Shown here piece after piece: positions 1 to 64,000 of a stretch of DNA of 64,000 nucleotides; the first letter of the stretch is position 1; each line of letters starts with the position of its first letter. The notes below the pieces were generated by a model. The model did not search any database, was not told where the DNA came from, and was given only the letters and a program-made list of their open reading frames with translations. Source of the stretch: Eisenbergiella porci (GTDB lineage: Bacteria; Bacillota; Clostridia; Lachnospirales; Lachnospiraceae); NCBI RefSeq assembly GCF_009696275.1, contig NZ_VUMI01000001.1, forward strand, positions 124,001-188,000. The letters are read 5' to 3'. A program made the position numbers and the translations under genes.

Positions 1-534
1 ACCGATTGCCACCAGGGAGTCCATATTGGGGGCCTTTTTTATCAGGGCTTTGAAGCCGGACTGATAGAAATGGCGGTTTATGATCATAATAGGGATGGTA
101 AGCAGGAGCTGGGTCAGGGCTGATACCAGAGCATTTTCCATACCGTTTAGAATACCCGGTACGGGTAAGCCCATCATGGGGCCCATGGCTACGTACATGA
201 GGGGAATCAGTATGGCTACGGAGGTTATCAGGCGGGTTTTCATGCCTTTCTGGTTTTCCTCGGTAAGTTCCCGGCGGTTTTCCCATTCTCTGCTTATTGT
301 ACTCTCTTTATTTTCATTTTGTATCGGGCAGGAGGCGCCGTAGCCGATGCCTGTTACGGTGTCAATTATTTTGGATGTGTCGGCCTGGGTTTCGTCATAG
401 GTGACGGTCATCTGGTTGGCCAGGAGGCTGACGTTGACGTTTTGGACGCCGGGCAGCTTGCTGACGTTCCGGGTGATGTTGGCCTGGCAGGCGGCGCAGG
501 TCATGCCGGTGATGTTGAATTTTTGGGTTTGCAT
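1..534 (-). CDS. copA: Copper-translocating P-type ATPase CopA, N-terminal part (cut by window edge)
   Basis: The minus-strand frame reads 178 codons from an ATG at 534 to the window edge without a stop. An AGAGGTGAT ribosome site precedes the ATG. Residues 1-70 form a heavy-metal-associated domain with the Cu(I)-binding motif GMTCAAC. A charged linker follows, then the first membrane helices and the MDSLVAIG segment typical of CopA-type P1B ATPases. The catalytic DKTGT loop lies outside the window. The family exports Cu(I) across the cytoplasmic membrane. The gene follows csoR on the same strand after a 194-bp spacer, so the two probably form a copper-inducible unit. The identification is firm for the part seen. 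Confidence 0.93.
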   Translation of the reverse strand, partial: MQTQKFNITGMTCAACQANITRNVSKLPGVQNVNVSLLANQMTVTYDETQADTSKIIDTVTGIGYGASCPIQNENKESTISREWENRRELTEENQKGMKTRLITSVAILIPLMYVAMGPMMGLPVPGILNGMENALVSALTQLLLTIPIMIINRHFYQSGFKALIKKAPNMDSLVAIG

Positions 535-728
535 GGGGGGATCACCTCTTTCTTTATTACTATCCTTATTTCTGCGGTGGGAAGCTGGCAAATGAGTTGG
601 TGTGGGTCATTGGGGCTTTTGGGACTTGGGATGCGGTTAGAACTGGGATTTTTGGAAAACCCGGAGGAGCTTTCATTCATTTGGCGGCTGTCGCATTATA
701 CAGATTGTAATTAGGGTTATTGTCTGAA

Positions 729-1109
729 TTATTTCAGTTTTTTAATCAAATCTATGGCTTCTTCTAAAATTTCTGTGTTACCGTTTTGTATTTCTTCTAC
801 GACGCAGGTTTCCAGGTGGTCTTGGAGAATGATATAGCCGAAGCTTTGGAGGGCGCTTTCTACGGCTGCTATCTGGGTGAGGATGTCGCCGCAGTAGCGG
901 TTGTCGTCCAGCATTTTTTTGATGCCGTTTAGCTGGCCTATCATGCGGTTTAGGCGGTTTTGGAGCTGGTGGGTGGCTTCGGGGGTGCGGGGGGTGTGTT
1001 TGTGGTGGGGGCAGGATACAGCATTTTCAGAAGCCGGTACGGGGGTGGGAACGGATAAAACCGATGTATTTATATTGGAATCTTCACTTTGTTTATGGGA
1101 CTCTTGCAT
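729..1109 (-). CDS. csoR: Copper-sensing repressor CsoR
   Basis: This 126-residue protein belongs to the CsoR/RcnR (DUF156) all-helical repressor family. Cys73, His98 and Cys102 have the same spacing as the Cu(I) ligands of CsoR (Cys36-His61-Cys65), which argues for copper rather than nickel or formaldehyde sensing. Residues 1-40 are an extra N-terminal tail with a CPHHKH cluster that could add a metal site; this is inference. The ATG is preceded by GGGAGG at good distance. Two CsoR-type palindromes lie upstream at 1146-1200 and copA lies downstream, so it most likely represses csoR-copA until Cu(I) binds. Confidence 0.93.
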   Translation of the reverse strand: MQESHKQSEDSNINTSVLSVPTPVPASENAVSCPHHKHTPRTPEATHQLQNRLNRMIGQLNGIKKMLDDNRYCGDILTQIAAVESALQSFGYIILQDHLETCVVEEIQNGNTEILEEAIDLIKKLK

Positions 1110-1145
1110 GGATTGACCTCCCTCTTATTGTATAGAACATTTTAT

Positions 1146-1200
1146 ATACCCTAATGGGGTATGTTATTTATAAAACACACTTTATACCCTCAGGGGGTAT
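1146..1200 (-). promoter_or_regulatory. Paired CsoR-type operators upstream of csoR
   Basis: Two 17-bp palindromes are present: ATACCCTAATGGGGTAT at 1146-1162 and ATACCCTCAGGGGGTAT at 1184-1200. Their starts are 38 bp apart. They share the ATACCC-N5-GGGTAT arms of known Cu-CsoR operators. The csoR promoter should lie in or beside them, with a TATAAA-like -10 just downstream of the proximal box. That placement fits repression by occlusion. Confidence 0.85.
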
Positions 1201-1240
1201 TTGTCAAGTATCTCTTAATAGAAAAACATTTTTTAAATAT

Positions 1241-1283
1241 AAAACAGCATGTTTCAAAATCATAATTTGAAACACGCCGTTTT
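1241..1283 (-). terminator. Long hairpin, probable terminator of leftward transcripts
   Basis: Positions 1241-1258 and 1266-1283 form an 18-bp stem with two wobble positions and a 7-nt loop. The stem begins and ends with A/T tracts, as in many bidirectional terminators. It lies between the decayed ATPase gene and the csoR operators. It would isolate csoR-copA from leftward transcription of the vWA/tubulin module. Confidence 0.6.
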
Positions 1284-1339
1284 ATTAATTAAGACAATTC
1301 ATTTGAGAACCAAATTAATACCTATCGAAGGGCTGGCTT

Positions 1340-1820
1340 CATTATTTTTTATTCGTATATTGCTATCTTGCCACCCTCTCCTTTAAAAACAATATTATAA
1401 CTGATGACTATTCGATTTCCCTCAAAGGCTTCCACATGCTATCTGTTTTAATGCTTCCTGACAGGTATCATCTTTATCAGCGTGCTTTGCTTTAAAAAAC
1501 ATCATACGACGATCCCTTTTTCCTTTTTGACAATATTCCGTCAACCTTTTTCATAACTCATAGCTAAACTTCATAATATATCCTGCCAGGGCAAATTACT
1601 GTAATTGTGTTAGTAAGCATATTGTCAAGTCCTGCGCAAAAACTTTCTCTGGCTATTTTCAGGCATCACGTTATCACTGTAACTTTCAAAACCGGTTCTT
1701 TATTATCGTATAAGTGTTATCCAGTCTCTCTTTATAATAACCACCAGCATTTACTAAGGTTAATTGAACATCATACTCATTAATCAGCACAATTACAGGC
1801 TTTCTGTAATGCATATTCAT
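1340..1820 (-). pseudogene. Decayed AAA-ATPase-like / PD-(D/E)XK gene
   Basis: Only fragments in different frames survive. At 1814-1686 an open stretch reads MHYRKPVIVLINEYDVQLTL and continues with a GGYYKERLD segment. This matches the Walker B region (VVLIDEYDVPL) and following helix of the AAA-ATPase-like family (PF09820). At about 1505-1345 a second piece reads FKAKHADKDDTCQEALKQI and then GNRIVISYNIVFKG. It resembles the C-terminal nuclease-like domain of the same proteins. Stops and frame breaks separate the pieces, and the N-terminal P-loop is not seen. Family assignment is from recognition only. Confidence 0.6.
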
Positions 1821-1932
1821 TAGGCATGCTATTTCAGAGCAATTCTTCAGATTCTATTTATTCACCTCTTGCACCTTCAGGCTGTTACGATTCTGACTTA
1901 TATTAACTGTAGAATCGGCTGAATTTTCGTAC

Positions 1933-2712
1933 CTACTGTTTTTGTTGTTCCCGCTGTTCCATTTGTTCCAGGCTAATCAAATCCTCTGTTAATGGAGAGC
2001 CTAATATTTTGCAACATTCCTGATACTCTGCATTATTATCACTTTCTGCCCATTTTTCATCACAATATTCAGCATAATGCTGGTGGAAGTCCAGGTAGAG
2101 ACAATGGACAGTCATCCATTGAACAGTACCGTTTCTAAACTCATTAAGTTTAGTATATTCTTCCCCGGTAGGTAACCCGATATTTATTAAAACCTGTAAT
2201 AGTTCCCTTCTTAAAATATCCTCCGGATAACCCAGCATTATTTTTAATAAATCGGGCTCCCATCCTCCTTTCTTTTTATATTTTATATTTACAGGTTTAT
2301 TGGTAATCCCGGTTGATTTGTTTTTAGAGAAATGAAAAAACAGATTTTTGGTCTTCACCGCGACTCGTTTATCCTGTTTCAACCCAAAAAAGCAGTCCAA
2401 ACTGTAAATACAGTCATTTACTAACTCCATTATGGCACTTTTATTAGAAACAATAGAGTTCAAACAATCCTCACAAATTTTACCCGATATGGGATGCTTT
2501 TTTATATCAATAGCTAAAACGCCCTTTCCGCAATAAGGACAGACTTCATCTTCTTGTCCCATCTTGTTTTCACACAATAAAGTACCGCCTTCCACTTGAT
2601 TCTTATCTGCAAAATGTAACTCCTCCGCAAAATATTTCAGAATTTCTTCTTTCCATTTTGCGCTTAAATCTGCTTTCTTCTCCGCATCACTTTCCAAAAT
2701 AATTGTCTCCAT
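1933..2712 (-). CDS. Zinc-ribbon protein of unknown function, last gene of vWA/tubulin operon
   Basis: The 259-residue soluble protein has one clear feature: a four-cysteine metal site, CPYC at 58-61 and CEDC at 80-83, typical of a zinc ribbon. The remainder is predicted helical and shows no family I recognise. The C-terminus is rich in Glu and Gln. Its ATG overlaps the end of the 991-residue gene by 26 bp and has an AAGGATA ribosome site. It is therefore almost surely translated from the same mRNA. A role as cytosolic adaptor or nucleic-acid-binding component of the module is a guess. Confidence 0.75.
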   Translation of the reverse strand: METIILESDAEKKADLSAKWKEEILKYFAEELHFADKNQVEGGTLLCENKMGQEDEVCPYCGKGVLAIDIKKHPISGKICEDCLNSIVSNKSAIMELVNDCIYSLDCFFGLKQDKRVAVKTKNLFFHFSKNKSTGITNKPVNIKYKKKGGWEPDLLKIMLGYPEDILRRELLQVLINIGLPTGEEYTKLNEFRNGTVQWMTVHCLYLDFHQHYAEYCDEKWAESDNNAEYQECCKILGSPLTEDLISLEQMEQREQQKQ

Positions 2713-5662
2713 TATCCTTGCTCCATTTCACATAATCCTGTATTATCTTCATTATTTTAGTGAAATTGCTCTCAATTGAACGAAGCAGCCCCATATCCTC
2801 TCTGCTATCCTCCAAAATATAAAAGCTCCGCGTTGTATCCGCATCAATATGTGACAGTATAACAGTTAAAAGTTCCTGCGGAATCTCATATTCCCGGTAC
2901 TCTTTATAGTTCACGGCCACATCCAGCAGATGATAATATTGCGGATAGAAGGTACAAAATGTTTCCTTCAGCATTATTGCTGTCCAGTAAATCAACCTTT
3001 TATTTTCCATTTTTCCGGTAAATTCAACCTGCAGAGCCTCTTTCCTCCTGTAAATCCGTGTTTCCTCCTGTTTAAATTGCCCTAAAATCCTATTTTCGTT
3101 ATAAAATTGATTCCAACTATCCATTTCAAGATATCCATAGGAATACGCATTCAGGTTTATATGACATCTCTTCAATACAACTTGGTGAGAACGAAATACA
3201 ATTTTCTGCGATGGAATTTCGTCAAATTTATCAAAAGAGAAATACCTTCTAAGCTGTCGGTAATATTTTCTTCCATAAATTTGATCCGATGCCCTTCTCA
3301 CTAAAAGCTCCTGGCCATATTCAGATTGATTCTTACCGGTAATCACATAATATTTGCCGTTTAAAACAACCTGCTGCCCCTTCATATATTTTTGTTCCAG
3401 ATGTCCTGCCAGCATTAGTTTTCCGATATATTTTCGGTCACCGATTTCATCAATATAACTAGCCTGAGAAAAGTATTTCCGGAATTCTTTCTTTACGCGT
3501 TCATCAACAATACGGTAATAAATTATTTGTTTAATTTCTTTTTCCTGATTAGAGAACTCACTTCCGAAATTTATGCTAATTTCTGCGTCATCAATATTAA
3601 AAACCAAATTAATCAGCTTTTGCAGATATCTCAGGTTAATAAATTCACGTTTGACATCTTCTTCCCCTTTTTTCAGGAACTCCCATATTTCCTCCTCCGA
3701 AATTTCGCCTTCAAGCATTCTCCGGATTAAACGAAGAGCCACATTTCTCATTGTGTTAACGGGAAGAGGAACAAACTGGGTAATATATTTGGGATCTGCA
3801 TTCATAACATCTTTAATACTCTTCATATAATCGCGGAGCATATAATCTGGAGATAAAATGTTGACAAATATTTTTTCCTGCGCTCTTGTCGCAAACTGTC
3901 TCCCAAGTTCAAATAAATTACAATTGGAATCTTCCACAAGCAAAAACTGTTCCGTTTCCAATTTATTCGCATTTCCCGATATTTCAAAGGAAATACGGCT
4001 ATTTAACTGCATCTGATACGGTTTTTCACCGGTTCTTTTTCCATAGAGGTCATAATACTGCCCGAATATCCATTGTAGATCATAAACCGGCATGACATCC
4101 TCCCCATACCAGATTAAATGTGAAATATGTTCTTTTCCTGCAATTTCCGCAATTCTTGCTTCAACTCCAAGATATCGTTTTGCCGGTTTCCAGGGACTAA
4201 AAGGCTCACTCTCCGTATTCCAATAAGCAAGCATTGTTTTTTTCGCATAATATGGAGTTGCGCTAACATACTTGATTTCTGAATTTAATAAATGTGAAAA
4301 TAAATCCACCATACTTTCCGCATTTTTATCACATAGAAACCATGTGCATCTGGGCGTTTTCCTTCCTACCTTCTCCGCCAAAGCCGCCACAGCTTCCTGT
4401 CCCCCGGCCAGAATGTCCGATGCCTCTAATACCGCTGCAAAAGAAACCTTATCCAGAAATTCATCCAGCCAATAAACCTTATCCTGTTGATTAATAATCT
4501 GAAATGGCAGAATACCCACATCCGTCTGTTCAACACTGCCATCCAGCAGGTCAACATTCCAAAAATCAACTAAATCCTGAATCTCTTCAATCCCTTTTTT
4601 CACCCATGCGATAATTTCTTTGAGATTTCCTGTATCTTCAATCAATATCACTGCTTTCTCCTTACGGAGCAGGGAAAGATATATTGGAAAAAAAATGCAG
4701 ATACCAACATCATAATAAAAAGGTGTTGCATAAAAAATACTCTTACCCTGTACGAGCATAATTGCTGTTTCCACACAGGATATATGAAAAAAAAGTTCAC
4801 CGCTTTGTCTTTTTAAATAACTCAACAAATATTGAATCCTTGCATCATCAATTTCCTCATAGTTCTTGATAATTTCCCGTATTTCTTTACAAAATTCAAG
4901 CTCATGGCTTCTACTTCCATCGAAAGTTACAACACTCTTGTCCTTAGATGCTTCTTTAAGACATAAAGCCCTTATTTTCCTCAGCTTCATATTGTAAGGT
5001 ATTTCCCTATTTCTCTTTTTCAGCCACCTCCATCTCACCGGAACTCCATTATCCAAATAGTTAACAGCTTCAAACAATGCCGTAAGGTATACTGTCGGAA
5101 ACAGCTCTATAGGGCGGAAAAACAAAACATTCTGAATATTCATGACTCCGGTATGTAAAACCGCCAGATAAAACAGATTAACTGCTATAAACAGCTTTAA
5201 TGCATTCGCAATTGTCTTCCACTTTTTAGATAATACATAGTCATTGCTCAATTCATCTCTGACATATATTTTTCCGAAATCCTCATGAGCTTCCATGAAT
5301 CCTTTTCCAAAATATACAAATTTTTCACTTAATTTACTCCGGCCGAACATATAAAGCGTCATATAACAGAACATACTGCTCGCTTGAGGGAAAATATCTA
5401 ATATACAATGTACTAACTCTTTCAAATTAATCAACCATGGCCACATCGATTTCAATTCCAAATACGCTTTCCGTACCGCCTCCTGAGATGCATACATAAC
5501 TGTAATACTCAAAAACGATAAAAAAAACGAAAGTAATGGAAATAAAATGTAATTTCTTCTGTCCCGGCCTGTCATGGGTGCAATATTCCTATCTTGATAA
5601 ATTGTCAGGAAAAAAGACGAATCTCCCAAAATTTCTCCAACCAAAAACTGCAATATTTCCAT
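2687..5662 (-). CDS. Large membrane protein with degenerate helicase-like motifs, unknown function
   Basis: The likely start is the ATG at 5662 (991 residues). It has GGAGG five bases upstream; a GTG at 5674 is the alternative. Hydrophobic segments lie near residues 40-62 and again around 90-110, 160-185 and 190-210, so the N-terminal quarter is membrane-embedded. The following region carries pieces that recall superfamily-2 helicases. These are ATPFYYDVG where a P-loop would be, a VLEASDIL stretch like motif II, and YVSATPYYAKKT like motif III. No intact Walker A (GKT/S) is visible, so ATPase activity is doubtful. The gene sits 15 bp after its upstream neighbour. Function unknown. Confidence 0.75.
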   Translation of the reverse strand: MEILQFLVGEILGDSSFFLTIYQDRNIAPMTGRDRRNYILFPLLSFFLSFLSITVMYASQEAVRKAYLELKSMWPWLINLKELVHCILDIFPQASSMFCYMTLYMFGRSKLSEKFVYFGKGFMEAHEDFGKIYVRDELSNDYVLSKKWKTIANALKLFIAVNLFYLAVLHTGVMNIQNVLFFRPIELFPTVYLTALFEAVNYLDNGVPVRWRWLKKRNREIPYNMKLRKIRALCLKEASKDKSVVTFDGSRSHELEFCKEIREIIKNYEEIDDARIQYLLSYLKRQSGELFFHISCVETAIMLVQGKSIFYATPFYYDVGICIFFPIYLSLLRKEKAVILIEDTGNLKEIIAWVKKGIEEIQDLVDFWNVDLLDGSVEQTDVGILPFQIINQQDKVYWLDEFLDKVSFAAVLEASDILAGGQEAVAALAEKVGRKTPRCTWFLCDKNAESMVDLFSHLLNSEIKYVSATPYYAKKTMLAYWNTESEPFSPWKPAKRYLGVEARIAEIAGKEHISHLIWYGEDVMPVYDLQWIFGQYYDLYGKRTGEKPYQMQLNSRISFEISGNANKLETEQFLLVEDSNCNLFELGRQFATRAQEKIFVNILSPDYMLRDYMKSIKDVMNADPKYITQFVPLPVNTMRNVALRLIRRMLEGEISEEEIWEFLKKGEEDVKREFINLRYLQKLINLVFNIDDAEISINFGSEFSNQEKEIKQIIYYRIVDERVKKEFRKYFSQASYIDEIGDRKYIGKLMLAGHLEQKYMKGQQVVLNGKYYVITGKNQSEYGQELLVRRASDQIYGRKYYRQLRRYFSFDKFDEIPSQKIVFRSHQVVLKRCHINLNAYSYGYLEMDSWNQFYNENRILGQFKQEETRIYRRKEALQVEFTGKMENKRLIYWTAIMLKETFCTFYPQYYHLLDVAVNYKEYREYEIPQELLTVILSHIDADTTRSFYILEDSREDMGLLRSIESNFTKIMKIIQDYVKWSKDNGDNYFGK

Positions 5663-5677
5663 AACATCCTCCACCGT

Positions 5678-7393
5678 TTAATATTCCGTTTTTTCTATCC
5701 GTATTCTGGGAATAAAATCAAAGAAAACTTTCACCTGACTTCCGCTTCTATTGATATCCGCCATTCCTAAACTTCGTTTATATGGAATCCAATAATATTC
5801 CGTATCCTGAGGCTCCTGCTCGAAATCAACTGTAAGTACAGGTTCCTTTACTTGCCAACTCTTATTACTGTCTACCAGAAGATATTTCAGTTGCCGGCAA
5901 ATAATCAAACTGCTTTCACATACAAAACGATGTCGCATCAGTCTTTTTCTTCGCTGCAGAGAATCCATTTTCTGCTCTTCCTGCTCCTCCTCAAGTTCCG
6001 TACAGTATTGGTATTTTGAAATCAGTTCAAGAATACTTTCCAAATACACAACCTTTTTCTCTTGTCTGTCTTCCAAATTAACTGTAAAATGTCTATTATA
6101 TTTTCTAACTTTAGAAAACACATCAATTTTTTCTAATAAAAAAAAACTTGTAACAACTAACAGAAATAAAAAACAGCATATAATTATTATTATTAAGTTC
6201 TCTAATTTATTCACATACTTAATATAACTATAAACAAATGGTACTAATATCATTACTTCTATCACACACAAAATAACAAACAAATACTTCTTTTGCTTTT
6301 GGGGCACTATATATTCCATCTTCTGCCGGATATTTTCTTCATTATTCCTGAAATTCCACTCAAAATCCTGCTGCTGCAGCTGAATTTGTCTCTTCTCACT
6401 CATCTGTTCAAAAGCTTCTTTTTTTTCACGTTCCAGCATATCCTTTCCTGCTTCTGATAAAAAACCCCCCGCTTTTTTTCTTCGGCTTACTTCATCCTGT
6501 ATCCTGGAGGCTTCTTCCCTTAATACTCCTTTAGGAAAGTATAGCTTCGACCACACCACATGTCTGTTATGAGCAAGATTATCCTGCAGCACTTCTGACT
6601 GCGAAAAATTTTTCATTCTGATTTTTTTGAATTTTTCAGAATGTGCTTTTCTGTTTCTATAGGCATTCAATGAACACTTAAAAGAAACTGCTTCCGGATA
6701 ATCAACTCCGCAAAGATTCTTTTGCCGCAGGCTTTCAATTTCCTGGTTCAAATCATCTAAAATTTGTGCCAGCCGCATCTCTTCATGAAAAATAAACTTT
6801 TCAAATCCATTTTGTTCGATTTCTACCGTCAGCTTATACAAAAAACCATATTCCAGAATTCCTGCCGGGAATTGATTCGCCGCCAGGGTCAGTAAACCAC
6901 AGGTAAGCATAAACAGGCTATACTGACGCAGCATTTCGCAACTGCAGTCAATTTCCATCCAAAGCATCCTGAAGCAGGAGCCATATTTCCTATCTGCATC
7001 TACGGAAATCAGTCCTCCTTTATAACAGGGAACTACCGATAGTTTCTTCCGATAGCCAACATACCAAATCTGCTGCGGACAGCACCCCTTGATTTTTGTA
7101 TATCCGTTTTCTCTTACATGTCCATAGCTGCTGATTAGGGTACTGATTTTTTCCGGTATTGTGTTCTCAGGTGTTCCCCCACAGCATTCAGATTTTCCTT
7201 CAAAAATTATCAGACGCCATTCAAAATGTGTCTCCGTTCTGATATTCAAGGCGTTCATCATATCTTCAACTTCATCCTGTTCTTTCCAGTGATACCAGGC
7301 AACTTGTCCCGCTTCACGAAAACTCTGAAACATAAACATATATTTTTCAATTGAAGCCTGCGTTCCATTACGATATAAAATCACAGTATACAT
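5678..7393 (-). CDS. Coiled-coil protein with two central membrane helices, unknown function
   Basis: This 571-residue protein has a soluble N-terminal half with several cysteines and no recognised fold. A long charged coiled coil follows at about 300-370. Next come two adjacent hydrophobic helices at about 375-430, then a cytoplasmic C-terminal tail with a second Glu-rich coiled coil. The gene lies six bases after the tubulin-like gene and just before the large membrane protein. That spacing implies tight co-expression and probably a complex. The architecture suggests a membrane scaffold facing the cytosol. I cannot assign a family. Confidence 0.75.
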   Translation of the reverse strand: MYTVILYRNGTQASIEKYMFMFQSFREAGQVAWYHWKEQDEVEDMMNALNIRTETHFEWRLIIFEGKSECCGGTPENTIPEKISTLISSYGHVRENGYTKIKGCCPQQIWYVGYRKKLSVVPCYKGGLISVDADRKYGSCFRMLWMEIDCSCEMLRQYSLFMLTCGLLTLAANQFPAGILEYGFLYKLTVEIEQNGFEKFIFHEEMRLAQILDDLNQEIESLRQKNLCGVDYPEAVSFKCSLNAYRNRKAHSEKFKKIRMKNFSQSEVLQDNLAHNRHVVWSKLYFPKGVLREEASRIQDEVSRRKKAGGFLSEAGKDMLEREKKEAFEQMSEKRQIQLQQQDFEWNFRNNEENIRQKMEYIVPQKQKKYLFVILCVIEVMILVPFVYSYIKYVNKLENLIIIIICCFLFLLVVTSFFLLEKIDVFSKVRKYNRHFTVNLEDRQEKKVVYLESILELISKYQYCTELEEEQEEQKMDSLQRRKRLMRHRFVCESSLIICRQLKYLLVDSNKSWQVKEPVLTVDFEQEPQDTEYYWIPYKRSLGMADINRSGSQVKVFFDFIPRIRIEKTEY

Positions 7394-7399
7394 GTCTGT

Positions 7400-10300
7400 T
7401 TAACCCTCATCATTAGGTATCTTGTTTTCACGGAAAAAGCTTTCAGCCACTTTTATAAAAGACTGTAGCCGCGCATTATTCTTATTGTCATTATCTTTTA
7501 TTTTATCCCACTCTGATTTCATTTTCATTCTGCAGTCCTCGCTTACAACATCAGATTCACCTTCCCGGCTCATCAATATCAGCTGCCAAACGGCTTCTAA
7601 AAGAAGTTTATACATAAACCTATCCTGCTTATACAATTCAATTTCATCAAAATACTGAAGCAAAATCCCGAAAATTCCGTCCTCATAGTTATCAATAAGA
7701 TTATCCACCAAATTATTTTGTTTCGCTCTTTCTTCTGCAATACGTCTGTACAATTCATCATTCAGCCGTCTTACCTGCCAGTTATTCTCATACAAATATC
7801 GATGAAATTCCATTAAATTGGGGAACTCAACCAAATCACTTTCAACTGTATAATAATATTTATCTTTTTTATTATTCTCTAGATTATTTTCATGTCTGAA
7901 CTTCTTCTGAAGAACCGCATAAAGAAATGCCTGTGCAATTTCTAATTCTTTATACTTCTGATACTGCAAATCACTATCAGGCAGGTTCAGATAGCTATGC
8001 CAGCCTTTATCGATATGAGGTGTAATCTGTGCATTATGTATCGCATTTTTTCCCATATAGTCAAGTGTATCCTGGTAAGAAAGAAATGCGTCTCCTCCTC
8101 CTTCTCCCTTGTTCTCATCATAATGAATATAATCCAGCACCTCATCCGCATCCAGGCCAACAAATGAGCGGTAAAACATCAATTGGTATTTACTGCAGTA
8201 AAATGAGTCATGCACGCTTTCCTGATCATCCAGCCACCTTACTACGTCTTTGAAATATCCATGTTCATTAAGCAATTCATCATTATAGCAGCATATGGAA
8301 ATTCCCTGTTGTTCACCACTCTCTTTACTGTATTGGAGAAATGGCGCTATTAAATTTTTCTTAACCTGCTCAATCCATCCTTTCATTCTTATGGCATCAC
8401 TCTTTCTCCCATTTTTGCATAGTTCTTCCATATCAATTGCGTGTAGGATATTCATATCCAAAATATCACTGTACTCGCGTTCCAGATTTTCAACCCAGTG
8501 ATTTTTGAGCTGCATAGATAAATCGCCGCTTTTGCTTCGATTCTGAATCTGATTCTGCATCAATTCAAAAATCCGATAAGACAAAACGGTTCCTGTCTGC
8601 ATAAAACTTTGCCGTTCATGCAGCATATTGAAAATTTTATCACGGCATTCCTGATCCACACAGACATATGCCTGTATCGTTCCCTTTGTTCTCTGAAATT
8701 CCTCCTCCAAAAGTTTGCATTCTTCTTTAAATTCTTCCAAAAGCTCATTGTAATTATCATAAAAGTATTCATAATTTTTAATCAGTCTTTCAACATAACC
8801 ATCACACTGCTCCAGAACTTTTTTGTATGCTATATGCTCCGCACAATCGTATAAGTTCTTCAATGAACCCGAATACTTTCTATAAACTTGTTTGAAAATT
8901 TTTCTTTTTTTCTTAATCTGCGTTTCATCCTGTTTGGTCAAATCCTGAATTCCCAGCTGAAGTTTTGCAATTTTTTCTTTTTCAGCTTCTACTCTCTTTC
9001 CAATCTCCTTTTGAAGCTGATAAAGAAAATACCGAACGCCATTAGGATGCATAAAATTCCCGTCCGTATTAAGCCAGTACTCCATTTCATAAGACGGCTG
9101 TTCTTCTGTCAGAGAATGGAGTCTGCACCAAAAACTGCCAAAACGCTCTCCTGTTGCTTCGCCCATAGCCAAAACCAAAGCTTCCATTCTCTTGTACACA
9201 GTTATTATCTCTTTACATTTTTCCACATTTGACTGCATAACATCCCGATAAGATTTTGAAAACCATATTCCCTGAATCTTGGTATTGATCTCCCCTAAAT
9301 GATAGTTAAATATATTTTCATCCGCCTCATCTTTTTCTTCATTTTCCTTTTTTTCCTGTTCTAAGCGATACTGAACCTCCCGCCAGAGAGCATCCAAATA
9401 ATCGTTCCACCGAAAAGTTCCCTCTTCACTCCTGCAGGACATGCGGATATCTTCGGCCAAAATATCTGTCTGGTCTGCCATCTCGATCGCCTTCAAATAT
9501 TCTGTTCCACGTTCTACCTGCACATACTTTCTTCCTGCTTTTCTCAGCCTTCGCTGTTCTTTTTCCTTTTCATAAAATTTCCTATCGTACTCCTTCCACC
9601 TCTCTTCCATTACTTCAGCGGCCCATTTCAATGCATAATATCTTTTTACCTTTTCGTAAGGATATACAAGCTCTCCGCATCCAATACCGCCAAATCTGCG
9701 CAAATATTTTTCTCCGTTCTCTATTGATTTATAAGTTATATGTTTAATCGTATTATCTTCACGGGAATTATTCCGATCATGAATAGGGCTGCATGCCTGC
9801 ATATACACAGCATTGGCAACCAAATCCTTTAATTCCCCAAATGAACGGATTTTCCCATTCTGATTGAACATGCCAAAAAGAAAACAGTATGTATAAGCAT
9901 CAAATCGGTTATTTGCTTTTCCGGCTTCCAGGTCTATCCTCGTATTCTTGTACCTGATGCGATCACCGTCAGCAAATTTCATAAATGCATTTAATTCCTT
10001 TACCGCAGCATAATCATTGGCACCCAAGCTTTTTCTTTCCAGCTTAGTGATTTCACTATCCTCCAATGCACTGGATAATACAAGGAACCCCTTGCAGATA
10101 GACAGATCATCTCCTGTTTTTTTTCGAATATAATCTTTAATAAACAGCGCTATAGGCAGTATAATCCCGGAACCAGTACCTCCAGCAAGAGAACTGATGA
10201 TATAAAATTCAATTGGCTGCCTGCCGCTGTTTAAATCCAATTCATTCAATTGATCAATCACTGCACATAAAGGGAACAATTTTCGTCTTGCTATCGAATA

Positions 10301-10630
10301 TTCAAGAGCCAGACGAGAAATCGCTCTCTGCTGTCCTGCTCCCTCTGTCATTGATTTTCGATTGAAAATTTCGTTCTGCGGATACCATTGTCTGATTTCC
10401 TCCGGAAGACTTTCCAGACAGGCATTTACTGTCATATTATCTGAAATCTGAATCTGTACTCCAGGGAAGCCTTTTCTTTTCTGATCATTAATCGTATTCA
10501 AATCCGTATCTATTGTAACAAATCGAATATATTGATTATCCGGCGCATCAAAAGGAAGCATATGCGCCACCCTGGCACATATCTCAGATCCGATACCTCC
10601 TATACCTATAATCACTGTCGGTGCTTTCAT
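7400..10630 (-). CDS. Tubulin/FtsZ-fold protein (Tubulin_2-like), 1076 residues
   Basis: The first 170 residues carry the GTPase signature of the tubulin/FtsZ superfamily: an N-terminal loop VIIGIGGIGSE at 6-16, TIDTDLNT at 39-46, and the phosphate loop SSLAGGTGSG at 146-155. This combination is typical of the large bacterial tubulin-like proteins (PF13809). Length is nearly three times that of FtsZ. The remaining 900 residues are largely helical, with Glu/Lys-rich stretches that look like coiled coil. The ATG has GGATAAGGAG directly upstream. The gene follows the vWA gene by 22 bp. GTP-dependent assembly is an inference from the fold; the partners and role are unknown. Confidence 0.85.
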   Translation of the reverse strand: MKAPTVIIGIGGIGSEICARVAHMLPFDAPDNQYIRFVTIDTDLNTINDQKRKGFPGVQIQISDNMTVNACLESLPEEIRQWYPQNEIFNRKSMTEGAGQQRAISRLALEYSIARRKLFPLCAVIDQLNELDLNSGRQPIEFYIISSLAGGTGSGIILPIALFIKDYIRKKTGDDLSICKGFLVLSSALEDSEITKLERKSLGANDYAAVKELNAFMKFADGDRIRYKNTRIDLEAGKANNRFDAYTYCFLFGMFNQNGKIRSFGELKDLVANAVYMQACSPIHDRNNSREDNTIKHITYKSIENGEKYLRRFGGIGCGELVYPYEKVKRYYALKWAAEVMEERWKEYDRKFYEKEKEQRRLRKAGRKYVQVERGTEYLKAIEMADQTDILAEDIRMSCRSEEGTFRWNDYLDALWREVQYRLEQEKKENEEKDEADENIFNYHLGEINTKIQGIWFSKSYRDVMQSNVEKCKEIITVYKRMEALVLAMGEATGERFGSFWCRLHSLTEEQPSYEMEYWLNTDGNFMHPNGVRYFLYQLQKEIGKRVEAEKEKIAKLQLGIQDLTKQDETQIKKKRKIFKQVYRKYSGSLKNLYDCAEHIAYKKVLEQCDGYVERLIKNYEYFYDNYNELLEEFKEECKLLEEEFQRTKGTIQAYVCVDQECRDKIFNMLHERQSFMQTGTVLSYRIFELMQNQIQNRSKSGDLSMQLKNHWVENLEREYSDILDMNILHAIDMEELCKNGRKSDAIRMKGWIEQVKKNLIAPFLQYSKESGEQQGISICCYNDELLNEHGYFKDVVRWLDDQESVHDSFYCSKYQLMFYRSFVGLDADEVLDYIHYDENKGEGGGDAFLSYQDTLDYMGKNAIHNAQITPHIDKGWHSYLNLPDSDLQYQKYKELEIAQAFLYAVLQKKFRHENNLENNKKDKYYYTVESDLVEFPNLMEFHRYLYENNWQVRRLNDELYRRIAEERAKQNNLVDNLIDNYEDGIFGILLQYFDEIELYKQDRFMYKLLLEAVWQLILMSREGESDVVSEDCRMKMKSEWDKIKDNDNKNNARLQSFIKVAESFFRENKIPNDEG

Positions 10631-10652
10631 CTCCTTATCCTCCCTGTGTCAA

Positions 10653-13340
10653 TTATCTTTCATCCTTAAACACTAATAGCATCTCATTTTTGTACTTATC
10701 AAACAAAGAAAACTGCAGTTCTTGACGAATCGTTTTATTTTCTTCAATAATTGGAGATCCCCCTATACGGAATCTGTTTTCATCAGAAAAGTCTTCACAG
10801 TTTAATAATTCCAATCCTCCTCCCAACAAATCCTTCTGAAGTTTCATATTAAAATCCCTTATGAATGGATCATTGTCTGACCTCGGTGCTTTATAAACCA
10901 AATTTACCTTTTTCCAACCGGGAACGAAAAGATGCATTCCACGCTTTAAATATACCCTTGTACTTTTTCTGCCATTTTTTGAAACTAAATATGTTTTATA
11001 ATTTGGAATATGATAGTCGCTTCTTACCCACAGTAAACACAGTAGTATCCAACTAATTATAAGGGTTATCAGAATAATTGCTATTATCTGAACCCCAAGA
11101 GGAACATTCTGTATCCCCATATTTTTTACAAGGTTAATTGTCTCTGTTGTTGCCTTCCTTGTATAACTTATTTCCATTGTTATGTTCACTTGATTTGTCA
11201 CCGGTTCTCCAAAAAACTTTCCCTTCTTTAAATAAAAATTTAAATCCTCACCAATTTCCAGGTATGGTGTCATCTGTTCAGGCTCTATACCTATTATTTT
11301 TACATTTAAATTTTTCCTCTTAATTCCCGTTAATTCCTGTCCATTACAAAAGTATTTCACTTCCACAGGTTCGTCCTGAAACATACGCATTACCCATCTT
11401 TTAAAGCACTCAGCTTCCGTTTCTACCGAAAGTTCAAATTCGTCTGACCGAATCTTAAGCCTGATATCCCCGGACATCAACTCATCCGGTTTTCCAATAC
11501 CGTAATCCCTTTTCCCGGTCAAATAGAAATCAGCTTCACTGGCAATATCATCTTTATCCGGATCCTTCAGCCCTATACGGAATCTCACCAGGCCATCATC
11601 CGAAATATCTAAAAACTCCGCCACAAAATCATCATCTCTTGATATACACTGAAGCTGTTCTATATCTTTCAACTCTTCAGTACCCAGATTTTCCCCATCC
11701 TGACGCAGTTGAAAAGCCGCTATTGAAGATTCGTCTTCCTGATGTTCAATCCAAATCTCTTCTTTACTGGCCAAAACAGCATCAACTGCCTTCCTCTTCC
11801 TCTGCACATCAAGACAGATTGTCTTCTGCTCATTCCAGGGAGTTCTGATTGTTAATTCATATTTTCCGACTTCAACAGAACATGAATATACAAAATCTTC
11901 CTGACTCCTCAACTCTATCCTTTGTGACTCCTCACCATCCCACGGTTTTAAATACACCTCAAAATTTTCAGGATAAAGCAAATCAAAAACTGCTTCATCA
12001 TCCTCAATCATTGTTTCAGTTTGCTTATTCACAAGAGTTAACTGAATATCCAACTGTCCCTCCTGAATGCATCTGTCTGTCCAGACCCCAATATCTGCAT
12101 CTGTCTCACATTCATTTAAATGTGCTACTTTCTCACCTTCCTGCTGATATTCAATTTTGACATCCACAGCCGGCTGATAATAAATATTTACAGTATCAAA
12201 GTCTGCCATATCATAGCTATAGACTCCATTTGTATTCTGTTCAGTACTGGAAAAAGTCTTAATTGCCCCCTTCAACTCCCGGTATTTAAATTCGACATCA
12301 TCATAATGTTTCGGCGCTATCTCATTATGCCCTTCTACATTCTCCTCCGCCTCCGGAATAGTATCAATTCCCGAAAACATTATCACATCTTTATCTCGGA
12401 CGTTTTTTCCGCTTTCTCCTGAAGGCTCAGAAGTTCTGTTTTTTTTATACTCTTCAAACGTAGTTTCTTTCCCTGCACTCTGCATAAATACAATTACACG
12501 CTCCATTGGAATACCCGCAGAAAATTCCAATCCTGTTGTTTCTGTCGAAACGTACTTTTTTTCAATGTCTTTATTTAAATATACTCTTTGGTAAATTTTA
12601 TTAATAACATCAGTAACATCCCTGATTATTTTGTCTTCATTCTTCTCACCATCAGACTCATTCGGAACATAAATCCGCTTATTCAGATTTTCATCAAGCT
12701 TTATTAACCCTTCCTCATTGCCGATCGGTACATAAGCAATTGAAATATTACTGTCCTCAGTAATCTTGTAAAGCTCACTTTGCAATCTCTCTTTTTTATC
12801 AGAATACTTCGGGAACACATTCTCAGGGTGGCTGAATGCACCATCGGTCAATATTACAATCCAGCAATCTTCCCCATCATCGTATTCCTTCAGCTCCTCA
12901 GCTGCAGCTTCCACTGCTTCAAAATAGGTCCATTCCGTAAATTTCAATTCACCCAGCACTTTATCTACGTAATCCATCTTGCTTCCGGTACTTTCCCACG
13001 AATTAGCCGATGCCTTTTCCGGAATCGGAAGCCCCGTCTTATAATCACCCATGACAAAAATTTTCAGTTTATCTTCTTCATTCATCATAGCAGCAAGAGC
13101 CCTGACCGCATAATCTGCCTCTACCCATCGGGTTACGGCCTGACTTGAGTTATCACTAAGATACATAGAGCTTGAATTATCATAAACCACATAAATTCTT
13201 TTTTTCTGTTCTTCTCCAACATTAGTATTTAAAGGAGACAATCCCGCCGCTAAGCTCTTATTTGTAATCAGGATGCAAAACAGTACTATAATGGTACATA
13301 TTTCACTAATTTTTTTCATCCTCTTCTCCCTTTTCATCAT
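10653..13340 (-). CDS. Membrane-anchored extracellular vWA-domain protein
   Basis: This 895-residue protein has a signal-like hydrophobic segment at about 13-32. A von Willebrand factor A domain follows, with an intact metal site: Asp54, Ser56 and Ser58 in DNSSS, a Thr near 138, and Asp166 in ILTDG. A long beta-rich extracellular region comes next. One membrane helix lies at about 745-771, followed by a 123-residue cytoplasmic tail. It can therefore bind a ligand outside and signal or anchor inside. It is the first gene of the five-gene module. Its start lies only 20 bp after an intrinsic terminator that closes the Agr-like locus. Confidence 0.87.
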   Translation of the reverse strand: MMKREKRMKKISEICTIIVLFCILITNKSLAAGLSPLNTNVGEEQKKRIYVVYDNSSSMYLSDNSSQAVTRWVEADYAVRALAAMMNEEDKLKIFVMGDYKTGLPIPEKASANSWESTGSKMDYVDKVLGELKFTEWTYFEAVEAAAEELKEYDDGEDCWIVILTDGAFSHPENVFPKYSDKKERLQSELYKITEDSNISIAYVPIGNEEGLIKLDENLNKRIYVPNESDGEKNEDKIIRDVTDVINKIYQRVYLNKDIEKKYVSTETTGLEFSAGIPMERVIVFMQSAGKETTFEEYKKNRTSEPSGESGKNVRDKDVIMFSGIDTIPEAEENVEGHNEIAPKHYDDVEFKYRELKGAIKTFSSTEQNTNGVYSYDMADFDTVNIYYQPAVDVKIEYQQEGEKVAHLNECETDADIGVWTDRCIQEGQLDIQLTLVNKQTETMIEDDEAVFDLLYPENFEVYLKPWDGEESQRIELRSQEDFVYSCSVEVGKYELTIRTPWNEQKTICLDVQRKRKAVDAVLASKEEIWIEHQEDESSIAAFQLRQDGENLGTEELKDIEQLQCISRDDDFVAEFLDISDDGLVRFRIGLKDPDKDDIASEADFYLTGKRDYGIGKPDELMSGDIRLKIRSDEFELSVETEAECFKRWVMRMFQDEPVEVKYFCNGQELTGIKRKNLNVKIIGIEPEQMTPYLEIGEDLNFYLKKGKFFGEPVTNQVNITMEISYTRKATTETINLVKNMGIQNVPLGVQIIAIILITLIISWILLCLLWVRSDYHIPNYKTYLVSKNGRKSTRVYLKRGMHLFVPGWKKVNLVYKAPRSDNDPFIRDFNMKLQKDLLGGGLELLNCEDFSDENRFRIGGSPIIEENKTIRQELQFSLFDKYKNEMLLVFKDER

Positions 13341-13360
13341 TTTGTTTTTTCCCCTCTTTG

Positions 13361-13400
13361 AAAAATGACACCAAAGGGCTTTTCCTCCCCTCTGATGTCA
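13361..13400 (-). terminator. Intrinsic terminator between agrD-like gene and vWA gene
   Basis: Positions 13388-13400 and 13366-13378 form a 13-bp stem with two G-U pairs and a 9-nt loop. It is followed on the minus strand by five T. The vWA start codon lies only 20 bp further on. Read-through or antitermination is therefore a plausible route from the quorum-sensing promoter into the vWA/tubulin operon. Confidence 0.8.
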
Positions 13401-13416
13401 CTCTGTCCATCTCTTC

Positions 13417-13578
13417 TTAGCTTCTTTTTCTTAATTGTCTGACGGTATCCAACAATTCTTTGCTTTCCTCCGGCTGATATCCTGTATATCTTGAGGTTGC
13501 AGAAACTGTAGTGATACCTATCATGTACACCACCAAAAGCAATCCCTGTAAAATATAATACCTTATCAACTTTCGCAT
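13417..13578 (-). CDS. agrD: AgrD-like autoinducer precursor peptide without cysteine
   Basis: The peptide has 53 residues from the ATG at 13578, which has GGAGGA six bases upstream. It overlaps the end of agrB by 13 bp. Layout follows AgrD: an amphipathic hydrophobic N-terminus (about 1-25), a short central segment SATSRYTGYQ, and a charged tail beginning PEESKELL. The canonical cysteine that forms the thiolactone is absent and there is no Cys anywhere. A Ser (SATSRYTGY) could form a lactone, as known for Staphylococcus intermedius AIP. Position beside agrB supports the call; the mature peptide is not determinable by eye. Confidence 0.75.
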   Translation of the reverse strand: MRKLIRYYILQGLLLVVYMIGITTVSATSRYTGYQPEESKELLDTVRQLRKRS

Positions 13579-14150
13579 AATAAATCCTCCCATGGTTTGC
13601 ACCATAAAATCAATAAAATTATTTCTGCCTGAGTCATACACAACTGTATTGACAATGCAGTACTTATCCTGCTGATACAGAAAGTTGTTATTTGCCAAAA
13701 TATCACAATGATCCAGGATTTCATCCGATTACGCTGCTTCCAGTCAGGAGGCAGACGTTTGTTTTTATTCTCTACAGGCACATATTTCCATATAACCCAA
13801 TTACCCAAAGAAAAAACCACAACTACCATACAAAAGAAAGCTTCAGGAACTACTATGACAGCCGTCAATGCCGTAATGACATATATCCCACAGGTCAATA
13901 TAAAACACCGTAACCTTGTAGAGGCATGATGTCCCCCAGTATAACTGCGTACAGTAATAAAGCATACGAGATAAAAAATCCCTCCCATTATATTATGAAG
14001 TAATACGGCAAGACCAAGAACACCGGCAACCGTAAGCACTGTGGAAATCAGCACATCTATTCCCACCTGATAAACTGCAGTCCTATCATCCGGCGTACCA
14101 TCATGAGATGCTAAAAAAACGGCAACGGCCAGGGATATTTTATCAATCAT
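13566..14150 (-). CDS. agrB: AgrB-like accessory gene regulator membrane endopeptidase
   Basis: The protein has about 195 residues with five to six hydrophobic segments. The AgrB signature RSYTGGHHASTRLRC places a His and a Cys eight residues later, which are the catalytic residues of the family. A loop PVENKNKRLP matches the conserved PxxNPNK region. AgrB removes the AgrD C-terminal tail and cyclises the peptide at the membrane. ATG 14150 and GTG 14156 are both possible starts, with AAGG upstream. The gene lies behind a promoter with paired direct repeats and just before the agrD-like gene, so it is probably autoinduced. Confidence 0.9.
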   Translation of the reverse strand: MIDKISLAVAVFLASHDGTPDDRTAVYQVGIDVLISTVLTVAGVLGLAVLLHNIMGGIFYLVCFITVRSYTGGHHASTRLRCFILTCGIYVITALTAVIVVPEAFFCMVVVVFSLGNWVIWKYVPVENKNKRLPPDWKQRNRMKSWIIVIFWQITTFCISRISTALSIQLCMTQAEIILLILWCKPWEDLLCES

Positions 14151-14192
14151 GTGCACATAACCTTCTCATATATTGTTTTTTAACTTTATTTA

Positions 14193-14253
14193 ATTATACT
14201 ACTGTCTTCCTTTCGTAAAAACGGTCATGTCATATTTGAGCTATAAATGTCAT
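14193..14253 (-). promoter_or_regulatory. Probable LytTR-regulated promoter of agrBD
   Basis: On the minus strand a perfect TATAAT lies at 14198-14193, about 40 bp before agrB. The -35 position (TTTTTA) is poor. Just upstream are two identical ATGACAT repeats at 14253-14247 and 14233-14227, 20 bp apart. AgrA-type LytTR regulators bind direct repeats about two helical turns apart beside a weak -35, which is the arrangement seen here. A third copy of ATGACAT stands at 16348-16342 in front of the regulator gene. Confidence 0.65.
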
Positions 14254-15572
14254 AATTTTACTGTTATTGGCAATAGAATCTTGATTTGAAACCAGTTTTC
14301 TTTTAACTGCTGCTGAAATATTCCACCGTATTTTTCGACTGTTAATTCAACGTTACGCAGTCCGATTCCATGCAGAGATTTATTTTTTTTCCTGCTCACC
14401 TTCTCTATAGCTTCCTGTAGTTTCTCGTTGTCCACCCAGTTTGCAATGTATAAGCATAAATTTCCGTACTCTTCATGAATTCTGACAATCAACTCTTTAT
14501 GATACTTATTTTTTTCTTCCGCTTCTATTGCATTATCCAGCAAATTACCTAATAAGGCACATACATCAAGAGGGTTCATCTCATTACCCGGAAGATACTC
14601 AATACTTTCTTTAACTGTAATCTGACATGCCCTCGCCTTCTCCAGTTTCATATTAAGCATCGCACCCCATATCGAATCGCGCATCTGCACAAATCCAGTG
14701 GAACTTCCCACCTCATCTGATAATCTATGTACTATCTCTTCTAAATAACGTTGTCCCTCTTTTACATCTCCGCAATCAAAATAATATTTAATCCCAAGAA
14801 GTTGATTCTTAATATCATGTCCTGTTCTTCGAATTATTTCATAACGTTCTAATTCATTTTGATATGAATGTTTTTGAATCTCCATCAATTCTATCATCAA
14901 CTGTTTTTCCCGGCTTTCTTTTTCCTTTTTCATTGCATAAATAAACAGATATAAAATCACATTGAACATCGCGAATATACCAATGATCAAAGAAATTAAC
15001 AAAGTCATATTTTTATTCATATGATAAGCTTGAACCAAATTCTGTAAAAGAAGGCAGAGCAGCACAATTGTAATAATTGGTATCAAAAAAATACCACCAT
15101 ATGTTATCTTTTTATCCCTTCCGGTAAATAACCTTCGTAATTTCAGGAAGCCATACATATAGCCCACCAGAATTACTTTTCCAACGACTAATAAAAGAAA
15201 TCGTTCAAATGTATCTGCTCTCATCCAACTGCTGATACCATTTTCAGTTAACAGATAACCCAGAGCCATGGAAATAATCGCGCTGCATATAAGTCCTAAA
15301 TTAAAAATAACAGCCCCCATCAGCCAGCTGTACCAAGGACCGCAAAGACACAAAATACCATAAAATACTACTATAAAAAGATCTAACAAAGTTGTCGGCC
15401 AAAAGAAAAATGAATTCCAGTCAGCTATTGCAATATTAAAAAACAAAAGCATAGCAGCCAGAAATGTACTACTCCACAGTTTGATTCCTTTATATTTATG
15501 ACAACAAAATCTGTTCAAAAACAGTATATACAAAATAGATTCCAGGGCATCAATTATTAATTCCAGCACCAT
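14250..15572 (-). CDS. AgrC-like sensor histidine kinase (GHKL)
   Basis: From the ATG at 15572 the protein has 440 residues; a TTG at 15590 is a less likely start. Six or so membrane helices fill residues 1-215, as in AgrC peptide sensors. The phosphoacceptor region reads RRTGHDIKNQLLGI. The ATP-binding domain has an N-box LLGNLLDNAIEAE and a glycine box HGIGLRNV. It starts two bases after the regulator gene ends, so the two are translationally coupled. It should sense the peptide made by the neighbouring agrB/agrD pair and phosphorylate the LytTR regulator. Confidence 0.9.
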   Translation of the reverse strand: MVLELIIDALESILYILFLNRFCCHKYKGIKLWSSTFLAAMLLFFNIAIADWNSFFFWPTTLLDLFIVVFYGILCLCGPWYSWLMGAVIFNLGLICSAIISMALGYLLTENGISSWMRADTFERFLLLVVGKVILVGYMYGFLKLRRLFTGRDKKITYGGIFLIPIITIVLLCLLLQNLVQAYHMNKNMTLLISLIIGIFAMFNVILYLFIYAMKKEKESREKQLMIELMEIQKHSYQNELERYEIIRRTGHDIKNQLLGIKYYFDCGDVKEGQRYLEEIVHRLSDEVGSSTGFVQMRDSIWGAMLNMKLEKARACQITVKESIEYLPGNEMNPLDVCALLGNLLDNAIEAEEKNKYHKELIVRIHEEYGNLCLYIANWVDNEKLQEAIEKVSRKKNKSLHGIGLRNVELTVEKYGGIFQQQLKENWFQIKILLPITVKL

Positions 15573-15573
15573 A

Positions 15574-16284
15574 TCAATTCCTGTCACCAATCATCCTGTT
15601 CAACATAATCATCTCTACAATATCCTTATATGACCCGCTAACAGGGATCTTATCTTTATTTTTCATTAGTATTACACAATGCCGATAGCTTTCTACGTAA
15701 TTGAGATTAACCATATAGCTCTGATGTACCTGCAAAAAATCAAAGCCTTTCAACTGTACTTCCAATTCTTTCAGCCTGTTTCTGATTACAACTTTATTCT
15801 CCTCAGTATAATAAAATGTAACATAATGTCCTGCATTACGTGCGTATATTATATTTCCCGGCTTTATTCTGCAGTCTTTTTTATTGTCTTTTACTATAAT
15901 TTCCTCATTCTTTTTTATAAAAACATTTTTTAAGATTTGAAAAGTTTCGTATAAATCCTCCTGCAAATGTTCCTTACGAATAAAAGCTCTTGGTTTAACA
16001 AAAATGGATGTTCGCATATATTGTTCATAAGCACTGATAAAAATGAACTCCTTGTCTATATACTTCTCTCTGAGTTTTTTTGCAAGTTCAACCCCAGATA
16101 ATTGTGGCATCAAAATATCAAGGAAATAAATATCAAAAACTTTGGATAGCGCCAGACACTGGTAGGGATCACTCATTGTGCTGACTTCCATATTTAGGCC
16201 GTTTAGAAGGGCTGTATGCTTGATCGTTTCCTTCAAAATTTTTAAAAATTTTATGTCATCATCAACTATAACAGCGGTAATCAT
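15574..16284 (-). CDS. AgrA-like LytTR response regulator
   Basis: This 236-residue protein has a receiver domain at 1-120, with acidic residues DDD at 8-10 and phosphoacceptor Asp56 in YFLDILMPQ. A LytTR DNA-binding domain follows at about 130-230, with the conserved LQVHQSYMVNL stretch. LytTR proteins bind direct repeats and recruit polymerase. It is the first gene of the sensing unit. The ATGACAT copy about 60 bp upstream may give positive feedback. The obvious target is the agrBD promoter and, by read-through, the vWA/tubulin genes. Confidence 0.92.
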   Translation of the reverse strand: MITAVIVDDDIKFLKILKETIKHTALLNGLNMEVSTMSDPYQCLALSKVFDIYFLDILMPQLSGVELAKKLREKYIDKEFIFISAYEQYMRTSIFVKPRAFIRKEHLQEDLYETFQILKNVFIKKNEEIIVKDNKKDCRIKPGNIIYARNAGHYVTFYYTEENKVVIRNRLKELEVQLKGFDFLQVHQSYMVNLNYVESYRHCVILMKNKDKIPVSGSYKDIVEMIMLNRMIGDRN

Positions 16285-16573
16285 TGGTTTGTTTTCATCC
16301 TTGTGTAATAGTATGGTATTGATTTAATCGTTGAAATTCAAATGTCATATCGAAAAAACATAGAGCTTTGTTCGTGTATTCAAGAAAACGGAAATGAAGA
16401 AATCATGCTTCTTTGATGTACAAGACAGTACAAATTCCAATCAAGGCCATTGAGCTGTTATAAATGTTAAACCATAGGCCTATCGCTAAGATTAATCGCC
16501 TCTTTCGAGGCGAAAATTCTTATTTTATAGTTGTTGGTTATTTACAACTATTCGAATGATTCTCTGACTAGGG

Positions 16574-16880
16574 CATCAGAACATCACCTGATGGGAAATG
16601 TTTACACCGATACGTAGAAAATTCCAGGCCAAGTAGTAGACAGAGAGCCCGTTCACATACTTATTGTTTAATATCCTGATACAAGTAAGGGTATTACGAT
16701 ACTGATGAGGAAAAGATCTGTTGTCAACCATTATGCCTTTTCAAATCTTTTCTTATCAGCATTTGCATAAACTGTTACGTAATATTCCCTGACTGAAAAA
16801 CCAGATAGGATTCAAGACTTTTATATACTTCATCTGGAAGCCGTCTGTAGTTCTCACCCAGTTGTTTCAGGAATTCTTCT
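16574..16880 (-). pseudogene. IS66-type transposase remnant
   Basis: Two conceptual fragments resemble IS66 TnpC. One reads GENYRRLPDEVYKSLESY (about 16860-16810). The other reads ILNNKYVNGLSVYYLAWNFL followed by RIGVNISHQVM (about 16675-16575). The latter matches the conserved KYVxxLPLYRQE...LSRQTM block. Frames are broken and no catalytic DDE core or terminal repeats are visible. The rest of 16285-17045 is AT-rich, without other coding signal apart from the ATGACAT site near 16345. The debris separates the Agr-like locus from the capsule locus. Confidence 0.6.
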
Positions 16881-17045
16881 TACGTGAGAAAAGGACTCAC
16901 AGATACCCCATAGGGAATCGATGAAAGGTTCACTTCTCGTCAAATTTCTCAACTTTTCCAACAATGTCTTGAACATGAGGGGTGAATCCTAGAACCTAGC
17001 TATTTATCTATCCATCTTCAATTTTCTCTCTTTCCCTTAATTTCT

Positions 17046-18131
17046 TTATACAGAATTATACTTATTAACTACACTATTAAAATAAACGGAAATTTCTGCA
17101 GCAAACTGCGACATATTATATTTAGACTTAGATAAATCAAGTGCATTTTGAGAATATAAGTCCAATAATTCCGGAGTATTTTCTAATTTTAATAAGGCTT
17201 CTTTCCAACTACCTGAATCATGTAACTTTGTGGTAATTCCAACCTTTTCTTGTTTAACATCAATAAAATTTGTAACCAAATCACTTATAAGAATTGGTTT
17301 ACCAGATGCGAGTGATTCCACTAAAACCGTAGCACCATTCGGTACATCATTAATCTTATTGATAGGAATCAAAACAGCTTTTGCGTTTGAATAGCCTTCT
17401 CTTAAAATTTCCTTTCGATGATTTCCTTTCGCCTCAATGAAAATAATATTTTCTGATGGATTAAGTTCCATTAGACGATCAATATGACTTCTGCTTGTGT
17501 ATATTCTCACTTTAATTGAAGTATCATTCACAGCTTCAATTAAAGTTTTGTAATCTCTATTTGTCCCACCACAGCCCATATAATATTCACATTTGCTGGA
17601 TTGATTACGAAACTCACTATACCAACGATAATCAGCTCCCCAATGAGCTACACCAAATTCAGTGCCTTTAGGTGCTTTTTCCACTGCAAACTTCATGAGA
17701 TTTTCACAAGGAAAAACTATCTTATCAAAATAACGGAAAACCAAAAACCTTTCTATAAATTTATAAACCTTTTTAATCTTAGAATCCACATATTTCGTAT
17801 TTAATGAAAAATGACAAAGCATAACTATTGGGCATTTAATTAACTTAAACTTTCTAATTAAAGCTAGTAAAATACAATGACGATCTATAGGATAATAAAT
17901 CATGTCATAATCTTTGGATTTACCGATACAGCGCAATTGAAGAAGAATATCGTTAATATGGTTGCCAAAGATTTTATAAAGAAATCTCCCCCTCACTTCA
18001 TTTGGATAAAGTAATTCAACATCATAACCCATATCTTTAAGTTCATGATAGCCAAAGTGAAGTGGAGAATACCGTTGTCCTATTTCTGTCTCGGAATTAA
18101 AATCATTATTTGAAATCTGCAAAATTCTCAT
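17046..18131 (-). CDS. Glycosyltransferase, probable GT4-like, last gene of capsule cluster
   Basis: This 361-residue soluble protein begins MRILQISNNDFN and has a two-domain GT-B layout. The C-terminal half contains the donor-binding pattern NGATVLVESLASGKPILIS, with the acidic residue expected for retaining GT4 enzymes. It should add one sugar to the lipid-linked repeat unit on the inner membrane face. The donor and acceptor cannot be told. It follows the acetyltransferase by 23 bp and closes the capsule operon. No convincing terminator is visible after it. Confidence 0.8.
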   Translation of the reverse strand: MRILQISNNDFNSETEIGQRYSPLHFGYHELKDMGYDVELLYPNEVRGRFLYKIFGNHINDILLQLRCIGKSKDYDMIYYPIDRHCILLALIRKFKLIKCPIVMLCHFSLNTKYVDSKIKKVYKFIERFLVFRYFDKIVFPCENLMKFAVEKAPKGTEFGVAHWGADYRWYSEFRNQSSKCEYYMGCGGTNRDYKTLIEAVNDTSIKVRIYTSRSHIDRLMELNPSENIIFIEAKGNHRKEILREGYSNAKAVLIPINKINDVPNGATVLVESLASGKPILISDLVTNFIDVKQEKVGITTKLHDSGSWKEALLKLENTPELLDLYSQNALDLSKSKYNMSQFAAEISVYFNSVVNKYNSV

Positions 18132-18154
18132 AAGGTATACCCCGTTCTTTATTA

Positions 18155-18697
18155 TTAATCTGCTATTATAGAATGTCCAGGAACTCCGATAATTGTCTGA
18201 TCATCATCAAAAGATTTATTTACTACTGCATTTGCCCCAATTTTACACCTGTCTCCAATCATTATACCACCAAAGATTTTTGCTCCCGGGCCTATATAAC
18301 AGTCATTCCCGATAACAGGCACTTGATCTTTTTCAGCTCCAATGTTAACTCCGACATGTATTCTACAATTCTTGCCAATCTTCGCATTAGGATGAACAAC
18401 AATAGGCCCAAGATGTGGTATTTGCAATCCAACATCAAAGACATTAATTGGAATTCTCACTGAAAAGCGATTTTCGACCGCCTTTAACTTAAATTTGTAA
18501 TAAACTGAAAGCACCCACCACCGATTGGAAAAATACTCACACTTTCTAAGATATACTAATAACTTATAAATACCAAAAGACTCTCCTAATCCTGATAACA
18601 TAGGAAGCCATCCAAAATAACGAATCAATTTATGCTTCTTTAAATATAATGTTTCTTTTTCAATACAATCTTTAAGTTCAATGTATGTTGTGATCAT
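18155..18697 (-). CDS. Hexapeptide-repeat O-acetyltransferase (CysE/Wzx-associated type)
   Basis: The protein has 180 residues. The C-terminal half is a left-handed beta-helix with imperfect hexapeptides: HLGPIVVHPNAKIGKNCRI, then VIGNDCYIGPGAKIFGGIMI. The family is related to serine acetyltransferase, but in capsule loci it usually O-acetylates a sugar. AGGAGAAG precedes the ATG. It lies between the flippase and the terminal glycosyltransferase, which supports a role in decorating the repeat unit. Confidence 0.85.
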   Translation of the reverse strand: MITTYIELKDCIEKETLYLKKHKLIRYFGWLPMLSGLGESFGIYKLLVYLRKCEYFSNRWWVLSVYYKFKLKAVENRFSVRIPINVFDVGLQIPHLGPIVVHPNAKIGKNCRIHVGVNIGAEKDQVPVIGNDCYIGPGAKIFGGIMIGDRCKIGANAVVNKSFDDDQTIIGVPGHSIIAD

Positions 18698-18744
18698 CGT
18701 TTTTTCTCTTCTCCTACTATTCTTACGGTTGGTACAATATGAAT

Positions 18745-20154
18745 TTATGGTTGTACATGTCGAGAATGGAATATTTTATGATTCAGTTTCTTAATAATGT
18801 CATAATTCAATATAATTACTCCAATTATAAAAATTATTGTTATAAATACCTTAATGCCTATGTTAGAACAGAAGGTCGAAAGAAGTACTGCTATGAAAAC
18901 TGGAATGCTATTAACAATAATAGTTTTCCAATCTATTCTGAATTCAGATTTTAATGACGCGATTGCATATCTGCTAAGTGAAGTTATTATACAGGAAAGC
19001 ATCTGACCAACTACAATACCCCATAATGAAATTAAAGGAACCAAAAAATAAGCTAAAGTAACCCCTACTGCACTACCAAAAAGGGTTGTAGTAAATTGAT
19101 ATTGGGTGATATTAATGCTCTGAAACACAGTACCTATGTATGACCCCAAAATAGATATAAGAGAAGCACATAAAAACCAGCCAAAGTAGCGAATAGTAAT
19201 ATAATATTCAGTAGCACTAAGGAAAGTATAAGCTACAGTAATAGCTATAATAGCAACAGCTGAAAGTTGTTCAAATTTTACAAAAATCTGAGTTACTGTA
19301 TATCCGTAGTCTTTACCAACTTTTCCATTCTTAGATGTTATTATCGCTTCCTCAACTAATGCCATACTAACTACAGTACCCAAAAGATTGACAACTATAT
19401 TAAATTTATTTGCAAACGAATAAAGGCCATTTGCTTCTGCTCCCAATTGACTTATAATAATTGTTCGCATCAAAAGAGGAACAAGCCACATACTTAACGT
19501 ATTGAACATAAGCGGAATAGAAAACCTAGCCACCCTTTGAAATAGCATTAGATCAAAGTTCTTAAATGATATCTGTTTAAGAATATGGAGCTTCACTTCA
19601 ATTCCAATCAATAGAGTCAACTGTCCAAGAATATAAGACAAGTACAGTCCAACTAAGCCCATATCAAGAATACATACAAAAAATACTGTAGCGCCTAATA
19701 AAATAATTGTACTTGCTATACTTATAATCAGATAATGTTTTGTCTGTTGCAAAGCACGACATGAATATTGCCATATCTGTGTAATTCCGTGTGCGATTAT
19801 CATCCCCCATGTGCTTAGCCATATTGCCGGTGTCTCAACAAAAAAATAGCCAATTAAACACACGAGTAAATAAACAAATGAAGATATTATGCCAAATACA
19901 GCAGTGATATTTATTATTTTTGGCTTATCACTCTCATCGCTAGTTAATATAAATTTAAGTACTCCTTCTCCAAAAGAAATATAAAGTATCGGGACAAACA
20001 CATTCATTAACGACTGTGAATAATCAAATGTTCCGAGGTCCGAAGTAGAAATAAAAAATGCATATATGGGTATGAGAATCGCAGAAATTACCTTGGATGA
20101 TAGATTACCTATAAGGTATATTACACTCTTTGTCGCTATCTGCTTTTGGTTCAT
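18745..20154 (-). CDS. wzx: Wzx-type oligosaccharide flippase
   Basis: The protein has 469 residues from the ATG at 20154, which has GGGAGGTGA at good distance; the TTG at 20172 is unlikely. It has about 12-14 hydrophobic segments with the MATE/PST layout of polysaccharide flippases. The N-terminus reads KSVIYLIGNLSSKVISAILI, a typical first helix. It should move undecaprenyl-linked repeat units to the outer face for Wzy. It lies downstream of the polymerase gene, separated by an unusual 800-bp AT-rich gap. Confidence 0.9.
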   Translation of the reverse strand: MNQKQIATKSVIYLIGNLSSKVISAILIPIYAFFISTSDLGTFDYSQSLMNVFVPILYISFGEGVLKFILTSDESDKPKIINITAVFGIISSFVYLLVCLIGYFFVETPAIWLSTWGMIIAHGITQIWQYSCRALQQTKHYLIISIASTIILLGATVFFVCILDMGLVGLYLSYILGQLTLLIGIEVKLHILKQISFKNFDLMLFQRVARFSIPLMFNTLSMWLVPLLMRTIIISQLGAEANGLYSFANKFNIVVNLLGTVVSMALVEEAIITSKNGKVGKDYGYTVTQIFVKFEQLSAVAIIAITVAYTFLSATEYYITIRYFGWFLCASLISILGSYIGTVFQSINITQYQFTTTLFGSAVGVTLAYFLVPLISLWGIVVGQMLSCIITSLSRYAIASLKSEFRIDWKTIIVNSIPVFIAVLLSTFCSNIGIKVFITIIFIIGVIILNYDIIKKLNHKIFHSRHVQP

Positions 20155-20233
20155 TAGGCCGTCACCTCCCAAATTCCGTTTGTACCTCTAAATAAATCAA
20201 AGGTTTTTGTCATAGAAACATCTGTTTTCTATT

Positions 20234-20314
20234 CTATTTTGTTATCACAAAACTAAAGATTACCAAAAGAAGCACTGCAAATAATAATCCAGCAATACCA
20301 TAGATATACAGCAT
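20234..20314 (-). CDS. Possible 26-residue single-span membrane peptide
   Basis: ATG at 20314 with GAGGG nine bases upstream opens a 26-codon frame. Its product is almost wholly hydrophobic (MLYIYGIAGLLFAVLLLVIF, then SFVITK). It lies 80 bp before the flippase in the gap between wzy and wzx. Nothing in it identifies a function. It may be a real small membrane protein or the relic of a larger gene. Confidence 0.35.
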   Translation of the reverse strand: MLYIYGIAGLLFAVLLLVIFSFVITK

Positions 20315-20319
20315 AAAGA

Positions 20320-20979
20320 TATTCCCTCAATTTTGCTGACCCTAAAATAGCCCCCATATGATATTGTTCTGAGGAATACCAAGGGGTTACATTTCACTAT
20401 AGGAAGCTACTATTTATATCATAAAATATAATCAGTAGTCCTATTAATAAAATCATTGTGGCATCCATTCCATAATCAATTCCAAACACTAAAACTACAT
20501 ATAAAAGTAATATAGAAGAGCAACACCGTGGTTTAAATATTTATAAAATCACAATGGCTACTATATTGGTAATCATTTATGTAACGTATCAATGAACAGA
20601 ATCAATATATGGACTGCCTTTAAATCCATTCAAGAAAGTAATATTTAACAGTTATTAAATTAGACTTACAATCCTTTTTGGAATATAACCAGCTTGTTTT
20701 CTTTGAAATGAAGGTTATTGATATGACCCAGGAATCCAAAACTTAATATTTTATGATAGAATTCATCACTATGTTCATACATGAATAACTCAAATTACAT
20801 ATTCTCAGCACAAATTAACCTGCATTACAAAATATATATACACCATGATTACCTTATTTTACGTAGTATTAACATCCCTAAAACTTATTTAAATAGTGAT
20901 ACAACACTACCAACAAGGTACCGATTTCACATAATCTCTCCACTTGATTATTTGCTTGTTCACTACCACTTTCTAAAAT
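20320..20979. other. AT-rich gap between wzy and wzx without a supportable gene
   Basis: About 660 bp are very AT-rich and lack an open frame with a ribosome site. On the minus strand near 20400-20520 a short hydrophobic stretch is readable (LLLYVVLVFGIDYGMDATMI). It may be the relic of a lost membrane protein, perhaps a former acyltransferase or polymerase. No promoter, repeat or terminator convinced me. Confidence 0.3.
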
Positions 20980-22368
20980 TCAATTTCTATGATTCTTAAA
21001 AATTTTATTAATAATCCATATGACTATAAAATAGTAAAATAAAATTCTTACGATTTCTGCCAGAGATGCTCGCACAAGGTTAATGAAAAAATAGAATAAG
21101 GAGTAATACTTTACAAGAGTGCTTTCGATATTATTGTCATCATTACCCGCTATTTTCTGGATTAAATACCCTGCGAATATAGCAACTACTGGAGCAAATA
21201 ACCCAAAATTTCCATATAGCTCTTGACCAAAAGCACCACCAAGAGCCTGATTCTCAATTTTATATATTGTTTGATAAATATTGTTTTGCATAATTGAACT
21301 ATTTGCAAATCTATAGGCTCCTGGAATTACACTCAAAACAGCATAAACATAGCTTAGACCATATTTATAACCGATAACTAATGGGATATTTTTAAATGCT
21401 AACATATACGTGTAGAATGTTAAGCCGAATTCATTGAACAATTCATAAAATATATTATCCTCCGATATGGAAATTATTAACGCTTCATTTAGAGCTTTTA
21501 AACTGCCCGCTCCCGTTTCACGCATTCTCCGTATAGCTGTCAACAGTGATAGACCCAAAATAGCTACTATAATAAATAAAATAAGTCTTTTTATGTTGAT
21601 TTTAACTTCTTTTTTTCGCACATAACACAATGTTACTGCAAGCATTCCTATCAATGCATATCTTCGATCTCCTGAAAGCATCATAATAACAAGCGAATAA
21701 ACACAATAAGATAAATATATAATCTTCTCCTGCCTATCTCTTATGTTATTTGATGCAATTAAGTATATAATACTTATTGGAAATAACTGTGCTATTGCTC
21801 CTACAACTCCGTTTATTTCAACTACAGCTACGTAGCCACCAGAAATACGCTGAGCAATGATTTGAACTACATCACAATAAATTCGAAATGGTAGGGTGAA
21901 TATTAATAATATAATACCAATTTGTTTTGAATTATTACAAAAATTATTTATTACTAATTTTGCGTTATTTATCTTAGATGTTCTAAAAAAAACCATTCCA
22001 GTAAACATTCCTTGGATGTAGCATAAACAATATAATGCAGCATGATAAGCATCTTTATGCGAATACATTAAAAACAAATTCCATCCTAATTGTCGCTCAT
22101 ATCCAAGTGCTTTTAAATATATTCTACCGAATATAAAAATATAGTTTAGCACAGTAAACCATGGAATCATCGAATACAGATTACACTTAATACTTTTCAT
22201 GGTAGCTAATTGATATAATAATAGGGTTACAGAAACAATAGCTATCTCAACAGCCCACCCTTCATATGTTACTGCTTTATTCCAACTTAAAAGCATATAA
22301 AACATGCAGATTAAAAAGACAATAAAATTTAACACACCACTCGTAAATTGTTTTAGGCTAAGCTTCAT
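20980..22368 (-). CDS. wzy: Wzy-type repeat-unit polymerase
   Basis: This 462-residue integral membrane protein has about 12 hydrophobic segments and a large external loop near residues 290-370. The pattern DRRYALIGMLAV and the Arg-rich short loops fit the O-antigen/EPS polymerase group (oligosaccharide repeat unit polymerase). It would join flipped repeat units outside the membrane. The ATG directly follows the stop of the preceding glycosyltransferase. As usual for Wzy the sequence is poorly conserved, so the call rests on topology and context. Confidence 0.8.
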   Translation of the reverse strand: MKLSLKQFTSGVLNFIVFLICMFYMLLSWNKAVTYEGWAVEIAIVSVTLLLYQLATMKSIKCNLYSMIPWFTVLNYIFIFGRIYLKALGYERQLGWNLFLMYSHKDAYHAALYCLCYIQGMFTGMVFFRTSKINNAKLVINNFCNNSKQIGIILLIFTLPFRIYCDVVQIIAQRISGGYVAVVEINGVVGAIAQLFPISIIYLIASNNIRDRQEKIIYLSYCVYSLVIMMLSGDRRYALIGMLAVTLCYVRKKEVKINIKRLILFIIVAILGLSLLTAIRRMRETGAGSLKALNEALIISISEDNIFYELFNEFGLTFYTYMLAFKNIPLVIGYKYGLSYVYAVLSVIPGAYRFANSSIMQNNIYQTIYKIENQALGGAFGQELYGNFGLFAPVVAIFAGYLIQKIAGNDDNNIESTLVKYYSLFYFFINLVRASLAEIVRILFYYFIVIWIINKIFKNHRN

Positions 22369-23460
22369 TTACTCTTCAACTCCCATATGCGTTACTATCT
22401 CATTAATCTTATTTATCCACAATGAAACGATTTTATCTACTGATAATCTTTCTCTGATTTTAACAGCCTGCTTTCCAATTCTCTCCGCTTCATCAGGATT
22501 ATCTGCAATATAAGACATCGCCTCAGCAAGCGCATGTTCATCACCCACAGGCGTCAGTAAGCCATTTTCTTTATCCATAATCATCATACGAGCTCCACCT
22601 ACAGGGCAATCTGTACATATACAAGGCAAGCCTATCCCCATCGATTCAATCATTGAATTTGATATTCCCTCATAGTCGGATGAAGATACAAACATTGCAC
22701 TTTTTAATATGCATTCATGAATATTCACTGTAAAGCTTCTAATTTCCATATACTCCTTAATATTTAACTCTTTTGCAAGCTGTATTAGGGAATCTTTCAA
22801 CTCTCCCTCACCATATATAATCAACTTATAGTTTGAATGAGATGCATGAAAATTTGCAAATGCGCGGATTAGCAAAGTTAAATTCTTCTGTCGATTTAAT
22901 CGACAGAAATTTACTATTTCCTTTTCTCGTATGCCTTCCCAACGTTCTGGTAGATTTTCTTTTATAGGATTAGGAATGATACTTCCTTTTTTCTGTATTG
23001 ACTTACAGAAATATGCTCTGGCATCTTCCGTCTGAAATACCATGCCCGTAGCAAACCTGTAAGCAATATCACGAATTTTTCTTACTACCGCCGATTCTGG
23101 CGCAACACTTGGGTCAGTTCTCTCTGAGCCTATAATCCGAGCATTCATGAACGCAGATGCAACCACAGTATAGATCGTAACGTAAGAACCGAACGAAAGC
23201 ATTACATCATACTTTTCGTGCCTGATTATTTTTCTGAACTCTTTCACCTTTTTTAGAACTCGTCCGGCTCTATTTTTATTCTTATCATGATATAAAACAT
23301 GAAGAACCACATCCTTATCAACGAAATAATTACATCTTCCATCTTTTGTTGCTATAATATGAACTTCATGTCCATCCTGTGTTAAATAATTAGATAAATT
23401 ATTTACAACTCTTTCTATACCACCAGTTTCAAGATTAGCTGATATAAATGCAATTTTCAT
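22369..23460 (-). CDS. GT4 glycosyltransferase
   Basis: This 363-residue GT-B enzyme has an N-terminal acceptor domain with ANLETGGIERVVNNLS, the glycine-rich loop of GT4 enzymes. The donor site reads EGISNSMIESMGIGLPCI, the family E-x7-E motif. It is probably a retaining transferase using a nucleotide sugar on the cytosolic membrane face. Its ATG overlaps the stop of the FrhB-like gene (ATGA), so translation is coupled. Sugar specificity is unknown. Confidence 0.88.
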   Translation of the reverse strand: MKIAFISANLETGGIERVVNNLSNYLTQDGHEVHIIATKDGRCNYFVDKDVVLHVLYHDKNKNRAGRVLKKVKEFRKIIRHEKYDVMLSFGSYVTIYTVVASAFMNARIIGSERTDPSVAPESAVVRKIRDIAYRFATGMVFQTEDARAYFCKSIQKKGSIIPNPIKENLPERWEGIREKEIVNFCRLNRQKNLTLLIRAFANFHASHSNYKLIIYGEGELKDSLIQLAKELNIKEYMEIRSFTVNIHECILKSAMFVSSSDYEGISNSMIESMGIGLPCICTDCPVGGARMMIMDKENGLLTPVGDEHALAEAMSYIADNPDEAERIGKQAVKIRERLSVDKIVSLWINKINEIVTHMGVEE

Positions 23461-24635
23461 TTAGCTATCCTCTTAATTTTTTTTAAAATTCCCATTCGAT
23501 AAAATAGCGGTTTAAATATTTGAGTCAGTTTTTTCTTAATAGTCAAAGGAAAATATTTTTTATTCAGTTCAGGTATCGTCATAGCATCTAAATCTACAAA
23601 GAATTGATTTCGAAGCGGATTAGCCGAAGCGCTAGTCGTTATCATATCTCCATCGTTACAAATCAATTTTTCTGGATTAACTGATTTCATTTTCCAATTT
23701 TTGCTTATAATTGATATTAGCCGTTTTCCCTTTTCGCTTTGTATGATGAGTGCTGTTGTTCCACGATCATCATCCATTTCAGGACAAAATTCATTTACAT
23801 CCCAGCAGTCAAATATTGTAAAATCACTTACACGCTTTTTTGACTTAAAATGGCATTTATGGCAACTTGGTCTCATAGATAAACCAGCAAACATCGTATT
23901 CTTATAAAACTGGAGCAATGGCTCACGACTATACTCGCTACCATTCTCAAACATTAACCGCATCGTGGATCCACTGTAACCATATTTCTTACTGCGAAAT
24001 TCCACTTTAATAAAGTTACATTTTTTGTATTTTCTCCACCATTCCTTATATTTTTCCCATAGTTTTGGAGACGGTACGCCATGACAGGCAATATCTACAG
24101 TAATTAATTTATCCCACTCCTTTTTCAAGTAGCTTTTTAATCCGGAAACTTGACAAGGCGTGCCACTAAACAAAACCCATTCTCCAATGGACAGTTTGTT
24201 TTGTATCTGGAGATATACACTATCCATTGTACTTTGTACATATTTTGATCCTCTGAACCTACTGAGTTCTTCAAATGTACGTACCCCAACATGATGAACA
24301 GAGTAGTTTTCATCAAATGCCGCGCCATACACTGTACCATTATTTGAAATAATGAACTCTGCTATCGCTGTGAATCCTCCCCCTGAAGAACTTGACTCAC
24401 GAATATTTTTACGAATATCTTGAACCACATAAGCGTCAATAATATCACCACTGGGAGTATCCTTTTTTACCGGACAAACGTTTTCGCATGTCCCGCAGTT
24501 AATGCATTTAATCTCATTTACATTTGGATATAAAAATCCCTCTTCATCCTGCTGTATCTCTATACATTGAACTGGACAGGAATTTGCACATGCAGTACAA
24601 CCGCAGCAATCAGTCTTTTCGTTTATTTTAATCAT
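23457..24635 (-). CDS. FrhB-like iron-sulfur protein of polysaccharide loci
   Basis: The protein has 392 residues from the ATG at 24635, which shares its A with the stop of the upstream gene. The N-terminus has two 4Fe-4S motifs: CCGCTACANSCP and CINCGTCENVCP. The remainder matches the F420 hydrogenase/dehydrogenase beta-subunit family (FrhB N and C domains), with a GGGFTAIAEFI segment. Such proteins commonly sit beside polysaccharide pyruvyl transferases in capsule loci, as here. They are thought to act in redox modification of a sugar or its ketal; the reaction is not established. Confidence 0.85.
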   Translation of the reverse strand: MIKINEKTDCCGCTACANSCPVQCIEIQQDEEGFLYPNVNEIKCINCGTCENVCPVKKDTPSGDIIDAYVVQDIRKNIRESSSSGGGFTAIAEFIISNNGTVYGAAFDENYSVHHVGVRTFEELSRFRGSKYVQSTMDSVYLQIQNKLSIGEWVLFSGTPCQVSGLKSYLKKEWDKLITVDIACHGVPSPKLWEKYKEWWRKYKKCNFIKVEFRSKKYGYSGSTMRLMFENGSEYSREPLLQFYKNTMFAGLSMRPSCHKCHFKSKKRVSDFTIFDCWDVNEFCPEMDDDRGTTALIIQSEKGKRLISIISKNWKMKSVNPEKLICNDGDMITTSASANPLRNQFFVDLDAMTIPELNKKYFPLTIKKKLTQIFKPLFYRMGILKKIKRIAK

Positions 24636-25819
24636 CAATCTTCACCTGCCGCATTTATATGATTTGGCTCTTTAAGCATGTTGCATACCTTATCCAGATA
24701 TACTTCTGAATCTATACGCAGATTTTTTAATTTATTTAGAACTGGAGCAAAATCTATATCTTCTTCATACCAGTTCAATATATCTCCTCTCTGCGAAACC
24801 AGTCTTGATTCAAGACCCAGTTTACGGAGTATAGAAAAAAGACGACTGTTCATACTTGCCTTGTCATCAACCTTATATCTGTCAAAAACAAAAAAAAGCT
24901 TTTGATACTGAATTGAAAATACTGTTGCATGAAAGGAGTCAGTACAAATGAACTCAGCATGTCGGATCAGATTCACAAATTCGCTAGGCCCCACTTTCAA
25001 ATATTCCTTGTCTACCATAAAATAATCTGATTTAGCCAACTCGTCCACAAAAGGAATACCTATCACTTTGAGTCCTGTGTTCTTTGAAAGCCTTTTCACT
25101 GCATCTCTATGTCCTGGTGATGCTCCAACAAAATATGCAAAAATATATTTATCCTCACATTCTCTATGATCGATAATTAATGAATTCCAGTCTTCTGCAT
25201 CTAATAGGAGAGTCGGATCGACTACTACCGGTACATCTTTGCCTATGAGCCTTTTTACAATCTGAGCTCCAGAATCTTCTCTAACAGAAATCTGATCGAT
25301 GGCCTTTAAATAATTTTTAGTTCGTCTTATCTGATAATTAGGTATCTGTGAAACCCCAAAACTAGATGCATAAGTAACCTTTAGCTTATTTTTAGGACAA
25401 AACAATAAGGTATAAAAATCACTTCCTAAATTCATAGGATTCCACACCTGATCACTGCCTAAAATGAAAGCTCTATACTTCTTTGTTCCTTCTATCAAAG
25501 ATTTTCTACCATCATATTCCTCCGAAAATACCAACTTTTTTTTCACAAACTCAGAAAAGGAACTATGGCGTGCCCGCATGACTGAGTTAACATCTTTGTC
25601 TAATTTGGCGTATATACTTCTCTTTAAAGTATTAATTTTTGCTTTAAGAAGAGGCATATTAAAAACTCGTAATAGCTGTTTTACACCGTTCCTTTTTTTA
25701 TATAAAATAATCTCGTTGTTAATTCCTTTCCGAAAAAGTACGCTCTGGAAAGCAAATGCTTGTAATATACTTCCGTAATTAAAGTTCCGGACTGATACTA
25801 ATCCAACTATGTCGTCCAT
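24635..25819 (-). CDS. Polysaccharide pyruvyl transferase family protein
   Basis: This 394-residue protein begins with VRNFNYGSILQAFAFQ, the opening motif of PF04230, and contains ILGSDQVWNP and CTDSFHATVFSI. These are the conserved pieces of CsaB/WcaK-type enzymes, which transfer pyruvate from PEP to a sugar as a ketal. Start and stop codons overlap its neighbours by one base each. Pyruvylation would add negative charge to the polymer. Pairing with the FrhB-like gene is a recurring arrangement. Confidence 0.87.
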   Translation of the reverse strand: MDDIVGLVSVRNFNYGSILQAFAFQSVLFRKGINNEIILYKKRNGVKQLLRVFNMPLLKAKINTLKRSIYAKLDKDVNSVMRARHSSFSEFVKKKLVFSEEYDGRKSLIEGTKKYRAFILGSDQVWNPMNLGSDFYTLLFCPKNKLKVTYASSFGVSQIPNYQIRRTKNYLKAIDQISVREDSGAQIVKRLIGKDVPVVVDPTLLLDAEDWNSLIIDHRECEDKYIFAYFVGASPGHRDAVKRLSKNTGLKVIGIPFVDELAKSDYFMVDKEYLKVGPSEFVNLIRHAEFICTDSFHATVFSIQYQKLFFVFDRYKVDDKASMNSRLFSILRKLGLESRLVSQRGDILNWYEEDIDFAPVLNKLKNLRIDSEVYLDKVCNMLKEPNHINAAGED

Positions 25820-26937
25820 TAGTCCTGCTCCTTTACCTCTTCATATCGCCTTAGATAATAGTTTTCCAAATTCTGTGCCAAAAATGGCACATCAAAGCCG
25901 GCTTTCTTTATCTCTTCATAAGTGTTTTTACGAGCATATCTATTTGTAAAGCAATTAATTTTTTCTGCCCAAGTCTGTGGCGTCTCTTGTAAGGAAAGTG
26001 CAATGACTTCATCTGTAATACGTGCAATTTCAGGTATTACATCAGAACATACCATTTTAAGCCCAGCAGCCTGCGCTTCAATTCCAACTATCCCAAGGCC
26101 TTCATATAAGGACGGGAGTACAAAAACATCCATTGCTTGATATAACCTAGTGACATCACTTCTTACTCCTAAAAACATAACTCTATCTTTTATCCCAAGT
26201 CGGAACACTTTTTTTTCTATTTCAGGGCGGAGTTCTCCCTCCCCTACACTTAGTAATATCGCTTTGTCATTAATTTTAGTTAACTCATAGAACACGTCTA
26301 CCAGGAAGTTATGGTTCTTTTGTGTATTGAATCGTCCTATATGGCCAACTACAAAATTGTCTTCTATTCCAAGTTCTTTTCTTATATCTTGTCTCACATT
26401 TTCATCATACACAAAGTTTCTTGCATCAATTGCATTCTGGATTACCCAACAAGAACGATCACCAAATAGGTACTTTCCGGATTTCTCTGAACAAGCCATG
26501 TATTCTGTAGCATAATACTTAAATGGCTTATTCATTAAATTCTTAATGAACCCACGGATCGATGGATCCACCTGATCATTATGGCTATGTGCAATTCTAA
26601 CAGGAATGCCTGCTTTTTTTACATAGGGCATATAAAACATAGCGAAGCTTTCCATATGGGCATGAACAATCTTATACTCATTATGTTCTTTGAAAAATCT
26701 ATCTAAATCAAACAAATACTTTATGAAGTTTTTATCTTCACGCACTGACAAACGGTATATTCTTCCTCCCAAACTTTCTATCTCATCATCATAAAACTGC
26801 CTCTCCGAATAATGTACGAGAAAATCAAATTGAACCTTTGTTCTATCTATATTACGATACATATTCATAATGAAGGCTTCTATGCCAGCACAATGCATTT
26901 TGTATGTAATGTGCAATATTCTTATTGGTTCATTCAT
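25819..26937 (-). CDS. GT4 glycosyltransferase (EpsF-like)
   Basis: This 372-residue GT-B protein has the N-terminal pattern HITYKMHCAGIEAFIMNMYR typical of EpsF/CapM-like GT4 enzymes. Donor-site residues are visible in VLPSLYEGLGIVGIEAQAAG, and an IGRFNTQKNH loop binds phosphate. It probably extends the lipid-linked oligosaccharide. It sits three bases after the SDR epimerase and overlaps the pyruvyl transferase. The substrate is not predictable here. Confidence 0.88.
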   Translation of the reverse strand: MNEPIRILHITYKMHCAGIEAFIMNMYRNIDRTKVQFDFLVHYSERQFYDDEIESLGGRIYRLSVREDKNFIKYLFDLDRFFKEHNEYKIVHAHMESFAMFYMPYVKKAGIPVRIAHSHNDQVDPSIRGFIKNLMNKPFKYYATEYMACSEKSGKYLFGDRSCWVIQNAIDARNFVYDENVRQDIRKELGIEDNFVVGHIGRFNTQKNHNFLVDVFYELTKINDKAILLSVGEGELRPEIEKKVFRLGIKDRVMFLGVRSDVTRLYQAMDVFVLPSLYEGLGIVGIEAQAAGLKMVCSDVIPEIARITDEVIALSLQETPQTWAEKINCFTNRYARKNTYEEIKKAGFDVPFLAQNLENYYLRRYEEVKEQD

Positions 26938-26940
26938 GTT

Positions 26941-27903
26941 TTAGTTCCTTTCATATTTCCTTATCCATTTCAGCGTTATCCTCACCCCTTCGAGCCTTGA
27001 ATACGGCATTTCAGGTGCAATTTTATACGTATTAGTCATGTCATTAATTCCATCGTTTGTCATATTCCCATATCTAAAGGATTGCATTGGAAAGTGAATG
27101 GCAAATAATCCAAGTAAATCGCCAAATTTAGCGAGCCACTTCGCAAAACATACCGGCATCGTGGGAACTATAAAGCCAAGCTCATTAGCAATTTCATCTG
27201 CCCATTCATTAATCTCATAGGCAGGCTCATCTCCAATATAGAATACCTTGTTATCTTTTTCTGGAGTACTGTTAAAAAGCAGCTGTTCAATCTGATACAC
27301 TGCATTGCCAATATATCCATATGTTTTATAACATTCAATATGACCTATGTGAAAATACATCCTCCTCATGACCATATCAAAGAAGTTCCGGTATGGAACG
27401 CCAAACCACGGCCCCCAGATAGAGGTGGGGCGGATGATGCACCAGTCACACTTGGGCTGATCCCTCCATACTTTCTTTTCTGTTTCGACTTTACTCTCAC
27501 CATATTTTGTGTGTGGGCAATAATCAAACTGATTTTTAACCTTGTAATTATTGCGTGTTACAAATTTGGAGGAAGCAATAACAACTTTCTTTAGATTTGG
27601 AATCTCATGAATTATCCTCATCAGGTTTTCTACACCTGTGATATTGGCATCATAATCTGCAAGAGTCTTACCATCTAAATCTGTCCTTGCTGCAAGATGT
27701 AATAAATAATCCGGGGCAAATTCCAGCACAGATTCCCGGAACTTCTTATAGTTGCAAATATCAATTTTCTTCCAGACAGATTTTCTTTCAGGAATTTTCG
27801 GTTCTTTCCAGTCTATATTTAAAACTTCATATCCTTTATCAATTAAATCCTCTAGGATATTTGTGCCAATAAAGCCAGAGGCTCCAGTTATAAGAATTTT
27901 CAT
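26941..27903 (-). CDS. NAD-dependent nucleotide-sugar epimerase/dehydratase
   Basis: This 320-residue extended SDR enzyme has a Rossmann motif GASGFIG at 7-13 and a YxxxK pair in TKYGESK. A Ser-rich strand VIASSKFV stands where the catalytic Ser/Thr lies. Members oxidise and epimerise or dehydrate nucleotide sugars. The C-terminal substrate domain is not one I can assign to a particular sugar. It lies between two glycosyltransferases, so it probably supplies one of their donors. Confidence 0.85.
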   Translation of the reverse strand: MKILITGASGFIGTNILEDLIDKGYEVLNIDWKEPKIPERKSVWKKIDICNYKKFRESVLEFAPDYLLHLAARTDLDGKTLADYDANITGVENLMRIIHEIPNLKKVVIASSKFVTRNNYKVKNQFDYCPHTKYGESKVETEKKVWRDQPKCDWCIIRPTSIWGPWFGVPYRNFFDMVMRRMYFHIGHIECYKTYGYIGNAVYQIEQLLFNSTPEKDNKVFYIGDEPAYEINEWADEIANELGFIVPTMPVCFAKWLAKFGDLLGLFAIHFPMQSFRYGNMTNDGINDMTNTYKIAPEMPYSRLEGVRITLKWIRKYERN

Positions 27904-27914
27904 CTCATATCCAC

Positions 27915-29180
27915 CTATAATTTTAATATTTCTTCAGAGTACCTATTGACGCTTACGGTTCTAGTTAGTTTTTCTTCCAGGAATTTACGTCCACGCATAC
28001 CCATTTTCTTTTCTTCATCACTATTGGCATTCTCTATATACCAACGAATGATATTTGCAACCTCAACATAATCTCCAGGCTCACAACATTTCCCACAGTT
28101 ACAGTCTTCAATCAGACCTCTAACTTCAGTGCCACTCTCTAGCACTCCGATGATTGCCTTACCAGCTGCCATAATGCCATAGGCTTTGGATGGGCAACTC
28201 ACACCCTTGATGCCCTTTGCATTCACACACCAATGAATATCTCCTGCGTTAAGGCTATAGATTAAATCTGCTTTGTCTTGGTACGGAATAAACACTACAT
28301 TTTTCATTTGATGATCTTTTACATAAAGAGTCAGCTTATCTAATACAGTTCCTGCACCTACAAAGGCAAAAATAATTTCTCGATCATCTGTTGTTTTATC
28401 TTCTGGCCTAAAGTGTTCGATTACTTTAATTAAATTCTCAAGGTCATAATATAATCCAATATTACCGGAATACATGATGACAAATTTTCCGTCCAGTCCA
28501 TACTTCTTCTTGAATTCCACTACTTTCGGATGTTCTTCCGGCAATGGGTAAATTTCTTTTCCATCCGTCCAGTTGTTAATCATCACAGTCTTGGGAACTT
28601 TCTTTCCTTTGAAACGATTTTCTACAGTTTCCACAAGGTCACGTCCTACTGTAATAATCAGACTACTTTGCATGCAACTGAACTTATCAAACCACATCAT
28701 TGCATCAGTGATAAGTCTGTTTTTACTATAACCAACCGCAAGAACCTGTTCAGGATTGAAATCTTGGATATTATAAATATACTTAGCACGTTTAACCCAC
28801 TTACCCCATACACCAAGCAAACCACCCAGAATCGGTGGCTGAGAAATAGAGAATACATAATCCATCTTCCCAACCTTGAAGGTAGCTGCTATTGCTCCGA
28901 AAAAATAAGACACAATATTTTTAATGCGGCTTTTTTTATTGGCTTTTCTGAACTCTGGCACTCTGATGCGTAGTACATTCACACCATTGATATTATCTTT
29001 ATAATATTTTTGAGTTTTATATTTATCTTCAATCGTACCAAGATAAGACGGAACCACGCAAATAACTGTGATATTAAACTTATCAAGCATTCCTTCCGCA
29101 AGTTCGCGGAGGATCTGTCCCGTTGATGCGGGGTCTGGTATGTAATAATGCGCATATATCAAAAGGTTTTTTTTTGCCAT
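27915..29180 (-). CDS. GT4 glycosyltransferase (WcaI/WbuB-like)
   Basis: ATG 29180 is chosen over 29216 because AGGAGGAG stands just upstream. The product has 421 residues. It opens LLIYAHYYIPDPASTGQILR, as in WcaI/WbuB transferases, which often act on fucosamine or related sugars. The C-terminal domain contains YSGNIGLYYDLENL and a later SCPSKAYGIMAAGKAI donor loop. It is probably one of the first transferases after the lipid-linked initiating sugar; this is inference from position and family. Confidence 0.87.
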   Translation of the reverse strand: MAKKNLLIYAHYYIPDPASTGQILRELAEGMLDKFNITVICVVPSYLGTIEDKYKTQKYYKDNINGVNVLRIRVPEFRKANKKSRIKNIVSYFFGAIAATFKVGKMDYVFSISQPPILGGLLGVWGKWVKRAKYIYNIQDFNPEQVLAVGYSKNRLITDAMMWFDKFSCMQSSLIITVGRDLVETVENRFKGKKVPKTVMINNWTDGKEIYPLPEEHPKVVEFKKKYGLDGKFVIMYSGNIGLYYDLENLIKVIEHFRPEDKTTDDREIIFAFVGAGTVLDKLTLYVKDHQMKNVVFIPYQDKADLIYSLNAGDIHWCVNAKGIKGVSCPSKAYGIMAAGKAIIGVLESGTEVRGLIEDCNCGKCCEPGDYVEVANIIRWYIENANSDEEKKMGMRGRKFLEEKLTRTVSVNRYSEEILKL

Positions 29181-29220
29181 CTCCGCAGCTCCTCCTCTAT
29201 TTCTTCCCGCATGCATTTAA

Positions 29221-30471
29221 TTAATCCCTGCCGAACAGGTCCCTCGTATAAATCTTATTCTTCACATTATCCAGGCATTTATCATATCTGTTAGCGATTA
29301 TTGCCTGTGACATATTTTTGAATTTTTCCAGATCATTCACAACAACTGAACCAAAGAATTTCTCACCATCTTTAAGTGTCGGCTCATAAATAACCACAGT
29401 TGCTCCTTTGGCTTTAATTCTCTTCATGGCACCCTGAATGGAACTCTGCCGGAAGTTATCTGAATTACTCTTCATTGTCAAACGATATACACCAACAATT
29501 ATTTCCTTCTCTCGGTTCTCGTCCCAGCTATCATTGGTGCTATACGCCCCTGCAATCTCCAGTACACGGTCAGCTATAAATTCTTTTCTAGTCCGATTGC
29601 TCTCCACGATTGCCTCTATCAAGTTTTCAGGTACGTCAGAATAATTGGCCAGAAGTTGTTTGGTATCTTTCGGTAAACAGTATCCACCATAGCCAAAAGA
29701 CGGATTGTTGTAGTGCATTCCGATTCTTGGATCTAAACAAACACCTTCTATGATTTGCTGTGTGTTCAATCCTTTCGATTCAGCGTAGGTATCAAGTTCG
29801 TTGAAATACGCTACCCTGAGTGCTAGATACGTGTTGGCGAATAATTTAACAGCCTCGGCTTCAGTAAAACCCATAAACAGAGTATTTATATTCTCCTTGA
29901 TTGCGCCCTCTTGGAGCAGTTTGGCAAATATCTCCGCAGCCTTTACCAGCCTAGTATTATCCATATCCGTTCCCACAATTATCCTTGACGGATACAAGTT
30001 GTCATATAAAGCCTTGGATTCACGAAGGAACTCTGGACTAAAAATGATGTTGTCACAGTGGAACTTTTCACGTACTGACATCGTATACCCTACTGGGATG
30101 GTACTCTTGATGACAATAATGGCTTCCGAATTGTACTCAATCACTAGCCTGATCACAGCTTCGACAGCGCTTGTATCAAAAAAATTCTTCTTACTGTCAT
30201 AGTTTGTGGGAACTGCAATTACCACAAAATCTGCTTCAAAATATGCTTCCTTTGCATCCAACGTAGCCGTCAAATCCAGATCCTTCTCGGCCAGATACTT
30301 CTCGATATAGTCATCCTGAATAGGTGACTTCTTATTGTTGATTAACTCAACCTTCTTAGGAATAATGTCCACAGCCGTTACTTTGTGGTGCTGTGCTAAA
30401 AGTATGGCTATGGATAGGCCAACGTAACCAGTACCTGTAACAGCAATCTTCAAATTCTTAAAGTCTCTCAT
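29221..30471 (-). CDS. ugd: UDP-glucose 6-dehydrogenase
   Basis: The 416-residue protein starts [13 protein letters not shown], the NAD-binding motif. Catalytic Cys is in [11 protein letters not shown], and [11 protein letters not shown] and FSPEFLRES are both present. It oxidises UDP-glucose to UDP-glucuronate with two NAD+. The adjacent epimerase at 30546-31610 probably converts the product to UDP-galacturonate. The polymer is therefore expected to contain uronic acid. Length is typical of the shorter bacterial Ugd group. Confidence 0.95.
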
Positions 30472-30545
30472 AATCGTTTTTCTCCTCGTTACTCTACAGC
30501 ATATTTACTGTGGTCAGTTCCCTCACACTAGCCTACTGGCTACTT

Positions 30546-31610
30546 TTACAAATAAAATTCCTTATACCATTCAGTAAACCGCCGTAATCCCTCACGTAGA
30601 CTCGTACTTGGCTTAAATCCAAAGTCTCTCTCCAAGGCACTCGTATCTGCATATGTTACCGGAACATCACCCGGCTGCATCGGTACAAGCTCCTTGTGCG
30701 CTTCAAAATCATAGTCCTCTGGTATTACCCCCACTCTTACTAGTTCTTCACTCAAAATCTGCACAAAGTCCAATAAATTTTCCGGGCTGTTATTGCCAAT
30801 GTTGTAGATCTTATGCGGTGGTAACGGTAGACCATCTTCACCTTTCTCTCTATCTGGTGCTTTCTGTATCACACGTACAATACCCTCGACAATGTCATCT
30901 ATATAGGTAAAATCACGTTTGCAGTTGCCGTAATTGAAAATCTGAATTGTCTTGCCTTCATGTAACTTGTTTGTGAACCCAAAATATGCCATGTCCGGAC
31001 GTCCTGCCGGACCATAAACAGTAAAAAATCGAAGTCCTGTAGACGGTATGTTGTATAATTTAGAATAGGCATGTGCTAAAAGCTCGTTACTCTTTTTAGT
31101 AGCTGCATAAAGACTTACTGGATTGTCCACTTTATCGTCGGTACTATAAGGCACCTTCTTATTGGATCCATACACGCTGGAAGAGCTTGCATAGACCAAA
31201 TGTTCTACACCAGTGCATCCTCCATCATAAGAATGACGGCACACTTCTAGAATGTTATAAAAACCGATCAGATTGCTCTCAATGTATGCATCAGGGTTGG
31301 TTATGGAATATCTAACACCAGCCTGTGCTGCAAGATTTACCACTATCTGTGGCTTATACTTTTCAAAGATTTCTGTAATCAACTCCTTATCCGCGATGCT
31401 TCCCTTCACAAAAATAAATGAAGGCCTCTCAGATAGTTCTGCCAACCTTGCGTCCTTCAGTCTAACGTCGTAATAATCATTCATATTGTCGATGCCAATG
31501 ACAGTTACTTTTTCCACATCCGCGAAGAGACGCTTTACCAGATTTGCCCCAATGAATCCGGCTACGCCTGTGACCAATATTGTTTTGCCTTTTAAATCCA
31601 CACAACTCAT
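30546..31610 (-). CDS. UDP-glucuronate 4-epimerase (CapI/GalE-like SDR)
   Basis: This 354-residue extended SDR enzyme has GVAGFIG at 15-21, the block NLAAQAGVRYSI, a Ser-rich strand SSSSVYG and catalytic Tyr in YAATKKSNE. AGVRYSI together with RFFTVYGPAGRPDMA is characteristic of UDP-glucuronate 4-epimerases (CapI, LpsL). The ugd gene next to it supplies the substrate. It is the first gene of the AT-rich half of the capsule locus. Confidence 0.9.
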   Translation of the reverse strand: MSCVDLKGKTILVTGVAGFIGANLVKRLFADVEKVTVIGIDNMNDYYDVRLKDARLAELSERPSFIFVKGSIADKELITEIFEKYKPQIVVNLAAQAGVRYSITNPDAYIESNLIGFYNILEVCRHSYDGGCTGVEHLVYASSSSVYGSNKKVPYSTDDKVDNPVSLYAATKKSNELLAHAYSKLYNIPSTGLRFFTVYGPAGRPDMAYFGFTNKLHEGKTIQIFNYGNCKRDFTYIDDIVEGIVRVIQKAPDREKGEDGLPLPPHKIYNIGNNSPENLLDFVQILSEELVRVGVIPEDYDFEAHKELVPMQPGDVPVTYADTSALERDFGFKPSTSLREGLRRFTEWYKEFYL

Positions 31611-32580
31611 CGTTTGTTACTCCAATCCTTTAACTAAAATAAAAACTATGGTTATACCCAATGATGATACCTAAAGCACGGAATCTTCCTTAAAGATGTT
31701 ATTAAAATCAGTTCTATCTCGACAGTGTCTATCCAATAATAAGTAAATCCTTTCAGTAGCAAGTTTTGCTCTCCTCAGTGCTTTAATCCACCCCAAACTT
31801 CCCATTTTTTCCAACTAATCTTTATAGGATAGACCCATCAATGCATTTCTATTTTTTTCCCGATAATAATTCATTTACATTAAAAAAGTTTGTATAAAGC
31901 ATTACATTTTTCAGCCACTTTTCTTTAAACTATTTTCTTTAGACATACTATCCATAATGTAACTATCATCTACCACCGCAAATTGGTAATAAAATAGATT
32001 TTCATTACAAGCTAATCGCTATACTAAATTCAAAAATTCATGATTATTCATCTGACCTAAATACTCTATTTCGTGTTAAAATAGTCCTTATATAACAACG
32101 AAAGTTGATTTCAATTCCACATTCCGTGTTAAAATGATGTCGTCAACTGACAATGACTGCCTATTCAAAATCAAGATTTTGGGTAGCTATTATCATAAAA
32201 TGCCTTTGATTTACGAAAGAATTCCATCTTCAAAAAAGAGGCTTATAAGCGACTCTACTTCGACTTCGGTTTCGTTCCATCCTACATGGAAGTCATCCGT
32301 AACAAAATCCTGATAAACACTTCCCCCATATTCCCCTCACCACTGCCGATATCTGTCTATCGTATAATAGACTGCATCCTACTTATATCACGCAGGTACC
32401 TTATCAGGCCTATGTAAAAGGGAACTGGACTGCATCTGTAAAGCACTAATGGGAACAGGACGACCAACGGTATCATTTTATATATGTTTTTTCATTTATC
32501 CTACTCGTCCTCTTGTACTTTCCTCCATCTGTATTCCCAGCCGGGCTACTGTCCCACCCGCATCCTCTTTCCTATTTTTC
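31611..32580. other. 970-bp gene-poor junction in the capsule locus
   Basis: No open frame with a recognisable product or ribosome site is present. The stretch is AT-rich to about 32200 and then more balanced, so it marks the composition change between cassette and regulatory genes. Two similar short stretches occur on the plus strand, CGTGTTAAAATAGTCC near 32072 and CGTGTTAAAATGATGTCG near 32126. Some of it may be eroded coding or insertion-sequence DNA, but I could not name a family. Confidence 0.4.
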
Positions 32581-33408
32581 CTATTCCACCTTTACAACCA
32601 ATTCTCTCGTCTCTGACCTGTTCCCATCCGAATCCACCGTATACAATGTCACCGGATATTCCCCGGGCCTGCTCAGATCCACATGTCCTTCCAGCTTCAG
32701 GTTATTATAAAGCGTATTATAATCATCTTTATCGTCCGACATCGTCTCTATTACCGTATTCCAGTTCGGTGCAGTTCCTTTTTTAGTAACAATCTCATCG
32801 GAATTCATCACCAGTACAGGAGCAGGACCCGACTGTTCTTCATTTCCGTCTCCAGCTTCCCTGTTTTCGTCTCCGGCATTTTCTTTCCCGCCGTTTTCAT
32901 CCCCGGCATTTCCATCCTGCTGTGTATCTTTGGCATCGCGGTTATCCGCAGCCCCGCCATCCTCAGAGCTGTTATCCTCCGCCGAATCATCTCCCATTAC
33001 CGCACCTGATTCCGTCTCATCCTGACTCATTCCATTTCCATCGTCCGTCTGCATTTCGTCCCCATCGGGCGCAGCAGCAGATCCTGAAGCAACCGCAAAC
33101 ACCTTCGATGCCTTGCCCACATTATTGGATTGATCCAGTGCTACAAACGTTACGATCACTTCTTTTCCGTTTGTTCCAGCTACCTTTTCCACCATCAGGC
33201 TATTGCTCACATCTCCGTCTCTGTCATCCATCGGTGTTACTTCCTGCAGCAGGAGACTCTCGTCCATCCCGTCTTCATAGACCGCCGTACTATCGCCAAA
33301 GGATATCACTGGCGGCGTTCTGTCCTTCCCCAGATACAGGAACAGGCATACAACAAGAAGGACAGCATCCACAATCCCTATTCCAATTGCCAGTTTTTTT
33401 ATTTCCAT
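32581..33408 (-). CDS. Single-span exported protein with Ig-like domains
   Basis: The 275-residue protein has one membrane helix at about 5-26, so the rest lies outside the cell. Residues 30-105 resemble a bacterial Ig-like/DUF5011 repeat (TPMDDRDGDVSNSL, VALDQSNNVGKAS). An acidic low-complexity linker of Asp, Glu, Gly and Asn follows. A second Ig-like domain ends the protein (YPVTLYTVDSDGNRSETREL). The gene overlaps the end of the kinase gene by 10 bp. It may anchor or organise the polymer at the surface, which is inference. Confidence 0.8.
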   Translation of the reverse strand: MEIKKLAIGIGIVDAVLLVVCLFLYLGKDRTPPVISFGDSTAVYEDGMDESLLLQEVTPMDDRDGDVSNSLMVEKVAGTNGKEVIVTFVALDQSNNVGKASKVFAVASGSAAAPDGDEMQTDDGNGMSQDETESGAVMGDDSAEDNSSEDGGAADNRDAKDTQQDGNAGDENGGKENAGDENREAGDGNEEQSGPAPVLVMNSDEIVTKKGTAPNWNTVIETMSDDKDDYNTLYNNLKLEGHVDLSRPGEYPVTLYTVDSDGNRSETRELVVKVE

Positions 33409-34394
33409 TTTTTCTCCCCTCCTGCTTCCTCCGGTTCTTCCAGCATTTCTATTTCAGCTTCCTCTAACTGCACGATATCCACATCCAGCTGTATCATGTC
33501 ATCTTCTTCATACAGACCTTCCGCTTGTTCCTCCCCGGAATCTCCGACAGCCAGTTTCACATTTCCGTCAGCCTTTGCCGCAGCCCTGCCTTCGTGCCCT
33601 TTCAAACCTGCGCCATTCTCTTCCTGCTTCTGCCCGGTCTTTACCGGTTTCAGCCCCTTCTGCACTACTGCAGAATGCAGTCCGCCTTCCTCATTCCCTC
33701 CGTAATACTTTCCATAATACTTCCCATAATATTTTCCATAGTAAGCGCCATAATACCCTTTGCCGCTCATATTCACCTTATTCAGTATCACTCCCAGGAT
33801 CCGGCAGTCCACCTTCTCCAGCTGCTCCTTCACCTTCTGCGCAAACTTATAGCTGATTGCGCCGCTTTCAATCACAACTACCGTTCCATCGCAATACTGT
33901 GCGGCAACCGCCCCGTCAATTACGCTTCCCAGCGGCGGCGTATCTACAATCACATAATCGTATTCATTCCGCAGATATTCCAGCAGCAGACGAAATGCAT
34001 CGTTCCCCAACAGTTCACTGGGATTAGGCGGTACCGGGCCGGAAAAAATAACAAAGAAGTTCTCAATATTTGTCCTGCATGTAATATCCTGAATTGAGGC
34101 CTGCCCGCTCAAATAATGAGACAGTCCGTACCTGGAAGCATTCGTCTTGTATCTTCCCTTCAGCACTGATTTTCTCAAGTCTGCATCTACAAGGACCACC
34201 CGCTTGCCGCCTTCCGCAACCGACAGTGCCAGCTGAAAGGAGACGCTGGTCTTTCCTTCATTCGGCGTACAGCTGGTTACAGAAATCACCTTCCTGTCCC
34301 TGCCGGAAAATTCCAGGTTCGTCCGCAGTGTCTTATAGCTTTCCTTCGTCCGGAAATCCAGTTTCTCTATTGCATTAAAATTTACCGTCTGCAT
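33399..34394 (-). CDS. cpsD: CpsD-type tyrosine autokinase (BY-kinase) with acidic tail
   Basis: The 331-residue cytosolic protein has Walker A SCTPNEGKTS at 41-50, Walker A' VVLVDADLR at 66-73 and Walker B YVIVDTPP at 147-154. A tyrosine cluster at 214-231 has five YY pairs with the repeat YYGKYYGKYYG. These tyrosines are the usual autophosphorylation sites. About 95 further acidic residues follow; typical CpsD/EpsB proteins end at the cluster. Activated by CpsC and reset by the CpsB phosphatase, it controls polymer length and export. Confidence 0.93.
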   Translation of the reverse strand: MQTVNFNAIEKLDFRTKESYKTLRTNLEFSGRDRKVISVTSCTPNEGKTSVSFQLALSVAEGGKRVVLVDADLRKSVLKGRYKTNASRYGLSHYLSGQASIQDITCRTNIENFFVIFSGPVPPNPSELLGNDAFRLLLEYLRNEYDYVIVDTPPLGSVIDGAVAAQYCDGTVVVIESGAISYKFAQKVKEQLEKVDCRILGVILNKVNMSGKGYYGAYYGKYYGKYYGKYYGGNEEGGLHSAVVQKGLKPVKTGQKQEENGAGLKGHEGRAAAKADGNVKLAVGDSGEEQAEGLYEEDDMIQLDVDIVQLEEAEIEMLEEPEEAGGEKKWK

Positions 34395-34509
34395 TCTTTC
34401 TCCGCCTTCTTTTTTCTTTCGTTTACAAGCCGCGTATGATAACAGCAGAAAAAACTTCTTTTCGTTCCTGCCCGCCTTTTTCTAAATCATCTTTGTTCCA
34501 GCTAACTTT

Positions 34510-35247
34510 CTAGCTTCTTTTTACTTTCTTCTTTTTCTTTTTTCCTTCGCTTTCCCCTTCATTTAACGGAATTACCGCCAACGTAGAAAGCTGCAGATAC
34601 TTCTCCACATCCTCCGGGGTTTTCACCGTGTCATCCATCAGGTAACGGACCAGCACAACAGCGATTATCAGAAATACTCCAAGCAACCCGCCAATAAGCG
34701 TATTCTTCAATACGCTGGGACTCGCCTTTTTCATCGGCATATTTGCAGTCTCCGCCACATTCACCGCCTGGATGTCCATCACGTTCATGATATGTACTGC
34801 GGCAGCCTCCCGGATCGCATTGGCCATTTTCATCGCCATCACCGGGTCGGAATCTTTCACTGTAATCGCCAGAATACGGGTATCCGTCGGCGTAGTAACC
34901 GAAACCTTCTCCTTCATCTGCTCATACGTCAGATCCAGCCCCATCCCCTGCACTACTTCTTCTAAGACAAACCGGCTCTGGATCAGTTCCGCATAGTCCT
35001 TCGTCAGCTGTGTCCCAAGCTGGATATCCGAATAAGTAACCGAAGCATTCTCCTGTTTATTCAATATATATATCTTAGTAGTGGACTCATAAGTAGGTGT
35101 CACCAGCAGCTGCGTAAAGAGAAAAGCGCCCAGCGCCACCATGATTCCCACGGAAATAATCAATGCCAGATTATGTATCAGCACCAGACAGATTTCCCAT
35201 AAATCAATCTCAATTTCATCCGTCTGGCGTATTGTATTCTCTTCCAT
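34510..35247 (-). CDS. cpsC: CpsC/Wzz chain-length regulator and kinase activator
   Basis: The protein has 245 residues with membrane helices at about 22-46 and 180-203. Between them is the Wzz extracellular domain, with the conserved YESTTKIYILNKQ stretch. The second helix is preceded by a Pro-rich MPMKKASPSVLKN segment, as in the family. The short Lys-rich cytoplasmic C-terminus should contact the kinase encoded 115 bp downstream. Together they make the Gram-positive two-protein form of Wzc. Confidence 0.92.
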   Translation of the reverse strand: MEENTIRQTDEIEIDLWEICLVLIHNLALIISVGIMVALGAFLFTQLLVTPTYESTTKIYILNKQENASVTYSDIQLGTQLTKDYAELIQSRFVLEEVVQGMGLDLTYEQMKEKVSVTTPTDTRILAITVKDSDPVMAMKMANAIREAAAVHIMNVMDIQAVNVAETANMPMKKASPSVLKNTLIGGLLGVFLIIAVVLVRYLMDDTVKTPEDVEKYLQLSTLAVIPLNEGESEGKKKKKKVKRS

Positions 35248-35393
35248 CCCTTGCGTTCTCCCATCCTGTTTCTTATCTAATAAAATTTAATATCCACTGT
35301 CTGTGATTTAATATTTGGCCTATCTGCATAATCAATTTACAGTATCTATCTGTACTTTCTATCCGTATTTCCTACCTGCATTTTCTCTCTGCG

Positions 35394-36161
35394 CTAAATC
35401 ACCCTGTCCTCCAGTACCGCCTGCGGGTTCCCAATCAAAAGCTTATCTGCATAATCCTTCCCAAGCCTTTTCTGTATCCATTCGGCACATTCTCTCAGGC
35501 GAGGGCTCCGCCTGCCTTCACTCCGGTGGGCGTCCGTCCCTACAAAATCAACGGCTCCCTGCTTCAACAGCTTCCTTGCAATCGCTTTTTCTCCAAATCC
35601 ATAATCCCCCATGACGCTCGCTGCATTTATCTGAAAATAACACCCGGTATCCTCTTTCAGCTCCTCTGCTTTCTGCAGATTCTTCACTACATTCATGTAT
35701 CTCTCCACATGTGCCACCACCGGCCAGTATCCAAAAGAAATAAGCCGGTTTAAAGCATCCCGTATATATCCAAAGTCCTCTCCGGGCAGGAATTCCACCA
35801 ATACATAATGAGAATCCGCCAGTGTCCTGATTTTTCCAAGCTCCAGCAGTTCTCCCAGCCCATGTCTGTAAAAAATTTCATTTCCCGGAAACAGTTTTAC
35901 CGGAATTTCTTTTTTATCCGCCTCTTCCTGAAGCAGAACCATCCGCCTGATAATTCCTTCCGGAGTGACGCATTTTCTGTCCGCCTTCTGGTGAGGTGTC
36001 AGAATCATTTTCCGGATACCTTCCTCTGCCGCAATCCTCAGCATGTCCAGCGCCATCTCCATCGTTTCCGCCCCGTCATCCACCATCGGCAGCACATGGC
36101 AATGAATATCAGTAAATCCCTGAATATTTTCTAACCCCTGGATATTCTCTATTCCACCCAT
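35394..36161 (-). CDS. cpsB: CpsB/CapC tyrosine-protein phosphatase (PHP family)
   Basis: The 255-residue protein has the PHP metal motif TDIHCHVLPMVDDGA at about 17-31. Further His residues lie in ILTPHQK, VAHVERYM and FVGTDAHRS. Manganese-dependent PHP phosphatases of this type dephosphorylate the CpsD tyrosine cluster. The N-terminus includes a short repeat, GLENIQG after GIENIQG. It starts six bases after the XRE regulator ends, so both are on one transcript. Confidence 0.93.
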   Translation of the reverse strand: MGGIENIQGLENIQGFTDIHCHVLPMVDDGAETMEMALDMLRIAAEEGIRKMILTPHQKADRKCVTPEGIIRRMVLLQEEADKKEIPVKLFPGNEIFYRHGLGELLELGKIRTLADSHYVLVEFLPGEDFGYIRDALNRLISFGYWPVVAHVERYMNVVKNLQKAEELKEDTGCYFQINAASVMGDYGFGEKAIARKLLKQGAVDFVGTDAHRSEGRRSPRLRECAEWIQKRLGKDYADKLLIGNPQAVLEDRVI

Positions 36162-36166
36162 ACCAA

Positions 36167-36571
36167 CTATTCCATCCCGTCCTCTTCCTTCAAACCCACA
36201 TCACTGCAGGCAATCAAAAAAGTCCGCAGCACCTTCGCCGCATACATCCGCTCCCGCTTCGAAACATTATTCAGCAGTTGATACACCGCCTCTGTTTCTT
36301 CTGCCGATACCTTTTCCCTGTCATCCTCATCTCCCTGCTCATTCTCCGTCTCTTTCCCAAGAATCAGAAAATCCAAAGACATATGGTACAGTCTGGAAAT
36401 TGCGATCATCGTTTCCACCGACATCCCGCAGTTTCCCCTTTCAATGTCCGCATAATAAGTAGGCACACGTCCCAGCTGTTCCGCGGCTTCCTTCATTGTG
36501 ATTCCCAGCTGTCTGCGTTTCTCACGGATCCGCTTTCCAGCCGCTTTTCTGTCGTACGTATCTTTTTCCAT
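36167..36571 (-). CDS. XRE-family transcriptional regulator at head of capsule operon
   Basis: ATG 36571 is preferred, with GGAAGGTGG upstream; a TTG at 36610 gives a longer frame. The product has 134 residues. A Cro/C1 helix-turn-helix lies at about 10-65 (RIREKRRQLGITMKEAAEQL, then YYADIERG). The acidic C-terminal region is of unknown role. It is the first gene of the capsule operon and lies directly after the invertible segment. It may tune the operon or the switch. Its own targets are unknown. Confidence 0.85.
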   Translation of the reverse strand: MEKDTYDRKAAGKRIREKRRQLGITMKEAAEQLGRVPTYYADIERGNCGMSVETMIAISRLYHMSLDFLILGKETENEQGDEDDREKVSAEETEAVYQLLNNVSKRERMYAAKVLRTFLIACSDVGLKEEDGME

Positions 36572-36663
36572 TGTTTCCCACCTTCCGGCGTTCTTTTTTC
36601 TGGTGTACAATCGTTATATTCTGTTATTGGCTTATAAAGCGTCTATTGCGGGAACCTCTGATC

Positions 36664-36734
36664 AAAAAACAGTTCCGGCAGTTTATTTTCGCTAAATCTA
36701 TCCTTTTGCGAAAAAGAACCGCCGGAGCTGTTTT
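36664..36734 (-). terminator. Intrinsic terminator whose loop contains the left recombination site
   Basis: AAAACAGTTCCGGC at 36666-36679 and GCCGGAGCTGTTTT at 36721-36734 form a 14-bp stem with one mismatch. On the minus strand it is followed by a run of six T. An inner stem TTTTCGC/GCGAAAA lies in the loop. It would stop leftward transcripts from the recombinase side before they reach the XRE/capsule genes. One arm is inside and one outside the predicted invertible segment. Confidence 0.8.
36685..36718 (-). repeat. Left inverted recombination site (candidate)
   Basis: Read on the minus strand, these 34 bp match the plus-strand site at 38350-38383 at 27 of 34 positions without gaps. TTTTCGCA and AAGGATAGA are identical. 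Short inverted arms (TTTTCGC, GCGAAAA) flank an asymmetric centre, as in tyrosine-recombinase core sites. The two sites point toward each other, so recombination would invert the DNA between them. Confidence 0.75.
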
Positions 36735-36764
36735 CTACACTTCTGTTGAATTATTGACCATTTT

Positions 36765-36775
36765 TTTGACGGCTT
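36765..36775 (+). repeat. Direct repeat TTTGACGGCTT, left copy
   Basis: TTTGACGGCTT recurs at 38111-38121 in the same orientation. The wider 27-bp windows (TGAC-N7-TTTGACGGCTT-N-T) agree at 19 positions. This copy lies about 50 bp inside the left recombination site. It may be an arm-type binding site for the recombinase or an operator for a regulator. Confidence 0.5.
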
Positions 36776-36858
36776 CTTAAAACCTGTCTGCTTGATAATA
36801 CGGAATTCCGACCTTTTTATATTTTATGGCCGGATACGTCTGGAAAAACAGGCATGAC

Positions 36859-36900
36859 AAAAAAACTTCCGTAAAGGTTCCATTCAACCTGTACCGGAAG
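36859..36900 (-). terminator. Intrinsic terminator of the recombinase gene
   Basis: On the minus strand CTTCCGGTACAGG pairs with CCTTTACGGAAG around a 10-nt loop. Seven T follow at 36865-36859. It lies eight bases after the recombinase stop codon. Confidence 0.88.
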
Positions 36901-36907
36901 CGGTTCT

Positions 36908-38083
36908 TCAGGCCGCCATTTTATATCCTGACATCAGCATTTTTTTCCGTTCCATATCCGAGTGCACATAAATACGCATAGTCGTGCCCACATTGGAATG
37001 TCCCAGCAGCTCACTCAGCGTCTTCATGTCAAATCCCTGGGAAATACAGTTTGTGGCAAAAATATGGCGCAGCATATGGAAATTGAAGCCTGGAATCCCC
37101 AGTTTTTTCAGGATTGCCTGAAAACGGTACTGCAGCGTCCGCGGTTCCGTATATTCCTTCCTTATCCCCTTCAGTACATAGCCTTCCTCAGATATTTGGC
37201 CGCTTTTCCTGGCGGTTTTCAGCAGTTCCACAAGGAATCCCGGCAGAGGGATCTCCCGGATGGAATTCCTGGATTTCGGCGTGGTTATAATCACCCTGGT
37301 TCCGGTTTTTCCCGCCATGCCAGCTTCGTCTGTGGAGGAAAAAGTGCGTATTCTCTGCATTGTTTTGCGTACTATGATGCTTTCTTTTTCTAAATCAATG
37401 TCTTTCCACTGCAGTGCGCAAAGCTCGCCAATCCGGATTCCGCTGCAGCCCGACAGCAGCACCCCCAGGCTGGTCAGATCTCCTTCCTGTGCGCTTTTTA
37501 TAAGGTGTTCCTCCAGTTTTTTAAGTTCGCGCCCTTCCGGCGGCTGTGGAATCTGTGTTTTAGCCGGGGAGGTAACCGAGGGCAGCTCCGGTCTGTTGCA
37601 GCGGAATTTTTTCCCCAGGAAATGAAAAATCTGGCTGAGCAGGATGAAAATCTGATGAAGATAGGTTTCGGACAGCTTTTTTTCCTGCGCTGTGCAGGCC
37701 TGTCCGCGCAGGCCTTCAAAATAAGCGCGCCAGGCTTCCTCATCAAAACCGGAAACCGCCTGTCTGCCAATGACTGGCAGGATATGTTTCTCCACAATGG
37801 AACGGTAGGTAGCTAATGTGGATTCCTTCCATTTCGTCTGATTCTCCTCCATCCACAGGCGGACGGATTCCCGGATCGTAAGCCCCGGCGGCAGCGTATT
37901 TTCTTTTCCGCCTGCAAGGCAGGCATCTCTCTTTTTAATAAGAAGCTTTTCCTTCACTTCCCTATAGGTTTTCCCGTAAACCGAACGGTATCTGGCTCTT
38001 CCGTCCGGGAGCCTTCCCGCACCATACCTTCCTTCCCATCGACCATCCTTCCTTTTATAAATGTTCTCTCCTTTTCTTGCCAT
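36908..38083 (-). CDS. Tyrosine recombinase (site-specific integrase), probable capsule switch invertase
   Basis: This 391-residue protein has an N-terminal AP2-like arm-binding region (KDGRWEGRYG), a core-binding SAM-like domain at about 70-165 and a catalytic domain at 185-391. The full catalytic set is visible: Arg217, Lys270, His336, Arg339, His362 and Tyr372. The closest type is the Tn916/phage Int group. No excisionase or other mobile-element gene is nearby. It lies inside the predicted invertible segment together with a promoter, so its likely task is inversion rather than integration. GGGAGG precedes the ATG. Confidence 0.9.
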   Translation of the reverse strand: MARKGENIYKRKDGRWEGRYGAGRLPDGRARYRSVYGKTYREVKEKLLIKKRDACLAGGKENTLPPGLTIRESVRLWMEENQTKWKESTLATYRSIVEKHILPVIGRQAVSGFDEEAWRAYFEGLRGQACTAQEKKLSETYLHQIFILLSQIFHFLGKKFRCNRPELPSVTSPAKTQIPQPPEGRELKKLEEHLIKSAQEGDLTSLGVLLSGCSGIRIGELCALQWKDIDLEKESIIVRKTMQRIRTFSSTDEAGMAGKTGTRVIITTPKSRNSIREIPLPGFLVELLKTARKSGQISEEGYVLKGIRKEYTEPRTLQYRFQAILKKLGIPGFNFHMLRHIFATNCISQGFDMKTLSELLGHSNVGTTMRIYVHSDMERKKMLMSGYKMAA

Positions 38084-38110
38084 AATGTCCTCCCAGAATC
38101 TGACGAAAAA

Positions 38111-38121
38111 TTTGACGGCTT
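38111..38121 (+). repeat. Direct repeat TTTGACGGCTT, right copy
   Basis: This copy overlaps the -10 element of the recombinase promoter (38124-38119) and lies 28 bp before its ATG. A protein binding here would affect recombinase expression. The partner copy is at 36765-36775. Confidence 0.5.
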
Positions 38122-38147
38122 ATAAATCAAAAAGGTATCTATGGCAA
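38119..38147 (-). promoter_or_regulatory. Promoter of the recombinase gene
   Basis: On the minus strand TTGCCA (38147-38142), a 17-bp spacer and TATAAG (38124-38119) fit a sigma-A promoter. The start codon is about 30 bp downstream of the predicted start site. Confidence 0.7.
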
Positions 38148-38191
38148 TTTGGGTCCCCGGCTTGTCTGTATATCATTTTTATTTAGTCTTT

Positions 38192-38215
38192 ATACAGGCA
38201 CACTGTCACCTGTAT
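38192..38215. promoter_or_regulatory. Inverted repeat upstream of the outward promoter, possible operator
   Basis: ATACAGG at 38192-38198 and CCTGTAT at 38209-38215 form a perfect 7-bp inverted repeat with a 10-bp centre. No T-run follows on either strand, so it is not an obvious terminator. It lies between the two divergent promoters of the segment, where an operator would be expected. Confidence 0.4.
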
Positions 38216-38268
38216 TATAAATAAGAAACGCAAAAAATGACATTTAAGTATTATTTTATACTCATTAA

Positions 38269-38297
38269 TTGACAAAATATAAAACTTGTCTTACAAT
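38269..38297 (+). promoter_or_regulatory. Strong sigma-A promoter inside the invertible segment
   Basis: TTGACA at 38269-38274, a 17-bp spacer and TACAAT at 38292-38297 are near consensus. It points rightward across the right recombination site into non-coding DNA and a terminator. After inversion it would point at the XRE/cps genes with a leader of roughly 185 nt. Confidence 0.82.
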
Positions 38298-38349
38298 AAA
38301 TTCCAGTGTCGAGTTTAAATTGCCACGAAATACCAGTTTTAAACTTATA

Positions 38350-38383
38350 TTCATTTTCGCATAAGGATAGAATTTACGAAAGC
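38350..38383 (+). repeat. Right inverted recombination site (candidate)
   Basis: This is the partner of 36685-36718 in opposite orientation. The 9-bp centre AAGGATAGA (38363-38371) is identical in both and would allow strand exchange. The segment between the centres is about 1.66 kb and holds the recombinase gene and the outward promoter. Confidence 0.75.
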
Positions 38384-38433
38384 GTTTTTACGGTATTCAG
38401 TATATATTTGAATTAATAATTCCAGCTGTCTGT

Positions 38434-38462
38434 AAACAGGCCGAATAAAAGGCCTGTTTTTT
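38434..38462 (+). terminator. Intrinsic terminator beyond the right recombination site
   Basis: AAACAGGCC and GGCCTGTTT form a perfect 9-bp stem with an 8-nt loop, followed by T to 38462. It lies outside the invertible segment and blocks transcription from the outward promoter toward the AI-2E transporter gene. Confidence 0.9.
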
Positions 38463-38966
38463 CAGTATTTCAGGGGATTTTAGAAATCCGGATATGAAGC
38501 CGATTTCTGCGCCGCCCTTTTATCACAAACTGCCGGCAGATAACAAATGTATGTTTTAAACTGACCACAAAAAAATTAATTCCATACAATATAGGTTTAT
38601 GCTTTTTCCAATAATCAATTTCTCCCCTATGAAGTGGGAACAGGAAGCTCCCATGTTAAATCTGTGTAAAAAATTCCCTTTTCATCTTGCCACCCCTTTA
38701 CATATCCTTTACAATGAATAAAAATGGTACTCCGGGAGAAAAATTATCGAATGACAACCAGGCCAGCCGCTCCCCCGCGGCTTGATACACAGGATTTTAA
38801 CGCAGTTCCCATAAAACATGCATAACCTCTGTCCATTATGGCAGGGGCTGTGCTTTTTTTGTATTTCCGGCAAAAAAGCCGGTCTGTCGGTCATGATTTT
38901 TGAATAGACTCAGATAACCGTTTAAATACTGGGTAAACTGATTATAGAAAGGACAAGGCAGGGCGC
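38463..38966. other. Gene-less stretch before the AI-2E transporter
   Basis: No convincing coding frame. Structure is present. A hairpin CCTCTGTCC/GGCAGGGG near 38829-38851 is followed closely by seven T and may be a terminator or attenuator on the plus strand. CCGGCAAAAAAGCCGG near 38868 is a second perfect hairpin. Just before the transporter, GGCAGGGC/GCCCTGCC pairs around the ATG at 38967 and could limit its translation. Confidence 0.35.
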
Positions 38967-40058
38967 ATGACGGCCCTGCCGATGATAAAAATGGAAAAAA
39001 AGAAAGCTTTCCTCATTAATTTTCTCTACTATGCACTTCTTTTGTGCGCAGCATTTGTCGTCCTGAAATATGGGCTGCCCCTGCTGGCTCCTTTTGTAAT
39101 TGCTTTTATTCTGGCCTATTTATTAAGAAAACCTGTTTTATTTTTATCCCGTAAGCTTCATATTCCCCAGAAACCAACGGCGATCCTGCTGGTACTTATT
39201 TTTTATTCCACCGTAGGCTTGCTGCTTTCCCTTGTGGGCATCCGCGCATTTTCCTCAACCAGGGATCTGGTGCTGAATCTGCCGCAGATTTATGCACGGC
39301 ATGTGGAACCGGTATTAATGGGGATTTTCGGGAATCTGGAGCAGGCTCTGCAAAAAATGGATCCCTCCCTGGTTTCCACCCTGGAAGATCTTTTTAACCA
39401 GTTTACACAGTCATTAGGGCAGATGGTATCCAGCCTGTCCGTTGGCGCCATGGGAACCATCTCCGGAATTGCCTCCTCCTTGCCAGGACTTTTCATCAAG
39501 CTGCTGCTTATGATTATTTCCACATTTTTTATTGCCGCGGATTACGAGCTTCTCACCGGATTCTTTCTGAAACAGCTGGGCGGGAAAACGCAGAAAATTT
39601 TTATGCAGGTAAAAGAATATGTGGTGGGAACCCTTTTTGTATGCATCCGTTCCTACGCTTTGATCATGTCAATTACCTTCGTGGAGCTTTCTCTTGGGCT
39701 GACGGTGATTGGTGTGAAAAATTCGATATTGATTGCTTTCCTGATTTCGGTGTTTGATGTCCTTCCGGTTCTTGGGACAGGGGGAATCATGATCCCCTGG
39801 ATGGTGATTTCCGCGCTGACCGGCAATTATTCCCTGTCTCTGGGACTGCTTATTGTCTATCTGTTTATAACGGTCATCCGGAATATCATCGAGCCCAAAA
39901 TCGTCGGCAGCCAGATCGGGCTTCACCCGGTGGTAACGCTGGCAAGTATGTTTGCAGGGGTCCAGCTGCTGGGCGTTGTGGGCCTGTTCGGCTTTCCAAT
40001 CAGTCTTTCCCTGCTGCGTCACCTGAACGACAACGGCACCATCCATATTTTTAAATAG
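38967..40058 (+). CDS. AI-2E family transporter (PF01594)
   Basis: This 363-residue integral membrane protein has about seven or eight helices, with two pairs at the N-terminus and the conserved C-terminal core. The latter includes GTGGIMIPW, IEPKIVGSQIGLHPVV and an LFGFPIS ending. The family includes exporters proposed for AI-2 (TqsA) and other permeases or antiporters, so the substrate is open. It is the only sizeable plus-strand gene here. The start at 38967 lies inside an inverted repeat and lacks a strong ribosome site. Confidence 0.87.
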   Translation: MTALPMIKMEKKKAFLINFLYYALLLCAAFVVLKYGLPLLAPFVIAFILAYLLRKPVLFLSRKLHIPQKPTAILLVLIFYSTVGLLLSLVGIRAFSSTRDLVLNLPQIYARHVEPVLMGIFGNLEQALQKMDPSLVSTLEDLFNQFTQSLGQMVSSLSVGAMGTISGIASSLPGLFIKLLLMIISTFFIAADYELLTGFFLKQLGGKTQKIFMQVKEYVVGTLFVCIRSYALIMSITFVELSLGLTVIGVKNSILIAFLISVFDVLPVLGTGGIMIPWMVISALTGNYSLSLGLLIVYLFITVIRNIIEPKIVGSQIGLHPVVTLASMFAGVQLLGVVGLFGFPISLSLLRHLNDNGTIHIFK

Positions 40059-40073
40059 CAGGGCAAAAAAATA

Positions 40074-40145
40074 ACCGGCGCCTCATGTGATATGACCCTT
40101 GTCAGGCAGACAAGAGCCATATCAATGGGGCAGCCGGTCTTTTTT
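40074..40145. terminator. Bidirectional terminator between convergent genes
   Basis: ACCGGC at 40074-40079 pairs with GCCGGT at 40133-40138. Further stems (GATATG/CATATC and CTTGTC/GACAAG) extend the hairpin to a 5-nt apex. T-runs follow on the plus strand (40140-40145) and on the minus strand (A-run at 40066-40072). It serves both the AI-2E transporter and the convergent hicB-like gene. Confidence 0.9.
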
Positions 40146-40423
40146 CAGTCATTGTCGGGAAGCAGCTTGATTCTCACCAGAATCTTTCTTACGAATTCCC
40201 CTTCCTTCAGTTCAATATCATCCTCGTGCGTCTGCGGGGGAAGTTCGCATTCTTCCTCTTCCATTTCCGCACAGATCCAGTTATATGCTGCATCGGCAGC
40301 ATTATCTATCGCATCCTCCAGATCCGGTCCTTGTGCCTCACAGCCTTCCAGATCCGGAAATGCCACGTAATAGCCTGCTCCCTCCTTTTTGGGGGTAAAA
40401 ACTGCCGGGTACGTAAATGTCAT
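40145..40423 (-). CDS. Orphan HicB-like protein
   Basis: The 92-residue protein matches the HicB partial RNase H-like fold: YPAVFTPKKEGAGYYVAFPD, LEGCEAQGPDLEDAIDNA and then a helix AADAAYNWI. HicB normally neutralises the HicA mRNA interferase. No hicA is present on either side, where the gaps are too short. No C-terminal DNA-binding domain is evident. It is probably a solitary HicB-like protein of unknown role rather than a working toxin-antitoxin pair. Confidence 0.8.
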   Translation of the reverse strand: MTFTYPAVFTPKKEGAGYYVAFPDLEGCEAQGPDLEDAIDNAADAAYNWICAEMEEEECELPPQTHEDDIELKEGEFVRKILVRIKLLPDND

Positions 40424-40608
40424 CTATATGCCTCCTGATTTTCAGCCTTCCCCACCTCCCTGAGGAAGCGGTACGGCTTTTATTTTCTGTTATCCTGTAC
40501 CATTATAATTTCAGCAGGGGGCCTTTGTCAAATAGTTATGTTTCCCATAGCCCTGTTTCCTGGCGCTGTGGCAAAATCAGTTTATAACCTCTTATGACGT
40601 CCGATGAA

Positions 40609-42903
40609 TTATTCTCTGCTGAAATAGTAATTGAGGACCTCCTTTGATTTACCCACCACGTAACCGCTGCCGCCTCTGCCTTTTACATCCTCCGTCATAG
40701 TAAGAAGAAGAATCGGCCTGTCCGCATTTTTCTGAGGCGTGAATACGCAGAACCAGCCCAGCTCCGTACCTGTGGTATCCGTTTTGGACTGTTTGATTTC
40801 TGCGGTTCCTGTTTTTCCGGCAAGCAGGATATCCTCCCGGTAGGCGCTGCGTCCGGTTCCATGGGGAGAGGCGATTACCTGTTCCATGGCCTCTTCAATC
40901 AGGCGGGCCGTATCCTGGGTATAGGCCTGCTCCAGCCAGAATTCAGGCTTTGCATCCGACTGGTAGCGCAGACGCGGCTTCAGCACGTTTCCGTCGTTAG
41001 CAAAGCCGGTGTAAAGCGCCGCCAGATGGATCGGGTTCACCAGAACCTGTCCCTGTCCATATCCGCTGTCCGCAAGCTGGATTTCCGAATCAATTCCTTC
41101 TTCATTGGAATACTGTGACGGGGCAAGGGATATTTCAAAGGGAATCTCCTGGCCGAATCCCAGCTTATCCAGGGATGCTGTCAGATCCTTTTCCCCGATG
41201 CGTAGAGCTGCCTTGGCAAAATAAATATTGTCAGAATAAATCAGGGCATTTTTCAGGACAACCGGATCATAGGCATGGAGGGTTGTTACATAATAGTTTC
41301 CCCAACTGGCATCCTTCTGCCATGACAGGCCGACATTGCCGTAATCCTCGTTGGGATCAATGGCTCCTGTATCCAGGCCGATGGCTGCAATGATCGGTTT
41401 AAAAGAAGAGCCCGGACACAGCTTCTGCCGGAAGCGGTTATAAAGGGGCATCCTTTCATCCTCATTCAGGCTGTCCCAAAGCGTCTGTGACATGCCATAA
41501 ATAAAATCCCTGCTGTCATAGGAAGGCGTGCTTACCAGTGCAAGGATTTCCCCGGTGTAAGGATCCATGGCTACGGAGCAGCTTTTATCCTCCGCATAGG
41601 CTTCGTACAGCGCCTGCTGGAGTCCGGCATCTATGGTGAGCTGAATGGTTTCCCCGTCCCTTTTTGTAATCCGGGCAAGCGTGGCTTTTTTATTTCCCTG
41701 TTCATCCACGATGCTTATCTCACAGCCGTCACGGCCCTTCAGTTCTTTTTCATAGAGAAGCTCCATGCCGCTGCGGCCGATAACGCTGTTTGACCGGTAG
41801 CCCTCCCCGGGATGTTTTTCCAGATCCTCCGCCGTGACCTGCTGGATGTAGCCGGTCAGATGGGCTGCCGCTTTTCCCAGCGGATAGTCCCGTATCTCCA
41901 CATCTGTTATCAACACACCGGGAATCGCCAGCAAGGCGTCCTGCAGCTCTTTTTTCCGGATGGTTTCCTCCGAAGGGTATTCCGCCATCAGCTCCTGGTC
42001 AGTCAGCTTCTGGATTGTCTTAATCGGAACAAAGGAATCCGGTTTTACCCATTTGGCCGACAGCTTCTTCCGTATACTCTCTGTGGAAACCCCGAGTAGC
42101 TCTGCCAGGCGTATGACGGATTCGTTCTCTTCCTCCGCCTCCACAGCTTCAGATGTGTCTTCCACCCGGCTTTGCGCAGTTTCGCCGCCCAACTCAGCCT
42201 GGCTGTCCATCACCTCAGTTTCACCCGGCAGCCCCTCTTCATTATCCGGCATTTTTCCGGGCACCAGGCCCACCGAAGAACCCGTACCCCGGCCTGCGAG
42301 AAGCCTGCCATTCCGATCCACAATCGTTCCCCTGGCCGCCTCGTCTCTTGTGACCTTTACCTTGTCATAGGCCGTCAGTCCAGGAAAAATCAGGCTGTCC
42401 TCCCAGACAAGCGCATAAGGATATCCTTCCTCTTCGCCAGTCCTTTTCAAAAAAACAGCCTGGTTGGAAAAGGAAATTTCTCCGGCCACACTATCCATTG
42501 TCGTATCATAAAAAACCGTCGCTGCCTGGCTTCCGCTTTCCTGGGCCTGTGTTACCGTTACCCGGACATCCGCCGCTTCAATTCCCTCATAAATCTTCTT
42601 GTTACGTTCTGCAAAGGCCTCCTCTGAAATCTCGCTTCTGGTCTGGGCATCCAGCATACGGTACATTTCATCATATTTTCCGTCTTCAATACAGGCCATA
42701 TAATATAGAAGCAATTCTTCCGGCGTCTCCGGTTCCTTTTCCGCCTTTTCCTCTCCAATTGCAGGCAGAAGCTTCTTCACTCCGTTAAAAATCAGGACTC
42801 CTGCTCCCACAACGATTACAACAGCCGTCAGAAGGAGAAAAATTCTTTTCATCCGCATCATTCCGGCCCGGTTCTTCCTGCGTCTTCTCCGTTTCCTTTT
42901 CAT
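40609..42903 (-). CDS. Class B penicillin-binding protein (PBP2/MecA-like)
   Basis: ATG 42903 is chosen because GGAGG stands five to six bases upstream; the product has 764 residues. A basic N-terminus precedes one membrane helix. Residues 55-170 form an NTF2-like MecA_N domain (LLLYYMACIEDGKYDEMYRM). A PBP dimerisation domain with an acidic insertion follows. The transpeptidase domain has SSFK (active Ser), SDN and KTGT motifs. It cross-links peptidoglycan outside the membrane. The MecA-type domain occurs in ordinary clostridial PBPs, so it does not by itself mean beta-lactam resistance. Confidence 0.92.
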   Translation of the reverse strand: MKRKRRRRRKNRAGMMRMKRIFLLLTAVVIVVGAGVLIFNGVKKLLPAIGEEKAEKEPETPEELLLYYMACIEDGKYDEMYRMLDAQTRSEISEEAFAERNKKIYEGIEAADVRVTVTQAQESGSQAATVFYDTTMDSVAGEISFSNQAVFLKRTGEEEGYPYALVWEDSLIFPGLTAYDKVKVTRDEAARGTIVDRNGRLLAGRGTGSSVGLVPGKMPDNEEGLPGETEVMDSQAELGGETAQSRVEDTSEAVEAEEENESVIRLAELLGVSTESIRKKLSAKWVKPDSFVPIKTIQKLTDQELMAEYPSEETIRKKELQDALLAIPGVLITDVEIRDYPLGKAAAHLTGYIQQVTAEDLEKHPGEGYRSNSVIGRSGMELLYEKELKGRDGCEISIVDEQGNKKATLARITKRDGETIQLTIDAGLQQALYEAYAEDKSCSVAMDPYTGEILALVSTPSYDSRDFIYGMSQTLWDSLNEDERMPLYNRFRQKLCPGSSFKPIIAAIGLDTGAIDPNEDYGNVGLSWQKDASWGNYYVTTLHAYDPVVLKNALIYSDNIYFAKAALRIGEKDLTASLDKLGFGQEIPFEISLAPSQYSNEEGIDSEIQLADSGYGQGQVLVNPIHLAALYTGFANDGNVLKPRLRYQSDAKPEFWLEQAYTQDTARLIEEAMEQVIASPHGTGRSAYREDILLAGKTGTAEIKQSKTDTTGTELGWFCVFTPQKNADRPILLLTMTEDVKGRGGSGYVVGKSKEVLNYYFSRE

Positions 42904-42946
42904 ATCAACCTCCATTTGATTACATATGTAAGATTTATCTTTAAAA

Positions 42947-42962
42947 CAAAACCGCCACACGG
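42947..42962 (-). terminator. Hairpin with T-rich tail, end of cobalamin operon
   Basis: ACCGCC and GGCGGT form a 6-bp GC stem with a 4-nt loop. On the minus strand TTTTGTTTT follows. It lies after the 24-residue peptide gene and 44 bp before the PBP gene. Confidence 0.75.
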
Positions 42963-43140
42963 CGGTATCCTTTTTCCCTTCGCCAGGCTGCAGCATATTC
43001 TGCGCGAAAGCCGCGGCCAACAGGGACAATGCCACTTCCAGATACTGTTTTCCTCAGCCTTCCGGCGGCAATTTCTTTTATTATCCTACCTCCGGGAAAT
43101 TCATATGTCAATATAAATTTCCCGGATATTATTTGGGCCA

Positions 43141-43215
43141 TTAAAATACCAGAAAACCACCGATGATTCCAAAAATAAAACAGATTGCCAGGCCTGCAAT
43201 AATAAGATTCCTCAT
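43141..43215 (-). CDS. Possible 24-residue membrane peptide
   Basis: ATG 43215 opens a 24-codon frame whose product, MRNLIIAGLAICFIFGIIGG plus FLVF, is a single hydrophobic helix. AGGGG is about 13 bases and AGG five bases upstream. A good promoter stands just before it at 43249-43277. It lies between cbiC and a terminator. No function can be assigned. Confidence 0.5.
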   Translation of the reverse strand: MRNLIIAGLAICFIFGIIGGFLVF

Positions 43216-43248
43216 AAACCTGATATCCCCTGCGATTTGATGTATATC

Positions 43249-43277
43249 ATGATACAATGGATGATTTGTAATTTCAA
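43249..43277 (-). promoter_or_regulatory. Promoter before the 24-residue peptide gene
   Basis: On the minus strand TTGAAA (43277-43272), a 17-bp spacer and TATCAT (43254-43249) fit a sigma-A promoter. It lies downstream of cbiC and supports separate expression of the small gene or of the PBP region. Confidence 0.6.
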
Positions 43278-43313
43278 TTTTTTACGTTACTTCAGGACCG
43301 GGAGAATCAAAAA

Positions 43314-43931
43314 TTACAGCTGATAAATCAATGCATTACAAATCGCCGCAGCCACATTGCTGCCGCCCTTCCGGCCTCTCGCCACTATCACCGGCACGCC
43401 TGCCGTCAGGATCAGTTCTTTCGCCTCCACCACATTGACAAATCCCACCGGTACGCCGATAATCAGCCGGGGGCGGATTTTTCCCTCCTGTATCAGTTCA
43501 TAGAGACGTATCAGGGCAGTAGGCGCATTGCCGATGGCAAAAATAAAATCCTCCTGCATGGCGGCCGCTTTGTCCATGCTCACGGCGGCCCTGGTGGTCT
43601 GTTGCGCCAAAGCAGCCGCGGCCACATCTTCATCCGCCATAAAGCAGTGTACCTTTCCTCCGTACTGCTCCAGTTTTTTCTTATTTATGCCCGCTCTTCC
43701 CATATTTGTATCCGTAATGATGGATACGCCCTCTCTGAGGGCCTGCAGTCCCTTTTCCACCGCATTTTCAGAAAAAAACAGGGTATCCGCATAGCTGAAA
43801 TCCGCTGTGGTATGAATTACTCTTTTAATAATGGGCTTCAAAACCGGATCCAGCTCTCTTCCCAGTTCCTCTTCAATAATTTCAAAGCTTCTTTTTTCAA
43901 TCTCTCCGGGGGCAATCTGCTTCAGATTCAT
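43314..43931 (-). CDS. cbiC: Cobalt-precorrin-8 methylmutase CbiC
   Basis: The 205-residue protein has the conserved VIHTTADFSYADTL stretch with the catalytic His, then TDTNMGRAGIN and a C-terminal ARGRKGGSNVAAAICNALIY. It moves the methyl group from C-11 to C-12 to give cobyrinate. TAAGGAGTG precedes the ATG. It is the last gene of the cobalamin operon, 14 bp after cbiP. Confidence 0.95.
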   Translation of the reverse strand: MNLKQIAPGEIEKRSFEIIEEELGRELDPVLKPIIKRVIHTTADFSYADTLFFSENAVEKGLQALREGVSIITDTNMGRAGINKKKLEQYGGKVHCFMADEDVAAAALAQQTTRAAVSMDKAAAMQEDFIFAIGNAPTALIRLYELIQEGKIRPRLIIGVPVGFVNVVEAKELILTAGVPVIVARGRKGGSNVAAAICNALIYQL

Positions 43932-43945
43932 TTTATTTTCACTCC

Positions 43946-45445
43946 TTATTTCAGTCCGATTATCCGCCGGACCGCATCCATATCCATGTGGGCCCGGATG
44001 ACATCCGCCAGGATATCATACTGTTCCTGCCTGTAACCTGCCAGATCCCTGTAGGCGCCCGGAGTCATGCCTTTTTCCAGAAAAACAGGATTCAGAAGGC
44101 CGTTCAGCAAACCGGGGGCGTCCAGTATTCCATGAATATACGTGCCGCATACGTTCCCTTTGACACAGCCGTCCGGATACTGTTTTCCGGTAACGCAGTC
44201 CGTCACGCTGGCAAAACGTCCGCAGGTTTCCAGAAGGCAGGTTTCTCCCATATGGATTTCATAGCCCTCTGCCGATACGCCGCTCATTCCCTGATAGATG
44301 CCCTCTATTGGTTCTACGCGGCCCTCCACTCTGGTGCGATGCTTCCTTTTGCCAAATGTTGTGGTGACGGGAAGCAGTCCCAGTCCGGCCAGTTCACCGC
44401 CGTGCTCACAGCCGTCCGGATCCAGCAGACGCTGTCCCAGCATCTGATAGCCGCCGCAGATTCCGAAAATGCGGCAGCCCTCCAGGGCGGCTTTCTGTAT
44501 GCCCGCTTCCAGGCCGTTCTGTCTTATCCACAGCAGATCCGACATGGTATTTTTGCTGCCGGGCAGGAACAAAATATCCGGTTTCCCCAGCTCCTCCGCC
44601 GTATTTACATACCGGACGGAAACGCCCTCGCAGCCCTCCAGCATGCCGAAATCCGTAAAATTGGAGATATGCGGGAAACGGATGACCGCCGCATCGATCC
44701 CTGTGCCGGTCTGTCGTCTGTCAAGCCGTTCCGAAAGGCTGTCTTCGTCGTCGATATCCAGCTTCGTGTAGGGAATCACCCCGGTTATGGGAATACGGCA
44801 TTTGTCATACAGCTGCTTCAGTCCGGGATCCAGGATGGTTTTATCTCCCCGGAATTTATTGATCACAAGTCCTTTGACCCTGGCCCGCTCCTCTTCCTCC
44901 AGAAGCCAGATGGTACCCAGCAGCTGGGCAAATACGCCGCCGCGGTCGATATCCCCCACCAACAGCACGGGCGCGTCCACCATGCGTGCCAGTCCCATAT
45001 TGACAATATCATTATCCTTCAGGTTGATTTCCGCAGGGCTTCCCGCGCCTTCTATGACAATCACGTCAAAGCTTTTGTCCAGTTCTCCGTAGGCCTTCAT
45101 AATAGAGGGAATCAGGCTTTTTTTCATGCGGAAATACTCCTTTGCCTCCCGGTTTCCCAGGACCTCGCCGTTTACAATCACCTGGGAACCCATATCACTG
45201 TTGGGTTTGAGCAATATGGGATTCATCCGGATATCCGGTTCAATGCCGGCGGCCTCCGCCTGCATTACCTGGGCGCGGCCCATTTCCAGTCCGTCCCTGG
45301 TAATGTAGGAATTCAGAGCCATGTTTTGTGACTTAAAGGGGGCGACGCGGTAGCCGTCCTGATACAGAACGCGCAGAATTCCTGCGGTCAGGATGCTTTT
45401 TCCCGCATTGGACATCGTCCCCTGAATCATCAGATTTTTTGCCAT
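43946..45445 (-). CDS. cbiP: Cobyric acid synthase CbiP/CobQ
   Basis: The 499-residue protein has an N-terminal DTBS-like ATPase domain starting MIQGTMSNAGKSILTAG. A C-terminal class I glutamine amidotransferase domain follows, with nucleophile Cys in FGICGGYQMLGQ and His in YIHGILD. It amidates four carboxylates of adenosyl-cobyrinate diamide using glutamine and ATP. Length is normal. It is encoded between cobD and cbiC. Confidence 0.96.
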   Translation of the reverse strand: MAKNLMIQGTMSNAGKSILTAGILRVLYQDGYRVAPFKSQNMALNSYITRDGLEMGRAQVMQAEAAGIEPDIRMNPILLKPNSDMGSQVIVNGEVLGNREAKEYFRMKKSLIPSIMKAYGELDKSFDVIVIEGAGSPAEINLKDNDIVNMGLARMVDAPVLLVGDIDRGGVFAQLLGTIWLLEEEERARVKGLVINKFRGDKTILDPGLKQLYDKCRIPITGVIPYTKLDIDDEDSLSERLDRRQTGTGIDAAVIRFPHISNFTDFGMLEGCEGVSVRYVNTAEELGKPDILFLPGSKNTMSDLLWIRQNGLEAGIQKAALEGCRIFGICGGYQMLGQRLLDPDGCEHGGELAGLGLLPVTTTFGKRKHRTRVEGRVEPIEGIYQGMSGVSAEGYEIHMGETCLLETCGRFASVTDCVTGKQYPDGCVKGNVCGTYIHGILDAPGLLNGLLNPVFLEKGMTPGAYRDLAGYRQEQYDILADVIRAHMDMDAVRRIIGLK

Positions 45446-45466
45446 ACCTTTTCCTGCCTTTCTTTA

Positions 45467-46528
45467 TTACAGCTCTTTTTCAAGCTCGTCCAACGCCTGA
45501 AGCAGCGCTTCATTTTCTTCCCCTGTACGTACCGCTATCCGGTAATCGCCAGGTCCCAGCCGACGGTAATTCTCACAGCTGCGGATGGCGAAGCCCTTTC
45601 CTGCAAGCAGCCTGTCCAGTCCCGGCACACCCTCAAAAAAAATAAAATTCGCACAGGGCGGATAGATGCGGTATATCAGCTTATCTCTTTTTTTCAGGCC
45701 TTCTATCAGACAGGCGCGCGCTTTGTCCAGATATCCGATGGTTCTCTCCCGATAGTCCTCTTCACGCAGCGCCGCCAGGCCGGCCAACTGGGCAGGGACA
45801 GATACGTTCCAGGCCGGGAGCTGACGCCTGATTTGCCGGATAACCTCCCTGTCGGCGCAGATTCCGTAGCCCAGACGCAGGCCCGGCATGGCATACAGCT
45901 TGGTAAAGGCGTTAATTATCAGGAGATTTCCATAATCCCTGTAAAAACGCTTCATACTGATGTTCTCATAATCCCTGCAAAAGGGCAGGAAGGTTTCATC
46001 CGCTGCCAGCCAGATTTTTTTCCGGGTCGTCAGCCGAAGCACCCGTTCCGACAGCTTGGGATCCATGCAGTTTCCCACCGGATTATTGGGATTGCACAGA
46101 AACAGCAGGCTTCCGGAGGGCTGCTGTTCCAGGAACGTAAGCAGGCCCTCTTCTGCCTGAAAGCCGTTTTCCCGCCGTAAAGGGAAACACCTCACAGGAC
46201 AATCCGCCGCAAGGAGCGCTCTTTCGTATTCGGAAAAGGCAGGGGCAAGAATCAGCCCGGCCGCAGGCTTAAGCGCACGGACAGCGGCATAAATCAGCTC
46301 CGAAGCGCCGTTAGTGCATACAAGCTGCGCCTCCTTGGCCTGCCACTGCCGGGCAATGGCCTCACAAAGGGTGCGGCTGGTTTCCTCCGGATAGCTTTCC
46401 GCCCGTTTCCATTCCCTCTGCAGTACCCGCGCTGCGGCATCCGGCATTCCCAGGGGATTGATATTCGCAGAAAAATCATAGCTTATGTTTGTGCCGCCAT
46501 TCCGGCCGCCGTGTTCAAAAAAATCCAT
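45467..46528 (-). CDS. cobD: Threonine-phosphate decarboxylase CobD
   Basis: ATG 46528 gives 353 residues, typical for CobD; an upstream GTG at 46636 would overlap cbiB. It opens FEHGGRNGGTNISYDFSANI, the CobD/HisC-like start, with NPNNPVGN and the PLP lysine region FTKLYAMPGLRLGYG. It makes (R)-1-amino-2-propanol phosphate for the nucleotide loop. It lies directly after cbiB, whose product consumes this compound. Confidence 0.93.
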   Translation of the reverse strand: MDFFEHGGRNGGTNISYDFSANINPLGMPDAAARVLQREWKRAESYPEETSRTLCEAIARQWQAKEAQLVCTNGASELIYAAVRALKPAAGLILAPAFSEYERALLAADCPVRCFPLRRENGFQAEEGLLTFLEQQPSGSLLFLCNPNNPVGNCMDPKLSERVLRLTTRKKIWLAADETFLPFCRDYENISMKRFYRDYGNLLIINAFTKLYAMPGLRLGYGICADREVIRQIRRQLPAWNVSVPAQLAGLAALREEDYRERTIGYLDKARACLIEGLKKRDKLIYRIYPPCANFIFFEGVPGLDRLLAGKGFAIRSCENYRRLGPGDYRIAVRTGEENEALLQALDELEKEL

Positions 46529-46605
46529 ACTGTTCCCGCCTGTTTTTTCTTTCTTCCTTTGCCCTTTCATCGATAGGTCCCGGTCATAATCCGGAGGGCA
46601 GAATT

Positions 46606-47574
46606 TTATAATCCCCAGCCTCCGCAGAGTGTCCACCGAAGCAGCAGCCCTGCCAGCCAGATTATCCCTGCGGATACGTACAAAAGCCGGTTGGCTCTGA
46701 CGATATCCTCCGCCTCCACGCGGCGGCGGGCGTCCCCGATAAAGGGTTTTTTAACGGTTTTCCCAAAATAAACCGCATCTCCTGCCAGCGCCACGCCCAG
46801 CGCGCCTGCGCATACCGACTCCGTCTGCGCCGAATTGGGGCTGGCATGGCAGAACCGATCCCGTTTCCAGATCCGGTATGCCCCCGCGGCATCCAGGCCG
46901 CACAGGCGGGAGGCTGCAATCATGGCCCAGGCCGCCAGGCGGGAGGGGATAAAGTTAGCCACGTCGTCCAGGCGGGCCGCCGCCCTGCCGAAATACAGAT
47001 ATTTTTCATTCTTATAGCCCAGCATGGAATCCATGGTATTCACTGCCTTGTATGCAAAACCGGCAGCCGGGCCGCCAAGCAGGAGAAAGCATAATGGGGC
47101 AATGCTGCCGTCGGAGGTATTCTCCGCCACGGTTTCCACCGCCGCCTTAATGATCCCTTCCTCAGATAATACCGCGGTATCCCGTCCCACAATCATGGAA
47201 ACGGCCGTCCGCGCTTTTTCCACATCCCCCTCCCGCAGCGCTTTGCAGACCTTCATGCTCTCCGTCTTCAGGCATTTGGTGGCAAGAATCTGGTAGCACA
47301 TGAAGGACTCCAGCACAATTCCTGCCGCGGGATGTATCCGGCAGGCAGGGAAAAGCAGAGCCGCCGGAACCAGGGCGGACAGCAGCACCATAATACACAC
47401 AAGGAGCAGGCCGGAACAAAACTGCGCCTGCGGCGACTGCCCGGGGCGGCGCAGCTTTTTTTCCAGCAGGCCTATCCCCGCCCCCATGGCACGGATGGGA
47501 TGGGGCATCCAATAAGGATCCCCGAAGAGCAAATCTAAAATAAATCCTGCGAATATTGCAATGGCTGTATCCAT
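46606..47574 (-). CDS. cbiB: Adenosylcobinamide-phosphate synthase CbiB
   Basis: The 322-residue membrane protein has LLFGDPYWMPHPIRAMG near the start and the conserved ETVAENTSDGSIAPL and NTMDSMLGYKNEKY segments. It attaches aminopropanol phosphate to adenosyl-cobyric acid. It overlaps the cobC gene by 40 bp, so both must be translated in different frames over that stretch. Confidence 0.95.
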   Translation of the reverse strand: MDTAIAIFAGFILDLLFGDPYWMPHPIRAMGAGIGLLEKKLRRPGQSPQAQFCSGLLLVCIMVLLSALVPAALLFPACRIHPAAGIVLESFMCYQILATKCLKTESMKVCKALREGDVEKARTAVSMIVGRDTAVLSEEGIIKAAVETVAENTSDGSIAPLCFLLLGGPAAGFAYKAVNTMDSMLGYKNEKYLYFGRAAARLDDVANFIPSRLAAWAMIAASRLCGLDAAGAYRIWKRDRFCHASPNSAQTESVCAGALGVALAGDAVYFGKTVKKPFIGDARRRVEAEDIVRANRLLYVSAGIIWLAGLLLRWTLCGGWGL

Positions 47575-48158
47575 GAAAGCCTGATCTCTCCTTTACCGTT
47601 CTTTTCCACCAGGCAGCAATAGCCCTGGCCATTGCCGCACTGGTAGTCATAATAGTCCTTGCCCTCCGTTCCGAAGCGGGAAAGCAGGGCCATTATCGTC
47701 CCTCCGTGGACAATGCAGGCCGTAGTCTGCGGTTTTTCCTCCTCTTCAAAGCGGGCAAGCAGCTGTCCCAGCCCCCGTGCGCACCGCTCCCGGAAGCTTT
47801 CCATGCTCTCTCCTCCGGGAAAAGGAAGGGCGCCGCCGCTGTCAATCCAGGCCTGATACAGCGGATTGTCTGACAGTTCTTTATAATTTTTCCCTTCGAA
47901 CTGGCCGAAGCTGCATTCGCGGAAGGCTTCGATTATCAACGGTTCCTGCCCGGGATACAAAATGGCGGCAGTCTCCAGGCAGCGAACGAGCGGGCTTGAA
48001 AAAAGGAGATCCGCAGCGGGATACAGGCCCCGTTTTTTCTCCTGGTTTAATGCTTCCCGCCCTATGGGACACAGCTTCTCGTCCGTCATGCCGATATATC
48101 TTTTTTCCCTGTTTCCCGCCGTCATGCCGTGGCGGATGAGTATGAGCTTCCTGATCAT
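47535..48158 (-). CDS. cobC: Alpha-ribazole phosphatase CobC (histidine phosphatase)
   Basis: The 207-residue protein starts LILIRHGMTAGNREKRYIG, the RHG catalytic motif of the phosphoglycerate-mutase-like family. A second His lies in CIVHGGTIMALL. In this operon it should dephosphorylate alpha-ribazole phosphate or adenosylcobalamin phosphate. AGAGGAGG precedes the ATG. The exact substrate is inferred from context. Confidence 0.87.
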   Translation of the reverse strand: MIRKLILIRHGMTAGNREKRYIGMTDEKLCPIGREALNQEKKRGLYPAADLLFSSPLVRCLETAAILYPGQEPLIIEAFRECSFGQFEGKNYKELSDNPLYQAWIDSGGALPFPGGESMESFRERCARGLGQLLARFEEEEKPQTTACIVHGGTIMALLSRFGTEGKDYYDYQCGNGQGYCCLVEKNGKGEIRLSWIQPLQYSQDLF

Positions 48159-48173
48159 GTGTTTCCTCCTCTG

Positions 48174-48200
48174 TTTGGCAGCTTCACAGTTACTGCCAAA
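48174..48200. repeat. Perfect inverted repeat in the cobU-like/cobC spacer
   Basis: TTTGGCAG at 48174-48181 and CTGCCAAA at 48193-48200 form a perfect 8-bp stem with an 11-nt loop. It lies in the 141-bp gap before cobC. No T-run follows. It may stabilise or process the long mRNA. Confidence 0.5.
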
Positions 48201-48299
48201 TCCATCCCAAATCGCCTTAAGAGATGGGATTTTGGCACTCCTGAATCACTTTCATACGGTCAGCCCGGCCAATGCGCGGGCTGCCGAAACGCTGCAGCT

Positions 48300-48677
48300 T
48301 TACTTCAGGCGCTGTGGTATGCCGCAGATAAGACGCTCCACATGCTCTGCCCGTTCCACTACCCTGCACATGATCCGGCCCACGTTTTCCCTGTAATCCC
48401 TGTCGCTTTTTTCCAGCGGCACAATGCCGCAGCCGATCTCATCGCAGATAATTATCACTTCCGGATTTTCCCGGCAGACGCGTTCCGCCGAACGCAGGGC
48501 GGCGGCTGCATCTGCCCCGAAACGTCCCAGATACAGATGAAAATGATCGATAATTTCTGCCCGCAGGCACTCCTCCTGCGCAGCATATTTACCATCTGCG
48601 ATTTTTGTCTTTTGCGGATATTTTTCCCTCACAAAGGCAAGCTTTCCCTGTGCCCTTCCTCCGATGTAAACTTCCAT
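48300..48677 (-). CDS. Short CobU-like protein with degenerate P-loop
   Basis: ATG 48677 (GGGAGTTAAA upstream) gives 125 residues. The N-terminus MEVYIGGRAQGKL aligns with the CobU P-loop but has Leu where Ser/Thr binds magnesium. The C-terminal part, CDEIGCGIVPLEKSDRDYRE and LICGIPQRLK, is close to canonical CobU (NEVGxGIVP...R.YRD...GIPLxLK). The middle is shortened by about 60 residues. Another CobU lies two genes upstream. It may be a partner subunit, a salvage-specific variant or a gene in decay. Confidence 0.8.
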   Translation of the reverse strand: MEVYIGGRAQGKLAFVREKYPQKTKIADGKYAAQEECLRAEIIDHFHLYLGRFGADAAAALRSAERVCRENPEVIIICDEIGCGIVPLEKSDRDYRENVGRIMCRVVERAEHVERLICGIPQRLK

Positions 48678-48792
48678 TTTAACTCCCTGGATCCCCATCC
48701 GCGCTTCCGGGCCTCACTTTGCCGGCAGCCCGAATCCACATTCTTACGGTCAGAAACAAAGCTGTGACCTGACATTACAAGTTACAATTCCC

Positions 48793-49575
48793 CTACAAAA
48801 CCTGCAGCAGGCATAATACGGCAGGTATCACGGCGCTCATCCATTCGGCGCACAGCAGAAAACAGCCTGCCAGATCCCCGGTGATACCGCCGAATTCCTT
48901 CTGAGACATATGCCTGTACCACAGGAATACCGCCAGATTCCCAGCCGCGGCAAGCGCTCCTCCCACCGGGGATACAAAAAGCAGGGCCAACAGACAAACA
49001 GCCAGCAGGAAAAGCAGGACCAGGCGGACACACCTTTTATGAGCGGTGGAGGAGAACGCATAAAGAAGCCCTTCCTTTTTCGCCGCGGGAAAATAAACCA
49101 GGCTCAGGCCGCTCAGCGTTCTGGACAGCAGAAAGCCAATGCAGAAGCACAGGACCGCCCTGTCACTTTTCAGCTCGGATATGCCTCCCAGATAAGTAAA
49201 GTAATACCCCAGCAGGCAAATGACTGCAAAAGCGCCGATATGGGAATCCTTCAGTATCCGCAGCTTTTCCTCCCGATCCCTGTAGGAATGCAGGGCATCC
49301 ATGGTATCCATAAAGCCGTCCACATGGATGCCGCCCGTAAGAAACAGCGGAATGGCCGCCATGCCGGCCGTATAGAAGAAAGCCCCTGCATTGATACCCC
49401 CGCACAGCCTGTACCAGGCATAGCATAACGCACCTGCCGCAGCTCCCACCAACGGGAAAAAACAGATGACATATTTCCGGTTTTCCTCCGACCATTCCGC
49501 CTGGGGCATGGGGATTTTGGAATACATGGAAAACGCAATGGCAAAGGAGCTGCCGATGGATTTTATTTTCTTCAT
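48793..49575 (-). CDS. cobS: Adenosylcobinamide-GDP ribazoletransferase CobS
   Basis: The 260-residue membrane protein has five or six helices. The conserved FSMYSKIPMP, FFPLVGAAAGAL and GGIHVDGFMDTMDALHSYRDRE blocks carry the acidic residues of the family. It joins alpha-ribazole (or its phosphate) to adenosyl-GDP-cobinamide. Its ATG overlaps the end of cobU (ATGA), so the two are coupled. Confidence 0.95.
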   Translation of the reverse strand: MKKIKSIGSSFAIAFSMYSKIPMPQAEWSEENRKYVICFFPLVGAAAGALCYAWYRLCGGINAGAFFYTAGMAAIPLFLTGGIHVDGFMDTMDALHSYRDREEKLRILKDSHIGAFAVICLLGYYFTYLGGISELKSDRAVLCFCIGFLLSRTLSGLSLVYFPAAKKEGLLYAFSSTAHKRCVRLVLLFLLAVCLLALLFVSPVGGALAAAGNLAVFLWYRHMSQKEFGGITGDLAGCFLLCAEWMSAVIPAVLCLLQVL

Positions 49576-50174
49576 GCCTGATCCTCCTGCATTTCACAGT
49601 TTTGTCTGCAAATCTGCCTGATTTTTTCCTGTTCTCCGCCTTTTTTCAGCAACAGAGGAATTCCGTACACCACTTCCCAGACCTCCTCCGCCTTCCTGCC
49701 AAGGCGGCAGTTCACCTCTCCCAGCTGGCGGATATAATCCAGGGTGCCTTCTTCGTAGGCAGCGCCGTCGGAAAATACTTCCCCCGTCACAATCACCAGA
49801 TGGCGGCATTTGGAGTACAATGCTTCGATCTGGCGCAGAATACGGCGCCAGGCCTCTTCCCCGCCGCCTTCCTTTTCTTCCGGAGGATCCGGGGAAAACA
49901 TTTCATTTGCCATCAGGTTGCTCATGCATTCCAGGAGCACCGTGGCATCCTCTCCCGGCTCCGCCCTGTCCACCCGGACAGGCCGTTCTATGGTTTCAAA
50001 GCCTTTGCCGCGCCGCAGCTGTCTGTGGCGCTCCACCTTCTTTTTCCCTTCCTCGCCATATACCTGCATGGTGGCAAGATATACAAGCTCTCCCCCGGCA
50101 GCAAGGGAAACGGCTTTCTGTTCTGCGAAGGCAGATTTGCCGCTTCCGCTTCCTCCCGTTACCAGGATCAGCAT
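49572..50174 (-). CDS. cobU: Adenosylcobinamide kinase/guanylyltransferase CobU (variant)
   Basis: The 200-residue protein has a good P-loop VTGGSGSGKSAFAEQ at 5-19. HRQLRRGKGFETIE follows, with the His that carries GMP in CobU. LLECMSNLMANEMF is also conserved. Near the C-terminus the usual NEVGxGIVP motif is replaced by TGEVFSDGAAYEEG, while the final VVYGIPLLLK is kept. It phosphorylates and guanylylates adenosylcobinamide. The motif it lacks is retained in the short CobU-like protein at 48300-48677. Confidence 0.9.
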   Translation of the reverse strand: MLILVTGGSGSGKSAFAEQKAVSLAAGGELVYLATMQVYGEEGKKKVERHRQLRRGKGFETIERPVRVDRAEPGEDATVLLECMSNLMANEMFSPDPPEEKEGGGEEAWRRILRQIEALYSKCRHLVIVTGEVFSDGAAYEEGTLDYIRQLGEVNCRLGRKAEEVWEVVYGIPLLLKKGGEQEKIRQICRQNCEMQEDQA

Positions 50175-51265
50175 TCCGGCCCCTTTCCCGCGCCGTAATC
50201 CTGATAGGCGTCCATGTCCAAATCCTCAAAGGTCGCATTTTCCCGGTATACCTGATATGCCATATCAAGAAGAGGGAAAAAGGATACGGCTCCCGTTCCT
50301 TCTCCCAGCGCCAGATTGGCATGAATTATGGGCTTTAGCCCCAGCTCTTCCAGAATCGCGGCCATGGCAGGCTCCTTTCCCAGATGGGACGCCAGCAGGT
50401 AATCCCGTACCTCCGGAATCAGCCTGCACGCTGCCAGGGCGGCTACCGAGGTAATCAGCCCGTCCAGCACCACCGCAAGCCCATAGACAGCGCCCCCGAT
50501 ACAGACGCCGGCCAGCGCGCACAGGTCAAAGCCTCCTACAGTCTGCAGGGTGCGGAGCGTCTCATCCTTTCGCAGCCCATAAGCGGCGACGGCGGAGGCT
50601 ATGACCTGTGCCTTATGCCGTACGCCTTCCTGGTTCAGGCCGGCCCCCGGGCCGGTGACCTGCTCCGCCGGGCGTTCCAGAAGCACGGAAGCCACCGCGC
50701 TGCTTGTGGTGGTATTTCCGATCCCCATTTCCCCAAGCGCCACAATATGGTATCCCTTCCGGCCGAGCATCTTTGCAGTTTCCACACCCGCGCGGATCGC
50801 CGCCAGCATTTCGGCTTCCTCCATGGCAGGCTCCCTGGAAAAATTGCGGGTGCCGTTTCTTGTCTTCCTGTGCAGAAGGTTTCCCGCTTCTATTGTTTCC
50901 TTCATTCCCACATCCACAGGGTAAACATCCGCCCCGGCGCAGGCGGCCATCCGGTTGACGCTGGCAAGCCCCCTGGCGATATTTCCGGTCACTACCGTCG
51001 TCACCTCATGGCCGCTCTGGGACACGCCCTCTTCAATGATGCCGTTATCCGCACACATGACAGCCACCGCCTTCTTTTCCAGGGATAGATTTTCCGTCCC
51101 CTGGATCCCGGCAATGCGCACCAGCGCATCCTCCAGAAGCCCCAGCCCGTAAAGCGGCTTGGCAATCCCATTCCAATGCCGCCTGGCGGCTTTCCATGCC
51201 CGTTCATCAATCCCCCGTATTCGTTCTTTACAGCTGTTCAGATACTTTTCTGTTTCTGTCTCCAT
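50168..51265 (-). CDS. cobT: Nicotinate-nucleotide-dimethylbenzimidazole phosphoribosyltransferase CobT
   Basis: ATG 51265 gives 365 residues and a normal CobT N-terminus (METETEKYLNSCKERIRGID). ATG 51334 would overlap cbiA by 23 bp and is possible. Conserved pieces are AVMCADNGIIEEGVSQSG, GEMGIGNTTTSSA and NLALGEGTGAV with the catalytic Glu. It forms alpha-ribazole phosphate from a lower-ligand base. No benzimidazole synthesis genes are in the window, so the base is probably acquired or made elsewhere. Confidence 0.93.
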   Translation of the reverse strand: METETEKYLNSCKERIRGIDERAWKAARRHWNGIAKPLYGLGLLEDALVRIAGIQGTENLSLEKKAVAVMCADNGIIEEGVSQSGHEVTTVVTGNIARGLASVNRMAACAGADVYPVDVGMKETIEAGNLLHRKTRNGTRNFSREPAMEEAEMLAAIRAGVETAKMLGRKGYHIVALGEMGIGNTTTSSAVASVLLERPAEQVTGPGAGLNQEGVRHKAQVIASAVAAYGLRKDETLRTLQTVGGFDLCALAGVCIGGAVYGLAVVLDGLITSVAALAACRLIPEVRDYLLASHLGKEPAMAAILEELGLKPIIHANLALGEGTGAVSFFPLLDMAYQVYRENATFEDLDMDAYQDYGAGKGPEC

Positions 51266-51311
51266 CTTTTTATCTGGTTGCCTCCCTGTTCTCCCCCTAG
51301 TCTGCAATGGC

Positions 51312-52754
51312 TTAAATACCTGCTCTATGGCCATATTCCTTCGCCGTCCTCACAAATGCGTATGCCGCCTCTTTGTTCCCGTAAAAGTAAAGGTGCGGAA
51401 AGCCCGCATACATCCGTTTATCCGCCACGCCCGCCTTCCAGCAGGCCGATCCGCCGGCTTTTTTGGCCGTAAAAGCATCCGGCAAAAGTGTGCTGTCGTA
51501 GTAATGGAATTCGTGGGCCTTCAGCGTCCTTCCGGCAAGGCAGAGCAGGTTGTCCTTTTCCGCTTCCATGGTAATATAGCCAAATCTCGCAAGCCCGGAG
51601 GTTTTATGGCATTCTCCGTGCAGTACGCCTGCCATCCCGTATTCTTTACCGTCTTCCCCCTGCAGCCGTTCATGCAGATACATGAAACCGCCGCATTCCG
51701 CAATCACGGGCATGCCGTCCTTTACCGCCCTGTATACCGCCTGCCGCATGGCCGTATTTGCCTCCAAGGCCGCCGCATGCAGCTCCGGATAGCCGCCGTT
51801 TAAAATCAGCGCGTCCGCCCCTTCCGGAATTTCTTTCTCCCGCAGCGGGCTGAAAAAAAGGATTTCACAGCCAAGGGCCTTTAAAAATTCCAGGTTATCC
51901 CGATAGAGGAAGCAAAAGGCTTCATCCTTTGCCACCGCTATTTTAACGCCCCGGCCGTCAGGGCCGTCCTTTTCCTCCGGAATGCAGTCGAAAACCGGCG
52001 CCTCCTTCGCCAGCGCAAGAATGCCGTCCCAGTCAATGGTTTCCCGCATGGTTTCGTATAAAAGCCCCAGTTTTTTCCGGAAGCCCTGGATTTCATCCGG
52101 AGCTACCAGTCCCAGCTTTCTGCTTTCAAAAGCCGCCCCCGGAATGCGGGGCAGATAGCCCAGCGCGCGTACGCCCATGGCCTCGGCCTCCCTGCGGATA
52201 TCCGGGTACAGCTTTGCCGGAAGCTGGTTAAAAATCACACCACGGATGTTCTGCTCTGTCTGGGCTGCCAGGAATCCGCGCAGCACCGCCAGCACGGAGC
52301 GACTCATCCCTCTGGCGTTAACCGTGAGAATCACCGGTGTTTGTGTCAGCGCCGCGATTTCGCTCGCGCTTCCTTTTTCCGTAAAACCACAGCCGTCATA
52401 ATACCCCATGACGCCCTCAATCACACACAGATCCCCTTTTTCCCGGGCAAGCAGCCTCCCCATGGTTTCCCTGTCCGTAAAAAAACTGTCCAGATTTCCG
52501 GTTTCCACTCCCAGCACCCGGCTGTGAAACATGGGGTCAATATAATCGGGGCCGCATTTACAGGCACATGGATGCAGTCCCCTCTGTAAAAGCCCGTACA
52601 GGATACCGCAGGTCAGCGTCGTTTTTCCGCAGCCGCTTCCGGTTCCGGCTATCAGGATGCGGGGACAGCCGGAAGCTCCCTCCATTTGCCGTTTACGGGA
52701 ACAGGCTCCGTCTGTCTGCGTACGCACGGGCTGATTTTCTTCTCTGTTTTTCAT
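51312..52754 (-). CDS. cbiA: Cobyrinate a,c-diamide synthase CbiA
   Basis: The start at 52754 is set by an ATGA overlap with the CbiJET gene and gives 480 residues. The N-terminal ATPase domain has AGTGSGCGKTTLTCG and CGPDYIDPMFHS. The C-terminal glutamine amidotransferase domain has nucleophile Cys in VIAECGGFMYLHE and His in KAHEFHYYDS. It amidates side chains a and c of cobyrinate. The region before residue 25 is a polar, poorly conserved extension. Confidence 0.95.
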   Translation of the reverse strand: MKNREENQPVRTQTDGACSRKRQMEGASGCPRILIAGTGSGCGKTTLTCGILYGLLQRGLHPCACKCGPDYIDPMFHSRVLGVETGNLDSFFTDRETMGRLLAREKGDLCVIEGVMGYYDGCGFTEKGSASEIAALTQTPVILTVNARGMSRSVLAVLRGFLAAQTEQNIRGVIFNQLPAKLYPDIRREAEAMGVRALGYLPRIPGAAFESRKLGLVAPDEIQGFRKKLGLLYETMRETIDWDGILALAKEAPVFDCIPEEKDGPDGRGVKIAVAKDEAFCFLYRDNLEFLKALGCEILFFSPLREKEIPEGADALILNGGYPELHAAALEANTAMRQAVYRAVKDGMPVIAECGGFMYLHERLQGEDGKEYGMAGVLHGECHKTSGLARFGYITMEAEKDNLLCLAGRTLKAHEFHYYDSTLLPDAFTAKKAGGSACWKAGVADKRMYAGFPHLYFYGNKEAAYAFVRTAKEYGHRAGI

Positions 52755-54904
52755 TCCGTCAGATCCCCCCATATGAGAAAAATAGGATTCTGCGCCTTCA
52801 GCATATGCAGTCCGCCTATCGGCTGCAGCCCTGTCACGGCAATCTGGCAGGCGCCTGCGTTCTGTAAACGGAAGCTTTCCACGCAGCCAAGCGCCTCCGA
52901 TACGGTTTCCAGCGTCACGGCGCTCAGGCAAATCCGCATGGGCTTCTTCTTTTGCCGCAGCGCTTCCAGGATACCGGAAAGCCTTCCTTTGGTGCCGCCG
53001 ATGAAAACAGCGTCCGGCGCGGGCAGCCCTTCCAGAACCTGGGGCGCCATCCCTTCCACTGCAGTCAGATTGCGGCAGCCAAATTTCTCCCCGTTACGGC
53101 GTATCAGTTCAATGCCCTCCGGATCGCATTCTACGGCGTATACCCGTCCTTTTCCGGCGGCCAGCGCCAGTTCCACGGAAACAGAGCCGGTCCCTGCCCC
53201 ACAATCATAGACGATATCCTCTTCTTTTACCGAAAGCTTGCTCAATATGACGGAACGCACCTCGCTTTTGGTCATAGGCACCCTGCCGCGCAGAAAGCTT
53301 TCCTCAGGGATTCCCGTGACAGGAAACCGGCCGTACCTGTCATTGATTAAAAAGAGTACGGTAAGCCCGTCCTTCCCTTCGCGGCGGTACTCCCTGGCCG
53401 GATATTTACGGATGGTTTCCCCCGGGCCTGAAAGATTGGTTCCCTCATACACCAGGGTATCCCCCAGGCCGCCTGCCGTCAGCTCTGCGCAGATTTCCCC
53501 GGTCTGCCCTTCCGTCAGGACAAAGGTTTTCCGGTGGCCTGCTACAGCGGCCAGAAGATTCTCTTCTTTCCCATGGCAGCTTAAAATCTTTGCATCCTCC
53601 CAGGAAATCTGCAGTCTGGATGCGAAATAGGACAGGGAGGAAATTCCGGGCTCCACATGGATTGTGACCTCCCGCCGGCCTTTCATCTGTTCCCGGTAAG
53701 CCTCCAATGCCTGCAGAAGCTTCTTCGTCCCGCTGTAAAAACCGCTGTCGCCCGACATCAGCACAGCCGTCTGTGCTTCCCCGCTCTCCTCGATTGCCCG
53801 GCAGATGATGTCCGGCTCCCAGGCACAAAGAACCCGCCTGCGGTTCTCCGTTCCCTCCGTAAGCCCGCAGGCGTCCAGCATTCTTCCGGCGCCCGCCACC
53901 AGGCCGGCCCGGGAAAGCAGCTTTTTTACGCCCTCAGTCATGCTGTCTGCAGAGCCCATGCCGATTCCCAGGATGCTGATGTTCTGCCGGAGGCAGGGAA
54001 CGGTGTTCCCACCGCCGTTTTGGAGCAGCGCCTTCACTTCCTCCACTGAACAGCCCTCTTCCTCCACTGGCCGCTTTACCACAACTACGGCCGCGCCTGC
54101 TCTTCTCGCACCGCGCAGTTTTTCCGGGAAGCCTCCCGCGGCCCCGGATTCCTTGGTCAGCAAGATCCGGGCATTCGTTTCACGCAGCATGGCATAATTC
54201 ATCTCTTCGGAAAAAGGACCCTGCATACAGATAATATGTCTCCCGGAAAGTCCCATTTCCATGCATTTTTGCACCATTTCAGGCTGCGGCAGGATTCTTG
54301 CAAAAATACGCTTGGCAAACCCGGGCAGCCCCCGCAGCGCTTCCAGCTCCTTGCTTCCTGTGGTAACAAGTATGCTGCCTTCCATTTTTTCCAGCAGCTT
54401 TGCGGCCTCTTCCATGCTGTCCGCTTCCGTCAGCATGCGGCTTTCTTCCTGGCCGCCGATTTTCTGCGTTATATCGGTTAGCCCTGCGGTTGTTGTCAGC
54501 CCTGTGGTTTTTTCAGGCTCCGCGGTTTTTTCAGGCCCTGCGGTCTTTTCTGCCGCCGTAGCCGTTTCCGCCCCGTTTTTTTCTTTCCCGCAGGATTCCC
54601 GCACAACACGGATATAAGGAAGGTTTAAAAACCCGCAGGCGGCGCGTATATTTTCCGTGGCCAGCCTGGCGTACGGATGGGTGGCATCTATCACCAGCTG
54701 GGGACGGAAGGAACTTAATTTTTCTTCCATCTGCGCCCGATCCAGAGCGCCGGTGCAGATTTCCATATTTTCCCCGGAAGGAAGCAGCTGCTCTCCATAG
54801 GACGTGGTCACGCAGACGCAGGCCGTAATATTTTTTTCTGACAGGAATTCGCACAGCAGCCTTCCTTCCGTGGTTCCTGCAAACAGCATCACCTTCTGTA
54901 TCAT
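52751..54904 (-). CDS. cbiJ-cbiE-cbiT: Fusion CbiJ-CbiE-CbiT (precorrin-6A reductase and precorrin-6Y/7 methyltransferases)
   Basis: The start at 54904 follows from an ATGA overlap with cbiH and gives 717 residues. Residues 1-290 are a CobK/CbiJ reductase (MLFAGTTEGRLLCEFL, DATHPYAR). They carry an inserted Thr/Glu/Pro-rich low-complexity stretch at about 120-160 (EKTAGPEKTAEPEKTTG). Residues 300-500 are CbiE (GIGMGSADSMTEGVKKLL). Residues 510-717 are CbiT, with SAM motif VYDCGAGTGSVSVELA. One chain thus covers C-19/C-18 reduction, C-5/C-15 methylation and decarboxylation. CbiE-CbiT fusions are known (CobL); adding CbiJ is less usual. Confidence 0.93.
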   Translation of the reverse strand: MIQKVMLFAGTTEGRLLCEFLSEKNITACVCVTTSYGEQLLPSGENMEICTGALDRAQMEEKLSSFRPQLVIDATHPYARLATENIRAACGFLNLPYIRVVRESCGKEKNGAETATAAEKTAGPEKTAEPEKTTGLTTTAGLTDITQKIGGQEESRMLTEADSMEEAAKLLEKMEGSILVTTGSKELEALRGLPGFAKRIFARILPQPEMVQKCMEMGLSGRHIICMQGPFSEEMNYAMLRETNARILLTKESGAAGGFPEKLRGARRAGAAVVVVKRPVEEEGCSVEEVKALLQNGGGNTVPCLRQNISILGIGMGSADSMTEGVKKLLSRAGLVAGAGRMLDACGLTEGTENRRRVLCAWEPDIICRAIEESGEAQTAVLMSGDSGFYSGTKKLLQALEAYREQMKGRREVTIHVEPGISSLSYFASRLQISWEDAKILSCHGKEENLLAAVAGHRKTFVLTEGQTGEICAELTAGGLGDTLVYEGTNLSGPGETIRKYPAREYRREGKDGLTVLFLINDRYGRFPVTGIPEESFLRGRVPMTKSEVRSVILSKLSVKEEDIVYDCGAGTGSVSVELALAAGKGRVYAVECDPEGIELIRRNGEKFGCRNLTAVEGMAPQVLEGLPAPDAVFIGGTKGRLSGILEALRQKKKPMRICLSAVTLETVSEALGCVESFRLQNAGACQIAVTGLQPIGGLHMLKAQNPIFLIWGDLTE

Positions 54905-55662
54905 GTTCTCTCCTGCGCGGCCGCCGCTTCTTCTTCCAGGCGGTATCCTCTGGGCGTTACCATTTTGCCGTGAATATTCCTGGTATGGCTGTTTCCGATA
55001 AAAACTGTGGTAAACATATCCACCTGGGTATCCCTCAGCTCTTCCAGGGTGAGCACCGCAGCTCCCTCCCCTTCCCGGCCTATGTTCTTCACACAGCCGC
55101 ACACGGTGTCCGGGGAAAGATATTCCAGCGCTATTTCACAGGCCATGCGCAGATAATCGCCTCTTTTTCTGCTGGATGGATTATAAATACAGATTACGGT
55201 GTCACTTTGTGCGGCGCAGCGGATCCTCTTTTTTATCACTTCTATAGGGGTGAGCAGATCGCTGAGGCTGACCGTAAGAAAATCATGAGACAGCGGCGCA
55301 CCCAGCAGCGCGCCCCCGCTGGCTGCCGCCGTTACTCCCGGAATCACCCGTATCCGCTTCAGCAGCGTTTTGTCCCGGGCCGTCAGTTCATATACCAGGC
55401 TTGCCATGCCGTAAATTCCGCTGTCACCGCTGCATACCAGCGCCACCTTTCTGCCGTCCTCTTCCTTTTGGATGGCAAGAAGACACCGCTCTTTTTCCTG
55501 CTTCATGGCCGTTGCCAGAAATTCCTTTTCTGGAAACCAGGGACGGATCAGATCCACATAGGTGGTATAGCCCACAATCAGATCGCTGTCCTCCAGCGCC
55601 CGGACAGCTTCCACAGTCATGGTTTCATAGCCCCCCGGGCCAAAGCCTACTATATATAACAT
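54901..55662 (-). CDS. cbiH: Cobalt-precorrin-3 C17-methyltransferase CbiH
   Basis: The 253-residue SAM-dependent enzyme of the tetrapyrrole methylase family begins LYIVGFGPGGYETMT. It has VALVCSGDSGIYGMA and PGVTAAASGGALLGAPL, all typical of CbiH/CobJ. It methylates C-17 and helps ring contraction in the anaerobic path. It lies 15 bp after cbiG, whose product acts on the resulting lactone. Confidence 0.95.
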   Translation of the reverse strand: MLYIVGFGPGGYETMTVEAVRALEDSDLIVGYTTYVDLIRPWFPEKEFLATAMKQEKERCLLAIQKEEDGRKVALVCSGDSGIYGMASLVYELTARDKTLLKRIRVIPGVTAAASGGALLGAPLSHDFLTVSLSDLLTPIEVIKKRIRCAAQSDTVICIYNPSSRKRGDYLRMACEIALEYLSPDTVCGCVKNIGREGEGAAVLTLEELRDTQVDMFTTVFIGNSHTRNIHGKMVTPRGYRLEEEAAAAQERT

Positions 55663-55677
55663 CGTTTCCTCTCCTTT

Positions 55678-56790
55678 TCAGTTACCTTTATCATTTCTGT
55701 AAAAACGGATAACCGGCATACGCTGCGCCGCCGCTATGGTAATGCCCCCGGCCGCCTGCCTGGGCACAAGGAGCCTTCCGCCGCCGCTTCCCAGAACCGC
55801 CGCCCGTTCACAGACATTATCCACACCCACCGTTTTCCTGACGAACCCGGACGCTTCAAACTTCCCAGGAACCGCCTCCAGCTCCTGTGCGGTAAACGTA
55901 AGGAAGGGCGCCCTTTCCACAAATGCCAGCTCCAGGATACCAGCCTCCTTTTCCTTCAGGCTGATGGAGGCGAAACGGGCAATCCGCCTTTTATCCAGAT
56001 CGAATTTCTGAAATACCGTCTGCAGAAATTCTGAAAGTTCCGCCCCGCTCCTTCCCTTTCTGCAGCCGATACCCACTGTCAGATCTTTCGGGATCAGCCG
56101 GCAGGTAACCGGGAAGCGGACGGCCTGGGGCTGCGCTCCAATAACAATGCCGCATTCCGGCAGGCCGCTGTCTCCTTTTTCCCCTTCTTCTGCGAAACGG
56201 GGCCGCAGCAGGCCATCCACGCCCTTTTCACACGGCACAATCAGTTCCGGCAGCTCGCCCTCCCAGGGCAGTTCACTGTAAAACCCCACCTTTTCCCCAT
56301 GCAGAAGCCTGCCGGAGACTTCCTTTATCCGCTCCCGTTTTTCAATAAAAAGCCCGTTATCCCTAGCAAAAAGATCCACCGCAAATACGCCGTTTAAATC
56401 CGTCGCGGTGGTAATCACCGGCTCTGCGCCTGTGAGCAGGGCAACCTGTCGGCACCAGTCGTTACCGCCTCCCAGATGCCCGGACAGCAGGGAAACCACA
56501 TGCACCGCATGTTCATCCATCACCAGCACCGCCGGATCCCGATCCTTTTCTTTCAGAAAAGGCGCTATGGCACGCACGGCGATTCCTGCGGCACCGATAA
56601 AGATAAGAAGCCCACAGGAAGAAAACAGGGCTTCCGTCAGGCTGCTCACCTCCCGGAATGCCGTCTGTCCCTCCAGCACGTATTTATAAAAAGAATAGCC
56701 TGTACAGGAGAGTTTTTTGCGCAGCAGGCCAGCCAGTTCCCTGTTTTTCAGGGCTCCCCTTGCCGTAAAGGAAATAATCGCCGCTTTCAT
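55678..56790 (-). CDS. cbiG: Cobalt-precorrin-5A hydrolase CbiG
   Basis: This 370-residue protein has an N-terminal CbiG domain with IFIGAAGIAVRAIAPFL and LSGHLGGGNDW, a mid domain, and a C-terminal domain starting VGIGCRKG and ending with a GGRLLVPRQ piece. It opens the delta-lactone of cobalt-precorrin-5A and releases acetaldehyde. It overlaps the end of cbiF by one base. Confidence 0.94.
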   Translation of the reverse strand: MKAAIISFTARGALKNRELAGLLRKKLSCTGYSFYKYVLEGQTAFREVSSLTEALFSSCGLLIFIGAAGIAVRAIAPFLKEKDRDPAVLVMDEHAVHVVSLLSGHLGGGNDWCRQVALLTGAEPVITTATDLNGVFAVDLFARDNGLFIEKRERIKEVSGRLLHGEKVGFYSELPWEGELPELIVPCEKGVDGLLRPRFAEEGEKGDSGLPECGIVIGAQPQAVRFPVTCRLIPKDLTVGIGCRKGRSGAELSEFLQTVFQKFDLDKRRIARFASISLKEKEAGILELAFVERAPFLTFTAQELEAVPGKFEASGFVRKTVGVDNVCERAAVLGSGGGRLLVPRQAAGGITIAAAQRMPVIRFYRNDKGN

Positions 56791-57563
56791 TATGTATTCC
56801 CGTCCTCTCCCTTGCGCGCCTGCCTGAATTCCGTGGAAAAATCAGCTGCATACAGGCGGGAAAGCTCATAATCCGAACCCAGGACCTCTCCCACAACAAT
56901 CAGCGCCGTTTTCCGGACGCCGGCTGCTTCGGCAAGCTCCGGCAGCTGCTTCAATGTACCGCGCAGGATTTTTTCATCCTCCCAGGTCACCTTGTAGCAG
57001 ACCGCGCAGGGGGTATCCGGGGAAAGGCCGCCCGCCAGAAGCTCTTCCCTTACCTGCTTTAAAAGGCCGGTGCTCAGGAAAAGGACAAGAGTGCTTCCAT
57101 GGGCTGCCAGGCTTCTCAGCCGTTCCCTCTCCGGCACCGGGGTACGTCCCTCCATCCGGGTGATGATCACCGTCTGAGAGACGCCGGGAAGCGTATACTC
57201 CGCCTGCAGGGAGGCCGCAGCGCCGCAAAAGCTACTGACGCCAGGACAGACCTCAAAGGCTATGCCGGCTTCTTCCAGCCGATCCATCTGTTCCCGGATG
57301 GCTCCATACAGGCTGGGATCCCCGGTGTGCAGGCGGACGATGGTTTTTCCTTCCCGTTCGCCCTGCACCATGACCTCCACCACTTCCTCCAGCGTCATGA
57401 CGGCGCTGTTGTAAATCAGACAGCACGCAGGCGCCGCCTTCAGCAGCTGCGCATTCACCAGGGAGCCTGCATAAATAATAATATCCGCCCGTTTCAGCAG
57501 TTCCTGCCCCCGGACTGTAATTAAATCCGGCGCTCCCGGACCTGCTCCCACAAAATATACCAT
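56790..57563 (-). CDS. cbiF: Cobalt-precorrin-4 C11-methyltransferase CbiF
   Basis: The 257-residue tetrapyrrole methylase has YFVGAGPGAPDLITVRG at the start, then IVRLHTGDPSLYGAIREQMD and VSSFCGAAASLQAEYTLPG, as in CbiF/CobM. It transfers a methyl group from SAM to C-11. The C-terminus extends normally past the family end. It lies 50 bp after cbiD. Confidence 0.95.
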   Translation of the reverse strand: MVYFVGAGPGAPDLITVRGQELLKRADIIIYAGSLVNAQLLKAAPACCLIYNSAVMTLEEVVEVMVQGEREGKTIVRLHTGDPSLYGAIREQMDRLEEAGIAFEVCPGVSSFCGAAASLQAEYTLPGVSQTVIITRMEGRTPVPERERLRSLAAHGSTLVLFLSTGLLKQVREELLAGGLSPDTPCAVCYKVTWEDEKILRGTLKQLPELAEAAGVRKTALIVVGEVLGSDYELSRLYAADFSTEFRQARKGEDGNT

Positions 57564-57613
57564 ATCCTTCTACCTCTCCATTGGTTTTCGCATCATTTTG
57601 TTCCTGGTTCCGT

Positions 57614-58762
57614 TTACTGCGGTTCCCGTCCGTTTTCCTGCTGCAGCCGGGAAAGCAGGCTGTCCGCTCCGGGCGTTTTCCCCAGGATACCGAATTTATT
57701 GGAAAAAACCACCGCTTCTGTCTGTATGCTTCCGCCGGTGCGGTGTTCCAGATGGCCCGCTATTTTTTCCAGCAGGATCGCCATGGTTTCTTCAAAAGGG
57801 CCTTTTCCCCGGAGGATTTCCAACGCCTCCTCCGTCGTATTGGAGCGCAGCAGCGCCGCTGCCGTCCCTGCCTCGCCCCCGGCCAGAATCGCACAGGAAG
57901 CAAGGGTTTCCAGACGGGCATCCGCCCAGCGGGAATGGGTGTTCATTACGCCGGCTCCCAGTTTCACCAGCTTGCCGATATGCCCTACCAGGAGAACGCT
58001 TTCAAAACCGGTTTCCACGGCCTTATCCAGAGCTTCCCCGATATAATTGCTGCATTTCACGCTTTTTTCCTGATCCAGATGCAGCGCTTCCTTCAGAAAA
58101 TCCATTCCGTAGTTTCCCGGGGTGAGAATGATTTTTTTCCATCCCTGCGCCGCCCTCTGCTTCATTTCCACTTCAATGGTGTCAAGCAGCGCCGCCTCGC
58201 TCATAGGCTCCACAATCCCCGTGGTTCCCAGGATGGAAAGCCCGCCCTCAATTCCCAGCCTGGGGTTGAAGGTTCTGCCGGCAAGTCTCACGCCCTCCGG
58301 TATGGAAATCAGGACACGGATGCCGCCGGTATAGCCGTACTGCGCGCAGATATCCTCCACCGCCCGGGTTATCATCCGCCGCGGCACTGTATTGATGGCG
58401 GCCTCCCCCACCGGCTGATCCAGCCCGGGGAGCGTGACTCTGCCTACGCCTGTGCCGCCTTCCAGCCGGAAACCATCCTCTGCTTTTTCCACGGAAGCAA
58501 AAATAAGGATCCCGTTGGTAATATCCGGATCGTCTCCGCTGTCCTTTCGTATGGCGCAGGATACCCGTTCCTTTTCCTGTAAAATTTCTTCCACATCCAG
58601 AAGAAGCTTCTGGCCGGACGGCGTCACAAGCTCCACGGTTTCCGTCCTTTGCCCGCCAAGCAGCATTTGCGCCGCCGCCTTTGCGGCCGCTGCCGCGCAG
58701 GATCCGGTGGTATAGCCGCATCTTAGCTTCTTCCTGTTTTTATATACATATTGTTCCAGCAA
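57614..58762 (-). CDS. cbiD: Cobalt-precorrin-5B C1-methyltransferase CbiD
   Basis: The 382-residue protein has the family opening LRCGYTTGSCAAAAAKAAA, then GVGRVTLPGLDQPVGEAAIN and GTTGIVEPMSEAAL. It methylates C-1 in the anaerobic pathway and its presence separates this route from the oxygen-dependent one. It is second in the operon, 20 bp after the CbiK-CbiL fusion gene. Confidence 0.96.
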   Translation of the reverse strand: MLEQYVYKNRKKLRCGYTTGSCAAAAAKAAAQMLLGGQRTETVELVTPSGQKLLLDVEEILQEKERVSCAIRKDSGDDPDITNGILIFASVEKAEDGFRLEGGTGVGRVTLPGLDQPVGEAAINTVPRRMITRAVEDICAQYGYTGGIRVLISIPEGVRLAGRTFNPRLGIEGGLSILGTTGIVEPMSEAALLDTIEVEMKQRAAQGWKKIILTPGNYGMDFLKEALHLDQEKSVKCSNYIGEALDKAVETGFESVLLVGHIGKLVKLGAGVMNTHSRWADARLETLASCAILAGGEAGTAAALLRSNTTEEALEILRGKGPFEETMAILLEKIAGHLEHRTGGSIQTEAVVFSNKFGILGKTPGADSLLSRLQQENGREPQ

Positions 58763-58782
58763 TGCCTTTCCCTTCTCCGTGC

Positions 58783-60264
58783 TCAGTTTGGCTGCGGACG
58801 GATAATAATCGTGGTAAAATAGCTGCTCTTTTCCTCCGCCGCTGCGGCAGAGGCCTGTACGAAGCGCTCTCCCGGCAGTCCGCAGTCGCTGGCAATCAGG
58901 GCGTCATTTACCAGCCCGTTCTCATGCAGATACTGCCGGATCTTTCCCAGCTTACCGCCGCTTTTCATCAGCACCTTGGTGCCCTGAAGGGGGAGATAGC
59001 TTTCCAAATCCCCGCATCCTGCCGGGATTACCATTAACGGCTGGGTGCCGGAAACCAGAGGTTTTCCGGTTTTCGCCGCAATGTCGCAGAAGGAGGGAAC
59101 CCCTGCGCATACTCTCACCGGGAAGCCCGCCTGCGCCGCTTTCCGGGCCACATAGGAAAAAGTGGAATAGATGGAAATATCCCCGATATTCAGCATTGCC
59201 ACATTCAGCCCGTCCTTCAGGTACGCGGCAAGCTGTCCGGCAATTTTCTCATAGTTATCTTCCAGCACCTGTCTGTCACGGGACATGGGAAAATCCGTAT
59301 AAACGATCTGTTTTCCCGTTAAATCCGCCGCCTGCCTTGCAATGGAGAGCGCCAGGGTATTTTCCCCTTTGGTGCGGGGAACCGCCAGCACCGGGCATTC
59401 CTGTATGAGCCGGACGGCCTTCAGCGTAAGCAGCTCCGGATCCCCCGGCCCTACGCTCACTCCGTAAAGGACGCCCCGGCAGGCTTCCTCCAGCTGCTTC
59501 AGATGTCTTACATAAAGGCTCCTGATCTCCGGGTATTCCCCCATCCCTTTTACTATGCAGCGTACCTCAAAGCCTTTTCCCTTCAGGACGCTTTTCCAGC
59601 TGCCTTCCTGCGCGCCCGCCATATCCGTATGGGCATGGTCTCCTGCCACAAGCATCAGGGGTGTCAGCACCGCCCTTTTAAAACCGCTCTTTTCCAGCTG
59701 ACTTGTCACGTCCTCCAGATCGGGCTTCGCTTCCACGGTTCCCAGGAATACGTCCCCGCACTCCATCTGTGCCCACAGCTCCTGCAGCCTGGTATAAACC
59801 ACATTATTTTCATGCTGGGAGCCATGTCCCATCAGGACCAGGGCTTCGCCCTCTTCTCTTGGAAAATGATTGGCATAAAAATCTGCAACTCTGTGCAGAT
59901 CCTCCTCCGTATGCAATAGCGGCGCGCCGATGTCCATCCGGCGAAAGCTTCCGCGCAGGACCTCCGCCTGGGCGCACAGCTTTTCATACTCTTCTCCCGC
60001 CAGTAAATGGGTGGGCTGGATAAGAACCTCCTCAATCCCATCCGCCGCCAGTTCCCGCAGCGCGTCCTGCACATCCGGGATATGTACTCCCCGCTCTTCC
60101 CAGATCCGCATGATAACGGAACTGGTAAACGCCCTTTTCACCGGCATTCCGGGAAAATTCTCCGCAAAATCCTCTTCCAGCGCCCCTATGGTCTGCCTGC
60201 AGCTGTCTTCATAGCTTATGCCGAAGCTGACTGCCAAAATTCCTCTTTTTCTTATTTTCTCCAA
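58783..60264 (-). CDS. cbiK-cbiL: Fusion CbiK (cobaltochelatase) - CbiL (precorrin-2 C20-methyltransferase)
   Basis: This 493-residue protein joins two enzymes. Residues 1-260 are an anaerobic sirohydrochlorin cobaltochelatase of the CbiK type, with metal-binding His147 in LMGHGSQHEN and His210/His212 in AGDHAHTDM. Residues 265-493 are CbiL/CobI, with VSVGPGDPELLTLKAV, LNIGDISIYSTFSYV and GVPSFCDIAA. It inserts cobalt and then methylates C-20, the first two steps of the pathway. It is the first gene after the riboswitch. The fusion should channel cobalt-factor II between active sites; this is inference. Confidence 0.95.
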   Translation of the reverse strand: MEKIRKRGILAVSFGISYEDSCRQTIGALEEDFAENFPGMPVKRAFTSSVIMRIWEERGVHIPDVQDALRELAADGIEEVLIQPTHLLAGEEYEKLCAQAEVLRGSFRRMDIGAPLLHTEEDLHRVADFYANHFPREEGEALVLMGHGSQHENNVVYTRLQELWAQMECGDVFLGTVEAKPDLEDVTSQLEKSGFKRAVLTPLMLVAGDHAHTDMAGAQEGSWKSVLKGKGFEVRCIVKGMGEYPEIRSLYVRHLKQLEEACRGVLYGVSVGPGDPELLTLKAVRLIQECPVLAVPRTKGENTLALSIARQAADLTGKQIVYTDFPMSRDRQVLEDNYEKIAGQLAAYLKDGLNVAMLNIGDISIYSTFSYVARKAAQAGFPVRVCAGVPSFCDIAAKTGKPLVSGTQPLMVIPAGCGDLESYLPLQGTKVLMKSGGKLGKIRQYLHENGLVNDALIASDCGLPGERFVQASAAAAEEKSSYFTTIIIRPQPN

Positions 60265-60343
60265 TGTCCTTCTCCATCCCCGTGAGCGACCGGAAGTTTC
60301 TTAAAAGCTGCTGTTAAGCACGTACAGCCGCGCAAAACAGCCA

Positions 60344-60393
60344 TAAAAAAAGTACCGTTTTCTGCCGCCTCCACGCGCGCAAAAACCGGTACT
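60344..60393 (-). terminator. Riboswitch expression-platform terminator
   Basis: AGTACCGGTTTTTGC and GCAGAAAACGGTACT form a stem of about 14 bp on the minus strand. Seven T follow at 60350-60344. It lies 80 bp before the cbiK-cbiL start and about 90 bp after the B12 box, so it is the likely switch point for transcription. Confidence 0.85.
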
Positions 60394-60481
60394 AAAAAGC
60401 AGGCCTTTCATCCTTCTCAGATAAAAAAGCACTTCCTTTTGCACCCGGCCATCGCTCGTAACCGATGCATTCTTCATGAAG

Positions 60482-60690
60482 GGCAGGTCTTCTGGCTTCG
60501 GAGTCCTTACCGTATCTTTCCTTCCCGGTTTCCCAGTGGAGTTGTGTAACACCAAAATCCCCATGGATTTATGGATTACGTTTTCTGTAAGATACGGCTC
60601 GTCCGTTACAGCGGCGGGACCGCAGGGGAATTACACCCCTTTCCCTATTATCCCCGGAGCACGGCTGCTGCCGTCCGGGGCACCTCTTCA
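60482..60690 (-). ncRNA. Cobalamin riboswitch aptamer
   Basis: On the minus strand the conserved elements appear in order: AGGTGCC near the 5' end, GATAATAGGGAA, CTGCGGTCCCGCCGCTGTAA (conserved core), CCACTGGGAAACCGGGAAGG and the B12 box AGCCAGAAGACCTGCC ending near 60482. Adenosylcobalamin binding would favour the downstream terminator and switch the operon off. A perfect GCCTGACA/TGTCAGGC hairpin precedes the aptamer at 60713-60739. Confidence 0.96.
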
Positions 60691-60811
60691 TTTTCTCTTA
60701 TTCCCGCCGGATGCCTGACATACAAAACTTCTGTCAGGCCGCCGCGGGGAAACTACCCGTGCTTCCATGCATGCCGCATCTGCGGCCGGGTATTTCACTG
60801 CATTACTTCGT

Positions 60812-60840
60812 ATTATATACGACTGCCGCCCATGCCGCAA
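60812..60840 (-). promoter_or_regulatory. Promoter of the cobalamin operon
   Basis: On the minus strand TTGCGG (60840-60835), a 17-bp spacer and TATAAT (60817-60812) make a good sigma-A promoter. The leader to cbiK-cbiL is about 540 nt and contains the riboswitch. Confidence 0.8.
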
Positions 60841-60932
60841 TCCTTTCTTTAAACTTTTTTCTTGTACTTTTTGCAACAGGGGTAACCTTTCACTCCCAAT
60901 ATTTTCCGTATGCCCGCGTTATTTTACGGTTT

Positions 60933-61655
60933 TTACAAAATTTCCGCATTCAAAAACTCTTTTCTTAATCTGTCCCTTTGCGCTTCCTCCGGTATTGGAA
61001 ACGCCAGTGGTATCTGTTCCTCAAAATCCGGCAAAAGCTCCCGCATCCCTTTCTGTACTTTTGGCGTTAAGTACTGGGCCTCAATTAAAATTCCCTTTGC
61101 CACTATCAGATAATCTATTATTCTGCCCATATATTCCTGAACGATAGGTGCATATTCCCTGTCCTGCGCCAGGTTCGTTGTTTCATCCTCCAGCCGGAAC
61201 AATACCTTTTCTCCTGAAAACGGATAATATGAAAACCGGAAGGCTCTGTCACTTATGATTTTTACGCTATCGCAGAATTCACTGAACAGTTCTTTTCTCT
61301 GAAAAGTTACATCCTTCATCATCTGAATCATGGATCTTGAACAGGCGAACGTATACTGTCCGGTGGCTTCCTGCAATACGGTTGCCGGAATATCAAGATT
61401 GCTGACAAGCATATCACTGTGAACCTTCTCCGGTATCCGGCCCTGATCCATTAGAAGCATAGGGATGCCCAACTGCGCCTTATAAGGAAACGGCCCTTTC
61501 TGTCTCATATAATAATCATTACAAAGATCTCCATGATCCGCACTGAATATCATCAGCGTATTTTCCATACAGCCCTTGCTTTCCAGATAATCTAAAATTC
61601 TGCCGATTTGTCTGTCAATTTCAATTTGATCTGCCTTCGGTATAGCACAAATGTA
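60933..61655 (-). pseudogene. Sulfatase, C-terminal fragment
   Basis: The frame is open from about 61680 down to 60933 but has no proper start and no N-terminal catalytic domain. Readable parts are KADQIEIDRQIGRILDYLES and ENTLMIFSADHGDLCNDYYM, the typical middle of type I sulfatases (TxTIxxSDHGD). The Cys/Ser that becomes formylglycine is missing. An internal ATG at 61568 could give a 211-residue protein, but it would not be an active sulfatase. It sits next to a solute-binding-protein remnant, so a former sulfated-glycan uptake locus is likely. Confidence 0.8.
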
Positions 61656-61703
61656 TCCGGAACAAAATCCAACCTTTCATTCCGGATACATTTTTTATAT
61701 ATT

Positions 61704-61880
61704 TTATTGCCTTGCGTCCAATACTTCCTGATAAATTTCCAGCATACGATTAACTCCCACGGCATTTAATTCGGCAAGATAATTGTCCCACACTGAATCT
61801 ATATCCGTGTCGCCAAGTATCATTTCCACCATTTTTTCTTCCACATAGCTGTCAACAGCTGTTTTCAACGTCAGAATTAT
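61704..61880 (-). pseudogene. Extracellular solute-binding protein, C-terminal fragment
   Basis: An open stretch of about 55 codons ends at the TAA at 61706-61704. It contains DSVWDNYLAELNAVGVNRML and then EIYQEVLDARQ. This is the usual C-terminal helix region of family 1 sugar-binding lipoproteins (WdxYVxxLNxMGLxxYLxIYQ). No start or N-terminal domain is present. Confidence 0.65.
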
Positions 61881-61963
61881 TATGCTGCCTCGTATTCTTA
61901 TGATTTCTGCTTAAGATCTTTCCATAAAAAAAGCCTGGATTCAGACTCTTTTTTATGGCTTCA

Positions 61964-62239
61964 CTACAGCTTCAAGCATTGCAGAATATAGCGATAGACA
62001 GACTCCGCGGAATCGAACGGCCCGGCCCCTTTTCCCAGAATATACTCTGCCGCCTCTTCCCACTCTTCCAGGGTATAATCCTCTGCCTCCATTTTCTTCA
62101 GGGCATCACAGATATCAGGCCAGTAGGCTTTATAGTGCATGTCTGATAAAAAAGTCAGCCCGGCTTTTTTTGACAAACTTTCCAGTAATGCTTTTCTCAA
62201 TGTATTCCACTGTACCTCCTTTTTCCATAGGTCATTCAC
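61964..62239 (-). CDS. Hypothetical 91-residue protein
   Basis: ATG 62239 opens a frame for a small acidic, helical protein (MEAEDYTLEEWEEAAEYILG). No family or motif is recognised and the ribosome site is weak, although AAGGAGG lies a little inside the frame and could serve a later start. An inverted repeat with CCATAAAAAA/TTTTTTATGG arms lies just after it at about 61921-61957 and may terminate transcription. Given the decaying neighbours it could also be a fragment. Confidence 0.45.
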   Translation of the reverse strand: MNDLWKKEVQWNTLRKALLESLSKKAGLTFLSDMHYKAYWPDICDALKKMEAEDYTLEEWEEAAEYILGKGAGPFDSAESVYRYILQCLKL

Positions 62240-62405
62240 ACTGCCCCGGCGGAAGCTATGGCAATGAAATTTTCAGAAAGGGATTTGGGAATCCTGAATT
62301 GCACCTAACAGAAATATATGCCGCCTGTCACACCTAAAATGGAGAACGCTTCCAGGTTCCGTACCCGAAAACATTCTCCAATTTAGGCCTTTTCCCATGA
62401 TTAAA

Positions 62406-63065
62406 TTACAGTGCTTCCTTTAGCATAAAATACACATCCTGCACACTATCAAATGCAACTAACATACATTCAAGCATAGCTCTCCCAAAAAACACATCGC
62501 TTAATCCATCTTCATGCACAAAAGAAATTCTCCTGCGCTCCAGCCACTCCTGCAAAACCACATCTTCTTCAGGATAACATGCTCTTTTATATTTTTCTCC
62601 CCGCACTCCCAGCAAACCAGCTTCATTAAACTTTTCAATTACTCCTTTTGCAAAATTCCTGTTATCCAATATATACTCCCGTATTTTTTCCATACCTCTT
62701 GCATCTGAATTATAGATATTCAACCCAAACTTATACCCTGTTAAAGATGCATCGAAAAAAAAGCCAGGTGCATTCTTTTTATTTACCTTGTCCAGCTTAA
62801 ATCGTATGTAAAAATATTCCTTAATTAGGGCATTATTGCAAAACCGCGCATCGTTATATGCCGAAGAAATGCTTTATCTCTTATTATTCAACAAATCACT
62901 GTCTACTTTACTGAAATAACTATACAGTTCAAAATACAATTCTTCCAATGGATATTTCACACCGTCAAGATATAACATTTTATTTTCTCTATAAGTATTT
63001 TTACAATTATCTTTTCTGATTGCCTGATAATACTCTATAGTAGACTCATTAAAACCTTTAAACAT
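62406..63065 (-). pseudogene. DUF2461-like gene interrupted by one in-frame stop
   Basis: Two open stretches are in the same frame: 63065-62877 (MFKGFNESTIEYYQAIRKDN...) and 62873-62406. They are parted only by a TAA at 62876-62874. Reading through gives about 218 residues with SSAYNDARFCNNALIKEYF right after the stop. Together they match the length and pattern of the DUF2461 family. Either the gene was lost recently, or the stop is a sequence error or is read through. The C-terminal piece alone has no good start. Confidence 0.8.
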
Positions 63066-63076
63066 TATTCATCTTC

Positions 63077-63330
63077 CTATTCGCCAATTATCTCTAATTC
63101 ATCTGGAAATTCCCGCACAACAAGTGCACAGGTATTTGTTAATCTTATATTATTCTTTAAAGGATATGCTATTTTGCCTTTCTTTTCTCCATCCAGACAA
63201 TGTACATCTAATCTCGTATTTATCAACCCCAAGTTACCATCTAAATTGTTAGAGAAAAGAAGACTCCCTGCACTCACACCGATTACCATTCCATTTGCCT
63301 TGATATACTCCAATGGCTCTTGCCAGTTTA
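63077..63330 (-). pseudogene. Peptidase E-like (S51 / type 1 GATase-like) C-terminal fragment
   Basis: The frame contains NGMVIGVSAGSLLFSNNL, the nucleophile elbow GxSAGS of peptidase E-like proteins. LGLINTRLDVHC and a NTCALVVRE strand follow. A stop codon stands just upstream of residue INWQEPLEYIK, and no N-terminal half exists between it and the next gene. It ends 11 bp before the DUF2461 gene. Confidence 0.7.
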
Positions 63331-63484
63331 TTTATGCCCAACTCTTGAATCTAAGCTGATTTCTGAAAAATCAATTTCTAAATCTTCATAAATATTCACA
63401 TATACAAACAACTTGTCAATTCTTTAGGCTATTTCAAAGGTAAAAATCCGCCTGCACAAAATGTGCCCCACCTTCCAGCTCCGT

Positions 63485-64000
63485 CTAAATAATCCATGCC
63501 GGTACGTACCAGTTTTTCCGGTCAACAGGAATTAAATCAGGCGGCATACATACTACCGCGCCGGTGCCAACTTTTGTTTTCAGATGCTCTGTCCCTGAAA
63601 TTACATCCTCCGAAGCAGCCTCCTCTTCTATCGGATTCAGAACAGAAAAATTCTTAACAGCATCCTTAGGTGCCGAGCCTTTCTTTATTTCCACCGGATT
63701 GACAATTCCATCCTGATAAATAATCAAATCAATTTCTTTCTTATTGCTGTCCCTATAAAAATAGAGCGGCGGATTCTTTCCGGCATTTATATAACTTTTG
63801 TATATTTCAGACACCACCCAGGTTTCAAAAAACTGCCCGTCCATGGCACCGCGCTCCATAACCTCCGCACTGCTCCATCTTGTCAGATGGGAACATAATC
63901 CGGTATCCAGAAAATACATTCTCGGGGCCTTGATGACACGCTTCAGCGCATTATTGGAAAATGCAGGGATTAATGCAACCAGACCGGAAGAAACCAATAT
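63485..64000 (-). CDS. ATPase with DUF4143 domain, C-terminal part (cut by window edge)
   Basis: About 171 C-terminal codons are inside the window and the frame is open to the edge. MYFLDTGLCSHLTRW, GQFFETWVVSEIYKSY and YFYRDSNKKEIDLII are the hallmarks of DUF4143, the C-terminal PD-(D/E)XK-like domain of AAA_14 ATPases. The ATPase domain lies outside. Function of these abundant proteins is unclear. Confidence 0.85.
   Translation of the reverse strand: MLVSSGLVALIPAFSNNALKRVIKAPRMYFLDTGLCSHLTRWSSAEVMERGAMDGQFFETWVVSEIYKSYINAGKNPPLYFYRDSNKKEIDLIIYQDGIVNPVEIKKGSAPKDAVKNFSVLNPIEEEAASEDVISGTEHLKTKVGTGAVVCMPPDLIPVDRKNWYVPAWII

Follow-up and report, generated by a model that had tools for sequence, protein, structure and literature searches.

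The window, by which we mean the whole 64,000-nucleotide stretch analysed here from the 6.1-Mb genome of Eisenbergiella porci, carries a capsule operon on its minus strand. The operon opens with the gene of an XRE-type regulator (36167..36571, minus strand; Pfam HTH_3 match), which would be the first to come under the switch. The best start of this gene is the ATG at 36571, which is preceded by GGAAGGTGGG and is preferred to the TTG at 36610. On the same strand follow cpsB (35394..36161; Pfam CpsB_CapC, 3e-92), cpsC for a Wzz-type chain-length protein (34510..35247; Pfam), cpsD for a polysaccharide tyrosine autokinase (33399..34394; Pfam), and a gene that overlaps the end of cpsD and whose product has weak Pfam matches to Ig-like domains (32581..33408). 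A gap of 970 nt (31611-32580) with no minus-strand ORF of 60 aa or more separates this cpsBCD part from the polysaccharide assembly genes (17046..31610, minus strand), which encode an epimerase, a UDP-sugar dehydrogenase, glycosyltransferases, a pyruvyl transferase, Wzy, and a flippase. One weak minus-strand promoter-like match in the gap (32391-32364) could serve the assembly genes separately, and these genes are regarded only as candidate members of the switched transcript. An Rfam search of window positions 13000-41000 gave no match.

Upstream of the XRE gene, two inverted repeats (36687..36718, plus strand, and 38350..38381, minus strand) enclose a segment in which 1631 nt separates the repeat arms. 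The repeats are identical at 27 of 32 positions and the pair scores 20.75, compared with a maximum of 11.25 across five shuffles. Within them lie the 27-bp recombination sites, at 36687-36713 and 38355-38381, and all differences between the two sites fall outside the central 9 bp, in agreement with the first-pass annotation, which had described inverted sites with a shared 9-bp centre around approximately 1.66 kb. Because the repeats are inverted, recombination between them would invert the segment and not excise it; the segment is thus bounded like an inverton, and it lacks the direct repeats of an excisable integrative element. The plus-strand gene of an AI-2E transporter starts 585 nt beyond the right repeat.

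The 27-bp core pattern, which was derived from these same two sites, matched the window twice and 100 shuffles not at all. When up to two mismatches were allowed across the genome, the same two sites were recovered exactly, and the only other match, at two mismatches, was one of these sites read in reverse; the backwards-pattern control also gave three genome matches, and therefore the exact matches alone are meaningful. Beyond the window pair, no further copy of the site was found in the whole genome at zero to two mismatches. The idea of a master recombinase serving extra genomic sites was rejected, as there is no additional exact site in the genome. The alternative, inverted junction was sought in the strain's own assembly and was not found, the segment being present there as one copy in one orientation.

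The segment encodes a tyrosine recombinase of 391 aa (36908..38083, minus strand; Pfam PF00589 Phage_integrase, 8.4e-27), which is intact and lies between the inverted sites, as the first-pass annotation had noted. Residues R217, K270, H336, R339, H362, and Y372, which we take to be catalytic, are invariant across 10 relatives, so that both the catalytic domain and the conserved residues of the phage integrase family are present. Since PF00589 is a tyrosine-class domain and Y372 is invariant, the enzyme does not belong to the serine recombinases. The N-terminus is also conserved, and our guess is that it forms a putative arm-binding domain.

Between the recombinase start and the right repeat lies a promoter of the form TTGACA-17-TACAAT (38269..38297, plus strand), which matches the consensus at 11 of 12 positions and points outward across the right site from a distance of 52 nt. 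The number of promoter-like matches in the region (8 versus 5.1 ± 1.9 in shuffles) is unremarkable as a count alone. The orientation of this promoter, away from XRE-cpsBCD, had been recognized in the earlier annotation, as had the lack of a good promoter directly before XRE: no minus-strand promoter-like match of at least 9/12 was found between the recombinase and XRE, nor from XRE to 32581. Two predicted terminators, both absent from that annotation, add to this picture. One, a hairpin with a T-run at 36856..36901 on the minus strand (-16.1 kcal/mol), would end the recombinase transcript ahead of XRE; the other, also a hairpin with a T-run, lies outside the right repeat at 38435..38463 on the plus strand (-13.9 kcal/mol) and would halt transcription from the outward promoter. 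Both come from folding, and a simpler terminator scan listed neither. The captured orientation is therefore most likely OFF, because transcription from the outward promoter would run into one predicted terminator and that of the recombinase into the other, ahead of XRE. The absence of promoter-like sequence in front of XRE also supports this assignment, which the first-pass annotation had reached as well. When the segment was inverted in silico, the promoter was placed before XRE as had been proposed, with an estimated transcription start (7 nt past the -10 box) 193 nt, instead of the earlier approximately 185 nt, before the ATG at 36571.

The stretches at 36579-36598 and 36711-36730 are 75% complementary; in the captured orientation, read-through RNA might pair along them and so mask the ribosome-binding site of XRE. 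This fold is stronger than in shuffled sequence both in the window (-56.2 versus -41.1, sd 4.6) and in a relative, L031. Masking by read-through RNA was dropped as an explanation since it was not seen in the other four of the five relatives tested (L032, L033, L034, and L035).

The same arrangement recurs around related recombinases. A scan of named genomes returned at least 578 relatives, and the best 80 of these were used. The resulting set of 92 loci comprises 75 of the best 80, 16 of 18 further regions, and the window; L049, L050, L089, and L093 (genomes already included) and L068 (28-nt flank) were left out of the best 80, and L047 (no pair) and L048 (weak pair, 16.25) out of the 18 regions. 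A repeat pair was called when inverted repeats scoring at least 16 lay within 450 nt on each side, a cut-off chosen after first looks at the data. By this rule, the recombinase is located between an inverted-repeat pair in 75 of the 92 loci, compared with 13 of 276 in a mismatched-flank control; the remaining 17 loci have no such pair. The 92 loci fall into 64 clusters at 70% identity, 53 of which have a repeat-flanked member, and the segments are 1279-1695 bp long, that of the window being the longest. A second set was obtained from 397 genomes of the family, 47 of which had a relative at 1e-60, and 28 new loci were returned, two of which repeat the first set (L139 is L080, and L150 aligns to L172 exactly like L042). 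In this set a pair was found in 19 of 28 loci (control, 3/84) and was lacking in nine. Unrelated integrases had a repeat pair in only one of 19 cases (control, 0/57).

Several variations on this architecture were encountered. The window's own genome contains a further cassette of this family (L042, G000:C136, 2946-4356); its 25-bp repeats are identical, its site centre is a different one, and it has an XRE-like neighbour that points outward. Four cassettes (L100, L121, L122, and L125) occur within one metagenome bin (NALB_7861_8). The repeats extend to 166 nt in L041 (5657-7347) and to 112 nt in L045 (5750-7179); in L041 the neighbours on both sides are also alike, hinting at exchange between duplicated genes. 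In L144 (2714-3126) and L145 (2811-3241), a recombinase of the same family has an inverted-repeat segment of 365-385 bp beside its gene and not around it.

A common 27-bp register could be set in 69 of the 75 repeat-flanked loci, the others being dropped either for a better fit at 26 bp (L037, L098, and L128) or for weak arms (L085, L090, and L097). The arms, approximately TTTCGYAAA and TTTRCGAAA, are common to the loci and differ within a pair at 12% of positions. Positions 12-17, in contrast, are identical within all 69 pairs, while the core mismatch between loci is 61%; the choice of pairs by match score introduces some bias toward matched centres. Still, the arms tolerate changes never seen in the centres, as predicted for strand exchange by homology. 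A switch of this kind might have become locked or have decayed in this strain, as could be suspected from the five differences in 32 positions between its sites, the single orientation in its assembly, and the existence of a relative, L172, in which no second site is recognisable. We consider such decay quite improbable: the differences all lie outside the central 9 bp, the arms of other pairs differ as much, and the recombinase is intact with every invariant residue in place.

Promoters and terminators were compared across the family. The best outward promoter between the repeat and the recombinase start scores 10.2 on average in the 75 loci, compared with 6.1 in shuffled sequence and 6.4 for inward promoters; the excess over shuffled sequence has a p of 1e-13 for the outward direction and 0.12 for the inward direction. 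L056, L074, L086, and L098 are among the few loci without an outward excess. The second set gave very similar means (outward 9.8, shuffled 6.0, inward 6.3; n=18). An outward terminator within 250 nt beyond the promoter-side repeat was predicted in 37 of 71 loci versus 5 in shuffles, whereas beyond the other repeat the count was 10 of 73 versus 5. A terminator after the recombinase was predicted in 22 of 75 loci (4 in shuffles).

Neighbouring genes were taken from codon-scored calls, as longest-ORF calls were misled by antisense ORFs. Classed by the first neighbour, the recombinase faces the sole outward gene in 31 of the 75 loci and is reversed in six, while 18 loci have outward genes on both sides and 20 are unclassed; these neighbour and orientation classes carry some error because the codon-scored calls missed an XRE gene in L033 that tblastn detected. 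Counted by cluster, the ratio is 24 to 4. L071, one of the six reversed loci, itself carries both orientations. Under a switch model, most classed copies of the family look OFF. The same counts could be read the other way, with the captured state being ON: a single transcript from a promoter of the recombinase would cover both the recombinase and XRE-cps, and the two would be separated by flipping. Recombinase and operon share a direction in the window, as they do in 31 of the 37 loci that are clearly one-sided, which agrees with this arrangement, as does the finding of a hairpin terminator after the recombinase in just 22 of 75 loci. We nevertheless judge it unlikely, since the window has a terminator of -16.1 kcal/mol after the recombinase, inward promoters are no better than shuffled sequence in both sets while outward ones exceed it strongly, and outward terminators are concentrated on the side away from the operon (37/71 versus 10/73). 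Read-through from the recombinase into cps is accordingly disfavoured by the terminator and the unenriched inward promoters, and we retain the OFF assignment for the captured window.

Comparison of segment orientation among related assemblies, which the first-pass annotation had proposed as a check, revealed opposite orientations with breakpoints at the repeats. When L108 is aligned with L109 and L112 (705-2033 with 5812-7140 and 5801-7140, respectively), the segments match on the plus strand over the whole distance between the repeats, while the flanks on both sides match on the minus strand, with an identity of 74-80%. Likewise, a flank that lies on one side of the segment in L172 lies on the other in L042 and L150, with 80% identity in the flank and 69% in the segment. 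In L172 the recombinase is kept and the second site is not recognisable; the divergence of sites beside a persisting recombinase, which the earlier annotation had counted against a switch, is therefore found in this one relative. In L071, from the isolate assembly of Lachnospiraceae bacterium 28-4 (5628-8845), a 1509-bp segment is present in both orientations, 99.87% identical, around a gap of 200 N, and the two outer flanks adjoin one and the same end of the segment. At the start of the L121 contig, the first repeat is preceded by 35 nt from the opposite outer flank (1-55), so that both inversion junctions are found in one contig, and the contig of L056 ends exactly at a repeat (4758-4785). 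Mixed populations would fit these three patterns best; a true inverted duplication, in L071, or an assembly error is possible. The segment is found in both orientations in relatives, and in one orientation only in the assembly of this strain. Together with the matched site centres, the opposite orientations in relatives and the assemblies holding both orientations support the inversion switch proposed in the first-pass annotation.

Reversed segments between like flanks also speak against a small mobile element whose repeats would be ends or attachment sites with no switching function. The recombinase does belong to the integrase superfamily, the family precedes unrelated operons, and a virus collection yielded 65 contig stretches with relatives, with a repeat pair in six of the 10 that were checked. 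Such an element is very improbable, however, given that the repeats are inverted, which implies inversion and not excision, that the sites match within loci and not between them, and that outward promoters and one-sided terminators are conserved; the model was set aside on account of the inverted repeats and the reversed segments. Mobility of the cassettes over evolution is possible and compatible with a switch.

The genes beside the cassettes are diverse. CpsB, CpsC, or CpsD kin adjoin at least 12 of the 75 segments. The recombinase faces them in nine (the window, L031, L033, L035, L053, L059, L072, L099, and L111) and faces away in three (L036, L037, and L110); in L036 and L037 the opposite orientation adjoins cpsB. 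The capsule link is kept in two other species whose recombinases are 59-61% identical (L031 and L033). Pfam searches identified a LytR_cpsA_psr protein with a weak sortase match beside L071 (kin in L073 and L074), a helicase beside L051 (kin in L061 and L095), a VWA protein (L117), a GHKL kinase (L107), a dynamin (L079), and XRE regulators (L032, L036, and L113). In L127 (5865-11842), the cassette precedes genes for BrxA and BrxC of a BREX system (Pfam) and the captured promoter points away from them, so this defence operon would be OFF as captured. L117 (814-11769) has large proteins of 1595 and 1412 codons, one of them with the VWA domain, pointing outward on both sides of the cassette, which is a possible two-way toggle. 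In a tally of 84 of the 129 outward neighbours, HTH_3 occurred seven times, CpsB, GHKL, and Wzz four times each, and LytR three times; most neighbours belong to no repeated family.

Taken together, these data make it probable that the window segment is a self-contained invertible promoter cassette before capsule genes, captured OFF. In the proposed mechanism, which is built from sequence features, the recombinase made inside the segment would act on the two inverted 27-bp sites and flip the 1.66-kb segment, its own gene included. In the ON state, the outward promoter would read across the left site into XRE-cpsBCD. In the captured OFF state, its transcript would cross the right site and run into a terminator, and that of the recombinase would be stopped short of XRE by a separate one. 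Capsule expression would then vary among the cells of a single clone. We infer inversion in this strain, the activity of the promoter and terminators, and the effect on the capsule, including the link of XRE-cpsBCD to capsule amount; XRE could act as a repressor, so the ON state need not mean more capsule.

For the family as a whole, we lean toward an undescribed and widespread group of one-gene, self-flipping promoter cassettes in Clostridia, in which a tyrosine recombinase and an outward promoter lie between 27-bp dyad sites in 1.3-1.7 kb. They would constitute a portable phase-variation module placed before capsule, LytR, BREX anti-phage, helicase, and regulator genes, with some acting as two-way toggles between divergent operons and most being caught OFF. 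Within the mainly open-access journal literature covered, titles and abstract openings on recombinase-bearing invertons of Lachnospiraceae or Eisenbergiella, on capsule or Firmicutes inversions, and on BREX with phase variation contained no description of such a cassette. In gut Bacteroides, phase variation of the capsule through inverting promoters is a familiar phenomenon, and the Lachnospiraceae are a major group of gut Firmicutes; a one-piece capsule switch, if true, would extend Bacteroides-type bet-hedging to them. The recombinase family and the site rule (shared arms and a free but matched centre) provide a signature for finding switches in any genome and for listing their targets, among them defence systems like BREX. 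In anaerobes, so compact a design might also be put to use as a tool for two-state expression.

Among known systems, Salmonella Hin is a serine recombinase that controls flagellin, and Mpi of Bacteroides fragilis is a serine-type master recombinase that acts in trans on at least 13 regions, its segments lacking the enzyme; the window, in contrast to both, has a tyrosine recombinase, which unlike Mpi is encoded inside the segment, and it differs from Hin also in having capsule genes. What it shares with Mpi, as far as the available text of PMC5903667 describes it, is the control of capsule operons by promoter inversion in a gut bacterium. The RecV switches of Clostridioides difficile resemble the window in combining a tyrosine recombinase with inverted repeats that control neighbouring genes in a clostridial gut bacterium, but RecV acts in trans on several loci and is encoded outside the segments, whereas the window enzyme lies inside; this comparison is one of layout and not of sequence (PMC5903667, available portion). 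In the portion of PMC11892184 available, a clostridial inverton group (139), 32 of whose 33 members are in Clostridia, is linked to a tyrosine-type invertase group (35), and its orientation shifts were measured in reads. Invertase group 35 is possibly the same recombinase family as that of the window, compared by description only. The two examples of group 139 printed in that portion are approximately 0.25 kb and therefore too short to hold the enzyme, which must lie outside, a layout shared by L144 and L145 (PMC11892184). A putative 844-bp segment near the fimbriae of Providencia stuartii, as outlined in the same partial text of PMC5903667, resembles the window in being invertible and enclosing a recombinase gene, and differs in its fimbrial context, its phylum, and its imperfect repeats of 14 bp. 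The Hin gene likewise sits inside its invertible segment and, as portions of PMC5903667 and PMC9368917 describe, recombinase and outward promoter are both contained in the segment, so that flipping connects or disconnects a neighbouring operon. The suggestion of the first-pass annotation that one segment carries both its recombinase and the capsule promoter thus holds for the anatomy and is not without precedent, given Hin and the Providencia segment (PMC5903667, in part). By this analysis, the arrangement in the window is, in principle, that of Hin with a tyrosine enzyme.
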